DNA from: Eggerthellaceae bacterium
GTDB taxonomy: Bacteria; Actinomycetota; Coriobacteriia; Coriobacteriales; Eggerthellaceae
Length of the DNA stretch: 64,000 bases
Reading direction: 5' to 3'
NCBI GenBank assembly: GCA_009782605.1
Contig: WRIR01000008.1
Location: forward strand, 21,934-85,933
Shown here: positions 1 to 64,000 of the stretch, piece after piece
How positions within the stretch are numbered: the stretch's first letter is position 1
How the letters are laid out: every line of letters starts with the position of its first letter
Position numbers and translations under genes: made by a program
Notes under the pieces: generated by a model
What the model saw: the letters and a program-made list of their open reading frames with translations, nothing else
The model's database searches: none
Told to the model about the DNA's origin: nothing

Positions 1-679
<679 letters not shown>

Positions 680-890
680 TCATTTTTTCATATATCCATC
701 GGGAATGGGCAGACCGGGCAGACCGGCGGAGGGCCCAGGCGGGCCGACGGGCCGGGCGGATGGGCGGAACGGCGGGCGGGCGGGCTCCGGGCTCCGGTGG
801 CAGCAGCTCCGCACCTGCCGCCGCCCGTTTGTGTTCCCTGTGTGCTTTGCTTGCAATGCGAAACGGAGATGCTATCATGGGCAGCGTTGT

Positions 891-917
891 TTAGCACTCA
901 CAATCATTGAGTGCTAG
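891..917 (+). promoter_or_regulatory. CIRCE element (HrcA operator) upstream of groESL
   Basis: TTAGCACTC-N9-GAGTGCTAG, a near-canonical CIRCE inverted repeat. Confidence 0.95.
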
Positions 918-1040
918 CACTCCGCCCGCACGAGTGGCTGTTGAGTATTCGGCTTATGCGGGCGGCTATGTGGAATACGAAGGAATACCCGAGTGGACAA
1001 AGAAGCACGAAGCAGAGAAACACGAAAGGAAGGCACGACT

Positions 1041-1328
1041 ATGAACTTGAAACCATTGGGCGACCGCGTCATCGTCAAGCAGGACGAGGCCGAGACAACG
1101 ACAGCAGGCGGCCTGATCCTCGCGTCGGACGCCAAGGAGAAGCCGCAAACCGGCGTCGTCTTGGCAGTCGGCGAAGGCAAGCTGGACAAGGCCGGGAAGA
1201 ACCTCCCGATGCCGGTCAAGACAGGCGACAAGGTCATCTACGGCAAGTACGGCGGAACCGAGATCACGGTCGACGGCGAGGATGTCCTGATCCTGCGCGC
1301 CGACGACATCTACGCGGTCTTCGCATAA
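1041..1328 (+). CDS. groES: co-chaperonin GroES
   Basis: MNLKPLGDRVIVKQDEAETTTAGGLILASDAKEKPQTG; the internal ATG at 1041 with an upstream AAGG purine stretch is preferred over the ORF start at 993. Confidence 0.97.
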   Translation: MNLKPLGDRVIVKQDEAETTTAGGLILASDAKEKPQTGVVLAVGEGKLDKAGKNLPMPVKTGDKVIYGKYGGTEITVDGEDVLILRADDIYAVFA

Positions 1329-1459
1329 CCGCCCGCCCGCCCCGCGTGCGCGCGTGCGCCCCCATGGCGGCCGTGCCGCCCCGCGCAACCGCCGCCCGCC
1401 CGCCCCGCGTGCGCCCGCACGCCCACAAGGAGAAGACAGAAGAAAGAAAGGCTTGAACT

Positions 1460-3088
1460 ATGGCAAAAGACATCACATTCGAGGTAAGCGCCCGCACCGC
1501 CCTGGCTGCCGGCGTGAACAAGCTGGCCGAGGCCGTCAAGGTGACGCTCGGCCCCAAGGGCCGCTACGTCGCGCTTGAGAAAAGCTACGGCGCCCCGGTC
1601 ATCACCAACGACGGCGTGACCGTCGCAAAGGAAGTCGAGCTTGAAGACCCGATCGAGAACATGGGCGCCCAGCTCGTCCGCGAGGCCGCGGTCAAGACCA
1701 ACGACGTCGCCGGCGACGGCACCACGACCGCGACCCTCCTGGCAGACGTCATCGTGGCCGAGGGCCTGCGCAACGTCACAGCAGGCGCCGACGCCCTGGG
1801 CATCCGCCGTGGCATCCAGAAGGCGACCGACGCCGTCGTCGAGGAGATCAGGAAGAACGCCATCTCGATTTCGGGCAAGGACCAGATAGCGACGGTCGGC
1901 ACCATTTCCGCAGGCGATTCCGAGATAGGCGAGAAGATTGCCGAGGCCATGGACGCCGTCGGCAACGAGGGCGCCATCTCCGTCGAGGAAAGCCAGACCT
2001 TCGGCCTGGACATCGAGATCGTGGAGGGCATGCAGTACGACCGGGGTTATGTGTCCATGTACATGGCAACCGACATGGAACGCATGGAAGCCGTGCTCAA
2101 GGACCCCTACATCCTGCTCACCGACCAGAAGGTGTCCAACATCCAGGACTTCGTCCCGCTGCTCGAAGAGGTCATGAAGAGCGGGCGTCCCCTGCTCTTG
2201 GTTGCCGAGGACATCGAGGGCGAGGCGCTTGCCACCATCCTGCTGAACAAGCTGCGCGGCACCTTCAACTGCGTCGGCATCAAGGCGCCCGGCTTCGGCG
2301 ACCGCCGCAAGCGCATCCTTGAGGACATCGCCGCGGTGACCGGCGCCCAGGTCATCGACAAGGACTTCGGCATGACCATGGCCGACGCGACCATCGAGAT
2401 GCTCGGCCACGCGAAGACCGTGAAGGTCACGAAAGACACCTCGCTCATCGTTGACGGCTCTGGCGACAAGAAGGCTATCGAGGACCGCATCGCCATGATC
2501 AAGAACGAGATCGACAACACCGACTCCGACTTCGACCGCGAGAAGCTGCAGGAGCGCCTTGCCAAGCTCTCGGGCGGCGTCGCCGTCCTCAAGGTCGGCG
2601 CGGCGACCGAGTCCGAGCTCAAGGAAAAGAAGAGCCGCATCGAAGACGCCCTCCAGGCGACCCGCGCCGCGGTCGAGGAAGGCATCGTTGCCGGCGGCGG
2701 CGTCGCCTTCGTCAACGCGATGCCCGCGCTCGACAAGCTGAAAGCCGCCGACAAGGACGAGCAGGTCGGCATCGACATCATCCGCAAGGCGCTTGAGGCC
2801 CCGATGCGCATTATCGCGCAGAACGCCGGCTTCGAGGGGAGCGTCGTGGTCGAGAAGGTCAAGGGCCTTGCCGCCGGCGAGGGCCTGAACTCAGCGACCG
2901 GCGAGTACGGCGACCTGGTCAAGATGGGCGTCAACGACCCCTTCAAGGTCACCCGCACCGCCCTGCAGTCCGCCGCGAGCGTGGCCGCGCTCATCCTCAT
3001 CACCGAGGCCACCATCACCGAGATACCGAAGGAAGGCCCCGACCTGTCCGCACTCGCCGGTGCCGGCGGCGGCATGGGGATGATGTAG
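1460..3088 (+). CDS. groEL: chaperonin GroEL
   Basis: 542 aa with GroEL motifs and a GGGMGMM C-terminus. Confidence 0.99.
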
Positions 3089-3195
3089 CAAACCTGCCGG
3101 GAGGCGCCCTCCGGGCACACCCACAGGGCGCTTGCGGCTCTATGCGGCAGCCCCTTGTGCGGGTAAGGCCCTCTGCGGCAGCCCCTCTGCCTGAG

Positions 3196-3234
3196 AAGAG
3201 CCGTGCGAACCCTGTTTCGCACGGCTCTTTTATT
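3196..3234 (+). terminator. intrinsic terminator after groEL
   Basis: AAGAGCCGTGCGAA / TTCGCACGGCTCTT stem followed by TTATTTG. Confidence 0.85.
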
Positions 3235-3271
3235 TGTCCGGGAAAGTTCGGTGTGTCAGGGACTGTGCCGG

Positions 3272-3302
3272 GAGGTTGAGGGTCATAATGACCCTCAACC
3301 TC
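3272..3302. repeat. 31-bp perfect palindrome between the convergent groEL and nadE genes
   Basis: GAGGTTGAGGGTCAT-A-ATGACCCTCAACCTC. Confidence 0.9.
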
Positions 3303-3388
3303 GTTGACCTGCGACTTTGCAAGATTTCTTGTTCAGGGTAAGTGAAAAGTATCAGGTTATGTGTTCCCGCAACACCCGCGCGACACCC

Positions 3389-4198
3389 TTACTTCGGCAC
3401 CTCGGGGGATGGCGGGATGAGAGTGTGCTTGAAAGCGTTGGCCTTTACGAGGGCGGCGATGCGCTGCACTTCTTCTTCAGCGTGGCCCTGGGCGCACAGC
3501 TCTTCGACCCCCTGCCCGTCCTCGACCAAGGCCTTGAGGATGCGGTCGAGGGCGGGGTAGGCCATGCCGAGGCCTTCCTCGTCCGTCTGGCCTGGGGAAA
3601 GCTCGGCACTCGGTGCCTTCTCGATGGTGGCCTGCGGGATCAGGAGGGGGTGCCCCTGGGCTTCCTCGGCGGCATTGCGCCACCGGGCCAGCTCGTAGAC
3701 CTGCGTCTTGTACAGCCCCCCGAGGGGCGCGAAGGCACCTGCCATGTCGCCGTACAGCGTGCTGTAGCCCACCAGGGACTCGCTTTTGTTGCCCGTGTTC
3801 ACCAGCAGCCACCCGTGCGTGTTCGACAGGGCCATCAGGCAGACCATGCGGCAGCGGGCCTGGGTGTTCTCGGCGGCCACGCCCTCTACCGTCTGGCCGG
3901 CGTCGGCGAAGGCCTGCCTGAAGGCCTCGAAGGGCCCGACAATGGGAATGGTCAGGGTGCGTATGCCGAGGTTTTCGGCGAGCTCTTGGGCGTCGCGCAG
4001 GGCATGGCCGCTTGAGTAGGGGCCGGGGAGCATGACGCCGTGCACCGCATCGGCTCCGAGGGCGTCGACGCAGGCGACCGCGGCCAGCGCCGAGTCGATA
4101 CCGCCGGAAAGCCCGATGACGACCTCGGAAAAGCCCGCCTGCCCGACATAGCCCTCAAGGCCCTGCACACAGGCCTGCCAGGTTGCTTCGTTCTCCAT
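3389..4198 (-). CDS. nadE: NH3-dependent NAD+ synthetase-like protein
   Basis: SGGIDSALAAVACVDALGADAVHGVMLPGPYSSGHALRDA and NKSESLVGYSTLYGDMAGAFAPLGGLYKTQVYELARW. Confidence 0.9.
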   Translation of the reverse strand: MENEATWQACVQGLEGYVGQAGFSEVVIGLSGGIDSALAAVACVDALGADAVHGVMLPGPYSSGHALRDAQELAENLGIRTLTIPIVGPFEAFRQAFADAGQTVEGVAAENTQARCRMVCLMALSNTHGWLLVNTGNKSESLVGYSTLYGDMAGAFAPLGGLYKTQVYELARWRNAAEEAQGHPLLIPQATIEKAPSAELSPGQTDEEGLGMAYPALDRILKALVEDGQGVEELCAQGHAEEEVQRIAALVKANAFKHTLIPPSPEVPK

Positions 4199-4224
4199 GG
4201 GCTTTCCTTTCTCGTAAGCGTGAC

Positions 4225-4328
4225 AGGGGGATGGTACGTTTTCCACGTTTTTAGAAGTTGATAGACTAGTGGAGGTATATCAAAAGACAGTAAAACACAA
4301 TAAACGTAAGAAAACGTACCATCCCCCT
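4225..4328. repeat. intergenic inverted repeat with 19-bp perfect outer arms
   Basis: AGGGGGATGGTACGTTTTC (4225-4243) and GAAAACGTACCATCCCCCT (4310-4328). Confidence 0.85.
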
Positions 4329-4350
4329 TTCATGCCGTCCCCTGTTGCGG

Positions 4351-5004
4351 TCATATCGCGCGGATGCGGTCGGCGAGCCATTGCGCCCATGCGTCGATGC
4401 CAGTGCCCTTGGTGGCAGATATCGGGAATATCGGCGCCGTGGGGTTGAGCTGCTTGACCGCGGCTCGGAAGGCGCCGTCGTCGAAGTCGAAGACCGGCAT
4501 GGTGTCGACCTTGTTCAGGATCACCGCTTCCGACACCTGGAAGACCCCGGGGTATTTCAGGGGCTTGTCGTCGCCCTCCGGGACGCTGAGGATCATGGCC
4601 TTCGCGTGCTCGCCCAGGTCGAAGTCTGTCGGGCAGACGAGGTTGCCCACGTTCTCGATGATGATGAGGTCAAGCCGCTCAAGGTCGAGCACGTCGACGG
4701 CGCGGCGTATCATCTCGCTTTCCAGGTGGCAGGCGCCCCCCGTGTTGATCTGTACTGCGGCGATACCTTGGGCCTTGATCCTTTCGGCATCGACGCTCGA
4801 CGCGATGTCGCCCTCGATGACCGCGATGTTGAACTCGTCGCGCAGGGCGTCGATGGTGGCGAGGATCGTCGAGGTCTTGCCGGAGCCGGGGCTCGCCATG
4901 ATGTCGAGGACGAAGACCCGGTGGTGCGCGAACAGCTCCCGGTTGCCCCGGGCAATCTTCTCGTTCTTGTCGAGTATGGGCCGCTTCAAGTCGATCTGGG
5001 TCAT
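4351..5004 (-). CDS. hypB: hydrogenase nickel incorporation GTPase HypB
   Basis: ASPGSGKTS P-loop, INTGGACHLE, IENVGNLVCPTDFDLGE, LNKVD. Confidence 0.97.
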   Translation of the reverse strand: MTQIDLKRPILDKNEKIARGNRELFAHHRVFVLDIMASPGSGKTSTILATIDALRDEFNIAVIEGDIASSVDAERIKAQGIAAVQINTGGACHLESEMIRRAVDVLDLERLDLIIIENVGNLVCPTDFDLGEHAKAMILSVPEGDDKPLKYPGVFQVSEAVILNKVDTMPVFDFDDGAFRAAVKQLNPTAPIFPISATKGTGIDAWAQWLADRIRAI

Positions 5005-5435
5005 GCGCCTGGCTTCTTTCTGGTCTCGTTTTCCTTGCCGCCGTCGGGCGGGGGACCAGCGGACGAGGGCCCGGCGGGCGGGGCGTCGTCAGGGATGTCC
5101 ACCTCGATGGAGTCGATCCACATGCCGCGCCCGGCCACCAGCTCAGTGGCAAAGCTCCCGCATTCCGGGCACAGCAGGGAGAAGCGGTCGTGCCCATAGG
5201 TCGCGCCGCATTCCAGGCACCGGCTTTTCGGCTGGACCATGGTGATCTCCAGCGCCGCGCCCTCGGACAGGCTCCCTTCGGACAGGGCCTCGAAGGCGAA
5301 GCGCAGGGCATCCTCTATGGCCTCGGTCATGACGCCGATGGAAAGGCTTATACTCAAGACCCTTTCGGCACCGGCCTCGTGCGCAGAGGCGTTCACGGTC
5401 TCCAAGACGCCGGTCATTATGCCTAGTTCATGCAC
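5001..5435 (-). CDS. hypA: hydrogenase maturation nickel metallochaperone HypA
   Basis: MHELGIMTGVLE start and a CxxC...CPEC zinc site; overlaps hypB by 4 nt. Confidence 0.95.
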   Translation of the reverse strand: MHELGIMTGVLETVNASAHEAGAERVLSISLSIGVMTEAIEDALRFAFEALSEGSLSEGAALEITMVQPKSRCLECGATYGHDRFSLLCPECGSFATELVAGRGMWIDSIEVDIPDDAPPAGPSSAGPPPDGGKENETRKKPGA

Positions 5436-5485
5436 GTCAGCACACCTTTTGCTACTCGTTGCCTCCTGGGCTGCAGGACGAAGGG

Positions 5486-5528
5486 CAGCTCCTGTGTCCC
5501 ACTGCAGGGTTGCGGAACACAGGAGCTG
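5486..5528. repeat. intergenic hairpin with 12-bp perfect arms
   Basis: CAGCTCCTGTGT / ACACAGGAGCTG. Confidence 0.8.
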
Positions 5529-5623
5529 CTCGCCGTCCCGTGTGACAGAATGGCGGTACAGCTTTCACGCTTTCCTGTGACGGGGTGCGGCAAGCCGTAG
5601 CGCCCCCTGTCACGCTTCCCCCG

Positions 5624-6469
5624 TCACGCTTTGAGCGCCTTCTTCTTCGCGGCCTTTTCGGCAGCCCATTCCTGCTCCCATTTCTCGTCCTCGGCTTTTT
5701 TCGCCTCATATTCGGCGGTCTGCTTCTTGATGCGGTTCCCGAGCGCGATGCGGGCAACCAGAAGGCTCGCCTCGTAGAGTGCCAGCATGGCCGCGAACAT
5801 GAGCAGCATGGTGACCGGCGAGGCGTCGGGGGTGACCATCGCCGAAATGACCATGAGGGTGATGTAGACCGTGCGCCAGTTCGAGCGGAGCTTCTTGTAG
5901 GGAATCACGTCGAAGATGACCAGGTAGAAGATGATAAGCGGCAGCTCGAAGGCGATTCCGAAGCCGATCTCGAACTTGATGATGAGGTTGATCCACTGTT
6001 TCGCCTCCGGAAGGATGGCCGCAAGACCGCCCGCCTGGTCGGTCATCCACTCAAAGGCCGGGTTCAGGATGACGAGGTAGCAGAACACGGTGCCGACGAT
6101 GAAGAGGGCAACCCCGGCCGCGAAGGTCGGGATGAACCACTTGCGCTCGTTCGGCTTCAAAGCCGGCAGGAAGAACGCGAGTATCTGCCAGAGGATGACC
6201 GGCATACAGGCAATCAGGGAGATCCAAAAGGAAATGAAGAAACGCAGGGCGAAGGCGTCGAATGCGCCGAACACGACTAAGCCTGCCGCTCCGTCCTCGG
6301 TGTGGGGCATGAATTCCAGCACGGGCTCTAAGAGGAACTGGGCGGCGATCGGAGTCGCAAGGTAGAAGACGAATACCGCTATGACCAGGCTCGCGAGGAT
6401 ACGTACCACGCGCATGCGCAGTTCTCCCAGGTGGTCGAAGAGGGGCATCCGTGCGGGACCGACAGGCAT
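5624..6469 (-). CDS. tatC: twin-arginine translocase subunit TatC
   Basis: MPLFDHLGELRMRVVRIL start and the multi-TM TatC pattern. Confidence 0.95.
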   Translation of the reverse strand: MPVGPARMPLFDHLGELRMRVVRILASLVIAVFVFYLATPIAAQFLLEPVLEFMPHTEDGAAGLVVFGAFDAFALRFFISFWISLIACMPVILWQILAFFLPALKPNERKWFIPTFAAGVALFIVGTVFCYLVILNPAFEWMTDQAGGLAAILPEAKQWINLIIKFEIGFGIAFELPLIIFYLVIFDVIPYKKLRSNWRTVYITLMVISAMVTPDASPVTMLLMFAAMLALYEASLLVARIALGNRIKKQTAEYEAKKAEDEKWEQEWAAEKAAKKKALKA

Positions 6470-6472
6470 GGC

Positions 6473-7153
6473 TCACTCCCCCTTCGCTTGTGTCGCGGCG
6501 GGCTTGCTTGTTGCGGGCTTGTCGGCGGCGGCAGGCTTTGCAGCTGCCGGAGCCGTGCCCTTCGTGGCCGCCTTTGTCGCAGGTTTATTGCCGTAGAGCT
6601 CTTCGGCCGAAGGCTTCGGCTTGCTCTCCGCAGGTTTGCTGGCCGCAGCAGCCGACTTGCTGGCTACCGCAGGCTTGTTCGCAGCGGACTTACTCGCAAC
6701 AGCAGCTGCAGAGGCGGCTGCAGGCGTGCCTGCGACGGGCTTTGCTGCCTCGACCTTGTCTGCGGCGGCAAGCCTTTTTTCCTCGGCTGCTTTTTTCGCG
6801 GCACGTTCCTTGTCGTATTTTGCCTTGCGCTCAGAGAAGCTCTCTGCCTTCTCCGGAAGCTTCTTTGATGCGCCGGACTTGTCGGACTTGTCGGACTTGT
6901 CGGACTCTCCGAGCTTGGCAAGCACTTCGAGGGGGTTCTTGAAAGGCTCGTCAGAGGTCGGGTCGTACACCTCGGTCTTGAGAACCTTGCTCATTTCCTC
7001 TTGAGCGCTCTTGAACTTGTTGATTGCCTGCGCCACAGTCTTCGCAATGGCAGGCAGCTTATCGGGCCCGAAAATAAGGAACCCGAAAAGCATAATGAGG
7101 AAGAACTCGAATCCGCCAATACCGAACAAAGGAGCACCCCTTATACCGCTCAT
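6473..7153 (-). CDS. TatA/TatB family translocase protein with a long Ala/Lys/Pro-rich C-terminal extension
   Basis: FGIGGFEFFLIMLFGFLIFGPDKLPAIAKTVAQAINKFKSAQEEM; adjacent to tatC. Confidence 0.9.
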   Translation of the reverse strand: MSGIRGAPLFGIGGFEFFLIMLFGFLIFGPDKLPAIAKTVAQAINKFKSAQEEMSKVLKTEVYDPTSDEPFKNPLEVLAKLGESDKSDKSDKSGASKKLPEKAESFSERKAKYDKERAAKKAAEEKRLAAADKVEAAKPVAGTPAAASAAAVASKSAANKPAVASKSAAAASKPAESKPKPSAEELYGNKPATKAATKGTAPAAAKPAAADKPATSKPAATQAKGE

Positions 7154-7317
7154 CGTGCGAGGGCACCTCCATGCCCCTGCGCTCAATCTGTCTACAACCC
7201 TACCATCTTAGCACAAAAACAACCGCATGCAGAGCAAAAGCGCACAGCAGCGGCGCTTTGCGGCACCGACCCCCGCTTTTTGGGCAATTGCAGTACCCGT
7301 TTCACAGAATTACAGCA

Positions 7318-7466
7318 GTTATCGTATCAAAATCGAACTTGTGTATGGAATTTGGGCGTGAGCGCGCATAAATTCACGTCAAAACGCCATTTTAGCGTGA
7401 ATATTCGCCACCTTCCGTGAAAAAAGGCACGAAATCCGTACACAAGTTCGATTTTGATACGATAAC
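7318..7466. repeat. 149-bp intergenic element with about 36-bp terminal inverted repeats
   Basis: GTTATCGTATCAAAATCGAACTTGTGTATGGAATTT (7318-7353) versus its near-exact reverse complement at 7431-7466. Confidence 0.9.
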
Positions 7467-7567
7467 TCGGAAAATCTTGCAGGTGTGGGTGCAGGGGAAG
7501 CGGTACAGTCCTCTGGGCCCGAGGCGGCGCAGCCCTCCATGCCCGGGGTGGCGCGCCCACGCAGGCT

Positions 7568-7610
7568 GTTGTGGAAATCAAATCAACCCTGGCGGTTTGA
7601 TTCCCACAAC
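7568..7610. repeat. intergenic inverted repeat
   Basis: GTTGTGGAAATCAAA...GGTTTGATTCCCACAAC. Confidence 0.8.
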
Positions 7611-7667
7611 CGCGCACAGCAGGATGGGGGGCGGGGATGTCACGTGACAGTTTTTAACCCCTCCCAA

Positions 7668-7756
7668 GTCCACACCAGTCAGCGTACATGTCGCATGGAT
7701 CTGCTGGTGTGACAACTTATACGGCCCCGTGTCACACAGGTCCACACCAGTCAGCG
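7668..7756. repeat. 17-bp direct repeat pair bracketing small hairpins
   Basis: GTCCACACCAGTCAGCG at 7668-7684 and 7740-7756; internal CACACCAG/CTGGTGTG stem. Confidence 0.8.
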
Positions 7757-7763
7757 AGGGTTT

Positions 7764-7852
7764 CTGTGGTGCCCGGGATTGCCCCGTTGCGCGGCTGAGC
7801 GTACTAAGGTACGCGAAGGCAAGCGTAAAAGGGGCAAGACCGGGTGCCACAG
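7764..7852. repeat. 89-bp intergenic inverted repeat with a nested internal hairpin
   Basis: CTGTGGTGCCCGGGATTGCCCC / GGGGCAAGACCGGGTGCCACAG; inner GCGTAC-TAAG-GTACGC. Confidence 0.85.
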
Positions 7853-7854
7853 GA

Positions 7855-7950
7855 AGCCGCAGCGTCGGGCAGTTACGTCGGCTGGCAAGCCGGCGTAACC
7901 CAAAAGCCGCAGCGTCGGGCAGTTACGTCGGCTGGCAAGCCGGCGTAACC
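7855..7950. repeat. two tandem copies (50-bp period) of a hairpin repeat
   Basis: AGCCGCAGCGTCGGGCAGTTACGTCGGCTGGCAAGCCGGCGTAACC twice; each contains GTTACGTCGGC/GCCGGCGTAAC arms. Confidence 0.9.
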
Positions 7951-7951
7951 A

Positions 7952-8161
7952 TCAGTTCCCGGTCATTACCATGATGGCCATAGTGGGGATGGCGAGGGCG
8001 AGCACGAGGATCACGCAGACGACGATGGTCACGATCCTCCTGGTCCGCAGGGACTTTTCCTTGTCCGCTTGTGCGCGCACCTCACGCTCCTGCGCCGCGC
8101 GGATCCGCTCGCTCTTCTGTTTTGCAGTAAGCTTTTGCTGCTTTTGTTTTTTCGCTCCCAT
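7952..8161 (-). CDS. small hypothetical membrane protein (charged N-terminus plus one TM helix)
   Basis: 69 aa, MGAKKQKQQKLTAKQKSERIRAAQ...VTIVVCVILVLALAIPTMAIMVMTGN; downstream of the amidohydrolase on the same strand. Confidence 0.65.
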   Translation of the reverse strand: MGAKKQKQQKLTAKQKSERIRAAQEREVRAQADKEKSLRTRRIVTIVVCVILVLALAIPTMAIMVMTGN

Positions 8162-8176
8162 GGGCCTTCCTAGTTT

Positions 8177-9535
8177 CTATTTCCCGAGCTTTTCCCTGAT
8201 CTTGATGACACGGGCGGCGTTTTTCGCGACTTCGACATCAGCGTACCACTGGCCCCTCTCGTACAGGACGGCTCCGTCGACCATATTCATGAGGACATCG
8301 GCGGCGGCACAGGTGTTGACGACGGCTGACACCGGGTCGGTCATCGGCTTTTGGTGGGACCCCGACAGGTCGACCGCGATGAGGTCGGCCCGCTTCCCTA
8401 TCTCAAGCGAACCTATCTTTTCCTCAAGGTGCAGTGCGCGGGCACCCCCGATGGTCGCCATTTCGAGCATGGTCGCACAGTCGAGGAACTGCCCGACGTT
8501 GACGGCGCGCTGCACCAGCATGCCGATGCGCATCTCGAACAGCATGTCGGTCGAGTCCACCGCCACCGGTGAGTCGGTGCCCAGCCCCATGCGCAGCTTC
8601 GCGCGCAGAAGCTCGTTCATCGGCGCGACCCCCATGCCCAGCTGGGCGTTGCAGCGGGGGCACAGGGCCACCGAGACGTCGTATTCCTTGAGCTTCTCGA
8701 TGTCCTCGTCGTCGATATGGACGCAATGGACGGCCATGACCTTCTCGGTCTCGAAGGCGCCCCAGTTCAGCGCGTAGCGGATCGGCGTCGTGCCGGTCGG
8801 CAGCCAGGGCGGCACCTCGACGAAGCCCCGGCGGTTGTCCATCTTGTGAACCGAGAGGACCGATGAGCCGTACTTGACGAAGTTGTATTCCTCGGCGCTG
8901 CCGGCGAGGTGCATGGCAACCGGCATGTTGCCGTTTTTCTGGGCGAACTCCGCAACCCGCCCCAGGATTGCCGGATGGCAGGCATAGAGCGCCGAAGGAG
9001 AGATGCCGATGGTGATGAGGGGGGAGGCGGACTCGTCCTGCCACCGGGCGATATCGGTGGTGGCCTGCTTCATGGCGTGGTTGACGCGGCGCTTGTCCAT
9101 GGCACCGACCTCGCGGTAGATGACGCTGCGCAGCCCCAGTTTCCGCGTCGCCCGGTGGACGGCGTTCGTCGAGGCGATGTCGGCAACGCAGGTAATCCCC
9201 GCAGACAGGGCCTCAAGGCCGCCAAACAGGGCTGAGTCGTAGCAGTCGGCATTGCTGAGCCGCCCGCTCTTTTCCACATACAGCATAAGCCAGGTGGGGT
9301 AGGGGACGTCGTGGACGATACCCCGCATCACCGTGCTCTCCAGGTGGGTATGCAAGTCGACCAAGCCCGGCATGAGGGCGGCCAGGCCGAAGTCCTTGAC
9401 CTCCTCCTTGGGGTAGCGGAGCTGGAGCATCTCCCGTTCCCCGATATCGCGGATCTCTCCGTCGCGGACGAGGATTGCGCCGTTTTGGATGGGGTTGGCC
9501 GTAATGGGCAGGATATGTTGGGCACACAGTAACAT
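8177..9535 (-). CDS. amidohydrolase family protein (MtaD/SsnA/TrzA-like deaminase)
   Basis: GLVDLHTHLEST, CVHIDDEDIEKL, LGTDSPVAVDSTDMLFEMR metal-binding motifs. Confidence 0.88.
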   Translation of the reverse strand: MLLCAQHILPITANPIQNGAILVRDGEIRDIGEREMLQLRYPKEEVKDFGLAALMPGLVDLHTHLESTVMRGIVHDVPYPTWLMLYVEKSGRLSNADCYDSALFGGLEALSAGITCVADIASTNAVHRATRKLGLRSVIYREVGAMDKRRVNHAMKQATTDIARWQDESASPLITIGISPSALYACHPAILGRVAEFAQKNGNMPVAMHLAGSAEEYNFVKYGSSVLSVHKMDNRRGFVEVPPWLPTGTTPIRYALNWGAFETEKVMAVHCVHIDDEDIEKLKEYDVSVALCPRCNAQLGMGVAPMNELLRAKLRMGLGTDSPVAVDSTDMLFEMRIGMLVQRAVNVGQFLDCATMLEMATIGGARALHLEEKIGSLEIGKRADLIAVDLSGSHQKPMTDPVSAVVNTCAAADVLMNMVDGAVLYERGQWYADVEVAKNAARVIKIREKLGK

Positions 9536-9666
9536 AAGACTCCCTTTCCTCGCTTTCGCGTTCCTCGCGTTTTCCGATGGCCTTCCATGATAGCACTACC
9601 GCAAGGCCGAGCCGTGGAAACACACATGCTATACTTTTCTCAAAGCATGGCCAGGGTGTGTCAAGG

Positions 9667-9742
9667 GGTGTGTCAAGGGGATCTTTCTATTGACGTATTT
9701 CTGTATCAAAATGAGTCAAGAGAAAGGCTCCCCTGGCACACC
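9667..9742. repeat. imperfect inverted repeat in the divergent amidohydrolase/menG intergenic region
   Basis: GGTGTGTCAAGGGGATCTTTCT versus AGAAAGGCTCCCCTGGCACACC. Confidence 0.75.
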
Positions 9743-9787
9743 GCCCCGACACACTGACACACCGACACACGCGCAGAAGGAGGAGCG

Positions 9788-10534
9788 GTGAGCATCGACA
9801 CGGCAACGGGGGAGGCGGCGCAGGCGGAGGTCTCGACCGAGCGCGTCTACGGGATATTCTCCGCAATCGCACGGAGATACGAGCTGTTCAACGCGGTATC
9901 CAGCATGGGGCTTTACCGGCGCTGGCTTGCCACCTTGGTCGAGCGCGCCCCGATAACCAACGAAAGCGACCTGCTCGACCTGGCGGGGGGCACCGGCGAC
10001 GTGAGCTTTGCCGCCGCCCGCATGAAACGGCCGCGCCATATCCAGCTGACCGACCTGGTCCCCGAGATGCTGGAGGTCGCGCGCGAGCACGAGCGCCAGG
10101 GGGCGGCACGCGGCGTCGCCGTCGACTTCGACGTCGTCGACGCGCAGGACATCCCCTATGCCGACAACAGCTACGACGTCGTGACCGTGGCCTACGGCAT
10201 CCGCAACATGCCCGACAGGGAGCGTGCCCTGCGCGAGATGCACCGCGTCTTGAAGCCAGGCGGGGGGCTCGCCTGCCTTGAGTTCTCAACCCCGGCCAAC
10301 CCCCTCGTGCGGGCCCTGCACGGCTTCTACCTGAGCACCGTTATCCCGTTCTTGGGCGGCCTCATCACCGGCGACCGCACAGGCTTCGTGTACCTGAAGG
10401 ATTCGATCCGGGCCTTTCCCCGCCAGGAAGACTTTGCCGCCATGATGGAGGATGCGGGGTTTCAGCAGGTGGAATGGGTGGACTGTTCCGCCGGCATCGC
10501 CGCCGTCCACACGGGGGTGAAGGGCGACGGATGA
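9788..10534 (+). CDS. menG: demethylmenaquinone methyltransferase
   Basis: UbiE/MenG motifs: VYGIFSAIARRYELFNAVSSMGLYRRW, LDLAGGTGDVSF, YGIRNMPDRERALREMHRVLKPGG; GTG start. Confidence 0.93.
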   Translation: MSIDTATGEAAQAEVSTERVYGIFSAIARRYELFNAVSSMGLYRRWLATLVERAPITNESDLLDLAGGTGDVSFAAARMKRPRHIQLTDLVPEMLEVAREHERQGAARGVAVDFDVVDAQDIPYADNSYDVVTVAYGIRNMPDRERALREMHRVLKPGGGLACLEFSTPANPLVRALHGFYLSTVIPFLGGLITGDRTGFVYLKDSIRAFPRQEDFAAMMEDAGFQQVEWVDCSAGIAAVHTGVKGDG

Positions 10535-10597
10535 GGGGCGGGGCCGGACGGCCCCGCCCCGGGGCGAACCAGGTTCGCCCCTGCAATGGCGTCGCTT

Positions 10598-13500
10598 CTA
10601 CGACGGTGCGCTTCCGAGGGCAGTGGTGGGGTCCCTCTTCAGCATGGCGGCTATCAGGGGAACGACAAGCTGCGCCAACACCAGAAGCGACAGGGGGATT
10701 GAATAGTTGTCCGTCGCCGCCATAGGCCCGGCGAAGTCTTGCGTGGTGAGCAGGATGACCAGGCCCTCGACGAAGGCGACTGCCGATATCAGCAACACGG
10801 GCGTGTTCGCGGAGAGGCCTATTCCCCCGCCGGCGCCCCTCGTCCCTGCCTTGCCGGGCCTGCTGCCGGCCTTGCCTGCCCTGCCCTGCTCCCAGGCATT
10901 GCGGCTTTTCTCGCGCTTCACCATGAGGGCAACGCGCTGTTCCGGGGTCATCTCTGCCCAGGCGTCCTTGTCGATGGGCTCCTCGTGGTACTCGGAGGCC
11001 CGGCTGCGGCGGCCGCGCAGGAACCCGGCAAGCGTGAGCAGGAGCAGCGCGCCGGAAAGGACAGCCGCCACGAGGTTGAAAAGCGACCAGGTGCTTTGCG
11101 GGGAGTCTCCTGACGGAGTGCTCCCGCCAGCCGCCTTGGCCGTCGGCCCGTAGGCGACGGGATCGGGGCCGGAGTCGGGCGCAGAGTCGCGGTCGGGGTC
11201 GCGCCCATCCGCCTCCCCTTCCCTGTCGTCGGCATCATCCGCGCTCCCCGCCGCAGCCGCAGGGGCTTCCGATGCGGGGGCGGCGGGCACGGTGACGTAG
11301 ACCGGTATGGTGGTCGGCGGGGTGCTGTTCGAGCCGCCCGAGGGCGGGATGTTCACCGTCGGCGGGTTGACGACGACCGATGGCGGGTTGACGATGACCG
11401 TCGGCGGCTGCTGGGGCTCGGGCGCCGGCGGGTCGGCGTTCTTCTCCCACTGGGCGTAGACGGCCATGTCGGAAACGACCGGCGTGGAGGCCAGGAACTG
11501 CAGGCCGCCGCCGGGAGCGGCCGCCCAGTGCGTGAAGGTGTAGCCGGAACGTATCGGCGAGCTCGGAAGGTAGCTCAGGGTCGCCGCGGGCTCCTGCACA
11601 TAGATGGTGGCCGGACCGGTAAGGTAGCCTCCGTTGGCGTCGAAGGTCACCGCACAGCGCTTGAGCGGCGCGGTCACAGTTGCGGTGATCGAGGCCTTCA
11701 AGGTGGGGTCGGCGGCCACCGCTATCTGCGGGCGGTACTGGCCGGCGACGTTGGTGTAGCCGTTGGAGCTGACCGCGACCGTGGCGGGCGTCCCGTCATA
11801 GCTGGCGGCCTGAGCGCCGGACTTCGCCGCGATCTGCCCGGACTTGTCGGCCAGGTCGACCTCGGCGTAATCGATCGTGAAATCGCGCGCGGCAAGGACG
11901 TAGTCCTTCCCGTAGAAGAAGGAGCCGTCGTCGATGATGACCGCGCGGGCCGCGGAGGTCGTCGCCGGGGTGCCGTCGGGGTTGGTGATGAAGGGGTCGG
12001 CAACCGTGTAGACGACCTGATAGACGCCGGCCTTCGAAGAGTCGATCAGCGGCATCGCGCCGGTGCCGGAAGCACCCGTGATGACCACGTCCTTCAACCC
12101 GAGCTCGGGGCTCTCGGCGTCGACGACACCGACCCCCCGGAGCAGCTGGTCGCGCGTCAGGGTGACCGGCGTGGAGGTTGCGGCCAAAACAAGCGGGCCG
12201 TCGAGGGTGATGACCGGCATCGTGCCCCGGTCGACGGTGAAGCTCACCGTCACGGACACGCCGCCCACCCCCTGTGGGACGAAGGTGACGTCGTATGCGC
12301 CCATCGCCTGCCTGATTCCGTTGAAGGAGACGTCCACGCCATGGTCTGACAGGGAGCCCGCAGGCGTGACCTTGAAGCCGCGGGCCGCGGCCAAGGTGGC
12401 CAGGGTGGCCTTGGCGACCATGTCGTCCCTGTTCGCCAGGCTGCCGGCCTGCGCCCAGGTGAGCGGCACGTGGTTGGCGGCCACGATGTAGCGGTTGGTA
12501 TCGGCGGGGTCGGCGGTATTGGCGTCATGGACCGTGCCGTCCTCGTCGGGCGTGTTGGATATCGCCTTCCGGTCGAGGACCTGAGCCCGGATGTCCTTCG
12601 TCGGGAGGGGCGTGGACGCAGCTTCCTGCATCCCGCCCGGCACTCCGATAACGACAGGCCCGTAGGACCCCTCCTGGGGCCCGAGCCCTGCCCGGTCCTT
12701 GACGCTGGGGGCGACGTGCTCGATGCCGGTGACCATGCCCTGCGCATCGCGCACGAGGCGGACGGCATCGGCCTTGCCAAGCCCCAGTATGAGGCTGTCA
12801 AGCGGCGAGGCGGCCCTGACTTCGTCGGCAGTCGTGACGAAACTCCAGGCCTTCACGGCCCAGTCGCCAGAGAAGGCCCAGTCGCCCACGAGCACGTAGC
12901 CGACGGCGCTCGTCGAGTTGCCCTCTGTGTCGGTGACGGTATAGCCCAGCTTGTAGACACCCTCTGTCGAGGTGTCGACCGCGCCGGTGCGGGACAGGGC
13001 GAGCGGCGGCGCGGCATTGCCGTCCTCGGCATCCCCGTAGGCGACGCCGCCCCAGTAGTCGGCCTCGGTGAAGCTGCTGTTCAGGCCTGCCTGCCTCAGT
13101 TCGGGGACCGTGATCCAGGGATGATGCCCGTTGGAAACCGTGACGTTGACCTGGACGGATGCCGTGTGGTCCTCGTTGACCCAGAAGGTGGCCGGGATAA
13201 CGGTCGGGTAGCCCGCGGCACCCTCGGCAAGGAAGCTCGCCGTCTTGAAGCCGCCGTCGTCGGCGAGCGCCGGCGTGCCGCCCAAGGAGAGGCCCTGGTC
13301 GGCTCGCAGGTAGCTCTGAGCGTTCGCGCGGGAGACGAAGGCGCTGCCATAGGCCGTGCCGCTCTGCGCCTGCAGCACGCGGGCATCGGCCAGGTTGATG
13401 CGGAAGTGGCGTGCGGATATCGCGTAGGTGGCCCCGTTGCCCACCTCGGTCCCTTCGGGCAGCACCTTGGCGGTGACGGTACGCGTGAGGTTGGGCGAGG

Positions 13501-16500
13501 CGACGATCCCGATGATGGGGGCGTAGTCTGCGGCCACATCCTTGTAGCCCGCCACGTCAGCGACACGCATCGCCGTTGGCGTGCCGTCCGACCTCCAGGC
13601 CAAGGCACCTGAAAGCGCAAGTATCTGGCTTTCGTAGGGCTGGGCCACGTCGGATGCCTTGATGGCGAAGGAGCTCGCCTTCAGGATGAACTCGGGGGTG
13701 TAGTCGATCGAGCCGTCGTTGACGACGACCGCGCGGTCGACGCTGACCCTGTTGCCATCGGAGTCGGTCACCGCATAGGTGACCCGCGTGACAGAGGCGG
13801 CGTTCAGCGGGATCGCAGGCAGCACCTCGGCACCACTCGCATCCGGGTTGATGACGACCCAGCCGGTGATGTTGCCGTCGTCCTCGTCATGGGCTGTGAC
13901 GCCGGCCATCAGCTGTGCACGGGAAAGGCTTCCGGCGGCCGTCGGGCTCCAGGCGACCTCAAGGGGCGTGGGCACCGCGGCGATGGTGGGCATGCTGCCT
14001 TCGCCCACCTGGACGCGCAGGACGATACTCGCCTGGTTGGCGGGCTCGGCGACGGTCACCGAATAGGTGCCGGTCGCCGCGGTGAAACCCCCGCGGCTGA
14101 GCACGGTCGGGTCGAAGGGCTCGACTGCGCCTTCCGGCGTGGTTTTCAGGCCCCCCGCGCCGAGCGCCGCCAAAAGGGCCTTGTCGACGTCCGGGGCGTC
14201 CAGGATGGCCTGGGCCTCGGAATAGCGCAGCATGATGTGGTCGCCGTACACGTAGTAGTTGTCGCGGTCCGGGTCGTCCGGGCCGCTCCCCAAGACGCCG
14301 GCGTCAAGCACGGTGCCCGTGACGTCCTTGGTGATGAAGCCCGCAGGAGCGTCTTGGCCGCGCACGGTGATGCGGTAGGTACCCGCAGCCGGACCGTAGC
14401 CGCCCGCGCTCTGCACTGAGAGCTCGGTGGAGGACATCGGGAAGCCCGTCTCGCCGTTGTAGAGGGCGGCACCCGACTTGCCCAGTATCTCGCTGTTGAG
14501 GTTTGCGGGGTTCGTGGTGACATCGACAAGCCTGGTCACAAAGGAGCTCGCCCGCAAAACCCGCCCGTTGCCGGGCACGTAGCGCCCGTCGTTGACGATC
14601 ACGACACGGGTCGGCAGCACCCGCGGGTGGTTGAAGTCGGTGTCGATGACATCGTAGGTGAGGCGGTACATGCCGACCTTGGCCACATCGACGTCGCCCG
14701 TCGCGGGGTCGGCCTCGTAGGTGACCCAGCCGGTGATGACGCCGTCCTCGTCGTCAACGGCGCTCACGCCGTGCATGGCATGGTACTCGCCCGCAAGGAG
14801 GCTCCCCACCGGCCGGCTCGCCGCGTCGCCGACCCAGACCTCAAGGGGGGTGGGCACGGTGATCGTCGGCATACCCCCCTGGGAGACGGTGCCGGTGACG
14901 GCTACGCCCTGCTCGGCGAGGTCAATGCCATCGATGCGGAAGGTGATGGGCGTGTAGCTGCCGAGCGCCGCCCGGAAGTTCGCCGTGTTGACCAGGAGCG
15001 GCGTGCGCTCCGGCATGTCCGCGACCAGCCCTATGACGCGCACCTTGGCGGCGTCGATGAAACCTTGCGGGGCGCCTTCGAGGATCGCCTGGGCGTCCAC
15101 GAGGTTCACCGTGAAGCTGCTCGCGGCGATGGCGTAGTTGGCATCCTTGCCGCCCGGGTCGACGATGTCGGCATCGGTGACGTGCGCGGTAACGGTCGTG
15201 GCTGCGGGGCGCCCGGACACCCTCCAGGTTATCGGGTAGTCGCCGGCCGCAGCCGCGGCCGTATAGCCCGCCGGTGCCCCCGCCCAGTTCACGGTCAGGC
15301 GCTCGCCGGCGAAGGTGAAGGCCTCGGCATAGGACAGGCTGCGCGCCTGGCCCTCGCTGCCCTCGATGTCGGCGCTGCGGGCAACGAAGTCGCGTGCGCC
15401 GATGATGATGTCGTTCTCTTTGTCTATGAGGTAGCGCCCGTCGGTGACGACGACGGCACGCGACTTGGCGGCGGTGTTGCCGTCGGAGTCGGTGACGCTG
15501 TAGGCGACCCGCCACACGCCGACGTTGTGCCGGTCGAGCGCGACGTTGCCGGCAACCGCGACCGCGGTCCCGTCCAGGAGGGGGCCGTCCTCGGCGTCCA
15601 CGACGCTCATGGCACGTTTGAGGTCGGCGTCGGTGAGCGGCACGGGCGCGGCCGTCTGCTCGAAGACGAGCGGGTCTTCCGTGAACTCGATGACGGGGGC
15701 CAGGCCTTGGTCTATCTGGAAGGTGACGTGCGCCTGTACCTGGGGCTGGCCCTGGGGCGTGAAGACCACCTCGTAGGCGCCGCCGGCCTTGACCGGGTGG
15801 GCGGCGTCGCCTACCTCGTTGCTCAAGACGTCGACGCCCCAGTCCTCCATCGTCGCGGCAACCGCCCAGGACGCGGCGCGGGCGCGGTCGATGAGCAGGG
15901 CCTTGGCGCTGTTGCCCAGGCCGGCGAAGCCCGAAGCCTCGGCAAGGGCGAGGGTGGCGTTCGAGGCGGCCACGACGTAGCGCGCGGTGCCGTCCGTGCC
16001 CTCGCCGATGTCGTCGCCGTCGACGACCAGGCCGGTGACGCTGCGGGCGGGCGACCCGCCGTACAGGGGCTCGGCGGAGGCCAGGCCGACCACGATGGGC
16101 GCATAGGCGCCCGGCGCCTTCGAGTAGCCGGCCTTGTCGGCGACGGCGAGCAGGTAGTCGACCGGGATGGGGAGCAGGGCCTCCTCGGCATGGCTGCCGG
16201 TCGCGATGCGCCACGCGTGCGCCCGGGACGCCGCCAGCACCTCGGCGTCGGTGCCCGCCACGTCCTTGGCCAGCACGACGAAGTCGAGCGCCTCGACGGC
16301 ATAGTCGCCGTCGACGGCGTAGCGCCCGTCGTTGACCAGCACCTTGGTGGCCCGCACGACGGTGTTGTGGTCGGAGTCGGTGACGCTGTAGGCGACCTCC
16401 TGGAAGCCGGCCCTCGTGAAGTCGAGGGGGCTGGCCGCCTCGACGAAGCCGCCGGACCCGTCGAGGCTGCCCCAGGCAAGCAGGTGGGTGACGTCGCCGT

Positions 16501-19500
16501 CCTCGGAGTCGGTGGCCGAGACGCTGTCTGCGGCCGTGCGCTCCGGCCCCCAGACGTAGTCCCATGCGCTTGCCAGGACGGTGCCTGCCGGCTGGGCGGC
16601 CGCGTCCCCGGTCCAGACGGTGCGGATGGGCGGCAGGTGTATCGCGGGATGGTTGCCGTTCGAGACGGCGACCCCTATCCAGGCGAAGGCGTCCCGGTCC
16701 TCGTCGACCCAGAACTTGACGGGGACGACGGTCGGGTAGCCCGGGGCGCCTTCCGCCAGGAAGGCAGCCGCCGCGAAGCCGCCGTCGTCGGCCAGGGCCG
16801 GGGTGCCGCCGGGCGCGAGGCCGGCGTCGGCGCGCTGGTAGCTCGTCGCCTCGGCCCGCACCAGGAAGCTGCGGGCATAGTCCGCGGTGCCCGCAGCCCC
16901 CTGCAGGGCAAGCGCGTCGGTGATGTTGATGCGGAAGTCCTTGGCAGTGATGGCGTAGAGGTCGCCGTTGCCCCCGCTCGCGCCCTCGGCCAGCACCTTG
17001 GCGGTAATCGTCTTGGTCAGGGCGGCGTTTTCCTTGATGGCTATCGTGAGATGGTAGTCGCGTGCCGCCGCAGACATCGACACCGAGTCGGCGACGACGG
17101 CCGTTGCCGGCTCGCCCTGGGATGTCCAGGCCCGGGCCGCCGACCTGTCTAAGATCAGCTCGTCGATGTCCCGGGCTGCGGCGACGTCCCTCGACGGAAT
17201 GACGAAGGAGCTCGCCTGCAGGATGTAGTCGGGGGTATAGACCGCCGAGCCGTCGTTGACGATGACCGCGCGGGTGTCGAAGGACGTGTTGTTGTCGGAG
17301 TCGGTGACGCTGTAGGTGACCTGCGTCACCGAGAAGGCCTTGAGCGGTATGACGGGCATCTGCTCGGCGCCGTCGGCATCCGGGTTGATGCGGACCTCGC
17401 CGGTCAGCGGGCCGTCTTCCGTATCCCCCGCCGTCACGCCGCTCATCAGCTGCTCGCGGGTGACCGTGCCTGCTGTATGCGGGTCGAAGGGGATGTTGAG
17501 CGGCTTGGGCTCGGCCCTGACCCAGGGCGGCGCACCCTCGCTCACCTGGATGGTCAGGGCGATGGACACCGTGCCTTCGGAATCGGCCACAACAGCCGAA
17601 TAGGTGCCCCGCGCGGCCATGAAGCCACCGTCGCTGGCAAGGGTCGCGGGAAGGGTGGAAAGCGAGCCTGTGGGCGTGGCCTTGCGCACTCCGGCGCCCA
17701 GCGCCTCCAGCAGGGCTGCGGCCGGGTCGCCTGCAGCCAGGATGTCCTCGGCCTCGCCTATGCGCAGCGTGATGTCGTTGCCGAAGACGTAGAAGCTGTC
17801 CTTGTCCGGGTCGTTAGGGCCCGAGGCGATGGTCCCGGCATCGACCACCTCGCCGGTGATGGCGCGGTCGAGGTAGCCGCTGGGGGCATCCTGCCCCCGG
17901 ACGATGATGGGGTAGGAGCCCGCCTCGGCCCGGTAGTTCCCGCTGGCATAGACGGAGATGGCGGTCGAGGATATCCGGCCCCCGCTCTGGCCGTCGTACA
18001 GGGCGGCGGCAGACTTGGAGAGGATGTCCTGGTCGAAGGGCGGCACAACGTCCTTGAGCAGGGTCACGAAGGAGTTCGCGGCAAGGATGCGGCCTCCCAC
18101 CGCATAGCGCCCGTCATTGACGACCACCACGCGGTCGCGGTCGACGGTGTTGTTGTCGCGATCGGTGACCCGGTAGGAGACCATGTAGCGCCCCACCCGG
18201 GCAAGGTCCACCGGCCCGGTCGACGCGTCGGGGGAGGCCACGACCGCAGATATCAGGTCGCCGTCCTCGTCGTCGGCCGCCGCGACGCCGTAGAGGTCGC
18301 CCGCGACTGCGGCGTACTCGGCCGCCGTGATGGCAGCGGCAGGCTTGAGGCCCGGCTCGCCTATCCACACCTCGACCGGGGTCATGACGTCGAGCAGGGG
18401 CACGGAGCCCTGGGAGACCGTGCCCTCGACCGTCACGCTCTGGGTGGTCGCCGGGATGGTGTCGATGCGGAAGGTGACCGCATAGACCCCCAGCTCGTCG
18501 GTGAAGCCCCCCGAGGTCACCAGGAGCGCGTCGAGTGCGGCGGCATCCGGCACAAGCGGGATGACCCGGGCGGAGGCGGCGTCGACATAGCTCGCCGGGC
18601 TGCCCATGAGTATCTGGTACGCCTCTGCGAGGTTTGCCCGGAAATGGGAGGCCGCGATGGCATAGCTGGAGTCCTTGGTGCCCATGTCCACCACGTCGGC
18701 GTCGACCACCCGCGCGGTGACGTCCTTGGTGGTGGTGCGTCCCTCGGCCTTCCACGAGACCGGGTAGGAGCCTGCCGGGGCGTTTGCCGCATAGCCCGCT
18801 GGCGTGCCTGTCCAGGACACGGAAAGCGGCGCACCGGAGAGGTCGAAGGCCTCAGCGTACGAGAGGCTTTTCGCCTGGCCCTCGCTGCCGTCCACGCAAC
18901 CGACGCCGAAGCGCTTGACGACGAAGTCGCGTGCGCCGATGATGATGTCGTTCTCTTTGTCTATGAGGTAGCGCCCGTCGGTGACGACGACGGCACGCGA
19001 CTTGGCGGCGGTGTTGCCGTCGGAGTCGGTGACGCTGTAGGCGACCCGCCACACGCCGACGTTGTGCCGGTCGAGCGCGACGTTGCCGGCAACCGCGACC
19101 GCGGTCCCGTCCAGGAGGGGGCCGTCCTCGGCGTCCACGACGCTCATGGCACGTTTGAGGTCGGCGTCGGTGAGCGGCACGGGCGCGGCCGTCTGCTCGA
19201 AGACGAGCGGGTCTTCCGTGAACTCGATGACGGGGGCCAGGCCTTGGTCTATCTGGAAGGTGACGTGCGCCTGTACCTGGGGCTGGCCCTGGGGCGTGAA
19301 GACCACCTCGTAGGCGCCGCCGGCCTTGACCGGGTGGGCGGCGTCGCCTACCTCGTTGCTCAAGACGTCGACGCCCCAGTCCTCCATCGTCGCGGCAACC
19401 GCCCAGGACGCGGCGCGGGCGCGGTCGATGAGCAGGGCCTTGGCGCTGTTGCCCAGGCCGGCGAAGCCCGAAGCCTCGGCAAGGGCGAGGGTGGCGTTCG

Positions 19501-22500
19501 AGGCGGCCACGACGTAGCGCGCGGTGCCGTCCGTGCCCTCGCCGATGTCGTCGCCGTCGACGACCAGGCCGGTGACGCTGCGGGCGGGCGACCCGCCGTA
19601 CAGGGGCTCGGCGGAGGCCAGGCCGACCACGATGGGCGCATAGGCGCCCGGCGCCTTCGAGTAGCCGGCCTTGTCGGCGACGGCGAGCAGGTAGTCGACC
19701 GGGATGGGGAGCAGGGCCTCCTCGGCATGGCTGCCGGTCGCGATGCGCCACGCGTGCGCCCGGGACGCCGCCAGCACCTCGGCGTCGGTGCCCGCCACGT
19801 CCTTGGCCAGCACGACGAAGTCGAGCGCCTCGACGGCATAGTCGCCGTCGACGGCGTAGCGCCCGTCGTTGACCAGCACCTTGGTGGCCCGCACGACGGT
19901 GTTGTGGTCGGAGTCGGTGACGCTGTAGGCGACCTCCTGGAAGCCGGCCCTCGTGAAGTCGAGGGGGCTGGCCGCCTCGACGAAGCCGCCGGACCCGTCG
20001 AGGCTGCCCCAGGCAAGCAGGTGGGTGACGTCGCCGTCCTCGGAGTCGGTGGCCGAGACGCTGTCTGCGGCCGTGCGCTCCGGCCCCCAGACGTAGTCCC
20101 ATGCGCTTGCCAGGACGGTGCCTGCCGGCTGGGCGGCCGCGTCCCCGGTCCAGACGGTGCGGATGGGCGGCAGGTGTATCGCGGGATGGTTGCCGTTCGA
20201 GACGGCGACCCCTATCCAGGCGAAGGCGTCCCGGTCCTCGTCGACCCAGAACTTGACGGGGACGACGGTCGGGTAGCCCGGGGCGCCTTCCGCCAGGAAG
20301 GCAGCCGCCGCGAAGCCGCCGTCGTCGGCCAGGGCCGGGGTGCCGCCGGGCGCGAGGCCGGCGTCGGCGCGCTGGTAGCTCGTCGCCTCGGCCCGCACCA
20401 GGAAGCTGCGGGCATAGTCCGCGGTGCCCGCAGCCCCCTGCAGGGCAAGCGCGTCGGTGATGTTGATGCGGAAGTCCTTGGCAGTGATGGCGTAGAGGTC
20501 GCCGTTGCCCCCGCTCGCGCCCTCGGGCAGCACCCTGCCGACGATGGGCTTCGCCGAGTCGAAGCCCGCGACCGCGATGTCGAAGCGGTAGTCGCCCGGC
20601 AGGGCATCGCGCCCATAGCCGGATGCCGCGAAGCCCGCGACCTGGAGCATTCCCGCAGGCACGGGGGTGCCGGCCGCATGGTTCGCATCGCCGAGGTAGT
20701 AGGCGCTTGCCTGGGAGAGCTCCAGCACCTCGGCCTCGCTGCCCCTCACGTCGCCGTATGCGACGAGGAAGCCCTTGGCGCCGAGGATGATTCCTGCGGC
20801 AGTATCGACCATGAAGCTGCCGTCGTCGATGACGAGGGCGCGGGTGGCGTTCTCGGCCGCCATGCCGTCGGAGTCGGTGACGCTGTAGGTGACCGAGTAC
20901 ACGCCGGGGGTGGCGGTATGGAGGCTCGTCACGGCACCGCCGTTGACGGTATAGGTGGCCTGCGCGGTGATGTCGCCGTCCTGGTCGTCCCAGGCCAGCA
21001 TCTGGCCGCGCACCTCGTCGGCAGTGAGCTCATGGGCGGTTTCGCCCCGGTCGAAGGGGATGATGAGCGGGTCTTGCTGGAAGGTGATCACCGGAGGCGT
21101 GCCGTAGAGCGTGTAGGCAACGGCGACCGTGATGTCCTCGAAGCCCTTGATGGCGAACACGACCTCGTAGTCCCTTCCCGATATGCCGCCGGCAGCCGGG
21201 ATGTCGTTCTTGACGACCACGGCCCCGGCATCTCCCAGGGAGGCGAGGGCGCCGCCGGGGAGGCCCAGGGCGGTGGCGGTGTCCATGAGCTGCCAGGCCT
21301 GGGCCTGGGACCTGTTGACGAGCTTGAGCTGGGCCGCGTTGCCCATGCCTGCGTAGTCGGCGGCGTCGGCGACCGAGATGGTCGCGTTGTCGGCGGCAAT
21401 GCTGTAGCGGACGGCGCTGCCCGCGTCGTCCTTGTCGGCGAGCTCGTGGCACCCGGTCACGACCGCGTCTACGGTCGACTCAAGCGTAGTGGCCGGACCG
21501 CCCGCAGGGGCTGCAACGCCCAGGGTCACCGGGTAGGCGCCTTCCGCGCAACCGGGCCGGTAGCTGCCGGCGCTCTTGAGGGCGACGCCCACCGCGACCA
21601 TGCCGCCGGGCTCGGCGGCATCGACCAGCCACGCCCGGGCACGGGAGTCGCCCACAACGGCGGTAGCACCGGCATCGACGTCGGCAGCCTTCTTCACGAA
21701 GCTCGTGGCGTCAAGCAGGTAGTTACCGTCGCTCACGAAGGTGCCGACCGCCACCACGCCCGTCGCGGTGGTGGCATTGCCGTCGGCGTTGGCAACCGAA
21801 TACACAACCGGGTACACCCCGACCTTTGCCAGGTCGACCGCACTGGCGTCGATGGCGACCAGCCCGGTGATGTCAAGGCCGTTCTCGGCCGAGAGCGCGG
21901 TGACGTAGTCGGCCGGGTTGTAGGCGCCCGGCAGAATGGCGCTCGCCGGCTTGCGGGCTGCGTCCCCCAGCCAGACGAGGACCGGGGAGCCCACCATGAG
22001 CACGGGCAGCTCGCCCTCGACGACGATGGCCTGGACGGTCACCCAGCGGCCCTCGTCCGGGCTGGCGCCCGAGCCCAGCACCTTGAAGGTCACCGGGTAG
22101 CTCTGCCCGGCAACCGGGTCGGCCGGTATCCCCACGACGTGGACCTCGACCATGTCGGGGCTGAATGCGTCGCCCAAATCGGCACGCGCCTTGGCGCCCG
22201 CCATCATGATGAGCGTGTCGTTGCACTCGCCGCTCGGCCCTGCCATCAGGCTGGCAGCGTTCTTGGCCGTGATAGAGAAGTCGTTCGCGCCGATATAGGG
22301 CCGCGCCTCCATGAAGGGGAGCACGGTTATATGGCCGGTGCTGTAGATGCCCGGGTCGGCGGTTGCGGCATACCGGACGCGGTAGTCCTCGCCCTGGGGG
22401 TGCGCCATGCTGAAGGCCGCCCTGTCCAGATAGTAGCCCGGCTCCCCCCAGGGCGGGACGGCCTCCACCACGGACAGGCCGGTGCTTCCCGGCCAGGCGG

Positions 22501-25500
22501 CACCGGGGCGTACCGAGGCGCTTGCCTTGATCTCGCCGAGGAGCTCGTTTCCTTGTTCGGTGCTGCCGGTGCTGTATGCGGCGATCTCTGCCGCCCGGGC
22601 AAGGCCGATGTAGGCGTTCTCGTGGGTCAAGACTAAATCGGGGAGCTTGACTTCGAGATAGGGGGCAGGCTGCTTGTAGGTGTCGTGAATGGCAACAAGC
22701 TGCTGGCTGGCAACGACCGGGTTAGCGTTGCCGTTCTCGTCCTCAAGGACGAGATAGACCCTGCTGCTCTCAGAAAGCGTAGAGGTGGCACTTTCCGGCA
22801 ATACAAGGTCCCAGGTGCCGTCATCGTTGAGCGTGCCGAGTATCGGCTGCCCGTCCTTGCCGAGTATCGCATTGTCATCGGTGTCGACCACCGCATACAG
22901 CCTTATTGCAGGTTCCGGGTTGTGGGGCTCCGCGGCAGCCTGGGCGCCCTGGGCAAGCCAGGTTCCCGAGAGCTCGGCCTCAAGCCCTACCCAGAGCTTC
23001 CCGCTCGTCGGATAGCCTATCTTGGCCGGGGCCGGCGGCAGGACGTCCTCGACCGTGATGGGGGCCGGCATGTCCTCGGGCCGCGCCAGGTGTACCTTGG
23101 CCGGGTCGGGGTTGCCGGGGTATTCGACCCCGCGCCACAGCGAGTCCATGCGGAAGGTGTCCCCCGAGCGCAGGAAGCCGCCGTCGGAGTAGCGGACCAC
23201 GCCCTCAAGCATCCTGCCGGTCTTCTCCATCTCATAGACGTCGTTCTCCATCAGGATGGAGGAAACCTGCCCCGCCGTGGACATCTCTATGTCGCCCGTA
23301 GCGGCGCGGGTGATTGCATAGCGGCCGAAGACCTCGTCGGTCCAGATGGGGCGCCCGAGACTGTCAAGGCCCTCGGCCACCGAGCCGATGACGCGCAGGT
23401 ACTTGTCAGCGTTGGTGACCGGCTCGAACACCCGGTCGATCCTCGGGGCGGCGTTGTTGCCTTGGATGCGGCGGTAGGGCAGCATCCCCTGCGAGCCGAA
23501 GTTGTCCACCGCGGTCGTGAGTATCAGGCTGTTGTTGTTGTCGAAGGTGCCGTCGCCGCCAAAGCTCACGCTCCCGGCTATGGTCAGGCGCTGCATGGGC
23601 CACGACAGGTAGGGGTCCCCCCACGATGCCGAGCTCCCCCAGACGGGCGGGGGCGGGACAAGGCCGGCGCTCGTGCCGGTGCCGGTGCCCTGGGGGTTTA
23701 TCGACGAGTTGGAGGCGTTCGCCGTCCCGCCGACGCGGCTGGTGCCGTTGCCCCAGACCGCGATGTCAGAGTCGATGGAGTTGAAGCTCACCCCCGTTGC
23801 CGTGGTGGTGCGGAACACCCGTGCGGGGAGGGCCGTGGTGCCCGCCCCGAAGTTCGCGAAGTCGTAGTAGAGCGGGTTGGTGAAGGTGAACTCGAAGCCC
23901 TGCGTGCCGTGGACGATGGCGCCCCGGTCCACGCTGCCGTGCATGATGGCGACCGCCCCCGGCCCGATGTTCACCGTCCCGTTGTCGTTGCTGATGGTGG
24001 TCGCGGCATTGGTGCTCGTCCCCGATATGCAGGCGCCCCGCTGGGAGTAGAGCTCGATGGACGAGCCATAGTCGTGCACGTCGAAGCTCCAGTTCGGGCC
24101 CATGAAGTTGATGGCAGGGCTCTTGATGGTGGTCTCGAAGTCCTTGTTCCCCGCCCCGCCGTTGTTGCCCTCGTTGACGACCTTGAGGATGCCGCCGCTC
24201 TCGATGAAGAACTTGTTGTCCCGGCCGCAGAAGGAGATGCCTGCGGCTGTGGCGTTGTAGTTGGTGTTCGACAGCTTCCTGACCACCTCGACCTCGGCGT
24301 TCCGGGAGACGCGCATCTCGCAGTTCATGGGCTCGTTGAGGCCCAGGCCGACCGTTGCGTAGGTGCCTATCCCCGCATGTATCCAGAGCGCACCGTGCAT
24401 GAGGCTTTCCCTGTTCAAGAGCATGTTCTGCGACTCGCAGTAGAGCTTGGAGCCTGTGCCGCTCACATGGAAGTAGGCATCGCCCGGCTTGAGGCCGCGG
24501 ATGCCCTGGATGAGCGCGGTCCCGCCCTGCCCGGACGAGGTCTGCGTGTTGTAGGCGCTCAGCTTGGCGCCGTTGCTCACGGTCGTGCCGCCGTGGCCGC
24601 CGCAGGTCGAGATGGTGCCGGACTCGTCGGCCCAGCCCCAGATGTTGCTGTAGGCCGTGACCTCGGTGCCTTCGCCGTCGACCAGCATCCAGGCGCCCGT
24701 GGCCTGCTTCTGGGCGTATTCCGGGCTTGTCTTCGAGTTGGTGTTCAGGGATGTCGAGCCCTGGTAGTGGACCCGGTCCCAGGACGTCCCGATCGCGACG
24801 GCGGCGCAGTAGTAGTCAAGGCGGTAGTTCTGGAGGTATGCCTTGGTGCCGTTTATGAAGCTTATCTCGTTGTCCCCCGTGAGCGTGGACGCGACGAGGA
24901 CGCCCGTGGGGGCGCTGGTGCGGATGTCCATGTCGGCATTGTCGTAGACCTGGTGCTGGGCATAGACCATCGGCCCGTGGTTGCCGCTTGCCGCGTTGGG
25001 GGCCGGCATGTTGTTCGTGTTGTTGAGCTGCCCGTACCACACTATCTTGCCGGTGCCGCGCACCGTGCCGTTGAGGTTGTGCACGAGGCTTCCCCGCTGC
25101 GGGCCGTCGCCTTCCACGTCCTCAAGGTTGACGGTCCACCTGTCGGTGATGGTGGAGGGGAGGGGCACCCCGGGGGAAGAGTAGCCCCAGGTCGCGAAGC
25201 CCGTGGCGTTCGTGCCAGCGGAAGTGGTGCGGCTCCCCACGGCAACGAGGACGTTTTGCTGGGCGCTCCGGGCGGTCGTGCGCATTATCTTGATGTCCTT
25301 CAAGGTGAAGCTCAAATCGGGGCCGGGGGTCATCGTCAGGACCAGCGTGATGTTCTCGTTCTGGGAGCCGACGTGCAGCGTGTGCCCGTTGCCGTCGAGG
25401 ACGAGGTCGCGGGCGAGCACGGAGGGCTGCGTGTTGTTCGTGCCCCGGATGACGTTCGACGAGAGGCGGATGTAGCTCACGTTCGGGTCGTCCCAGGCGA

Positions 25501-25894
25501 TGCAGAAGTCGGCCCAGGTGTCGACCTCGACGCCGCCCGGGATGTCGCCTATGCCCGTTATGGTCAGCGGCATGACGGGGATGCCTTCGGCAGAGTGCGG
25601 GGCGGGGGCCTGTCCGGGGGCCGGCGGCCCGCCCGGGCCTTCCTGGACAGGGCCTTCCTGGGCGGTGGCGCCTTGCGGGTAGTTGAAGTCGTGCCAAGAG
25701 TCGAGCCCTGAGTCATGCCAGGAAGGGTTATCGTATTCCACCAGGCCGTTGCCGGGGGCGGCCACCTCTTCCGCAAGCGATGTCGTCGGGGGAGCCATCA
25801 TGACGGCTAGGTTGACCGCAAGGAGGGCAGCCAGGGCCTTCCTGGGTGCCTGCATTATCCCCTTGTTTCGCCTGCTGCTTTTCTCTGTGCTCAT
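10598..25894 (-). CDS. giant (5098 aa) secreted, membrane-anchored surface protein: signal peptide, beta-helix-like N-terminal region, about 12 Ig-like repeats, InlB-type repeat, C-terminal TM segments
   Basis: Single uninterrupted ORF; N-terminal signal-like MQAPRKALAALLAVNLAVMMAPPTTSLAEE; repeated ..EDGD..YSVTDSDGNT...VVNDGRY.. units; CAVTFDANGGYLTG...YTFTHWAAAPGGG...YAQWEK; C-terminal hydrophobic helices. Confidence 0.9.
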   Translation of the reverse strand: MSTEKSSRRNKGIMQAPRKALAALLAVNLAVMMAPPTTSLAEEVAAPGNGLVEYDNPSWHDSGLDSWHDFNYPQGATAQEGPVQEGPGGPPAPGQAPAPHSAEGIPVMPLTITGIGDIPGGVEVDTWADFCIAWDDPNVSYIRLSSNVIRGTNNTQPSVLARDLVLDGNGHTLHVGSQNENITLVLTMTPGPDLSFTLKDIKIMRTTARSAQQNVLVAVGSRTTSAGTNATGFATWGYSSPGVPLPSTITDRWTVNLEDVEGDGPQRGSLVHNLNGTVRGTGKIVWYGQLNNTNNMPAPNAASGNHGPMVYAQHQVYDNADMDIRTSAPTGVLVASTLTGDNEISFINGTKAYLQNYRLDYYCAAVAIGTSWDRVHYQGSTSLNTNSKTSPEYAQKQATGAWMLVDGEGTEVTAYSNIWGWADESGTISTCGGHGGTTVSNGAKLSAYNTQTSSGQGGTALIQGIRGLKPGDAYFHVSGTGSKLYCESQNMLLNRESLMHGALWIHAGIGTYATVGLGLNEPMNCEMRVSRNAEVEVVRKLSNTNYNATAAGISFCGRDNKFFIESGGILKVVNEGNNGGAGNKDFETTIKSPAINFMGPNWSFDVHDYGSSIELYSQRGACISGTSTNAATTISNDNGTVNIGPGAVAIMHGSVDRGAIVHGTQGFEFTFTNPLYYDFANFGAGTTALPARVFRTTTATGVSFNSIDSDIAVWGNGTSRVGGTANASNSSINPQGTGTGTSAGLVPPPPVWGSSASWGDPYLSWPMQRLTIAGSVSFGGDGTFDNNNSLILTTAVDNFGSQGMLPYRRIQGNNAAPRIDRVFEPVTNADKYLRVIGSVAEGLDSLGRPIWTDEVFGRYAITRAATGDIEMSTAGQVSSILMENDVYEMEKTGRMLEGVVRYSDGGFLRSGDTFRMDSLWRGVEYPGNPDPAKVHLARPEDMPAPITVEDVLPPAPAKIGYPTSGKLWVGLEAELSGTWLAQGAQAAAEPHNPEPAIRLYAVVDTDDNAILGKDGQPILGTLNDDGTWDLVLPESATSTLSESSRVYLVLEDENGNANPVVASQQLVAIHDTYKQPAPYLEVKLPDLVLTHENAYIGLARAAEIAAYSTGSTEQGNELLGEIKASASVRPGAAWPGSTGLSVVEAVPPWGEPGYYLDRAAFSMAHPQGEDYRVRYAATADPGIYSTGHITVLPFMEARPYIGANDFSITAKNAASLMAGPSGECNDTLIMMAGAKARADLGDAFSPDMVEVHVVGIPADPVAGQSYPVTFKVLGSGASPDEGRWVTVQAIVVEGELPVLMVGSPVLVWLGDAARKPASAILPGAYNPADYVTALSAENGLDITGLVAIDASAVDLAKVGVYPVVYSVANADGNATTATGVVAVGTFVSDGNYLLDATSFVKKAADVDAGATAVVGDSRARAWLVDAAEPGGMVAVGVALKSAGSYRPGCAEGAYPVTLGVAAPAGGPATTLESTVDAVVTGCHELADKDDAGSAVRYSIAADNATISVADAADYAGMGNAAQLKLVNRSQAQAWQLMDTATALGLPGGALASLGDAGAVVVKNDIPAAGGISGRDYEVVFAIKGFEDITVAVAYTLYGTPPVITFQQDPLIIPFDRGETAHELTADEVRGQMLAWDDQDGDITAQATYTVNGGAVTSLHTATPGVYSVTYSVTDSDGMAAENATRALVIDDGSFMVDTAAGIILGAKGFLVAYGDVRGSEAEVLELSQASAYYLGDANHAAGTPVPAGMLQVAGFAASGYGRDALPGDYRFDIAVAGFDSAKPIVGRVLPEGASGGNGDLYAITAKDFRINITDALALQGAAGTADYARSFLVRAEATSYQRADAGLAPGGTPALADDGGFAAAAFLAEGAPGYPTVVPVKFWVDEDRDAFAWIGVAVSNGNHPAIHLPPIRTVWTGDAAAQPAGTVLASAWDYVWGPERTAADSVSATDSEDGDVTHLLAWGSLDGSGGFVEAASPLDFTRAGFQEVAYSVTDSDHNTVVRATKVLVNDGRYAVDGDYAVEALDFVVLAKDVAGTDAEVLAASRAHAWRIATGSHAEEALLPIPVDYLLAVADKAGYSKAPGAYAPIVVGLASAEPLYGGSPARSVTGLVVDGDDIGEGTDGTARYVVAASNATLALAEASGFAGLGNSAKALLIDRARAASWAVAATMEDWGVDVLSNEVGDAAHPVKAGGAYEVVFTPQGQPQVQAHVTFQIDQGLAPVIEFTEDPLVFEQTAAPVPLTDADLKRAMSVVDAEDGPLLDGTAVAVAGNVALDRHNVGVWRVAYSVTDSDGNTAAKSRAVVVTDGRYLIDKENDIIIGARDFVVKRFGVGCVDGSEGQAKSLSYAEAFDLSGAPLSVSWTGTPAGYAANAPAGSYPVSWKAEGRTTTKDVTARVVDADVVDMGTKDSSYAIAASHFRANLAEAYQILMGSPASYVDAASARVIPLVPDAAALDALLVTSGGFTDELGVYAVTFRIDTIPATTQSVTVEGTVSQGSVPLLDVMTPVEVWIGEPGLKPAAAITAAEYAAVAGDLYGVAAADDEDGDLISAVVASPDASTGPVDLARVGRYMVSYRVTDRDNNTVDRDRVVVVNDGRYAVGGRILAANSFVTLLKDVVPPFDQDILSKSAAALYDGQSGGRISSTAISVYASGNYRAEAGSYPIIVRGQDAPSGYLDRAITGEVVDAGTIASGPNDPDKDSFYVFGNDITLRIGEAEDILAAGDPAAALLEALGAGVRKATPTGSLSTLPATLASDGGFMAARGTYSAVVADSEGTVSIALTIQVSEGAPPWVRAEPKPLNIPFDPHTAGTVTREQLMSGVTAGDTEDGPLTGEVRINPDADGAEQMPVIPLKAFSVTQVTYSVTDSDNNTSFDTRAVIVNDGSAVYTPDYILQASSFVIPSRDVAAARDIDELILDRSAARAWTSQGEPATAVVADSVSMSAAARDYHLTIAIKENAALTKTITAKVLAEGASGGNGDLYAITAKDFRINITDALALQGAAGTADYARSFLVRAEATSYQRADAGLAPGGTPALADDGGFAAAAFLAEGAPGYPTVVPVKFWVDEDRDAFAWIGVAVSNGNHPAIHLPPIRTVWTGDAAAQPAGTVLASAWDYVWGPERTAADSVSATDSEDGDVTHLLAWGSLDGSGGFVEAASPLDFTRAGFQEVAYSVTDSDHNTVVRATKVLVNDGRYAVDGDYAVEALDFVVLAKDVAGTDAEVLAASRAHAWRIATGSHAEEALLPIPVDYLLAVADKAGYSKAPGAYAPIVVGLASAEPLYGGSPARSVTGLVVDGDDIGEGTDGTARYVVAASNATLALAEASGFAGLGNSAKALLIDRARAASWAVAATMEDWGVDVLSNEVGDAAHPVKAGGAYEVVFTPQGQPQVQAHVTFQIDQGLAPVIEFTEDPLVFEQTAAPVPLTDADLKRAMSVVDAEDGPLLDGTAVAVAGNVALDRHNVGVWRVAYSVTDSDGNTAAKSRAVVVTDGRYLIDKENDIIIGARDFVARSADIEGSEGQARSLSYAEAFTFAGERLTVNWAGAPAGYTAAAAAGDYPITWRVSGRPAATTVTAHVTDADIVDPGGKDANYAIAASSFTVNLVDAQAILEGAPQGFIDAAKVRVIGLVADMPERTPLLVNTANFRAALGSYTPITFRIDGIDLAEQGVAVTGTVSQGGMPTITVPTPLEVWVGDAASRPVGSLLAGEYHAMHGVSAVDDEDGVITGWVTYEADPATGDVDVAKVGMYRLTYDVIDTDFNHPRVLPTRVVIVNDGRYVPGNGRVLRASSFVTRLVDVTTNPANLNSEILGKSGAALYNGETGFPMSSTELSVQSAGGYGPAAGTYRITVRGQDAPAGFITKDVTGTVLDAGVLGSGPDDPDRDNYYVYGDHIMLRYSEAQAILDAPDVDKALLAALGAGGLKTTPEGAVEPFDPTVLSRGGFTAATGTYSVTVAEPANQASIVLRVQVGEGSMPTIAAVPTPLEVAWSPTAAGSLSRAQLMAGVTAHDEDDGNITGWVVINPDASGAEVLPAIPLNAASVTRVTYAVTDSDGNRVSVDRAVVVNDGSIDYTPEFILKASSFAIKASDVAQPYESQILALSGALAWRSDGTPTAMRVADVAGYKDVAADYAPIIGIVASPNLTRTVTAKVLPEGTEVGNGATYAISARHFRINLADARVLQAQSGTAYGSAFVSRANAQSYLRADQGLSLGGTPALADDGGFKTASFLAEGAAGYPTVIPATFWVNEDHTASVQVNVTVSNGHHPWITVPELRQAGLNSSFTEADYWGGVAYGDAEDGNAAPPLALSRTGAVDTSTEGVYKLGYTVTDTEGNSTSAVGYVLVGDWAFSGDWAVKAWSFVTTADEVRAASPLDSLILGLGKADAVRLVRDAQGMVTGIEHVAPSVKDRAGLGPQEGSYGPVVIGVPGGMQEAASTPLPTKDIRAQVLDRKAISNTPDEDGTVHDANTADPADTNRYIVAANHVPLTWAQAGSLANRDDMVAKATLATLAAARGFKVTPAGSLSDHGVDVSFNGIRQAMGAYDVTFVPQGVGGVSVTVSFTVDRGTMPVITLDGPLVLAATSTPVTLTRDQLLRGVGVVDAESPELGLKDVVITGASGTGAMPLIDSSKAGVYQVVYTVADPFITNPDGTPATTSAARAVIIDDGSFFYGKDYVLAARDFTIDYAEVDLADKSGQIAAKSGAQAASYDGTPATVAVSSNGYTNVAGQYRPQIAVAADPTLKASITATVTAPLKRCAVTFDANGGYLTGPATIYVQEPAATLSYLPSSPIRSGYTFTHWAAAPGGGLQFLASTPVVSDMAVYAQWEKNADPPAPEPQQPPTVIVNPPSVVVNPPTVNIPPSGGSNSTPPTTIPVYVTVPAAPASEAPAAAAGSADDADDREGEADGRDPDRDSAPDSGPDPVAYGPTAKAAGGSTPSGDSPQSTWSLFNLVAAVLSGALLLLTLAGFLRGRRSRASEYHEEPIDKDAWAEMTPEQRVALMVKREKSRNAWEQGRAGKAGSRPGKAGTRGAGGGIGLSANTPVLLISAVAFVEGLVILLTTQDFAGPMAATDNYSIPLSLLVLAQLVVPLIAAMLKRDPTTALGSAPS
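15384..16989 (-). repeat. internal duplication copy B within the giant gene
   Basis: Appears identical over about 1606 bp to 18921-20526 (offset 3537 bp); supported by identical translations of overlapping ORFs in several frames and both strands. Confidence 0.92.
18921..20526 (-). repeat. internal duplication copy A within the giant gene
   Basis: Same as copy B; boundaries ACGAAGTCGCGTGCG... to ...CGCCCTCGG. Confidence 0.92.
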
Positions 25895-26297
25895 TTGGCC
25901 GCCTTTCCTTTGTCTTTCATCTCTCTTTGTCTTTCTGGCCTGTGTCCTCCGCTTTCCTGTGCTCGGGCTCCTCTATCCCGATGCCTCGCCTTGCCATAAC
26001 GGGCAGGGTGGGCGCTGGGGTTTTCTTCCAGCGACAGGCTCTTTGGACAGACCGGGGGTAGACGCCAAGGCCGGCGACTCCCTCAATACCCCTTAGTATC
26101 AAATTCCTATTCTGTTTACCACCTGCGGCGCATTATAGCGTCGGGAATGAATGATTTCAACGATGCGGAATGCGGGGAAAGCCCCGGAAATCCCCTGTTC
26201 ATTCGGGAATTGACTCAGCTTCGCACGCCGGGCGCGCCAGGCCCCTCCCGCTTATGCGAAACCCGACTCAGGGCAGGGGGGCGCAGATGGCGGGAGG

Positions 26298-27374
26298 CTA
26301 GTGGTAGCGGTAATGGGCGGAGCAGCTGCCTTCGGAGGACACCATGCAGGGGCCGATCGGGTTCTCGGGCGTGCAGGCCTTCCGGAACAGGGGGCATTCT
26401 GCGGGCTCCATGACGCCCCGCAGCACATCCCCGCAGCCGCACCCCGGGTGCTCGACCGTCTCCTCGACCGCCGGGCGCAGCCTGCAAAGGGCGTCGAAGG
26501 CGGCGAAGCGCTCGCGGAGGCGGTAGCCGGACCCGGGTATCTCGCCGATGCCGCGCCACTGGGCGGGGCAGGCCTCGAAGACCTCGTCGATGGCGGCGGC
26601 GGCGGTCGGGTTGCCCCCCTCCATGACGCCCCGCACATAGGCTATCTCGATGTCGGCACGGCCTTCGTCAAGCTGGCGCACAATCATGGCGATGCCCTGG
26701 AGGATGTCGACCGGCTCGAAGCCGGTGATAACGCCGGGGATGCTGTAGGTGTGCGCAAGGAAGTCATAGGGCTTCCTGCCGATGATGGTGCTCACGTGGC
26801 CCGGCAAGATGAGCGCGTCCACTTTCAAGGCGGGGTCGCCCACGATGGCCTCAAGCGCCCCGGGCATGCTCTTGTGCACCCCGAATACCGAGAAGTTCCC
26901 CAGGCCGAGCGCTTCCGCACGCTTGAGGGCCATGGCAGTCAGGGGCGTGGTCGTCTCGAAACCGACCCCCACGAAGACCACTTCCCTGTCGGGATTTTCC
27001 CGGGCAAGCCGCAGCGCGTCGAGCGGCGAGTACACCACCTCGACGGAGCGGCCGGACGCCTTTTCCTCAAGCAGGCTGGAAGTCGAGCCGGGGACCCGCA
27101 TCATGTCGCCGAAGGTCGCGACCGTCACCTGGGGGACCCGCGCCAGGGCGACCGCAGTGTCGATGTCGCGGTTGGCCGTCACGCAGACCGGGCAGCCGGG
27201 GCCCGAGGCGAGCCTGATGCCCTCGGGCATGAGGCCCCTGATGCCGTTGCGCGCGATAGCGACCGTATGGGTGCCGCACACCTCCATGATGGTCGCCCGC
27301 TCGGGGGCGAGCGCACGGATGGAGGCCACGAGCCCCCGGGCGATCCCGGGGTCTTTGAAGGGGCTCAGGTCCAT
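26298..27374 (-). CDS. hypD: hydrogenase formation protein HypD
   Basis: MEVCGTHTVAIARNGIRGLMPEGIRLASGPGCPVCVTANRDID and C-terminal Cys cluster. Confidence 0.97.
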   Translation of the reverse strand: MDLSPFKDPGIARGLVASIRALAPERATIMEVCGTHTVAIARNGIRGLMPEGIRLASGPGCPVCVTANRDIDTAVALARVPQVTVATFGDMMRVPGSTSSLLEEKASGRSVEVVYSPLDALRLARENPDREVVFVGVGFETTTPLTAMALKRAEALGLGNFSVFGVHKSMPGALEAIVGDPALKVDALILPGHVSTIIGRKPYDFLAHTYSIPGVITGFEPVDILQGIAMIVRQLDEGRADIEIAYVRGVMEGGNPTAAAAIDEVFEACPAQWRGIGEIPGSGYRLRERFAAFDALCRLRPAVEETVEHPGCGCGDVLRGVMEPAECPLFRKACTPENPIGPCMVSSEGSCSAHYRYH

Positions 27375-27668
27375 CTATTCGGAGAGCAGCACGCCGAGCG
27401 AGGGCCGTGCCGGGGCGCCGGGCGCCGCCTCAGACCTAAGGTCGTCGGCGGCGAGCTCCGGGAACTGGCTGATGAGGTCGAGGGTTTCCTGGGCGAACTC
27501 GGCGCTGACCACCTGGATGGCGAAGCCCGCGTGCACCAGCACGTAGTCGCCCTCGCGGGCCTCGGGCGTGAGGTCGAGCGAGGCCTCGCGGGTCACCCCC
27601 ATGATGTCGACCGTCGCCAGGTTGTCCGCGCCGATGCTGTTGATTCTTGCAGGTATTGCCAAGCACAT
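27375..27668 (-). CDS. hypC: HypC/HybG/HupF family hydrogenase maturation chaperone
   Basis: MCLAIPARI start; GDYVLVHAGFAIQ; immediately upstream of hypD. Confidence 0.95.
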   Translation of the reverse strand: MCLAIPARINSIGADNLATVDIMGVTREASLDLTPEAREGDYVLVHAGFAIQVVSAEFAQETLDLISQFPELAADDLRSEAAPGAPARPSLGVLLSE

Positions 27669-27861
27669 GGCGTGCCTCTTTCGTGGTCGGTGTCCCCCTC
27701 ATTATACCAGGCCTGTGGCGGGAGGCGCCCGAAGAGCGCCCGAAGTGCGCAAGGCGTGGGCCGAAGGGCCCGGTTGGAAGGCCCGGGGGCTTTTGAGGCG
27801 CGAGGGGGGCCGGCTCGTGGTAGAATGGGGGGAACACCGACGAAGGAGACGACCCGCCTCG

Positions 27862-29175
27862 ATGCCTGTTGCGCTCAGCTTGACCCTTGTCCTGTTCTTC
27901 CTTTTGATGAACGCCTTCTTTGTCGTCTCGGAGTTTGCCCTTGTCAGGGTCAGGAAATCGCAGATCGAGATGGCGATAGACGCAAAGAAGCCGGGGGCTG
28001 TGCACGCCAAGGCCATCGCCGAGAACGTCAACGCCTACCTTTCCGCCTGCCAGCTGGGCATCACGCTTGCCTCGCTGGCCTTGGGCTGGCTCGGGGAGCC
28101 CGCCGTCTCGCAGCTCATCCATCCCCTGTTCAAGGCCTTCGGCATGTCCGACGTGCTGATATCCGCCATCGCGGTGGCCATCGGCTTCACCATCATCACC
28201 GCGCTGCACATCGTGGTGGGCGAGCTCATCCCCAAGTCGCTCGCCATTTTCAGCACAGAGCGCTACGCGCTTTTCACGGCAAGGCCCCTGCGGTGGTTCT
28301 ACCGCATCACCTACCCGGTCATGTGGCTGTTCAACACGGTGACGAACGGCGTCATGCGCCTGACCGGGCACGACGTGACCAAGGAGCACGATGCCTACAC
28401 CGACGAGGAACTGAAGCTGCTCATCGAGCAGAGCGCCGAGAGCGGCTATGTCGACCCGGAGCAGAGCGAGTACGTGAGCAACATCTTCGACCTGGGCGAC
28501 AAGGATGCCGAGGCTATCATGACCCCCCGCACCGAGCTCGCCTGCTTCGACGTCGAGGACCCCTTCGAAGACAACATCCGGATGGTGCGGCAGTACAAGT
28601 ACACGCGCTACCCGGTGATTCGGGGCAACAAGGACGACATCATCGGCCTCGTGCACATCAAGGACCTCTACGGGCTTGCGCCGGACGCTTCCTCAGACGA
28701 CCTCATCGTCAGGGCCATCCCGGCGGTCCCGGCAAGCGTCCCGGTGGACAGGCTCATGCAGACCCTCCAGGAGAGGCGGACGAAGATGTGCGTCGTCGTC
28801 GACGAACACGGCGGCACGGCAGGCATCGTGACCATGAGCGACATCATGGACGAGATCGTCGGGCGCTTCGAGGACGAGTACGTGCACGACGGCGAGGACG
28901 TGAAGCAGGTCGGCGAGGGCCACTACCGCGTCGACGGCACCATGCCGGTCGACGAGCTCTACGAGCTCATCGGCTTCGAGGTGGAGCAGACGGGCTTCGA
29001 GACGACGGGAGGCCTGCTCTTCGAGCTGTTCGACCAGATACCCGACGAGGGCGACACGGTCTCGGTCGGCCAGGACGGCAGGCGGGCGACCTTCACCGTG
29101 CTTAAGATGGACAAGCTGCGGGTGGACACGATTGACCTCGTCGTCGATGAGGCCTGCGGGGAGGTGTCGGGCTGA
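27862..29175 (+). CDS. CNNM/CorC-type hemolysin family protein (CNNM + CBS + CorC_HlyC domains)
   Basis: MPVALSLTLVLFFLLMNAFFVVSEFALVRVRKSQIE...; IMTPRTEL; VVVDEHGGTAGIVTMSDIMDEIVG; start at 27862 preferred over 27568. Confidence 0.93.
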   Translation: MPVALSLTLVLFFLLMNAFFVVSEFALVRVRKSQIEMAIDAKKPGAVHAKAIAENVNAYLSACQLGITLASLALGWLGEPAVSQLIHPLFKAFGMSDVLISAIAVAIGFTIITALHIVVGELIPKSLAIFSTERYALFTARPLRWFYRITYPVMWLFNTVTNGVMRLTGHDVTKEHDAYTDEELKLLIEQSAESGYVDPEQSEYVSNIFDLGDKDAEAIMTPRTELACFDVEDPFEDNIRMVRQYKYTRYPVIRGNKDDIIGLVHIKDLYGLAPDASSDDLIVRAIPAVPASVPVDRLMQTLQERRTKMCVVVDEHGGTAGIVTMSDIMDEIVGRFEDEYVHDGEDVKQVGEGHYRVDGTMPVDELYELIGFEVEQTGFETTGGLLFELFDQIPDEGDTVSVGQDGRRATFTVLKMDKLRVDTIDLVVDEACGEVSG

Positions 29176-29286
29176 CACGGGGCCGGGCGTGCGGCTGACG
29201 TGCCGACAGACGCGCACGCTCCCGGCTGGGGCGGGCGGCGGACATGCCGCCGGGCCGGGCTAACGGGGGCCGGGCGTGCCGCCGGG

Positions 29287-31524
29287 CTAGCGGGGGTTTG
29301 CCGACCGACCCCTCCTTTCGAGCGCCCTCGTGATGAGGGCTTCTGTAACCTGGGGGTTCTTCCCTAAAAGTGGGCCATGGAGGTATGAGCCGAGGACATT
29401 TCTGTAGAACACCCCGTCTATCTTCTCCGTATCGTTGTTCCCGTGGCCGGTCGACGACACGACGCGCCCGAAGGGGCGCAGGCCATCTCCCAGGAAGGTC
29501 CGTCCGGCGTGGTTCTCATACCCGGTGACCGGCTGTGTAGAAAGCTCGGTTTGTAGGCTTATGTCGCCGACGAGGCGGCCCGCCTTCCCCCCGGCATCCG
29601 TGGTCACCATGTCCACCAGCCCCAGGCCCGGGATGGGCCTCCCGCCGACCAGCTGCTCGTGCCCGAGAAGCTGGAAGCCCCCGCAGACCGCCAGGAGCAC
29701 GCCGTCGGCCTCCACGAAGGCGCGCAGCTTCTCGCGTATGCCGAGCAGCTGCTCCGACGCAAACGCCTGTTCGCGGTCAGGGCCGCCGCCTATAAACACG
29801 ATGTCGATGTCGGCGAGGTCGAGAAGGCCGAGGGCCTGGCCCTGGGTGACAGAGACTGCCTCGACGGGGATGCCGCGCCATTCACAGTGCTTCCGCAGAC
29901 AGGTCACGTTGCCTCCATCGCCGTAGAAGTTCAGCAAGTCGGGAAGGAGGTGGGCGATCCTGACGGGCTGCTCGGTGTGGCGGGGGGGCTGCTCGGTGTG
30001 GCGGGGGGGCTGCTCGGTGTGGCGGGGGGAAGGGTGGGTTTCTGTCCCGCTTTGACGAGCCTGCCTGTCTGCCGCCTTGACGAGGCGTGGAGAAGAGGCA
30101 CCGCCCCCGGTGTCACGCCCGCTGTCACGCCGCTCCAAGCGGAGCAAATCTTCCCGGACGGGAGGGAGCGCGGTGTAGTTCGCTATAAGGTAGGCCTGGC
30201 CCTCGAAGGACTGGCCCGCCAGGAGGGCGAGCACGTCCTCGGCGCTGTCGACCAGCTCCGCTTCAAGCCCGGCATATCGCAGGCGGGTCTGCAGGTCTTC
30301 TCTGCGGATGCCTCCCGCAAAGACCGGCAGGGCGGCCTGTTCCCCACTCTCTAAGCGCCGTGCAAGCGCCTCGAAATCAACGTCCCACAGCCACGAGGGA
30401 TCGCGCCCGTCGCCCTCCTTGTCGTTCACGAAGAAGGCGGCCGCAACCGGGCCGGTATCGTGCAGGATAAGGGAGAGGTTCTGGTTGAAGCCCGTCGGGT
30501 TCTTCGCCAGGTTGAGCAGGACCGGCCGCCCTTCGACCGAGAAGCGCTGCAGGCGGCCGTTTTGGGGGTCGAAGGCGTCAAGCGCACCGTGGAAGGCCGC
30601 TTCCGGGCAGCCCAGCAGGCGGGCGAGCGCGAATGCGGCGAGCAGGTTGTAGGCCATGTACTCCCCACTGTAAGCGGCGCTGATGCGCGTGCGGGCGCCC
30701 TGTTCCGCCAAGACCTCGAAGCTCAGCCCTTCGGCGCCCAGACTGATGTCCTGCGCCGCAAAGTCGAGCGGCGGGCGGCCAAAGCCACAGAGCCCGCAGG
30801 CGTACTCGCCCAGGTGCTCGTAGCGGCGGGAAGCATAAGCGAGCATCCCCGAACACATCGGGCACATCTGGTAGAACGGGGCCGGGGACGCCTCCCCGCC
30901 AGAGGTGTGACAGGGGGGGCCGCCGTCACCGTCCCCCTCGCCATCTCCCTCGCCACGCCCCGTCCCGAAGGTCGCCTTCTTGTTCGGCACCCGTGCCGCA
31001 ACAGCGGCGCAGAAGGGGTCGTCGGCGTTGTAGACAAGCACGGTACGCGGCGAGGACTCCAGGGCCGCAACAAGGCTGTCCTGGATAACGCTGACTTCCC
31101 CGACCCGGTCGAGCTGGTCGCGGAAGAGGTTCAAGAGCAGCAGGTAGTCGGGGGCGAGCTGGGGGAGCACTTTTGCCGCCCAGAGCTCGTCGCACTCAAA
31201 CACGCCCCAGTCGGCCTCCTTGCCGTGCAGCAGCGCGGTGGCGATGCCGGAGTCGAGGTTGGCCCCGGTGCGGTTGCAGACCACCGTGCTGCCGGCATGC
31301 TCAAGTGCGTCTGCAACCAGGTTGTTCACGGTCGTCTTCCCATTCGTCCCACACACGACGGCCGAGCCCTTCCGCAACAGCGGCTTGAGGCCAGCAATGA
31401 TGTGCGGGTCTATCAGGAGGGCGGCCTTTCCGGGGAAGTTCGCCGCGGGGCGGCGAAAGACATGCCGGAGGCCCCAGGTGCTCAGTGCGCTTGCCCCGCG
31501 CGCGGCCACCCGTCTCAAGCCCAT
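29287..31524 (-). CDS. MurT-GatD fusion: Mur ligase-like domain (MurT/DUF1727) fused to GatD-like glutamine amidotransferase
   Basis: N-terminal VVCGTNGKTTVNNL, CPMC...CGLC zinc ribbon, LAKNPTGFNQNL; C-terminal LLPDLLNFYGDGGNV, LAVCGGFQLLG (nucleophile Cys), GSYLHGPLLGKNP (His). Confidence 0.92.
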   Translation of the reverse strand: MGLRRVAARGASALSTWGLRHVFRRPAANFPGKAALLIDPHIIAGLKPLLRKGSAVVCGTNGKTTVNNLVADALEHAGSTVVCNRTGANLDSGIATALLHGKEADWGVFECDELWAAKVLPQLAPDYLLLLNLFRDQLDRVGEVSVIQDSLVAALESSPRTVLVYNADDPFCAAVAARVPNKKATFGTGRGEGDGEGDGDGGPPCHTSGGEASPAPFYQMCPMCSGMLAYASRRYEHLGEYACGLCGFGRPPLDFAAQDISLGAEGLSFEVLAEQGARTRISAAYSGEYMAYNLLAAFALARLLGCPEAAFHGALDAFDPQNGRLQRFSVEGRPVLLNLAKNPTGFNQNLSLILHDTGPVAAAFFVNDKEGDGRDPSWLWDVDFEALARRLESGEQAALPVFAGGIRREDLQTRLRYAGLEAELVDSAEDVLALLAGQSFEGQAYLIANYTALPPVREDLLRLERRDSGRDTGGGASSPRLVKAADRQARQSGTETHPSPRHTEQPPRHTEQPPRHTEQPVRIAHLLPDLLNFYGDGGNVTCLRKHCEWRGIPVEAVSVTQGQALGLLDLADIDIVFIGGGPDREQAFASEQLLGIREKLRAFVEADGVLLAVCGGFQLLGHEQLVGGRPIPGLGLVDMVTTDAGGKAGRLVGDISLQTELSTQPVTGYENHAGRTFLGDGLRPFGRVVSSTGHGNNDTEKIDGVFYRNVLGSYLHGPLLGKNPQVTEALITRALERRGRSANPR
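29969..30028. repeat. in-frame 21-bp tandem repeat (3 copies) in the linker of the MurT-GatD fusion
   Basis: CTGCTCGGTGTGGCGGGGGGG x2 plus a third copy with a G6 tract; encodes PRHTEQP units. Confidence 0.92.
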
Positions 31525-31605
31525 GCCCGTCCCCTCCCTTCCTTTCGGGGGAGCCGGAGGGCCCGAGAAGGCCGGGGGTGTGGGAGGGATCCCATCAAGC
31601 TGCCC

Positions 31606-31809
31606 TCACGCGCCGCCTTCTGCCGCGGTCTCGTCAACCGGGATGAACAGGTCGCATTTGCAGATGCCCTCGCTCACGAACTCGTCGCAGGGACACAGGG
31701 ACGTGTCGTCGATGTTCACCCGGCAGGGGCAATGCCCGTTGCGCTTGGAAATCCCCCTGATGATGCCCATCACATAATCGGAATCGGGGTTGATGCGATA
31801 TCCTTTCAT
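31606..31809 (-). CDS. small ferredoxin:thioredoxin reductase catalytic-chain (FTRc)-like protein
   Basis: 67 aa with CPC-x9-CPC-x8-CKC cysteine pattern. Confidence 0.8.
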   Translation of the reverse strand: MKGYRINPDSDYVMGIIRGISKRNGHCPCRVNIDDTSLCPCDEFVSEGICKCDLFIPVDETAAEGGA

Positions 31810-32321
31810 CGTGCTTCCTTTCCTGCCAGGGCCGCCTCGTGTGCGCCGCCCCCGGCCCTTTCTGTCGCCGAGCCTGTTACCCGGGCCTTCTTCGCCGCGG
31901 CCTTCTCGGCCAGGCGCTCGTAACTCACCGCAAGCGTGAGGACGCTGCCTTCCGAGACGATGTCGCCCTCGTCGTCGTAGGCCGCGACATTCCAGAAGGT
32001 CTTGGGGCCTTCCCTCCGGTCGACCTGTGCAACGCCCCGTAGCATGCCGTGGGTGGCGCTTTTGCGGTGGCTGACGTTCACATTGACCCCGAAGACCGTC
32101 TCCTTGCTGGCATCGGCATTGTTCGACGCGCCGTAACTGGCAGCGCTTTCAAGCAGGGCTATCGTGGCGCCGCCGTGCACGACCCTGTCGGGCTGGTACA
32201 GGTCGGCGCTTATCGGCATGTGCATCTCGACGCGCTCCGTGCCCGACTCGATCACCTTGATGCCCAGCAGGCTCATCAACCCGTTCGTCTCGCGCGTCCA
32301 TTCGTTCGTCCACTCGCCCAT
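31806..32321 (-). CDS. PaaI-family hotdog thioesterase
   Basis: DRVVHGGATIALLESAASYGA and ...VNVSHRKSATHG...; overlaps the FTRc ORF by 4 nt. Confidence 0.85.
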   Translation of the reverse strand: MGEWTNEWTRETNGLMSLLGIKVIESGTERVEMHMPISADLYQPDRVVHGGATIALLESAASYGASNNADASKETVFGVNVNVSHRKSATHGMLRGVAQVDRREGPKTFWNVAAYDDEGDIVSEGSVLTLAVSYERLAEKAAAKKARVTGSATERAGGGAHEAALAGKEAR

Positions 32322-32384
32322 AGATTTCCTTTCCTACACGGCCGCAGTCCCCAGGGCCGCAACCATCCCGTGGCCTCGGCGGCC

Positions 32385-33287
32385 TCAGTACAAAACGACC
32401 GCCATGCTCCCGCAGGCCTCGAAAAGGGCGCGGAAGTCCTCGATATCGTGTCTGACATCGCCATGGGTCGGGTCGCTGATAAGAACCTGCCCGGCCCCGC
32501 GGTCGATCCCATAGAGTACCACACAATGCTCCCGCTCGTACCAGTTCCAACCGTCAAGCTCGATGCCGGTGAACCCGGGCATGGTGCCGTCGATCGTCGT
32601 CCAAACCAGCACCGGGTAGCCTTTTTTGGGAAAAAGGAGCAGCTCGTCCCACGGAGTCCCGCTTATGTCGCGGGCCTGGATGTCCGACGACCGGCTTTCC
32701 AGGAAGCGGTTCGCCGCCGCCACGATGCCCGGCGGATACACCGTCATCCCTTCCTCGGTACGGGGATCCCCCACAAAACCGTTGACGAAGTCGTCCTCGG
32801 AGTATGTGAGGAATGAGTCGGCGATGGCCGTCTTCTCAACAGCAAAGCCCATGCTGCGCAGCACTATGGTGAGCGCGACGGACTCGCACCCCGTCGGCAG
32901 CTCCGGGTATTGGTTGACGAACTGCACCCGCTGGGCGTAGGCCGCCACCGGGAAGCGGGGATCCGAGACGGAGAAAGCGCGGCGGTCAGTCAGGACGGCC
33001 TCAAAGGCCTGGGGGCCGAGGATGAGGGCAGGCCCGGCCGGGGGAAGCACTTTTCGCAGGTCGACTGCAGAAAAGAGAGAGGATGCCGAAACGGGGGAGC
33101 CCCAGAAGGGAGGGGCTTCCCCGGCCCTGTCCTCCGCCTCGTGGGCCTGGCCCTGCTGCGGGGCCTCGGCAGGGGCGGCCTCCCGGTCGCGCCACAGGAT
33201 GCTCGGTATGCTCAACGCCACGATGAGGGCGGCGAGGACGACAGCCGCCACGGCGACAGAAGCCTTCTTCTTCTCTCCGTTCGCCAT
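32385..33287 (-). CDS. C39-family (C39_2-like) putative cysteine peptidase, secreted or membrane-anchored
   Basis: N-terminal TM; NQYPELPTGCESVALTIVLRSMGFAVEKT; HCVVLYGID; DPTHGD. Confidence 0.85.
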   Translation of the reverse strand: MANGEKKKASVAVAAVVLAALIVALSIPSILWRDREAAPAEAPQQGQAHEAEDRAGEAPPFWGSPVSASSLFSAVDLRKVLPPAGPALILGPQAFEAVLTDRRAFSVSDPRFPVAAYAQRVQFVNQYPELPTGCESVALTIVLRSMGFAVEKTAIADSFLTYSEDDFVNGFVGDPRTEEGMTVYPPGIVAAANRFLESRSSDIQARDISGTPWDELLLFPKKGYPVLVWTTIDGTMPGFTGIELDGWNWYEREHCVVLYGIDRGAGQVLISDPTHGDVRHDIEDFRALFEACGSMAVVLY

Positions 33288-33299
33288 GCAGGGTCTCGC

Positions 33300-34013
33300 T
33301 TAAAGCCCCAGGGCCTTTTTGAGGGCGGCGACACGGCGGCGGGACACCGGGATCTTCTCGTCGGAGCCGTTCAGGACCAGCAGCAGGGTGCCTCCCGAGA
33401 CCGGCTCGATCTCTTCGACGAGCGAGAGGTTCACCAGATAACCCCGGTGCACCCGGAAGAAGCCGTGCCCGTCGAGGCGCTTCTCCAGCTGCGCCAGGCT
33501 GACCGTTGAAAAGTAGCGGTCGGAGTCGGTCTGCAGGTAAGCATAGTCGTCGCGTGCCATGACGAAGCGTATCTTGTCGATGCCGATAAGTATCTTCTTC
33601 CCGCCCTTTTCCACCGGGATGCGCTCGGCCCGCTGCGCCTTCGCATGGAGCGACACGTGCTCGCGCACCCGTGTGATGGCCTGCGCCAGGCGGTCGGTCT
33701 CGACGGGTTTCACCAGATAGTCGACGGCACTCACCTTGAAGGCGTCGAGAGCGAACTCGCTGTAGGCCGTCACGAACACGACTGCAGGGGGGTACTTCAG
33801 GCGTTGAAGCGCGTCGGCGAGCTGGAGGCCGGTCGCCTCAGGCATGGAGATGTCGAGGAAGACCACGTCGCAAGGATGCTCCTTGAGCCTTTCGATGGCG
33901 TCCCTGACACTTGCCGCCTCCGCAACGATCTCGGTCTGAGCCAGCTCGTCAAGCAGGTACTTCAGTTCCGAGCGCGCAGGGGTCTCGTCATCAACGATGA
34001 TTGTCTTCAGCAT
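33300..34013 (-). CDS. LytTR-family response regulator
   Basis: MLKTIIVDDETPARSELKYLLDE...DVVFLDISMPEATGLQLAD...VFVTAYSEFALDAF and C-terminal LytTR domain (FFRVHRGYLVNLSLVEEIEP). Confidence 0.93.
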   Translation of the reverse strand: MLKTIIVDDETPARSELKYLLDELAQTEIVAEAASVRDAIERLKEHPCDVVFLDISMPEATGLQLADALQRLKYPPAVVFVTAYSEFALDAFKVSAVDYLVKPVETDRLAQAITRVREHVSLHAKAQRAERIPVEKGGKKILIGIDKIRFVMARDDYAYLQTDSDRYFSTVSLAQLEKRLDGHGFFRVHRGYLVNLSLVEEIEPVSGGTLLLVLNGSDEKIPVSRRRVAALKKALGL

Positions 34014-34295
34014 GGTCGCTTTTCCTCCAGGTCGACGTCTTCGGGGCCGCACAGGCCACCGGTAGGGTTTTCTTGGATGTGCCTTGTCAGGCCCCTCAAT
34101 TATAGGGCAAGATTTCCCTCCGCCCAAAAGATTCGCACAAGCGGCACGAGCCGAACCGCACAAACGACATTTCCGATCAACCGCCAATTCCTTGCATGTG
34201 CCGTCATTGGCCTTTAGTGTCGTAAATACTTCATTCGTAAATTCCACTTTTTGGCAATTTATTCGTACATTCTTCGTATGTTGAATGGGGAAACA

Positions 34296-35012
34296 CTATG
34301 CAAGCGCTTCGGCGACTCTCCCCCTTATCGCCGCCTCGAATTTTAGCCATGTCATATCACTGGCCGGTTCAATCATTTTCATTTTTGCAGGATCAACTAA
34401 AGCATAAAAAACGCGGTCATAGACACGCTCGGTCATTAAGCGCCTACATGACACAATGGAGCGTTCAAGGTATCCCGTTTCTTGATATTCACGATCAACA
34501 GGGAAATGGGGCTGTCTAAACTTTGTTGAAGTATGTATTTTTACATCATCTCTAATTACGAATACGTATCCAAGCCACGGTGTTGAATGATTGTATAGGT
34601 CGTATCGGCAGGCAGTTTGAAAATCAAACCCCGATCCTATCGCCTCTTCCGTACGATTGTTCATGTTGTTGCCATATGAGCTCCAAATGGATTTTAATTC
34701 GATTGCGGCTATTAATTTTTCTTCTCGAACAACTACGATATCCCAAGACTTTTCTGGACGAAAAAAACCTGGTAATTCTACTCCTCTTTTTCCAAAATGG
34801 ATTTCTTCCTTATTTATTCCAGAGTCAATGAATACTTGAGCAATCACATCAGCAAGGGCATCTAGATGTCCTCCACTTGTTACTTGGCTCCTGAATCCTT
34901 GATCCATATTGCCGGCTACTTGTTGACGTTTCGCTGCGTCTTCGCGTGATGACTCAATGCCAACAATTGCGTATTCCACAGCTCGTTTAATATCATTTCC
35001 GTTAAACTGCAA
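34296..35012 (-). CDS. PaeR7I/XhoI-family type II restriction endonuclease
   Basis: WDIVVVREEKLIAAIELKSIWSSYGNNMNNRTEEAIGSGFD; likely TTG start at 35012 preceded by AGGGAGAATAAAA; the ORF-track ATG at 35060 gives a longer N-terminus. Confidence 0.87.
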   Translation of the reverse strand: MQFNGNDIKRAVEYAIVGIESSREDAAKRQQVAGNMDQGFRSQVTSGGHLDALADVIAQVFIDSGINKEEIHFGKRGVELPGFFRPEKSWDIVVVREEKLIAAIELKSIWSSYGNNMNNRTEEAIGSGFDFQTACRYDLYNHSTPWLGYVFVIRDDVKIHTSTKFRQPHFPVDREYQETGYLERSIVSCRRLMTERVYDRVFYALVDPAKMKMIEPASDMTWLKFEAAIRGRVAEALA

Positions 35013-36612
35013 TTTTATTCTCCCTGTATCCAAAGGCAATCGAAGCTGCCTCATTAGCAAGACTATAATCCTTATTAACGAATGCCTTTTTCAAGGCGTC
35101 CGCAATATCATTGGCTATAGTGTCTGGGTCAGGAACCCTGATTTTCCTAAGAAATTGCGCTTGGAATCGAAGCGTACCTCCACGCATTTTGACTCCGTAA
35201 GCATCGATGAATAGCTCGCAATAGAAAGACATCAACAACCCGCCAAGCACCAGTAAATCCCATTTTTCTGAGGTGATATAATACAAATTTCCGTGAGGAT
35301 AGTGCTTATCGTCATAATAAGGTTCGAGTCTATAGTGCATATCCTGAATTAAGAGTTTCGGTGTATTTTCGAGTCCGGGACGATAGTTGTCAATGGTTCT
35401 AAACCATGTTCCGGAATTCTTTTTTGCAATATGCCTTTTACCAAGGACAGTGCGATTGTTAGAAAAAAAATCGCATAGTTTTTTGGTATTGGACAAATCC
35501 GAGAGTGAGCCATCTTTGTTCCAAGGACTAACAAGCCACAATGGGTCTGTGTAAACGCTCTCAGTACTTAACTGCCGGGATGTAATCATAGGAATCAAAT
35601 GTTCTGGCTCAACAAGGTCTTTTACCCTAGTAAGAAAGATGCTATCGTTGCCCGTTGCCATTCCAATTCCGACACGTGTTCCTGTTTCTAGGCTTTCGAG
35701 CATTGGAAAATGCTCTTCAAGATCGCATAATAGGGCTTGTTTTTCAGGCAAAAGAAGAGGCCAAGACCCATCTGTAAGTTTCTTTGCTTGGATTTCTCCT
35801 ATACGGCAATTTTGAACACCTTGAAAAACTTTTCGCTCGAAAGCATCGGCCAATTTAACTGCTTCTTTTTCATCAAAATATGAAGTGGCTTCAACATAGA
35901 TGACGTTACCTTGTGTTGCTTTGGATATGGTTGAAATGGCAGGGTAGGCAGAAACATTACTTTCAAAGGCATTAACATCATGCATTGAAATAATTGACTC
36001 AACTGCATAATTTTCAATAATATACTTGCGAAGCTTTTTGCCATATGAATTATGCATCCATCTATCAGCGCAAATAAAGGAAAGTTTGCCGGAAGAATTC
36101 AGCATGGATAAACCTTTTTCATAAAATCCGATGAATAGATCGCTGCCAGGAGTCATTGTCTGACAGTTCATCAGGTATTTTTGCTTCTTTTCTTCATCAA
36201 TGTCGTTCGATCGAAGATATGGTGGATTGCCAACGAGAAAATCTGCGCTGGTAAATTGCGGCATTATTAAAAAATCATCCTGGATAACCCAGCTTTCAAT
36301 CAATTTATTTGAAAGCTGGGAATCGATATTTTCAGAAGTAAGTAAGGCGCTTAGAGATCTCTTTGTGGTGGTTATTGAAGAGGGACAAACGTCGATGGCT
36401 TTTATTGATCCGTGCAAATCATCGAAATTATGACCAAATAGTCTGCATGACTCTATCAGTCGTTTTGCCATCTGTACCACAAAAACGCCAGTTCCGCAGG
36501 AGGGCTCTACTGCAACCCTTCTCGATAAATCGATACGAGAGTCATAACCGCACAAATCGAGCATCAGATTGACGATCCATTCTTTTGTATAAACAACTCC
36601 GTTTTTCTTCAT
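35002..36612 (-). CDS. N6-adenine DNA methyltransferase, cognate of the PaeR7I/XhoI-type endonuclease
   Basis: VAVEPSCGTGVFVVQMAKRL (SAM motif), ADFLVGNPPYLRSND (NPPY motif IV); ATG at 36612 has RBS AGGAAAG. Confidence 0.9.
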   Translation of the reverse strand: MKKNGVVYTKEWIVNLMLDLCGYDSRIDLSRRVAVEPSCGTGVFVVQMAKRLIESCRLFGHNFDDLHGSIKAIDVCPSSITTTKRSLSALLTSENIDSQLSNKLIESWVIQDDFLIMPQFTSADFLVGNPPYLRSNDIDEEKKQKYLMNCQTMTPGSDLFIGFYEKGLSMLNSSGKLSFICADRWMHNSYGKKLRKYIIENYAVESIISMHDVNAFESNVSAYPAISTISKATQGNVIYVEATSYFDEKEAVKLADAFERKVFQGVQNCRIGEIQAKKLTDGSWPLLLPEKQALLCDLEEHFPMLESLETGTRVGIGMATGNDSIFLTRVKDLVEPEHLIPMITSRQLSTESVYTDPLWLVSPWNKDGSLSDLSNTKKLCDFFSNNRTVLGKRHIAKKNSGTWFRTIDNYRPGLENTPKLLIQDMHYRLEPYYDDKHYPHGNLYYITSEKWDLLVLGGLLMSFYCELFIDAYGVKMRGGTLRFQAQFLRKIRVPDPDTIANDIADALKKAFVNKDYSLANEAASIAFGYRENKIAV

Positions 36613-36642
36613 TCGCTTCTTTCCTATATCTTCAAAGACCAC

Positions 36643-36834
36643 CTATATCTTACTCTTCAGATGCCTCTTATTTTGAATTCTTCGTAAACCTTCTACGATA
36701 AACTGAGATGCTAATTCTGCTTGCACGAATATGAGTCTATTCCTTCTCTTCAGGGGCAGCAGGAAAGAGCTGTAGGTCTCCTCCAGTGCCTCTGCTAGTC
36801 CAATAAATGCCGCTGAGATGATCAACACCCTCAA
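36643..36834 (-). CDS. short hypothetical ORF at the edge of the AT-rich island
   Basis: 63 aa ORF only, no recognised family; may be non-coding. Confidence 0.25.
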   Translation of the reverse strand: MRVLIISAAFIGLAEALEETYSSFLLPLKRRNRLIFVQAELASQFIVEGLRRIQNKRHLKSKI

Positions 36835-36863
36835 CTGCTATTCGACAAGTGCCCTACGCCTGC

Positions 36864-38165
36864 TTACGGGCAGCGCAGGGTGAGGGTGACTGTGGTGCCG
36901 ACACCCGGCTGGCTTTCGACCTGCATGGAGGCGTCCGGGCCGAAGTGGCCCTTGATGCGGTCGCTCACGTTGCCGACGGCGATTCCCAGCCCCGTGGTCG
37001 ACTTCGGGTTCAGGATGCTCTCGCAGGTCTCCTTGCTCATCCCGACGCCGTTGTCCCTCACATACACGCGCACGTCCTCGCCCTGCGCCTTCCCCACGAC
37101 CTCGATGTCGAGCTTCCCCGTTGAGGGGAGCGCATGGCGCACGGCGTTCTCGACGAGCGGCTGGATGAGGAAGGGCGGGACCAGCATGTCCTCGACCTCC
37201 GGGTCGACCTCCACCTCGATGCCGACCCGGTCCTCGCCGAAACGGGCGACCTCGAAGGAGAAGTACCGCAGCGTCTGCTCTATCTCGCGCGAGAAGAGGA
37301 TCAGGTCGGCAGAGTCCTCAAGCGTCCTGCGGTAGAAGACGGCGAACTCGCGCAGGAGTATCCGCGCCTTTTCCGGGTCTGTCCGCACGAGCGAGGCAAT
37401 GGTGTTGATAGTGTTGAAGAGAAAGTGCGGGTTGATCTGGCTTTGGAGGGCCTTGAGCTCCATCCGGGTCGCCAGCTTCGTCTGCTGCTCAAGGGCCGAG
37501 GCGGCCATCTGGGTCGACAGCAGCGTGCCGAAGCCCTCGGCGATCGATTTTTGGGCCTCGCTGATGTGCGTGGCCTTGCGGTAGTAGAATTTCAAGGTCC
37601 CCGCGGCGCGCCCGCCGACCGAGAGCGGCACGATGATGGCCGCCTTGATGTTGGCGGACTTCGTGGGGAAGCCGATGTCTTCCGGTGTGGGCAGAATCCT
37701 CATCTGGCCGTCCTCGATGGCCAAGCGCGTCGCCTGGGTGCGGACGGCGCTTCCCGGCGGGCTCGCCTCCCGGTCGGCTCCGGCATACCCGAGGATCTGT
37801 TCCTCGTCGGTGATGGCCACGGCGATGGCGCCGGTCGAAGGCAGGAGCAGGTCGCAAACCTTTTGGGCAGAGTCTATGTCAAGCCCCTCCTTCATGCAGG
37901 CGAGCGTCTGGCTTGCCAGCTTCAGCATCGAGTCGGTCTGGCGGGCCCGGACGCTGTCGGGATCCATAAGGAGGCGCGAGACCAACACCAGCGAAGAGGT
38001 GAAAGCGATGCCTGCCAAGACGATGACGGGCGTGTTGAAGGTAGGCTGGAGCAGCGACCCCAGCAAGACGAAGCCCGAAAGCACCGTCAGGGTGAACATC
38101 AGCATTTCCAGGGTGAAGAAGCGGGGAAGGTGCGACTTGTCCCGCCTTTCCTTTTTCGATGTCAT
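36864..38165 (-). CDS. LytS-type sensor histidine kinase (GAF-like region + His_kinase + HATPase_c)
   Basis: LKALQSQINPHFLFNTINTIASLVRTDPEKARILLREFAVFYRRTLE; IQPLVENAVRHAL; DNGVGM. Confidence 0.93.
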   Translation of the reverse strand: MTSKKERRDKSHLPRFFTLEMLMFTLTVLSGFVLLGSLLQPTFNTPVIVLAGIAFTSSLVLVSRLLMDPDSVRARQTDSMLKLASQTLACMKEGLDIDSAQKVCDLLLPSTGAIAVAITDEEQILGYAGADREASPPGSAVRTQATRLAIEDGQMRILPTPEDIGFPTKSANIKAAIIVPLSVGGRAAGTLKFYYRKATHISEAQKSIAEGFGTLLSTQMAASALEQQTKLATRMELKALQSQINPHFLFNTINTIASLVRTDPEKARILLREFAVFYRRTLEDSADLILFSREIEQTLRYFSFEVARFGEDRVGIEVEVDPEVEDMLVPPFLIQPLVENAVRHALPSTGKLDIEVVGKAQGEDVRVYVRDNGVGMSKETCESILNPKSTTGLGIAVGNVSDRIKGHFGPDASMQVESQPGVGTTVTLTLRCP

Positions 38166-38178
38166 TCTCACACGCCTT

Positions 38179-39024
38179 TCACTTCGCCCAAAGGCCAAGC
38201 TCGTTGAGGACAAGAAGGGCTGCGGCAACGATCAGGAAGCCGCCGAACACGAAGCGGAGCGCCCGCTCGGGAACCCTCTTTACGAGGCGCGCGCCAATCA
38301 CGGCCCCGGGAACGGAGCCTGCCGCAACGGCGATGCCCGCCAGGAAGTCAATGTTTTCCAGGGCCGCGTGCCCGACCACCCCGGGAATTGCCAGGATGAC
38401 CATGGCGACAAGCGAGGCTCCGGAGGCCTCCTTCATGGACACACCCAAGACCGCTATCATGAGCGGGATCATGAGAAACCCGCCGCCGACCCCGATATAG
38501 CCGGCAACAAGCCCTGCGGCGAGCCCTATCGGGAAGCCGACGGCAACCTGCGAAGGGGAAAGCCGCAGCCGGCCGCCGCCGGCCGCCGTGCCGCTACTGC
38601 CCGGCCCACCGCCTGCGACCGGCTCGCCATCAACCAACCGCGCCTCCTTCAGCCTGGCTGCCTGGACAAGCATGGTCGCTGCCGAGTAGGTTATCACGGC
38701 CGCGGCAACCACCATGACCAGCCAGGCCGGGGACACCGACGACAGCCACACCCCCGCAACCGAGGTGAGGGCCCCGCCGAGGCCGGCGGCAAGGCCCAGC
38801 GGGAGGATGCAGGCCTTCTGACGGATGCGGGCGGCCGCACCCGCAAGGGAGGTCGGCACGATGACGAAAAGCGAGGTGGCCGTTGACGCAAGGGCGCTCA
38901 TCCCAAAGGCAAGCCGAAAGACCGGCACGATGACGGTGCCGCCGCCGATCCCCAGCAGGCCCGAGAAGATGCCGATGAGCAGCCCGACCGCGGCAAGCAG
39001 GGAAAACGACAGGGCCTGGTCCAT
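38179..39024 (-). CDS. TSUP family (TauE/SafE) transporter
   Basis: LIGIFSGLLGIGGGTVIVPVF and IGLAAGLVAGYIGVGGGFLMIPLMIAVLGVSMKEASGASL. Confidence 0.92.
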   Translation of the reverse strand: MDQALSFSLLAAVGLLIGIFSGLLGIGGGTVIVPVFRLAFGMSALASTATSLFVIVPTSLAGAAARIRQKACILPLGLAAGLGGALTSVAGVWLSSVSPAWLVMVVAAAVITYSAATMLVQAARLKEARLVDGEPVAGGGPGSSGTAAGGGRLRLSPSQVAVGFPIGLAAGLVAGYIGVGGGFLMIPLMIAVLGVSMKEASGASLVAMVILAIPGVVGHAALENIDFLAGIAVAAGSVPGAVIGARLVKRVPERALRFVFGGFLIVAAALLVLNELGLWAK

Positions 39025-39027
39025 GGG

Positions 39028-40299
39028 CTATTCGGCGATGTTGAGGCGGATCTCGCTTGTCGAGCCCGGGTCGATGCCGCCCGTCCCGAGGTTTATCATG
39101 ACCTGGCGCTGCGAGACCGACTGGATGAGCGCGGTCGTGAGCATCGTGTCATGTTCCATACGTGCCATGATCTCGGGCCAGACGAACTGGAACTCGAAGT
39201 ATCGCGAGCAGTTGCGCTGCGCGTAGGTCGCGGCCTCGCCGGTCGCGGCCTTCGCGGCCTTGCGGTAGGCCGACTTGTCGGGCCGCGCCAAGGACCGCAT
39301 GAAGGCCGTCATGCGGATGCGGTTCATGATCCCCGGCTCAAGGAAGGGCCCGGGGTAGGGCTCAAGCGAGGCAGCCTTCACCTGGAGAAGGTCTATCTGC
39401 GTGCGGCTGTACTCCAGCTTGCGGAACTCGTAGAGCCACCGGTAGATGTCCTGGCGAAAGCGCGTGCCCTCGCTCGTTGATGCCGGGGGTCGGTGCAAGA
39501 GGCTCCACTGGTTGTCGAACCACATGTCGGAGCCGTACATGCGCAGGTTGAGCATGTAGTCCAGGTCTTCGCCCCGGGTTATCCACGGGTCGAAGCTCAG
39601 GCGCTTGAAAGCCTCCTTGTGCAGCACGAAACAGCCCCCGCACACGTAGTTCGAGCGGGAAAGCCTCGGACCGCGCATCGCCTTGGCCATCCACTTGTTG
39701 AAAGCCCTGCCCTGCTGCCACAGGCGGTTGTACCACTTGTCCTGGCTCGCGGACAGGTAGGTGCCCTGCGTGTTGAAGAAAAAGCCGGACTTCGCCAGGA
39801 TGGGGATGCCCTTCTTCGTCAGCTTCCCCAGGCCATACATCGCGTTGTGCAGGAATTCCGGGTCGTCGATCACCTCGTCGTCGTCGATGAAAACCACCGC
39901 ATCGAACCCAAGGGTGCTGGTGACGAGCAGCCCCAGGTTGCGGATGGCCCCGTAACTGGAAAGCCCGATCTCTGCCTGCTGCCTCCCCAGTCCCAGCTGC
40001 TCCATGCGCTGCTGAATCAGGTTGAGCTCAGGGGCCCCTATCACCACGATGCCGAGCTTGGGAAACTTGGAGGCTATCTTCTGGACCTTTTCCGCAGCCT
40101 GCACCTCGATGGAAGGCTCGCTCACCACCAGGATGACAATAGGCCCGATGTCGACCACCTGCTGCAAGGACTCAAGGCAACGGGGCAGCTCCCCGGCCTG
40201 AGTGAGCGGCGTCGCGTGATCGTAGGTCGTGAGGACGTTCCCGCCCTCCCGGGAACGCCGTACTGAAACGTAGGTGGGGATAACGATTACCGGGTTCAT
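39028..40299 (-). CDS. glycosyltransferase (GT2-like)
   Basis: VIVIPTY start, AVVFIDDDEVIDDPEFL (DDD-like), CGGCFVLHKEAFKRLSFDPWITRGEDLDYMLNLRMYG. Confidence 0.85.
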   Translation of the reverse strand: MNPVIVIPTYVSVRRSREGGNVLTTYDHATPLTQAGELPRCLESLQQVVDIGPIVILVVSEPSIEVQAAEKVQKIASKFPKLGIVVIGAPELNLIQQRMEQLGLGRQQAEIGLSSYGAIRNLGLLVTSTLGFDAVVFIDDDEVIDDPEFLHNAMYGLGKLTKKGIPILAKSGFFFNTQGTYLSASQDKWYNRLWQQGRAFNKWMAKAMRGPRLSRSNYVCGGCFVLHKEAFKRLSFDPWITRGEDLDYMLNLRMYGSDMWFDNQWSLLHRPPASTSEGTRFRQDIYRWLYEFRKLEYSRTQIDLLQVKAASLEPYPGPFLEPGIMNRIRMTAFMRSLARPDKSAYRKAAKAATGEAATYAQRNCSRYFEFQFVWPEIMARMEHDTMLTTALIQSVSQRQVMINLGTGGIDPGSTSEIRLNIAE

Positions 40300-40450
40300 T
40301 CTCTTCCTTTTGATGAAAGGCTCCGGTCACAAAAGCAGGCCGCAGAGGCCACCGATGCGGACCAGAAGGGGTGTACGTGGCTATTGTAACCCTTTCACGC
40401 AGTTTTGCCATCCAATTCACCGAGTGAACAAAGTGTGGCCGCGTCGGGAG

Positions 40451-40506
40451 CTGCCCGGGTGCCGCTTGGTGCACTGTCCAGGTGCTGCCCGAGTGCCGCT
40501 TGGTGC
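40451..40506. repeat. 22-bp direct repeat pair
   Basis: CTGCCCGGGTGCCGCTTGGTGC at 40451-40472 and CTGCCCGAGTGCCGCTTGGTGC at 40485-40506. Confidence 0.85.
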
Positions 40507-40532
40507 CGCCCAGGCACAGCCCGAACGCTGCC

Positions 40533-41090
40533 CTAGCTTTGCGGCATGGTCTTCCGAAGGGCTTTGAGAAGGGGATATCCCAGCGCATAAACCACGACCG
40601 CCTGGCCGAAGCCGACCGCCGCCACACCGAAGAGGTACATGGGCAGATAGGCCCCCTCAAGGCTTATCGACGTGAAGGGAATGGTGTAGAACCCCAGCCC
40701 CTGTAGGAGAAGGGGCAGGTAGGCGGGCACGATGAGCGCGTTGGCGACGACCGGCCCGAGCAGGGCGAGACGCGGGCTTTCCCGAAACCTCCTGCACCAC
40801 AGGGCGGCAAGCAGGGTCGCGAGGGTCCCGAAGGCCACGTCGAAGATGCCAAGGAGGCCGGTGCCGTTCATGACCGACGCGGCAAGGTTCGCGATGGCGC
40901 AGCCGAGCGTCAGCCCCGGCACCGCCGCAGGCGTGAGCACGGCGAGGACGGTTATCGCCTCCGAGACACGGAACTGCACCGGGCCCCAGGCAAGGCCTTG
41001 CAGGAGGAACATGGCAAGCAGGGTCGCACTTGCGTAGACGGCGGCTATCATGCCCGCCTGCGCGACAAAGGACGCCCGTGTGTTCTTCAT
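40533..41090 (-). CDS. queT: QueT family queuosine-precursor ECF transporter substrate-binding component
   Basis: WGPVQFRVSEAITVLAVLTPAAVPGLTLGCAIANL and 6-TM pattern. Confidence 0.9.
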   Translation of the reverse strand: MKNTRASFVAQAGMIAAVYASATLLAMFLLQGLAWGPVQFRVSEAITVLAVLTPAAVPGLTLGCAIANLAASVMNGTGLLGIFDVAFGTLATLLAALWCRRFRESPRLALLGPVVANALIVPAYLPLLLQGLGFYTIPFTSISLEGAYLPMYLFGVAAVGFGQAVVVYALGYPLLKALRKTMPQS

Positions 41091-41207
41091 GGCATGTTCC
41101 TTCCTCGCACGGCCACGGCAGGTGGATTATACACGGCAGGAACGGGGCAGCCGCGCAGGAGCGGGGCGACCCCCCGGAGGGCCCGCGACCTCGCAGAGTG
41201 GGTGTCC

Positions 41208-43118
41208 TCAGGTGTCCTCAGGCTTGGGCTCTTCCTTTTTCGGGGGGAAGTACGAGTAGAAGACGTCCTCGTGCAGCACCGTCCCGTCGAGGCCTGTCAC
41301 CGTCCGGTAGTTCGTGATGCTCTTTCCGCCGGTCGCCGCCTCCACCCAGTCGCTGTTCCTGCTCTCCACCGTGCGCTGGGGGCTGGTCCCCCAGATGCTG
41401 ACAGTCATGCTGGACCCGTCGTAGCGCGCGGTCACCAGGATATGGCGGTCGGTGTCGTTCGTGAAAGAGAGCGTGGGATACTCCCAGGACACCGCCGCGT
41501 CGCGGCCCAGGGGATAGTGGGGCAGATACAGGCTGTGGTTCGCGCGCTCGAGGATGGGGAGCCCCGCCTCATAGGCTGCGTTGAAGACCCCCGTCGCGAC
41601 GTTGCATATCCCGCCGCCGGGCTCTTGCACCATCTCGTTCTGATCGTTGATGGCACCGGCCTCCCTGTAGCCACTCGACTCGTCACAGCGGCCCACGACC
41701 TCGTTCCAGAGCCAATCCTCGCCGGGCGCGACGAGCGAGTTGTTGAGCCTGTCGAGGCAGCGCTCGATGTTGAATTCGCGGTTCGACCCGCTGCCCGACC
41801 CGTACCCCAGGTCGAAGGAGGCTATCAGCTCGATGACGCCCCAGGACGAGACGTCTGCCGCCGTCACCGCGGGGTCGACCTGCGCGGTGCCGCAGAAGAC
41901 CCGGCGGCTCGTCGCGCTGCCGAAGAGGATGCTTTGCACGTCCTCGACCGCCCGAAGGAGGTCGGGGCCCTCGCCCCGCTCCCCGCCGACGATGACCGGG
42001 GTGCCGCTGCTAACGTCGATGGATGCGTTTTGGGCGGTGCCGAAGCCGGCCTCGTCCATGAGCTGCCGCAGCCCGTCATAGGCCTTCGCCGCGTCCACCG
42101 AGGCAACCAGCCGCTGGGCGCTGCCCTCGCCTTCGACCGCGACCGTGACCCACGCGCCGAGCAGGGCCGCGTCCGCCTCCCAGACCTCGCCCTCGTAGTC
42201 GAACACGATAGGCTCGTCGAGGATGTCGTTGACCTCGGTCGCGAACACCTGGGCGGCATCGTCGTTGATGTTGATCGGGATGGTCCTCATGGGCGCCTCG
42301 AAGGCCTCGCCCGACCGGTCGAGCAGCATGCTTTCGGCGCGTTCGGTGAACAGGGCCTCGTCGACCTTGATGCCCGTCCGGCCACTCCTGACCCAGGCGA
42401 AGCCGCCCGAGTCGATGTCGATGTTGCTGTTCACCATGCCGATGCCGATGGTGTCGTTTATCGGCTTAAGCGCCACTGCAAGCTGGTCGCGGTCGAAGTC
42501 GACGGTCGCCGAGAGGTCGATGTTACCCGCCCAGCTGTTCACGCGGTCGACCAGGCTCGGGACGACATCGAAGACGCTGCTTACCTGCCCGATCTCGTAG
42601 GCCTTGTCGACGAGGGCCGCTGCGTCGACCGACGCGCCCAAATCCGTTGCGGAAAGCGTCCAGGTAATCGAGGCTTCCTCGGGGCCGGCGGGGCCGGCCT
42701 CCTGGGCGGGGTCGGCGACATCCCCTTCCTCGGGGCTGTCCCCCTCGCCCTCCCATGAGACGGCCTTGGTCGCAAGGCGTTCTTCGGAAACGGCATCGGG
42801 CCTTACGTGGACCCGCGTACCCGCAAGCCGTCCGTCGAGGGCCACCTGAAGCTTCTCGGTGGCCGCCGCCTTGCCCAGGCCGCCGATGTCGACCCCTTCG
42901 ATTTTGACGCCTTTGTGCACCTTGTTGTAGCTCCAGGCGAAGTCGGTGCCGACAATCACGCCGGTCATCACCACGAGCAGGATGCCTGCGATGGCCGCCT
43001 TCTTTCCGAAGGATGCTTTTTTCCGGGGAATGGCAAAGGGTGCCGTCGCAGACACGTCCCGTGAGGTCGTGCCATAAAAAGCAACAGAGCTTTTCTGATG
43101 GTTGCGTCGAGGAGCCAT
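41208..43118 (-). CDS. VanW family protein with peptidoglycan-binding-like repeats
   Basis: NNSLVAPGEDWLWNEVVGRCDESSGYREAGAINDQNEMVQEPGGGICNVATGVFNAAYEAGLPILERANHSLYLPHYPLGRDAAV; N-terminal TM. Confidence 0.92.
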   Translation of the reverse strand: MAPRRNHQKSSVAFYGTTSRDVSATAPFAIPRKKASFGKKAAIAGILLVVMTGVIVGTDFAWSYNKVHKGVKIEGVDIGGLGKAAATEKLQVALDGRLAGTRVHVRPDAVSEERLATKAVSWEGEGDSPEEGDVADPAQEAGPAGPEEASITWTLSATDLGASVDAAALVDKAYEIGQVSSVFDVVPSLVDRVNSWAGNIDLSATVDFDRDQLAVALKPINDTIGIGMVNSNIDIDSGGFAWVRSGRTGIKVDEALFTERAESMLLDRSGEAFEAPMRTIPININDDAAQVFATEVNDILDEPIVFDYEGEVWEADAALLGAWVTVAVEGEGSAQRLVASVDAAKAYDGLRQLMDEAGFGTAQNASIDVSSGTPVIVGGERGEGPDLLRAVEDVQSILFGSATSRRVFCGTAQVDPAVTAADVSSWGVIELIASFDLGYGSGSGSNREFNIERCLDRLNNSLVAPGEDWLWNEVVGRCDESSGYREAGAINDQNEMVQEPGGGICNVATGVFNAAYEAGLPILERANHSLYLPHYPLGRDAAVSWEYPTLSFTNDTDRHILVTARYDGSSMTVSIWGTSPQRTVESRNSDWVEAATGGKSITNYRTVTGLDGTVLHEDVFYSYFPPKKEEPKPEDT

Positions 43119-43273
43119 GGCTGTTCCGTTTCATCTGCGTTTATTACTACAATTATGGCTTTCGTGCAATGATACACCATCCGAGCCCCGAACGCACCCC
43201 TTTCTACATGAACTCTCCACTGGTTTTCTGTCTTGCGCCACGGGGGGTGGGTCTGGTAGTATGTCCCCATGAA

Positions 43274-43470
43274 TTCTGTTTCAGGGCGAGGTGAAAATCC
43301 TCACCGGTGGTTATCGGCAGGGTTCGCCGCGAACGGCAGCACTTAAGGTGCCGCACGCGCGACCCGGGCCGCGAGTCCACGACCCTGCATTTGTCCCCGA
43401 GAGGCGGGCGGGCGCAGGCTGATTCTGGTGGGAGCCCAGAACCGACGGTCACAGTCCGGATGAAAGAGGC
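43274..43470 (+). ncRNA. FMN riboswitch (RFN element)
   Basis: AGGGCGAGGTGAAAATCCTCACCGGTGGTTATCGGCAGGG...CCGCGAGTCCACGACC...GGTGGGAGCCCAGAACCGACGGTCACAGTCCGGATGAAAGAGGC; upstream of ribU. Confidence 0.95.
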
Positions 43471-43616
43471 AGAGATCTGTCCCGCAAGCAGTCCCGCGCG
43501 GACAGACCCTTTGAACCTGTATGAAGAGAATTCATGCGGGTTTGTTCTTTTTTAGGCAGGGAACAAGACCTGAACCGCAAGGCCTTAAGAACCGCAGGAA
43601 GAGAAAGGGTCCTACC

Positions 43617-44291
43617 ATGACGAGCAAGAAACCCGAAGCACACGAGGCTGTCGAGGCAGCCGCAACGACCGCAGCCGCGCAGGCTGCCCCAGAAGCCCCG
43701 GCGCCCGACTCCGAGGCCGCTGACCTCCAGTTCACCAACACGAACCGCTGGGACACGCGCCAGCTGGTGATCCTGGCGCTCATGTGCGCCATCAGTGCGC
43801 TTTTGGCCTTCATCGAGTTCCCCCTCCTTCCCGCAGCCCCCTGGTTGAAGTACGACGCCTCCGCGATGCCCGCCATGGTCAGCGGCTTCGCCTACGGCCC
43901 GGTGGCCGGCCTCGTTGTCGGAATCATCGGCTCCCTCGTCCATGCGGTCCTGCTCGGAGACTATGTCGGGGCGCTCATGAACATCATCATCGTCACGTGC
44001 TTCGTGGTCCCCGCCGCGCTTGTCTACAAGCGGATGCACACCTGGAAGGGTGCCGTCATCGCGCTGGTCGTCGGCTGCATCACCGCGACGCTGGGGGCGC
44101 TTGCCGCCAACCTCGTCATCACGCCGCTGTATTTCGGGATGCCCCGTGAGGCTGTCGTCGCCATGATACTGCCGGTGCTCCTGCCCTTCAACCTTATCAA
44201 GGCCGTGCTGAACTCCGTGCTGACCCTCATCGTCTACAAAAGCATCTCGAACCTCATCACGCCGAAGAAGAAGCAGATCAAAGGCAGATAG
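43617..44291 (+). CDS. ribU: riboflavin ECF transporter substrate-specific component RibU
   Basis: ALMCAISALLAFIEFPLLPAAPWLKYDASAMPAMVSGFAYGPVAGLVVGIIGSLVHA; follows FMN riboswitch; RBS GAGAAAGG. Confidence 0.95.
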   Translation: MTSKKPEAHEAVEAAATTAAAQAAPEAPAPDSEAADLQFTNTNRWDTRQLVILALMCAISALLAFIEFPLLPAAPWLKYDASAMPAMVSGFAYGPVAGLVVGIIGSLVHAVLLGDYVGALMNIIIVTCFVVPAALVYKRMHTWKGAVIALVVGCITATLGALAANLVITPLYFGMPREAVVAMILPVLLPFNLIKAVLNSVLTLIVYKSISNLITPKKKQIKGR

Positions 44292-44315
44292 CCCACTCGG
44301 GCGAAGGGGCGCAAA

Positions 44316-45164
44316 ATGACAGCGGCGGCCACAGAGGACATCCATATTGACTTCGAGGCGACCGGCTTCACCTATGACGGCGAGGCCTTCGTGCTCGATG
44401 GCATCGACCTCGTGGTCGAGGAAGGCTCCTTCGTTTGTATCCTCGGCGGCAACGGGTCGGGGAAATCGACCCTGGCCAAGCACATCAACGCGCTGCTCCT
44501 GCCCGATGAGGGCAGGGTCGCCGTGTTCGGCGCCGATACCCGCGACGAGCGCTCCGTGTACTTCATCCGCAGCAATGCCGGCATGGTCTTCCAGAATCCC
44601 GACGACCAGCTGGTCGCAAGCCTCATCGAGAACGATGTCGCCTTCGGGCCGGAAAACCTCGGCGTGCCGACCGACAAGATGCGGCAACGCGTGACCGAGG
44701 CGCTTGCCCAGGTGGGGCTGCAAGGCTTCGAGAAGAGGGAGACCCACGCGCTGTCGGGCGGCCAGAAGCAGCGCGTCGCCATCGCCGGCGTGCTGGCCAT
44801 GGACCCGCGCATCCTCATCCTCGACGAGGCCTCGGCCATGCTCGACCCCCGGGGGCGCCGGGGGCTTTTGCGGGTGTGTTGCGAGCTCAACGCCCAGGGG
44901 ATGACCATCGTCATGATCACCCACTTCATGGAAGAGGCGAGCCTTGCCGACAGGGTCGTCGTGCTCGATGCCGGGCGCATCGCCCTTGACGGCGTCCCGA
45001 GCAAGGTGTTGACCCAGACCGAGCAGCTGGCGGGCCTGAACCTCCAAGCCCCCTTTGCCTGTCGGCTTTCCGGCGAGCTCCAACGCCGCGGCGTGCCGGT
45101 CGCCACCCACGTTTCCGAAGACGATTTGAAGGAGGAGCTGTGCCGATTGCTTTCGAAGACGTGA
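44316..45164 (+). CDS. ecfA1: ECF transporter ATPase EcfA1
   Basis: LGGNGSGKSTLAKHINALLLPDEG, ALSGGQKQRVAIAGVLAMDPRILILDEASAMLDP. Confidence 0.94.
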   Translation: MTAAATEDIHIDFEATGFTYDGEAFVLDGIDLVVEEGSFVCILGGNGSGKSTLAKHINALLLPDEGRVAVFGADTRDERSVYFIRSNAGMVFQNPDDQLVASLIENDVAFGPENLGVPTDKMRQRVTEALAQVGLQGFEKRETHALSGGQKQRVAIAGVLAMDPRILILDEASAMLDPRGRRGLLRVCCELNAQGMTIVMITHFMEEASLADRVVVLDAGRIALDGVPSKVLTQTEQLAGLNLQAPFACRLSGELQRRGVPVATHVSEDDLKEELCRLLSKT

Positions 45165-46048
45165 GCTTTTCCTACCATGCCCCCGCAACGAAGAAGAGGG
45201 CGAAGAAGGGGGTTTCGGCAGCAAGGAAGGGCGCCCCACCGCCTCCGGAGGCCTGGGCGCTCAAAGACATCGACTTTTGCCTCGAAGACGGCGAGTTCTT
45301 CGGGATAGCCGGCCACACCGGCAGCGGGAAGAGCACGCTCATCCAGCACACGAACGGGCTTTTGCACCCCACGGTGGGCCGGGTGCTCGTCGACGGGCAA
45401 GACATCCTCGACAAGAAGGAGGCCACCCGCGCGCGCTCGAAGGTCGGGCTGGTCTTCCAGTATCCCGAATACCAGCTCTTCGCCGCCACGGTCTACGACG
45501 ACGTGGCCTTCGGGCCGCGCAACATGGGCCTGGCGCCCGACGCGGTCGATGCCTGTGTGCACGAGGCGCTTGCCCAAGTCGCGCTCGATTTTGACACGGT
45601 CCAGGGAAGGAGCCCCTTCGAGCTTTCCGGCGGGCAGCAGCGCCGCGTGGCCTTCGCGGGCGTGCTCGCCATGAAGCCGTCGGTCCTCGTCCTCGACGAG
45701 CCCGTCGCCGGCCTCGACCCGGCGGCCCGCCGGGACTTCCTCGGTTTGATTACAGGCTTCCACGACGAAGGCCTCACCGTGGTCATCGTCTCGCACAACA
45801 TGGACGACCTCGCCCGCCTCTGCGACCGTATCCTCGTGCTCAAGGAGGGCGAGATGCTGATGCTCGGGACCCCGGAAGAGGTGTTCTCGCACGAGGGGGC
45901 GCTGCGGGAGGTCGGGCTCGGCGTGCCTGCGGCCCAGCGCATGGCGAACAGCCTGAAAGGTGCGGGCCTGGATCTCGAAGGCGGGCTCTACGACACGGCA
46001 CGCCTTGCCGACAGCCTTGCCGCCCTGTACCACGCCGCCGTCCGATAG
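45140..46048 (+). CDS. ecfA2: ECF transporter ATPase EcfA2
   Basis: AGHTGSGKSTLIQHTNGLLHPTVG, ELSGGQQRRVAFAGVLAMKPSVLVLDEPVAGLDP; GTG start overlapping ecfA1. Confidence 0.94.
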   Translation: MPIAFEDVSFSYHAPATKKRAKKGVSAARKGAPPPPEAWALKDIDFCLEDGEFFGIAGHTGSGKSTLIQHTNGLLHPTVGRVLVDGQDILDKKEATRARSKVGLVFQYPEYQLFAATVYDDVAFGPRNMGLAPDAVDACVHEALAQVALDFDTVQGRSPFELSGGQQRRVAFAGVLAMKPSVLVLDEPVAGLDPAARRDFLGLITGFHDEGLTVVIVSHNMDDLARLCDRILVLKEGEMLMLGTPEEVFSHEGALREVGLGVPAAQRMANSLKGAGLDLEGGLYDTARLADSLAALYHAAVR

Positions 46049-46072
46049 CGGACACAGGGGGACGGGGGAATT

Positions 46073-46879
46073 GTGTTGATGATAGCGATATTCGGGAGGT
46101 ACTGGCCGGGCACCAGCCCGCTGCACCGCATGGACCCCCGCGCAAAGCTCCTGTTGGCCTTCTTCGTGATGGTCGTCATCTTTAGCGCCCAGAGTTTTTG
46201 GGGGCTCGCCGTCTGCGCGGCCTTCGTTTTCGGGTTCTTCGCCTGCGCCCGCATACCGCTGGTGCAGGCCATACGGTCGGTGGGCCTGCTCTTCTTCATC
46301 GTGGTCGTCGCGGCGCTCTTCAACGTATTCTTCGTTCAGGGCGGCACGGTGTTCTTTCACTTCGGCCCCATCCAGGTAAGCGAGGCAGGCCTCTACCAGG
46401 CGGCCTTTATCGGCTGCCGGCTCTCGCTGCTGCTGCTCAGCATGAGCCTGCTCACCCTGACCACGACGACCCTCGACATCACTGACGCCTTCGAGTACCT
46501 GCTTACCCCCTTCGAGCGCTTCGGGCTGCCCGCCCACGAGCTGTCGATGATGATGGGCATCGCCCTGCGCTTCCTGCCGCAGTTCGCCTTCGAGCTTCAA
46601 ACGATCCACCGGGCGCAGGTCAGCCGCGGGGCGAATTTCTCGAACAGCCCCTGGAAGGGCGGCCTGCACATGGTCGGCTCCCTGATGGTGCCGCTGTTCA
46701 CCAGCGCCTTCCGCCATGCCGAGACGCTGTCTTTGGCCATGGACTCCCGCTGCTACCACGGCGGGGTCGGGCGCACCCGGCTTGCCCCGCTGGCCTACGG
46801 CCCGCTTGACCGTCGGGCGCTTGCGGTGATTGTCGTGATGTTCGTGCTGGTCCTTGCGACCAACTTCATCCCCCGATAA
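46073..46879 (+). CDS. ecfT: ECF transporter transmembrane component EcfT
   Basis: LHRMDPRAKLLLAFFVMVVIF; IHRAQVSRGANF motif; GTG start. Confidence 0.93.
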   Translation: MLMIAIFGRYWPGTSPLHRMDPRAKLLLAFFVMVVIFSAQSFWGLAVCAAFVFGFFACARIPLVQAIRSVGLLFFIVVVAALFNVFFVQGGTVFFHFGPIQVSEAGLYQAAFIGCRLSLLLLSMSLLTLTTTTLDITDAFEYLLTPFERFGLPAHELSMMMGIALRFLPQFAFELQTIHRAQVSRGANFSNSPWKGGLHMVGSLMVPLFTSAFRHAETLSLAMDSRCYHGGVGRTRLAPLAYGPLDRRALAVIVVMFVLVLATNFIPR

Positions 46880-46892
46880 GGAAGGAGACCCC

Positions 46893-47447
46893 ATGCCCCG
46901 AAAGGAAAGCCCCCTCAAGAAGGATGGCCCCGCGGCCACCCAGGAGTCCCCAGCCCCCCAGGCCAGCTCGGCCCAGTCGGCCCCGCCGGAGCCCCCGCAC
47001 GCCCCCGATGCCTTCGGCCCCCCCTTCCCCTCGACCGGGCTCCTGGCCGCCCTGGAATACCTCACGGACATCCCCGCCTGGTTCCTGGCAACCTGCGAGG
47101 GCGACCAGCCGCACGTGCGCCCTTTCAGCTTCGTCGCCGAACAGGGCGGGAAACTGTGGTTTTGCACCGCGCGGACCAAGGACGTGTACCGCGAGCTTGA
47201 GGCGAACCCGAAGTTCGAGCTCTCCGGCTGGAAGCCGGGCCGCGGCTGGATAGTGTTGCGGGGCAGGGCCGGGCTGGCCGACGAGGCACGCCCCGATCTG
47301 CGCCGCGCGGGCTATGAGCACATGGCTGGCCTCGGCGAGAGCTACGACGGGGCAGACGACCCGGCCCTCACCTTCTTTTCCGTCGAGGACCCCGTTGCCT
47401 GGATAGCCGACATAGACGGCAGCAAGCAGTTCCTCCGCCTTGCCTGA
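46893..47447 (+). CDS. pyridoxamine 5'-phosphate oxidase-like FMN-binding (PPOX) family protein
   Basis: LEYLTDIPAWFLATCEGDQPHVRPFSFVAEQGGKLWFCTARTKDVYRELEANPKFELSGW; RBS AAGGAGAC. Confidence 0.88.
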   Translation: MPRKESPLKKDGPAATQESPAPQASSAQSAPPEPPHAPDAFGPPFPSTGLLAALEYLTDIPAWFLATCEGDQPHVRPFSFVAEQGGKLWFCTARTKDVYRELEANPKFELSGWKPGRGWIVLRGRAGLADEARPDLRRAGYEHMAGLGESYDGADDPALTFFSVEDPVAWIADIDGSKQFLRLA

Positions 47448-47535
47448 CGGCAATGGAGGCGGTCGGAAGGGCACCGTCCCCCCTGCTACGGCAACTCCCC
47501 TTGTTCGCCCGTCGGAGAGGCCCCGTCCGAAAGAC

Positions 47536-47856
47536 TCAGGCGAAGCGGTAGATGTCCTTGGTGGCCTGGGAGAACCCGGCGTAGACCTCTTGGGCGATGG
47601 CCTCGTCCTCCACAAGGGCGAAGGATACCGGCTGCCCCTCTTCGTCGAGCTCGGTCACCTCAAGGAGCAGGACCTCGCCCGACGAGCCGGCGGGGGCGTC
47701 CTCGGTCACCGGGAAAAAGAACCCGTAGCGCCTACCTCCGTGGATAAGCAAGCCTAAGAACTCCAGGTTGACGAGCTCGCCTTCCTCGTCCTCGAAGGTG
47801 AACACGACGCCTTCCTCGACGGGAGGGCAGAAGTCGGGGGAGCTTCCCTGCCTCAT
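47536..47856 (-). CDS. DUF1292-like protein
   Basis: 106 aa, VVFTFEDEEGELVNLEFLGLLIHGGRRYGFFFPV...GEVLLLEVTELDEEG. Confidence 0.75.
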   Translation of the reverse strand: MRQGSSPDFCPPVEEGVVFTFEDEEGELVNLEFLGLLIHGGRRYGFFFPVTEDAPAGSSGEVLLLEVTELDEEGQPVSFALVEDEAIAQEVYAGFSQATKDIYRFA

Positions 47857-47868
47857 GGCCGCCCCTGC

Positions 47869-50601
47869 TCAGTCTTTCTTCTTGCGGTAGTGGTGGTTGC
47901 TCTTCGACTTGGCCCCCTGCGAAGGGCCTCCCCCCTTGGCCGGTGCGCCCGCAGGCACGCTGCCAAAGGCGCTGCCGCCCGCGCCCGCGCCGCCGATACC
48001 CGCTGCTGCCACAGCTGGTGCGGCGCTGGCTGCCGAGAGTGCGCCGAAGCTCGGTTTGGCGAACTCGAAGAGGGTGACCTCCGGGCCGTACTTCTTCACC
48101 AGCCGCGCATACTGCGGCTCCCGCGTCTTCCACATGGCGTAGAGCGGCGTCGCAATCGCAATGGACGAATAGGCCCCGCAGACCAGGCCGACCGTCATGG
48201 CGAAGGCGAAGTCGCGCAGGGTCTCGCCGCCGAAGAGCAGCATGGCGACGACGGGGATAAGTGACGAGACCACCGTGTTGATCGAGCGGATGAGCACCTG
48301 GTTGACCGAGTGGTTCGCCATGGACATGAAGTTGCACTTCATGTCCGACTCCTTCGCGTTGTCGGCAATGCGGTGGAACACGACGACGCTGTCGTAGAGC
48401 GAATAGCCTAAGATGGTCAGCAGCGCGGCGATGGTGTTCGGGTTTATCTCGCGGCCGACCAGGGTGTATATCCCCATGATCAGGATGAGGTCGTGCAAAA
48501 GCGAGACGATGGCCGTGAGGCCCATCTTGTACTCGAAGCGGAACGCGATATAGATGATGATGAGGATAATGGAGACCAGAAACGCGATAAGCGAGGCCTG
48601 GATGACGCTCGCCCCCCAGTCGGGCCCTATCGTCATCACCTCGAAGCTGCTGGTCGACAGGCCGAACTTGTCCGCCACCTGCCGGGCGCTCGCGGCAGCG
48701 GCCTCGGCACTCGTCGTGGTCGTGCGCACGAGGAAGCCCTTGTCGCCGTCGGCAAAGGTCGTCTGGATGACCGCGTCGGGCTCGCCCGCCTCGGTGAAGG
48801 CCGCACGCATGTCCTCAAGGGCGACGTCCCCCGTCCCGTGGAAGGACACCGAGGTGCCCCCGACGAACTCGATGCCGAAGCTCATGCCCTTGACCCCGAC
48901 CACCGCGAAGGAGGCGAGAACCAGGAAGGCGGCAACGCTGAGGAAGACCTTGCGGTACCCCATGAAGTTGATGTCCCGCTTGATGAAGCGGCCGCGGGGG
49001 CGGCGGGGCTCGGAAAGCGTCTCCGCAATCCCCTGGCTGTCGGCACCGCCTACTGTCCCGGCGGATGCGGACGCCTCGGCTCCCGTCCCTTCAGCAAGGG
49101 CCCGCACCTGGTTGGCGGCAGCGCCGCCGGCACCGCCGACACCGCCTGCCGAAGCCTGCACGGAGCCGTCCTCCCGGTAGGTCCCCGAGGCGACGAGGCT
49201 TTCCTTGATGCCCCAGAAGCCCGGGTGCTTGGAGATGGAGCGCGGCGCCAAAAGGCGGATGAGCGGCGCCTTGAAGATGAGCATCATCATGATGTCGCAC
49301 ATGATGCCGAGCGCCAGCGTCATGCCGAAGCCCTTGACCGAGGCGCTTGCCAGGAAGAAGAGCGCCAGGGCCGAGACCATGGTCACCAGGTCGGCGTCGA
49401 TGGAGGTCTGGATAGCGTGCCTCACGCCCGTGATGGAGGCGGCGCGGACCGTGCGGCCCATGCGGATCTCCTCCCGGAAGCGCTCCATCGTCAAAATGGA
49501 CGAGTCGGCCGCCATGCCGATGGTCAGCACGATGCCCGCGATGCCCGCAAGCGAGAGGCTGAACAGCCCGAACGCGGAAAGGGCCGCAAGTATCCCCAGG
49601 TAGAGCATCGCAAAGACCATCATGGCGGCGGCGGTCACGAAGCCGAGCCCCCGGTAGAAGAACAGCAGGTAGCACATGACGAGCAGCAGGCCGATGAGCG
49701 CGACGAGGACACCCGAGCGCAGGGCGTCCTGGCCGAGCGTCGGGCCGACCACCTGGCTTTGCGAGTACTCGAAGCTGATAGGCAGCGAGCCGCTTTCCAG
49801 GATGGTCTGGAGCGACCGCGCCTGCTCCAGCGTGTAGTTGCCCGTGATCTGGACCTGGCCGTTCGGGATGACGCCCTGCACTGCAGGCGCGCTTTGCACC
49901 TCGCCGTCCAGGATAATGACTATCTGGCCCTTCGTGGCCGCCAGCTCCCTCGTGGCCTCGGCGAAGGCCTGCGCGCCTGCGTTGTCGAGGGATATGTTCA
50001 CCGAATAGCTGGTGGCGGCCTCGTTGGCCTTCCCCACCGTCACGTTCGTGATGTTCGCACCGGTGACGAGCGGGGTGTAGGCGCCTTCCTCGACGCTCAT
50101 GCGCTCCACGGTGCCCGAGGGGAACTGGTTGCCGAACTCGTCAGTGATGGCCCCCTGGGAATAGATGTTGCCGCTCTCGATGTTCGCCTTTACGCCCTCG
50201 TCGGTGAAGGAGTCGAGGCGCGCGAACACGAGCTTGCCCGTCTTGCCGATGGTGGCCAGGGCCTGCTCCGTGTCGGAGAGGCCGGGTATCTGGACGAGGA
50301 CCTGGTTGTTGCCCTGCACCTGCACCGTGGTCTCCGACGCGCCGAGCGCGTTCACGCGGCTCTCGATGATGGCACGGCTCCGCTCCATGTCGTCGGCGGT
50401 GACCGGGGCGCCGTCGGCCCCCTTTGCCGTCAGGACGACCGACAGGCCGCCTTGGATGTCAAGCCCCTGGTTGATCCGTTCCGCCGGCGGCGTGAACAAG
50501 AAGATGGACCCGACCGTCAGAAGCGCGGTGAGCACCAGCAGCCAGACGTTTCGCCTGTCGCTGTCCAGAAGCATTCTTTTTTTCGTTTGTTTTGCAACCA
50601 T
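47869..50601 (-). CDS. secDF: SecD-SecF fused protein translocase component
   Basis: 910 aa; GLDIQGGLSVVLTAKG, IGMAADSSILTMERFREE, second half FGIEFVGGTSVSF and GYSLYDSVVVFHRIADN. Confidence 0.95.
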   Translation of the reverse strand: MVAKQTKKRMLLDSDRRNVWLLVLTALLTVGSIFLFTPPAERINQGLDIQGGLSVVLTAKGADGAPVTADDMERSRAIIESRVNALGASETTVQVQGNNQVLVQIPGLSDTEQALATIGKTGKLVFARLDSFTDEGVKANIESGNIYSQGAITDEFGNQFPSGTVERMSVEEGAYTPLVTGANITNVTVGKANEAATSYSVNISLDNAGAQAFAEATRELAATKGQIVIILDGEVQSAPAVQGVIPNGQVQITGNYTLEQARSLQTILESGSLPISFEYSQSQVVGPTLGQDALRSGVLVALIGLLLVMCYLLFFYRGLGFVTAAAMMVFAMLYLGILAALSAFGLFSLSLAGIAGIVLTIGMAADSSILTMERFREEIRMGRTVRAASITGVRHAIQTSIDADLVTMVSALALFFLASASVKGFGMTLALGIMCDIMMMLIFKAPLIRLLAPRSISKHPGFWGIKESLVASGTYREDGSVQASAGGVGGAGGAAANQVRALAEGTGAEASASAGTVGGADSQGIAETLSEPRRPRGRFIKRDINFMGYRKVFLSVAAFLVLASFAVVGVKGMSFGIEFVGGTSVSFHGTGDVALEDMRAAFTEAGEPDAVIQTTFADGDKGFLVRTTTTSAEAAAASARQVADKFGLSTSSFEVMTIGPDWGASVIQASLIAFLVSIILIIIYIAFRFEYKMGLTAIVSLLHDLILIMGIYTLVGREINPNTIAALLTILGYSLYDSVVVFHRIADNAKESDMKCNFMSMANHSVNQVLIRSINTVVSSLIPVVAMLLFGGETLRDFAFAMTVGLVCGAYSSIAIATPLYAMWKTREPQYARLVKKYGPEVTLFEFAKPSFGALSAASAAPAVAAAGIGGAGAGGSAFGSVPAGAPAKGGGPSQGAKSKSNHHYRKKKD

Positions 50602-50824
50602 GACCGAGCGTTTTCCTTTTCTCTACCATGCCTTGGGGGGCTTCCCCGGAGCATACCGTCCTCAGGCCTCGTGCCGCCTGTTTCCCTGTCGAGAGGCGTT
50701 TTTTTACATAACCTTCACATTGTGCCACAACTCTTCGTTTTGAGCAGCGGAAAAACCCGTCTGGGAAAGAAATCTCAAGAAGCGACACAGAACCCCCGGA
50801 CGGGGAGGGGGCAGCCTGCTTTTG

Positions 50825-52854
<2,030 letters not shown>

Positions 52855-52964
52855 ATCCTTTACCTCGTTTATCCGCGTATCGACTCGTTGTGGCTCCTTT
52901 GGTAGTATAGGCTACCGTGCCTTTGACAGTATACGGCAGTTGAGAAAGGGTGCCCGAGATTCCT

Positions 52965-53543
52965 ATGAAATTACTACTCCACGCATGCTGCGGCCCCTGC
53001 TCCTTAGAGCCGGTGCGCCTGCTAGCCGAAGCCGGACACGAGGTGACCCTTGCCTTCATGAACGCGAACATACAGCCGGCCGACGAGTACGCCCGGCGGC
53101 GCGACACGCTGGCGGCCTGGGCGGGGGCCGCCGGAATCCCGGTCGTGGAGGGCGCCTCGGACCCGACGCTCTGGGAAGCGGCCGTCGCCCCTGCCCTCGC
53201 CGGGCCCCGGCAGGAGCGCTGCCGTGCCTGCTACCGGCTGCGCTTCGAGGAAGTGGCACGTGTCGGGGCCGAGGGGGGCTTCGAGGCCGTCTCGACCACG
53301 CTTAGCATAAGCCCCTACCAGCTCACCGGGGTGATTGCCGAAGAGCTGGGCCGCGCTGCGGCGGCACAGGGGCTGGCCTGCGTGTTCGAGGACTTCCGCC
53401 CCTTCTACCCCGAGGCAACCCGGCGCAGCCGCGCGCTGGGCATGTACCGGCAGAACTTCTGCGGGTGCCGCCCCTCTGCCGACGAGGCCGCCGCCGAGCG
53501 TGCCGAGCGCAGGCGGGCGCGGAAGGAGGGGGCCGGCGCATGA
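52965..53543 (+). CDS. queH: epoxyqueuosine reductase QueH (DUF208)
   Basis: KLLLHACCGPCSLEPV, RCRACYRLRFE, STTLSISPYQ, YRQNFCGCRPS; a GTG start at 52950 is possible. Confidence 0.92.
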   Translation: MKLLLHACCGPCSLEPVRLLAEAGHEVTLAFMNANIQPADEYARRRDTLAAWAGAAGIPVVEGASDPTLWEAAVAPALAGPRQERCRACYRLRFEEVARVGAEGGFEAVSTTLSISPYQLTGVIAEELGRAAAAQGLACVFEDFRPFYPEATRRSRALGMYRQNFCGCRPSADEAAAERAERRRARKEGAGA

Positions 53544-54703
53544 GGACGAGCGATTTTGACTACCACCTGCCCGAAGAGCGGATCGCCCAGGCTCCGGCCG
53601 CCGTGCGCGACGCGTGCCGCCTGCTTGTCATGGACCGGAAGAGCGGGGCGCTTGAGGACCGGGCCTTTTGCGACATCCTCGACTACATCAATCCGGGGGA
53701 CGTGCTCGTCGCCAACGAGACCCGCGTGATGCCCGCCCGCCTTTTCGGCACGAAGCGGGACAGCCGCGGGGCGGTCGAGGTGCTGCTGCTGCGGGAGAGG
53801 CCGGGGCTCGGGGGGCGGGGCGGGGCACCGCCAGGCGCAGGCGAGGCTGTGGCACCCGCGGGCACCGCGTCGGCGGCAGCCGACACCGCACCCGCGGGCG
53901 CGGGCGCCACGGCCCTCTGGGAGGCGCTTGTCCGCCCGGGCAGGCGCCTGAGGCCGGGGGCGGTCGTGGACTTCGCCGACGCCGGAGGTTTCCCGGTGCT
54001 GCAGGCCGAGGTCGTCGACTGGCTTGAGGGCGCACAGCGGGGCGCACGCCTCGTGAGGCTTTCCGCCCCGCGCCACCGGGCGCTCGACGAGGCACTGCGC
54101 CTGGTCGGGCACACCCCGCTGCCCCCCTACATCAAGGACTACCACGGTGACGAAGAGCTCTACCAGACCGTCTTCTCCCGGCAGGAGAAATCTGCGGCCG
54201 CGCCGACCGCGGGACTGCACTTCACGCCCGAGCTCATTGAGCGCATACGGGCGAAGGGCGCCCGCTTCGAGACCATCGAGCTCGCGGTCGGGCTCGACAC
54301 CTTCCGCGTCGTCGACGAGGACGACCCCGCCGACCACCGCATCCACACCGAGTCCTATTCGGTCCCCGAGCAGGCGGCCTCCGCGGTCAACGAGGCGCAC
54401 GCCCGGGACAGCCGGGTGATAACGGTGGGGACCACGAGCGTCCGCAGCCTTGAGAGCGCCTGGGACGCGCAGGCGGGCGTCGTGCGCGCCTGCCACAACG
54501 AGGCGACGGCGCTCTACCTCTTGCCGGGCTCGCGCTTCAACGTGGTCGACGCCCTCGTCACGAACTTCCACGTCCCCCGCTCGACGCTCATGATGCTGGT
54601 CTCCGCGTTCTCTTCCCGGGACAAGGTCATGGCGGCATACGCGCACGCCCTCGCACAGGAGTACCGCTTCCTCTCCTTCGGGGACGCCATGCTCATCACG
54701 TAG
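53540..54703 (+). CDS. queA: S-adenosylmethionine:tRNA ribosyltransferase-isomerase
   Basis: FDYHLPEERIAQAPA, NETRVMPARLFGTK, PTAGLHFTPELIERI, GTTSVRSLES; ATGA overlap with queH. Confidence 0.96.
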   Translation: MRTSDFDYHLPEERIAQAPAAVRDACRLLVMDRKSGALEDRAFCDILDYINPGDVLVANETRVMPARLFGTKRDSRGAVEVLLLRERPGLGGRGGAPPGAGEAVAPAGTASAAADTAPAGAGATALWEALVRPGRRLRPGAVVDFADAGGFPVLQAEVVDWLEGAQRGARLVRLSAPRHRALDEALRLVGHTPLPPYIKDYHGDEELYQTVFSRQEKSAAAPTAGLHFTPELIERIRAKGARFETIELAVGLDTFRVVDEDDPADHRIHTESYSVPEQAASAVNEAHARDSRVITVGTTSVRSLESAWDAQAGVVRACHNEATALYLLPGSRFNVVDALVTNFHVPRSTLMMLVSAFSSRDKVMAAYAHALAQEYRFLSFGDAMLIT

Positions 54704-54805
54704 CAGGCCACAGTAGGAACATCCCCGTCCGTGCGCCCCCGCGTCATTGCGGGCTTGACCCGCAATCCTGCCCGTTCCCAGGGTGTCGCGGGGGCCCGGC
54801 AATAG

Positions 54806-54832
54806 AAAAGAGCCCCTTTTCAGGGGCTCTTT
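54806..54832 (-). terminator. intrinsic terminator between the convergent queA and csp genes (probably bidirectional)
   Basis: AAAAGAGCCCC-TTTTCA-GGGGCTCTTT. Confidence 0.8.
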
Positions 54833-54861
54833 GGCGCACATCATAGAAAAAGTTCTTGTGT

Positions 54862-55065
54862 TTAGAGCTTCGCTACATTGCTTGCCTGGAGTTTGCCGTT
54901 CTGGCCCGTAGTCACCTCGAAGGAGACGGCCGTCCCCTCTTCCAGGGTCTTGAAGCCATCCATCTGTATCTCAGAGAAATGGACGAAGAGATCTTCACCA
55001 TCCGCCTGAGACACGAATCCATAGCCTTTTTCCGGGTTGAACCACTTTACAGTACCTTCCGCCAT
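54862..55065 (-). CDS. cold shock domain protein
   Basis: [33 protein letters not shown]. Confidence 0.97.
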
Positions 55066-55219
55066 ATTTTTCCTCTTTTCTCTTTCCTTCTCACGGGAAA
55101 GCAAATCTTCGTGCTGCATGGCGGCAACACTTCTGCCCTTAATCTGGGCTTTGCATAACCTTACACTAAAAATTCAAAAACTGCGGCACATTTTCCATTA
55201 TTCATACATAATTCTTTAC

Positions 55220-55663
55220 TCAGGTGAGAATCTTATCCGAACCCCCCTCGGGCAGGGCGGCATCGGGCGGGGAGAACATCTCTTCCCATTCCTCTTCCGT
55301 GAGCTCTTCGAGGCCGATCTCAAGGCCGAAGGCGCCCGCCAGGGCAAGGGCCTGGGCCTCGCGGACGCCCGCACGCTGGTCGGCGCCCGCCTCCCGCAGG
55401 TAGTGCGACTCAAGCAAGAGGCTCTGCGCGATGTACTCGGCAACCATCGGATCGGTCCCCGAGACCTGGAGTATCCCGGCAAGCGACTCCGGCGCAAGCG
55501 ACAGCAAGACGCTGCCGTCCATGTCGGTCGCATCCCCGACCGCGGCCTCGATCTGCTCTGCGGCTCCCGCATAGTCGCGCTCGCCGGCGGCCTTCAGTAT
55601 GCTCTTGCGGATAGCTGCGGTAAACTGCAGGAACATTCTCATGAGGTAGTCTTGTTCAAACAC
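55220..55663 (-). CDS. hypothetical protein
   Basis: 147 aa ORF MFEQDYLMRMFLQFTAAIRKSILKAAGERDY...; upstream in orientation of csp. Confidence 0.7.
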   Translation of the reverse strand: MFEQDYLMRMFLQFTAAIRKSILKAAGERDYAGAAEQIEAAVGDATDMDGSVLLSLAPESLAGILQVSGTDPMVAEYIAQSLLLESHYLREAGADQRAGVREAQALALAGAFGLEIGLEELTEEEWEEMFSPPDAALPEGGSDKILT

Positions 55664-55770
55664 GGGCGTCCTTCCTTCTGTGTCCTTCGGTGCCGTTCGG
55701 ATCCTTCGTCTTTCGCTGCCGGGCCTGCCTGCGCCGCCCGGCCTGTCCGGCCTGCCACTGCCGCAGCCTC

Positions 55771-56943
55771 TCAGTCCGGCGGGGCCAGGCCAAGGTGCTC
55801 AAAAGCGCGTGCCGTGGCCTGCCTCCCCTTGGGGGTGCGCACAAGGAGGCCCTGCTGCATCAGGTAGGGCTCGTAGACGTCCTCAAGCGTCTCGGTGTCC
55901 TCGCTCAAGGCGGCGGCCAGGGTGGAAAGCCCGACGGGCCTGCCCGAGAACTGCACCGCCAAAAGTTCGAGTATCCGGTTGTCGACCGGGTCGAGGCCCA
56001 GGTGGTCGACCTCGAAGAAGTCCAGGGCCTCGGCCACGGCCTTCTCGTCGATGGTTCCGTCGCCCCGTACCTGCGCCCAGTCGCGCACACGCTTGAGCAG
56101 GCGGTTTGCAAGCCGTGGCGTCCCCCTGCTCCGCCGGGCGATCTCCCACGCGCCGTCCCGCTCGACCCGCGCCTGTAAGATGAGCGCGGAGCGCAGCACG
56201 ATGGACGCCAGTTCCTCGAAGCTGTAGTAGTCGAGCCGAAAGGCGATGCCGAAGCGGTCGCGCAGGGGCCCGGTGAGCAGGCCCGTCCGCGTCGTCGCGC
56301 CGATAAGGGTGAAGCGGGGCAGGTCTATCCTGATGGAGCGGGCGGCGGGCCCCTTGCCCACCACGATGTCGAGCGCGAAGTCCTCAAGCGCCGGGTAGAG
56401 GACTTCCTCAACCATCCTGTTCAGCCGGTGTATCTCGTCGATGAAGAGCACGTCCCCCTCTTCGAGGTTCGTCAGTATCGCCGCAAGGTCGCCGGTCCGC
56501 TCGATTGCCGGGCCGCTCGTCGTCTTGATATGCGCCCCCAGCTCGTTTGCAACCACCGTTGCGAGCGTCGTCTTGCCCAGGCCCGGCGGCCCCGACAGCA
56601 GGATGTGGTCGATGACGTCGTTGCGCTGCCGGGCTGCCTCGATAAGTATCTCGAAGGACTCCTTTATCTTGGCCTGCCCGAGGTAGTCGGAAAGCGCGCG
56701 CGGCCGCAGGCTGCGCTCGATTGCCAGGTCGTCCTCGCTCAGCTGGGGGTTGACCGCACGCAAGCCCTCCTGGCCGCCCGCCTCCGGCACGGGGCCTGCA
56801 TCGGCGGCGGCGGCGGCGGTGTCGGCGGCACCGGCAGCGGCACCGACAAGGCCGACAGCGCCAGCCAGGCCGGCAGCCGGGCCGGCAGCGGGGCCTCCCG
56901 CCTCGAAGATGATGCCGTCTATGTCGTTTCCCTGCCCGCTCAT
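55771..56943 (-). CDS. ruvB: Holliday junction branch migration helicase RuvB
   Basis: [49 protein letters not shown]. Confidence 0.98.
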
Positions 56944-56980
56944 TCCTGCCTTCCGCCGCAGCCGGCCTTGTGTTTCCGGC

Positions 56981-57565
56981 TCATGTTCCCAAGCGCTTCA
57001 AAGCATATTGTAGCAGGGCTGCCTCGCCTGCCGCACCAGAAGCGCCCTTCAACGCAAGGTCTGCCTCCTGGACGCTGAACCCCATGGAGAGAAGGGCCTC
57101 CCGGGCGTCGCGCACCGCCGTCGAGGCAGGGGGCGCCCCGCCGTCGGCATCGTGCAGTTGGTCCTTCTCAAGCGACCCTTTCAGCTCGACCACGATGCGT
57201 GACGCGGTCTTCTTGCCGACGCCCGGAATGCACGAGATAGCCGGGATGTCCTGCGCCATGATATGGGCCCCCAGCTCGTCGGGGCTGAAAGCCGACAACG
57301 CGGCGAGCGCAACCTTGGGGCCGACGCCGGACACCCCTATCAGGCGAAGGAAGAGGCTCTTTTCCTCAAGCGTGAGGAAACCGAACAGGGCAAGCGCGTC
57401 TTCCCGCACCTGCAGGTAGGTATGCACGGTCACCTCGCTCCCAACTTCGGGGAGCCGCGCGAGGTCGACCGTGGCCATGCCCAGGGCATAGCCGATTCCC
57501 GCCACCTCGACATAGGCCGTGTCGGGGCCCTTGCCCGCCAGCACGCCTTTTATGAATGCGATCAT
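56981..57565 (-). CDS. ruvA: Holliday junction branch migration protein RuvA
   Basis: [45 protein letters not shown]. Confidence 0.97.
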
Positions 57566-57615
57566 GTTCCTTACTGCACCCTTCCTCTTCAGCCGCGTCT
57601 GCCTGTTGTGCCTGC

Positions 57616-58125
57616 CTACCGCACCTGCGCCGACGCTTCCAGCATCCTGTTTTGGGCGGTGAAGCAGATTGCCGCCGCAAGCGCGTCGGCGGCGTGGTCG
57701 GGCCGGGGTTCGACCTCAAGCGACAGGAGGTGCTTCACCATATACTGCACCTGCCCCTTCTCGGCAGTGCCCGTGCCGACGACCGCCAGCTTTATCTGCC
57801 GGGGGGAGAATTCCTCGACCCTCAGGCTTTCCGAAGCGCAGGCCACCAGGGCCGCCCCGCGCGCCTGGCCGGTGGCAAAGGCGCTTTTCGTGTTGGCCCC
57901 GAACCACACGGTCTCGATGCCCACACAGGTGGGCTTGAAGCGCAGGATGACGGCGGCTATCTGGTCGTGTATCCTTTTCAAGCGCTGGGGGAGGCCGGCG
58001 CCGGCCTCAGTGGAGATGCAGCCGAAGGCGACGCATTCCAGCTGCGACCGCTGCTGCAAGACGATTCCCCAGCCCGTGTTGGCAAGGCCAGGGTCTATCC
58101 CCAGCACGACGCTTTCTGCCGACAT
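57616..58125 (-). CDS. ruvC: crossover junction endodeoxyribonuclease RuvC
   Basis: VVLGIDPGLANTGWGIV, GIETVWFGANTKSAFATGQARGAAL, DHAADALAAAICF; start at 58125 fits RBS AGGAAAGG. Confidence 0.96.
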   Translation of the reverse strand: MSAESVVLGIDPGLANTGWGIVLQQRSQLECVAFGCISTEAGAGLPQRLKRIHDQIAAVILRFKPTCVGIETVWFGANTKSAFATGQARGAALVACASESLRVEEFSPRQIKLAVVGTGTAEKGQVQYMVKHLLSLEVEPRPDHAADALAAAICFTAQNRMLEASAQVR

Positions 58126-58394
58126 GGGCATCCTTTCCTCCCTGCCTTCCTTGTCTTCCTTACCTTCCCGGCGCAGGGCTACGCGCAAGACCCGCACTAC
58201 AAACACTTGTTCGTTATACTATCACAGCATATACGGAATTCTGCGAAAAAGCAAGGCTTTTCCGTTTTTGCCCTTTTTCCCCTTTTTTTTCTGCGGAAGT
58301 TGTTATACGATTTCCTGCATGTATACAGGCGAATATACATTTTCATCCTGTATACGTCCTGTATGATTTGATGGGCTTGGGTGCGTCGAGGGAA

Positions 58395-58505
58395 CGGAGC
58401 GCTCTCAGGTCTTTGTCCGGGGTAGTGAACTAGGGGTGGTTGGAATACACTACCGTCTTTGCGGGTGGCCGCCCGGTGCACGGACAAAGACCTGAGAATG
58501 TTCCG
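58395..58505. repeat. 111-bp intergenic inverted repeat with nested GTAGTG/CACTAC arms
   Basis: CTCAGGTCTTTGTCCG / CGGACAAAGACCTGAG perfect 16-bp core, longer imperfect arms. Confidence 0.85.
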
Positions 58506-58619
58506 TTTTTGGTTGTCAAACAAATCAGCAGAACGACAGGCAGCATCCCGTTGGTTGGCGGCATCCCGTTAGTTGGCCTCCGCCCAAGTTCTGAGCGCCC
58601 CTATCTTACCTTTTTTTCC

Positions 58620-59105
58620 TCAGGTATGTACGAGAATCCTGGAAAGTTCCTCACGTGTCTCGAACTTTTCCTCCTTTTCCGTCCGCACCATGAAGACCTC
58701 GCCCTCCCAGGTGTCGCTGCCGTAGCGGGTCGTCCGTATGTGACAGTGCGGGAAAAACTCCTTCTCATGAGGGAAATCGACTTTCTCAAAGCCGTATGTG
58801 AGGTCTTTGAGCACCTTGTCGATCGCGTCGACCGGGTGCGTGTGATCGTCAAAAGGGAATAAGCCGACCTCGGAATTGAATCCCGAGCGCTCCGAGACGT
58901 ATATCGTCCGGATATGTTCTCGGCGCTTCCGCTCGACTCGGACGATGGTGATAATGGCAATCGCCGTCATCGCCCACCATGCGACCGATATTACCAGGTC
59001 AAACACGTTGTCTGCCCAATTGAAACGGAGATAGTACCAGAACCCCAGCAAGAAGGCTGAGATAATGGTGGTCAGTACGTATGTGGTGATGTTCTTCCTT
59101 TTCAT
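58620..59105 (-). CDS. hypothetical protein with two predicted N-terminal TM helices
   Basis: MKRKNITTYVLTTIISAFLLGFWYYLRFNWADNVFDLVISVAWWAMTAIAIITIV... Confidence 0.7.
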   Translation of the reverse strand: MKRKNITTYVLTTIISAFLLGFWYYLRFNWADNVFDLVISVAWWAMTAIAIITIVRVERKRREHIRTIYVSERSGFNSEVGLFPFDDHTHPVDAIDKVLKDLTYGFEKVDFPHEKEFFPHCHIRTTRYGSDTWEGEVFMVRTEKEEKFETREELSRILVHT

Positions 59106-59496
59106 CGCTCGTTCCCCTGTTCTCACAATCACGGATTCTGCACATCCCCGGCTCATGCGGGGAGGCACACCGACGACACGGACAGGAGAACAGGGGGCGT
59201 TCCCTTTCCCGGCATCTGCGAAGAAGCCGAGGATTGCCTTGTTTGGGCAACAATGACCACCCCGTCACTACCACCCCTGTCACGCCGCCACGGCCAGCAC
59301 ACGGCCCTGCACAGCATCAACGTCGCTATTCCTTTGTCCTACTAAACTTCCACCCTTAGTATTGTTTGGGATTGTACCACATCCCGACCCATAGGAAAAC
59401 CCTTTTTATAAAGAAAGATTCTCAAGAATAAGGGGGCAAAAGGGGAGGATCCTGTGTCCCGACGTGTCAATGGGGACGTCTGGGTTGTCACGGAAG

Positions 59497-59538
59497 GGGC
59501 CCCCTGCCGGGGTGGGTAGGTGGTTCGGCAGGGGGCCC
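59497..59538. repeat. GC-rich hairpin with 12-bp perfect arms
   Basis: GGGCCCCCTGCC / GGCAGGGGGCCC. Confidence 0.8.
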
Positions 59539-59672
59539 GAGTGCGTGTGCCTTGCGGCACGGGGCCCCCGGGGGCGGGGCGGGACTTGAGGCAGTAGGCC
59601 CCGGCCCCGGGGCGACGGCCGGGCGGCTGCGGGAACGGGAAGCCCGCACAGCCCCGGCCTTCGACTATCCTG

Positions 59673-61217
59673 TCACTCCGGGCGCTTGGGCAACGCCCTC
59701 CTGGAGCGGACAGCAAGGAGAAGGAGCGCCGCGCCGCTCAAGGCCGTCAGGGACGCCCAGAGCACGAGCCCGGCCGTGTCCCCGGTCTTGGGGGCGGGCT
59801 TGGGCTGCTCCGGCGGGGCCGGGGGCGGCGGGGGCGGGTCGTCGGGAGGCGGGGGCGGCGGGGGCGGGGGCGGCGGGTCCTCCTGGAGCTCGGCCGTCCA
59901 CACCCAGTGGATGAGGCCCATGAGGTCCTGGTACTCGTTGCCGAGCGCCGGGTCCACCTGGAGGCTGACGTTGAGGGCGCGCTCCTCGCCGGGGGCGAAG
60001 AAGCCTAAGGATATGTCGTTGCGCATGGCGTGCGGGTTGGGCTCGTCGGCGTCGGGGCGGCCCCAGACCGGGCCGTCGTAGACGGTCGCGCCGTCAGAGG
60101 CGGTGACGACCACGGCGACGTGCTCGCGCAGGAGCCGGTCGATGAGGGCCAGCTGCCCCTCGGTGAAGGCCGAGGGCGCGAGCAGGGCGAGGGCGGCGCC
60201 GTCGCTGCCGTCGGGGGTGCCGTCGCCGGCGGGGCCGCTGCCGTCGCCGGCCGCGGCCCCATCATCCGCGGCCGCGGCCAGGCGGGGGTCTGCGCCCTGG
60301 GCTATGTCCTCCGCCCGCAGGAACACCTCCACCCCGCGGGTGTAGGCGTTGGCCACCTCGATGGCCTGGGTGCGGGTCTCGCCGGGCATGAGGCGCTTGA
60401 AGTTGCCGAAGAGGTCGGTGCCCTCGGGGGTGAAGACGAAGTCGGCCGGGGCGCCGCCCATGAAGGTGGAGCGGGCCGGGAGGGCCTCCCGCCCGCCGGG
60501 CAGCCACTCCGGGATGCCCAGCGACTCGTGGGTCTTGCCCCAGGCCGAGGCGCCGCCGCCTGCGGCCTGCACGCACTCCATCCTGACCGTGATGAAGCCT
60601 GACAGCCCCTGGTACTCGTTGCCGAGCGCGGGGTCCACGGAAAAGCCGGTGAACAGCGGCTCGGAGGTCGTCTGGCCGGGTGCGAGCACGCCCCTGTAGT
60701 AGAAGTAGCCGTCGGCCTCGTCGTAGAGCCACATCGTGTCGTTGTAGTGGATGGCGATGCTGTCGGTGGGAAGGGCCTCGGCCGGGGCGGGGGACGCCGC
60801 GGCGGGCGCGGAGGCGGGCTCGGGCGCGGGGCCGCCCCAGCGCTTCTCCACCCTGACGCGCACGAGGATGTCGGCCTCGCCGGTGTTGGTGACGTTGACG
60901 GCCTTGTCCACCTCGGCCCCGGGGTATATCCCCTCGGCGCCGTCGTAGTCCTCGACTATGCGGGCGGCCACGCCCGCGGTGTCGATTATGTGGACGGAGT
61001 CGCCTATGAAGCGGGTGAGGGCCTGCGTGGTGCCCACCGCCCCGGCCACGAAGGCCGCGGCCAGGGCCAGGGCCGCCAGCACGAGCAGCCAGGGGCGTGC
61101 GGGCCGGGCGGCCTGCGCCGTTGCGGCTGCGGGCTGCGCCGGGGCGCCGTGCGGGGCGCCTGCGGGCTGCGGGGCGCCGTGCGTCATGGCGCCGTGTGTG
61201 TTGTTGTCGTGCGGCAT
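59673..61217 (-). CDS. TasA/camelysin-like secreted surface protein with a poly-Pro stalk and sortase-type C-terminus (APKTGD variant)
   Basis: N-terminal TM then RIVEDYDGAEGIYPGAEVDKAVNVTNTGEADILVRVRVEKRW; C-terminal PPPPPPPPPPPDDPPPPPPAPPEQPKPAPKTGDTAGLVLWASLTALSGAALLLLAVRSRRALPKRPE. Confidence 0.85.
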   Translation of the reverse strand: MPHDNNTHGAMTHGAPQPAGAPHGAPAQPAAATAQAARPARPWLLVLAALALAAAFVAGAVGTTQALTRFIGDSVHIIDTAGVAARIVEDYDGAEGIYPGAEVDKAVNVTNTGEADILVRVRVEKRWGGPAPEPASAPAAASPAPAEALPTDSIAIHYNDTMWLYDEADGYFYYRGVLAPGQTTSEPLFTGFSVDPALGNEYQGLSGFITVRMECVQAAGGGASAWGKTHESLGIPEWLPGGREALPARSTFMGGAPADFVFTPEGTDLFGNFKRLMPGETRTQAIEVANAYTRGVEVFLRAEDIAQGADPRLAAAADDGAAAGDGSGPAGDGTPDGSDGAALALLAPSAFTEGQLALIDRLLREHVAVVVTASDGATVYDGPVWGRPDADEPNPHAMRNDISLGFFAPGEERALNVSLQVDPALGNEYQDLMGLIHWVWTAELQEDPPPPPPPPPPPDDPPPPPPAPPEQPKPAPKTGDTAGLVLWASLTALSGAALLLLAVRSRRALPKRPE

Positions 61218-61255
61218 TGCGGCTCCTGCCTCCCTGTCCGTCCTTGCGGGGCCCC

Positions 61256-62014
61256 TCAAGGCACCCTCACCACGCCGGTGGCCTCGTCGAGGGCGGCGAA
61301 CGCCGCCTCGGCGCCGGGCATCTCGGCGGACTGTATCGCCTCGGCTGTCATGACCACCCGGTACCCGGGGCCTGTGCCGGGGGCCGCGCCCTGCAGCAGG
61401 GCGGTCTCGGCGGGGCCCCAGTCTATGGGGACGACCGCGTTGGTGAAGAGCACGGCTTTGCTGTGCTCCGGGTCGTCCACGTCGAAGATGTGGTTGTAGT
61501 TGTAGTAGGTGACGCCGGGGCTGCCGGCCTCGTGTCCCGCGTAGGTGAAGTCGTCCTGGTTGTAGACCTCGTACACCCTGCCCGCGGCAACGAGGGCCGC
61601 CAGGTCGGCCGCCGTGTAGGTGCCCGAGGTGGATATGTTGGGCGGGGGCGTGGGGTATGCGCGGTCGTGGAAGAGGGTGGCCAGGACGAGGTCGATGCGG
61701 GCCTGGTCGGTTATGAGGCCGCCCGCCCCGTCGTGGAGCTCCATGCGCACGCGCATGAAGCCCGCGCCCTCGGTGGCGGTGACCGTCGGGTCCTTCACCC
61801 GCACGCTGCCGGGCACGAGGTCCAGCCCGTCGCCGTCCTCCCAGCCCGGCTCGTCGAGGTCTATCCCTATCCTGCCGAGCGTGAAGGTGTTCTCCACCTC
61901 GTCGGAGTCGGTGAAGAAGGCCGCCGTCACGGCCCAGGCGACGGCGCCCGCGAGCGCGAGGGCGAGGCCCGCTACCGCGAGCGCCCTCCTGTCGGCTATG
62001 AGCTTCCTTGTCAT
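61256..62014 (-). CDS. SipW-cognate (TasA/camelysin-like) secreted protein
   Basis: MTRKLIADRRALAVAGLALALAGAVAWAVTAAFFTDSDEVENTFTLGRIGIDLDEPGW; start at 62014 preferred over the longer ORF-track call. Confidence 0.87.
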   Translation of the reverse strand: MTRKLIADRRALAVAGLALALAGAVAWAVTAAFFTDSDEVENTFTLGRIGIDLDEPGWEDGDGLDLVPGSVRVKDPTVTATEGAGFMRVRMELHDGAGGLITDQARIDLVLATLFHDRAYPTPPPNISTSGTYTAADLAALVAAGRVYEVYNQDDFTYAGHEAGSPGVTYYNYNHIFDVDDPEHSKAVLFTNAVVPIDWGPAETALLQGAAPGTGPGYRVVMTAEAIQSAEMPGAEAAFAALDEATGVVRVP

Positions 62015-62148
62015 GTCATGGCTCCTTCTTCTCTCTCTTGCTCTCTCTTCCCGCGCCCTGCCGCCCGCCCTGTTCCGGGCCGGGCGGGCGGCGGGGGCGC
62101 AGGGCCGGGGCGGCGGGGGGACGCGCCCCCTGCCGCCCGGGGCGCCCT

Positions 62149-62841
62149 TTAGGCCTGCGCGAGGACGTCGAGCAGCGCCGGGGTGGCGGCTGCGAGGTCC
62201 GCGAAGGCGTCGTACTGCACGGCGGCGCCCTGGAGCACTATGTTGATGCCGCCGAGCGTGTCGCGCAGCCAGTCCATGTCGGCCGGGGTCACCGTGGGGT
62301 TGACGGCCACCTGGGTGAACAGCGGCACGGTGGTGGCGTTGGGCGCCACCTCGTGCCTGTAGGCCCAGGCCTGGGCCGCGCTGTCGGCGGCGCCCGTGGC
62401 GCTGGAGTCCGCCAGCTGCCAGTCGGCCGTGTTCCAGTCGATGCTTATCAGGCCGAGCAGCCGCGCCGCCTCGGCGTCGGTGAGGTTCCTGCCCGCGCCG
62501 TCGGTGAAGCGCAGGCCTATGGCCACCCACTCGCTGACGCGGTTGGCCGAGGTGTTGGTCACCTGCGGGTCCTTGGGCACGCGCGCGCCGGGGACCAGGT
62601 CGCGGGCGCGGTCGCGCCCGGGCCGGGTGTCGCCGTCGGGGTCGTTGGGGTCGCCCTCGTCCCACTTGGGCTCGGTGAGGTCGGCCTCGATGTTCTCGGC
62701 GAAGGTGAACTCGTTGGTGACGGGGTCCGTCTTGGAGAAGAGGTAGGCCGCCGTCAGGCCCGCCGCGACGACGAGCGCCAGCAGCAGGGCGAGGACGGCT
62801 ATGCGCCCCTTGCCCCTCTTGGTTTCAGTCGTGTTTCCCAT
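62149..62841 (-). CDS. SipW-cognate (TasA/camelysin-like) secreted protein
   Basis: ALVVAAGLTAAYLFSKTDPVTNEFTFAENIEADLTEPKWD...VPGARVPKDPQVTNTSANRVSEWVAIGLRF. Confidence 0.87.
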   Translation of the reverse strand: MGNTTETKRGKGRIAVLALLLALVVAAGLTAAYLFSKTDPVTNEFTFAENIEADLTEPKWDEGDPNDPDGDTRPGRDRARDLVPGARVPKDPQVTNTSANRVSEWVAIGLRFTDGAGRNLTDAEAARLLGLISIDWNTADWQLADSSATGAADSAAQAWAYRHEVAPNATTVPLFTQVAVNPTVTPADMDWLRDTLGGINIVLQGAAVQYDAFADLAAATPALLDVLAQA

Positions 62842-62868
62842 AGTCTCAGCCTCCTAGTCCCGGCGCGC

Positions 62869-63843
62869 CTACGAGGTCAGCCCGTCGTAGGGGTTGGCCT
62901 CGAAGAGCGCCAGGAGGGCGTCTATGGTCGCCTGGTCGTCCGGGGCGTCCATGCCGTCGACCATCGACTGCACCACTGCCGCGCGCAGCACGATGTAGAA
63001 GCCGCCGATGGTGTCGGGGGGCTCGCAGCCGCAGTCGGGGTCGGTGCCGCTGGACACGTTGTAGAGGCAGTCCGCGTCGTGCACCTGGACCGGCATGCAG
63101 TCGCAGGCCTCGGTCCCGAGCATGCCGCCCGGCCCGACCGCATCGGCGCCGGCCATCTCGTAGATGGCGCACATCGTGTGGTGGCGCCAGGTCTTGGGGT
63201 CTGTGCAGGTGCAGGGGTTCTCGAACAGGTCGCAGGCGTCGGTGTGGGTCATGGTGAAGCCCGACAGCCACGCGTACTCCTCGTCCCAGTCGAAGCCGGC
63301 CGGCAGCGGGCCTTCCATCATGTCCTTGGTCCTGATGGTGACGCTGCTGAACAGCGGGGTCGTCACCTCGCCGGGGGCGAGCTCGTGCTGGTAGACCCAG
63401 ACCTGCTCGGCCGCGTCGGCCATGTCGGGGTCGGCAAGCGCCCAGTCGACGGTGTTCCAGTCGATGTCGAGCATGCGCAGCAGGCGCCCCACCCAGTCGT
63501 CGTCGGCGGGGTCGTCCGAGAGCATGTTGCCCTCGCCGTCGGTGAAGTTCACGCGGACGGCGGCCCACTCGGAGACGCCGTTGCTCGACGTGTTGGTGAC
63601 CATCGGGTCCTTGGGCACCTGGGCGCCCGGGACCAGGTTCTCGGCCAGGCCCGGGTCCCAGTTGGGCTCGGTGAGCTTGCCGCGGATGTTGTCTGCGAAG
63701 GAGAAGGCGTTCTCCTTCTGGTCGGTTATGGCCGACAGGTAGGCCAGCGTGGCGCCCAGCGCCAGCAGCACCGCCAGCACCGAGGCCAGTATCACGGCCT
63801 TCTTCCTCTTCTGCGGGTCCATCGTGCGAATCTTCTCTCTCAT
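62869..63843 (-). CDS. SipW-cognate (TasA/camelysin-like) secreted protein with a Cys-rich insert
   Basis: LALGATLAYLSAITDQKENAFSFADNIRGKLTEPNWDPGLAENLVPGAQVPKDPMVTNTSSNGVSEWAAVRVNF; 9 Cys within about 80 aa. Confidence 0.87.
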   Translation of the reverse strand: MREKIRTMDPQKRKKAVILASVLAVLLALGATLAYLSAITDQKENAFSFADNIRGKLTEPNWDPGLAENLVPGAQVPKDPMVTNTSSNGVSEWAAVRVNFTDGEGNMLSDDPADDDWVGRLLRMLDIDWNTVDWALADPDMADAAEQVWVYQHELAPGEVTTPLFSSVTIRTKDMMEGPLPAGFDWDEEYAWLSGFTMTHTDACDLFENPCTCTDPKTWRHHTMCAIYEMAGADAVGPGGMLGTEACDCMPVQVHDADCLYNVSSGTDPDCGCEPPDTIGGFYIVLRAAVVQSMVDGMDAPDDQATIDALLALFEANPYDGLTS

Positions 63844-64000
63844 CTTGTGTGCCTCCTTCTTGCCTGGGGGGCCTTCCGCCCCCCTGCTCCTTGCTCCTTG
63901 GCTGTCGCCATTGCCTGTTGCCTGTCCTTGCCTTGCTTGCTGTCCTTGCTTGCTTGCTTGTTGCCCTTGCCTGCCTGCCGCTCCTTGCCTGCTGGTTCCT

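Follow-up and report, generated by a model that had tools for sequence, protein, structure and literature searches.

A giant predicted surface protein gene in the MAG of an uncultured Eggerthellaceae gut bacterium contains two copies of a 1,606-bp block that are identical base for base in the assembly, at an offset of 3,537 bp, inside an array of otherwise diverged repeat units. The gene lies in a window of 64,000 nucleotides, the whole stretch of DNA analysed here. The best explanation of the block, and in our judgement a probable one, is ectopic recombination within the gene, in which copy B was written over copy A with the presumed loss of about two units. Blocks and fused units of a similar kind recur in related giant genes; the closest relatives come from termites.

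The window belongs to contig C8 of a MAG of 1.95 Mb (30 contigs, 83% complete), ∼3.6% of which is occupied by its five giant genes. The gene is encoded on the minus strand, and its 5,098-aa product starts, by inspection, with a signal-peptide-like stretch (Table 1). In the Pfam scan Bact_surface_Ig-like domains (PF16403) are spread along the repeat array, with scores of 87.7 and 88.7 bits in the two halves of the protein, above the gathering cut-off of 27 bits. After the Flg_new domain come proline-rich segments and hydrophobic ones, and the match to the FILTED C-terminal domain (NF052597) at the C-terminus stays under the curated cut-off. Given these domains and the comparison with Giant and Periscope proteins (PMC12863079, PMC8201768), the protein is likely to be a long cell-surface stalk bearing an adhesive domain. 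Genes sharing the array differ in their tails: paralogues C4 (L019), C10 (L021) and C11 (L023) have a PKTGD sortase-type tail, whereas the window gene (10598-10800) and the genes of G074, G107, G052 and G102 have a multi-helix FILTED-like anchor at the C-terminal end. Judging from the sequences, these tails would reflect swapping of C-terminal anchors inside one family. Elsewhere in the window, at 34296-36642, a low-GC island (∼43% versus 65%) carries genes for a restriction enzyme of the XhoI type and a DNA methylase of the Eco57I/N6 type. A LytTR response regulator is encoded on one side of it (33300-34247) and a histidine kinase on the other (36864-38228); the island is apparently a restriction-modification system inserted into a two-component system.

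Table 1. Features of the giant gene (positions in the window)
Feature	Position	Strand	Description or basis
Giant predicted surface protein gene	10598..25894	-	5098 aa, ATG start
Pectate_lyase_5 (PF20585), adhesive-type beta-helix match near N-terminus, aa 122-205	25280..25531	-	Pfam
U1, type a1	20825..21745	-	unit typing
U2, chimera b1/d2/d2	19868..20824	-	unit typing and sliding comparison
U2pre, N-terminal third of U2, type b (best b1), aa 1691-1789	20527..20824	-	
Identical block, copy A, aa 1790-2325	18921..20526	-	probable recipient
U3, type a2 with a3-like N third; same sequence as U7	18983..19867	-	unit typing
U4, type b2; block stops ∼20 aa inside	18116..18979	-	unit typing
U5, type c2	17255..18115	-	unit typing
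U6, type d2	16331..17254	-	unit typing
Identical block, copy B, aa 2969-3504	15384..16989	-	probable donor; continuous d2 context on N-side
U7, type a2, a3-like N third	15446..16330	-	unit typing
U8, type b2	14591..15442	-	unit typing
U9, type c2	13718..14590	-	unit typing
U10, type d2; start of the supposed third copy	12887..13717	-	unit typing
U11, type a3	11930..12886	-	unit typing
U12, partial final unit, type d3, first domain only	11672..11929	-	unit typing
Flg_new / Listeria-Bacteroides repeat (PF09479), single, near C-terminal end	11450..11650	-	Pfam
Predicted C-terminal hydrophobic anchor, sub-threshold FILTED-domain match (NF052597)	10643..10798	-	30.3 bits, cut-off 40

A profile search with the ∼295-aa unit recovered 11 full units in the window gene, with a partial unit at either end of the array, and as many as 19 full units in other giant genes. 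Neighbouring units are ∼33% identical in aligned amino acids. An AlphaFold2 model of a single unit (mean pLDDT 97.2) can be read as three domains. The last third is an Ig-like domain, matched by PF16403 in 62 of 78 units (E <= 0.01) in the third domain only, and the remainder probably forms two small domains, as read from the secondary-structure string and the ends of partial units. Clear sequence relatives with solved structures were found for the third domain only, and the fold search against the PDB returned generic Ig/cadherin-like matches with low TM-scores.

The units were typed by scoring every third of every unit against three reference genes. They follow a strict a-b-c-d order in three position-specific blocks: a1 b1 c1 d1, a2 b2 c2 d2 and a3 b3 c3 d3-partial. 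This canonical order is exact in paralogues C10 and C11 and in G074 C5, from another family of the order; two middle blocks occur in G107 C11 and C4, and more in G052 C27. The a-b-c-d order thus recurs in giant genes of related bacteria, and a super-repeat of ∼1,170-1,200 aa is the dominant period across most of the family. Complete arrays range from 7 to 19 full units. Counts of 7 (G052 C35), 11 (C10, C11 and G074 C5), 15 (G107 C11) and 19 (G052 C27) all occur, so that lengths frequently differ by entire four-unit blocks. The window gene reads a1, b1/d2, a2, b2, c2, d2, a2, b2, c2, d2, a3, d3. The stretch at about 11850-13450, which the first-pass annotation took for a third, truncated copy of the super-repeat, does start with d2, but continues with a3 instead of a2 and then with d3, and so belongs for the most part to another type of repeat. 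At 11672-12886 the a3 unit runs straight into the partial d3 with b3 and c3 absent, likely a second two-unit contraction in this gene.

The identity of 15384-16989 and 18921-20526, reported from the first inspection of the sequence, is confirmed in the assembly. Copy A begins at the first domain linker within U2 and ends ∼20 residues inside U4; copy B extends from U6 into U8. Both edges are abrupt, identity falling to ∼60-75% inside one 100-bp window. Shuffling the codon columns of the in-register alignment 500 times produced identical runs of at most 42 nt. None of the 340 fourfold-degenerate codons among the 534 complete codons of the block differs, as compared with 98 of 190 fourfold sites (52%) identical in the next in-register units. 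By arithmetic, super-repeat identity averaged over the 1,179-aa period including the block is ∼75%. There is no third near-identical copy in the genome, where the next best matches reach 72-73% of nucleotides over long stretches. We considered and rejected a mobile cassette: the block is in-frame coding sequence, and no long stretch elsewhere in the genome resembles it at more than 73%.

Purifying selection, or a functional RNA or DNA element, could in principle hold the block identical, and the identity itself is the one observation in its favour. The homologous segments in paralogues and relatives vary freely: within this genome at most 72% of nucleotides match across the whole block. Moreover, fourfold sites that are all identical are confined to the two block copies. 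We regard this explanation as extremely improbable. Somewhat more can be said for a simple duplication of one super-repeat in tandem, after which all but the block diverged: G052 C27, C4 and G001 show raised identity over about one super-repeat length, as tandem duplication predicts, and the arrays themselves were probably built through such duplications. Yet the block contains no differences, as against 50-54% amino acid and 52% fourfold identity in the rest of the super-repeat. Block and surroundings therefore differ in age, which excludes a single duplication, and the junction of unlike units at the N-edge also speaks against it. Tandem duplication is thus very unlikely to account for the block.

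The two edges differ in kind. The first-pass annotation described homology at the same spacing on both sides of the block. Downstream this holds: on the C-side both flanks are b2, in register and diverged (U4/U8 50% and U5/U9 54% amino acid identity; ∼65% of nucleotides in the flanks). Upstream it does not, as copy A follows a b-type domain and copy B follows d2, with 32% shared. This is the level of unlike units, and the N-edge is therefore a fusion of unlike units. U2pre is typed as b from ∼100 aa, whose best matches (37-47% identity) are b units in each of the five other genes compared, and the corresponding part of U6 has its best match in d2 units in all five. A sliding comparison places the change of U2 from b1 to d2 character at 20526/20527, the edge of the block. 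Identity far above that of the flanks, abrupt edges and the inclusion of silent sites are marks of gene conversion, and the block shows them, but an in-register flank is present on the C-side only, with b1 facing d2 on the N-side.

Ectopic recombination accommodates these features as follows. About 535 codons of the second middle super-repeat (the U6 body, U7 and the start of U8) would recently have been copied onto the matching part of the first super-repeat. The join would have been made in register on the C-side (b2/b2) and out of register, from b1 to d2 at a domain linker, on the N-side. Relative to the canonical order, the recipient would have lost the b1 body, c1, d1 and a2 and gained the d2 body and a2, at a net cost of about two units. 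By gene conversion, with break repair templated by another copy in the array, a single event would suffice; two successive unequal crossovers between length alleles could yield the same product. The direction from B to A is likely, because copy B sits in its native d2 context and U3 shares 60% with the a unit in second position of paralogue C4, as against 44% with the one in first position. Both the direction and the lost units are read from comparison with paralogues. The earlier proposal of recent recombination in an older diverged array thus stands as the best explanation, with independent examples in the family, except that one edge is an out-of-register fusion.

An assembly effect is the most serious competitor, although we think it unlikely: near-identical copies (e.g. 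95-99%) might have been collapsed, which would overstate the identity, or length alleles of two cells joined chimerically. Many contig ends of the window genome overlap by exactly 123 bp, the signature of a de Bruijn assembly of short reads at k = 123. The same 123-mer never occurs twice in a plain unitig of such a graph, where a 1.6-kb exact repeat is one edge. The repeat is longer than k, so the path A-R-B-R-C must have been worked out by the assembler; the 1,606-bp block and a second one of 1,590 bp described below both exceed k. Sister MAGs were sequenced on Illumina and assembled at JGI (PMC7024585). In the genus mate G002, too, contigs end within giant genes with exact overlaps of 103 or 123 bp. 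On the other hand, graph edges demand identity of at least k at the block ends, so the abrupt edges are backed by the graph. The two-copy path keeps the frame open, and its spacing fits the super-repeat of ∼1,170 aa found in many relatives. The interior of the block is free of overlaps with other contig ends, and imperfect tracts elsewhere (93% in G002, shoulders of 93-97% in G107) are impossible as collapse artefacts. The block is certainly identical in the assembly and likely identical in the cell. Regular spacing, an uninterrupted frame and the imperfect tracts elsewhere all argue for recombination as a real event.

The four G002 ends in giant genes (L025 1-123, 14494-14616; L026, L027 and L028 ends) share their exact 103-123-bp stretches with other giant-gene copies; identical blocks between G002 paralogues probably broke the assembly there. 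Many contig ends of G000, such as the starts of C6, C11, C13, C15 and C28, lead into low-complexity sequence rich in G or C, and a 149-bp inverted repeat links the two ends of contig C22.

Signs of intragenic recombination are not confined to the window gene. In G107 C11 (WRHL01000011.1), from a member of the Coriobacteriia of another genus found in the gut of Neocapritermes taracua, 1,590 bp are identical at an offset of 3,495; identity is 93-97% in the shoulders and drops to ∼70% beyond them. This block has in-register flanks on both sides, as gene conversion predicts, and it spans other units (b2-c2) and is therefore a separate event. The genus mate G002 has, in C6, a 460-bp tract of ∼93% identity with sharp edges over a ∼55% background. 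Excess identical runs reach 89 nt in C4 and 70 nt in G052 C27, against at most 40 nt in shuffles; the same shuffle test detected no excess identity in most in-register copies of other genes (C10, C11 and the G074 genes), and the events are therefore patchy. Fused units occur in G074 C3 and C2 (a/c3), G074 C8 (c2/a3), C4 (a3/b3) and G107 (d2/d1), with the mappable junctions near domain linkers. The relatives recovered in genome searches belong for the most part to MAGs of Coriobacteriia, many of which are of termite-gut origin, and in a few cases to Clostridia-type and Propionibacteriaceae MAGs. The repeat-unit relatives L148, L151, L156, L159, L162 and L163 come from Lachnospiraceae, Clostridiales Family XIII and Propionibacteriaceae MAGs, a distribution that suggests cross-phylum transfer among gut bacteria.

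The first-pass annotation saw in recombination a means of changing the length or the antigenicity of the protein. A change of length is supported by the comparison of paralogues and relatives, with one genome for each species. Antigenic variation finds no support: the nearest relatives are termite-gut bacteria, and insects are without antibody immunity. The host of the window genome is presumably also a termite, by extension from the genus mate (Eggerthellaceae, Nt197P3bin53).

Most known cases of recombination in surface proteins with repeats concern pathogens and short, near-identical repeats. In the window family the same process acts on domain modules that are long and diverged, and the bacteria are insect-associated; here the order rule outlasts recombination and fused units are joined near domain linkers. 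We tentatively raise the possibility that the giant stalk proteins of gut Coriobacteriia (mostly from termite-derived MAGs) form a modular recombination system, with a fixed a-b-c-d order, gains of four units, fusions near linkers, homogenisation of selected stretches and a rapidly changing adhesin set in each cell lineage. The findings also carry a warning: short-read MAGs hide or misstate such blocks, and several giant genes here stop at contig ends. The kind of process is known; the literature searched on giant Ig-like proteins of Coriobacteriia and on FILTED surface proteins yielded nothing relevant, and as far as we searched the family is without a description.

Three known systems invite comparison. 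Hollingshead (1987, cited in PMC9704523) is said to have shown that streptococcal M protein varies in size through recombination between intragenic repeats. There, as here, repeats within one surface-protein gene recombine, but M protein has short near-identical repeats, a pathogenic bearer and experimental proof, whereas our case concerns long diverged modules and is inferred from one genome. Periscope Proteins (SasG, Rib, Sgo_0707, CdrA and CshA) share the architecture predicted for the window protein, with a functional domain at the N-terminus, tandem domains as a stalk and an anchor at the C-terminus, and changes in their repeat number have been ascribed, as a proposal, to intragenic recombination (PMC8201768, PMC9704523). 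Their defining repeat identity is 80%; here units share ∼33% and super-repeats ∼54% outside the block, with an identical patch only, and this low repeat identity rules out membership. Giant1-5 of the honeybee symbiont Apilactobacillus kunkeei are several surface proteins of 3,000-8,000 aa that take up a few per cent of the genome (PMC12863079). They have other repeat folds and a C-terminal DUF5776, which the Pfam scan did not match in the window protein, and they undergo same-locus exchange between strains, with no recent gene conversion between paralogues (PMC12863079). Like the window protein, they combine an insect-associated bacterium, an N-terminal beta-solenoid-type domain, imperfect internal repeats and intragenic recombination (PMC12863079).
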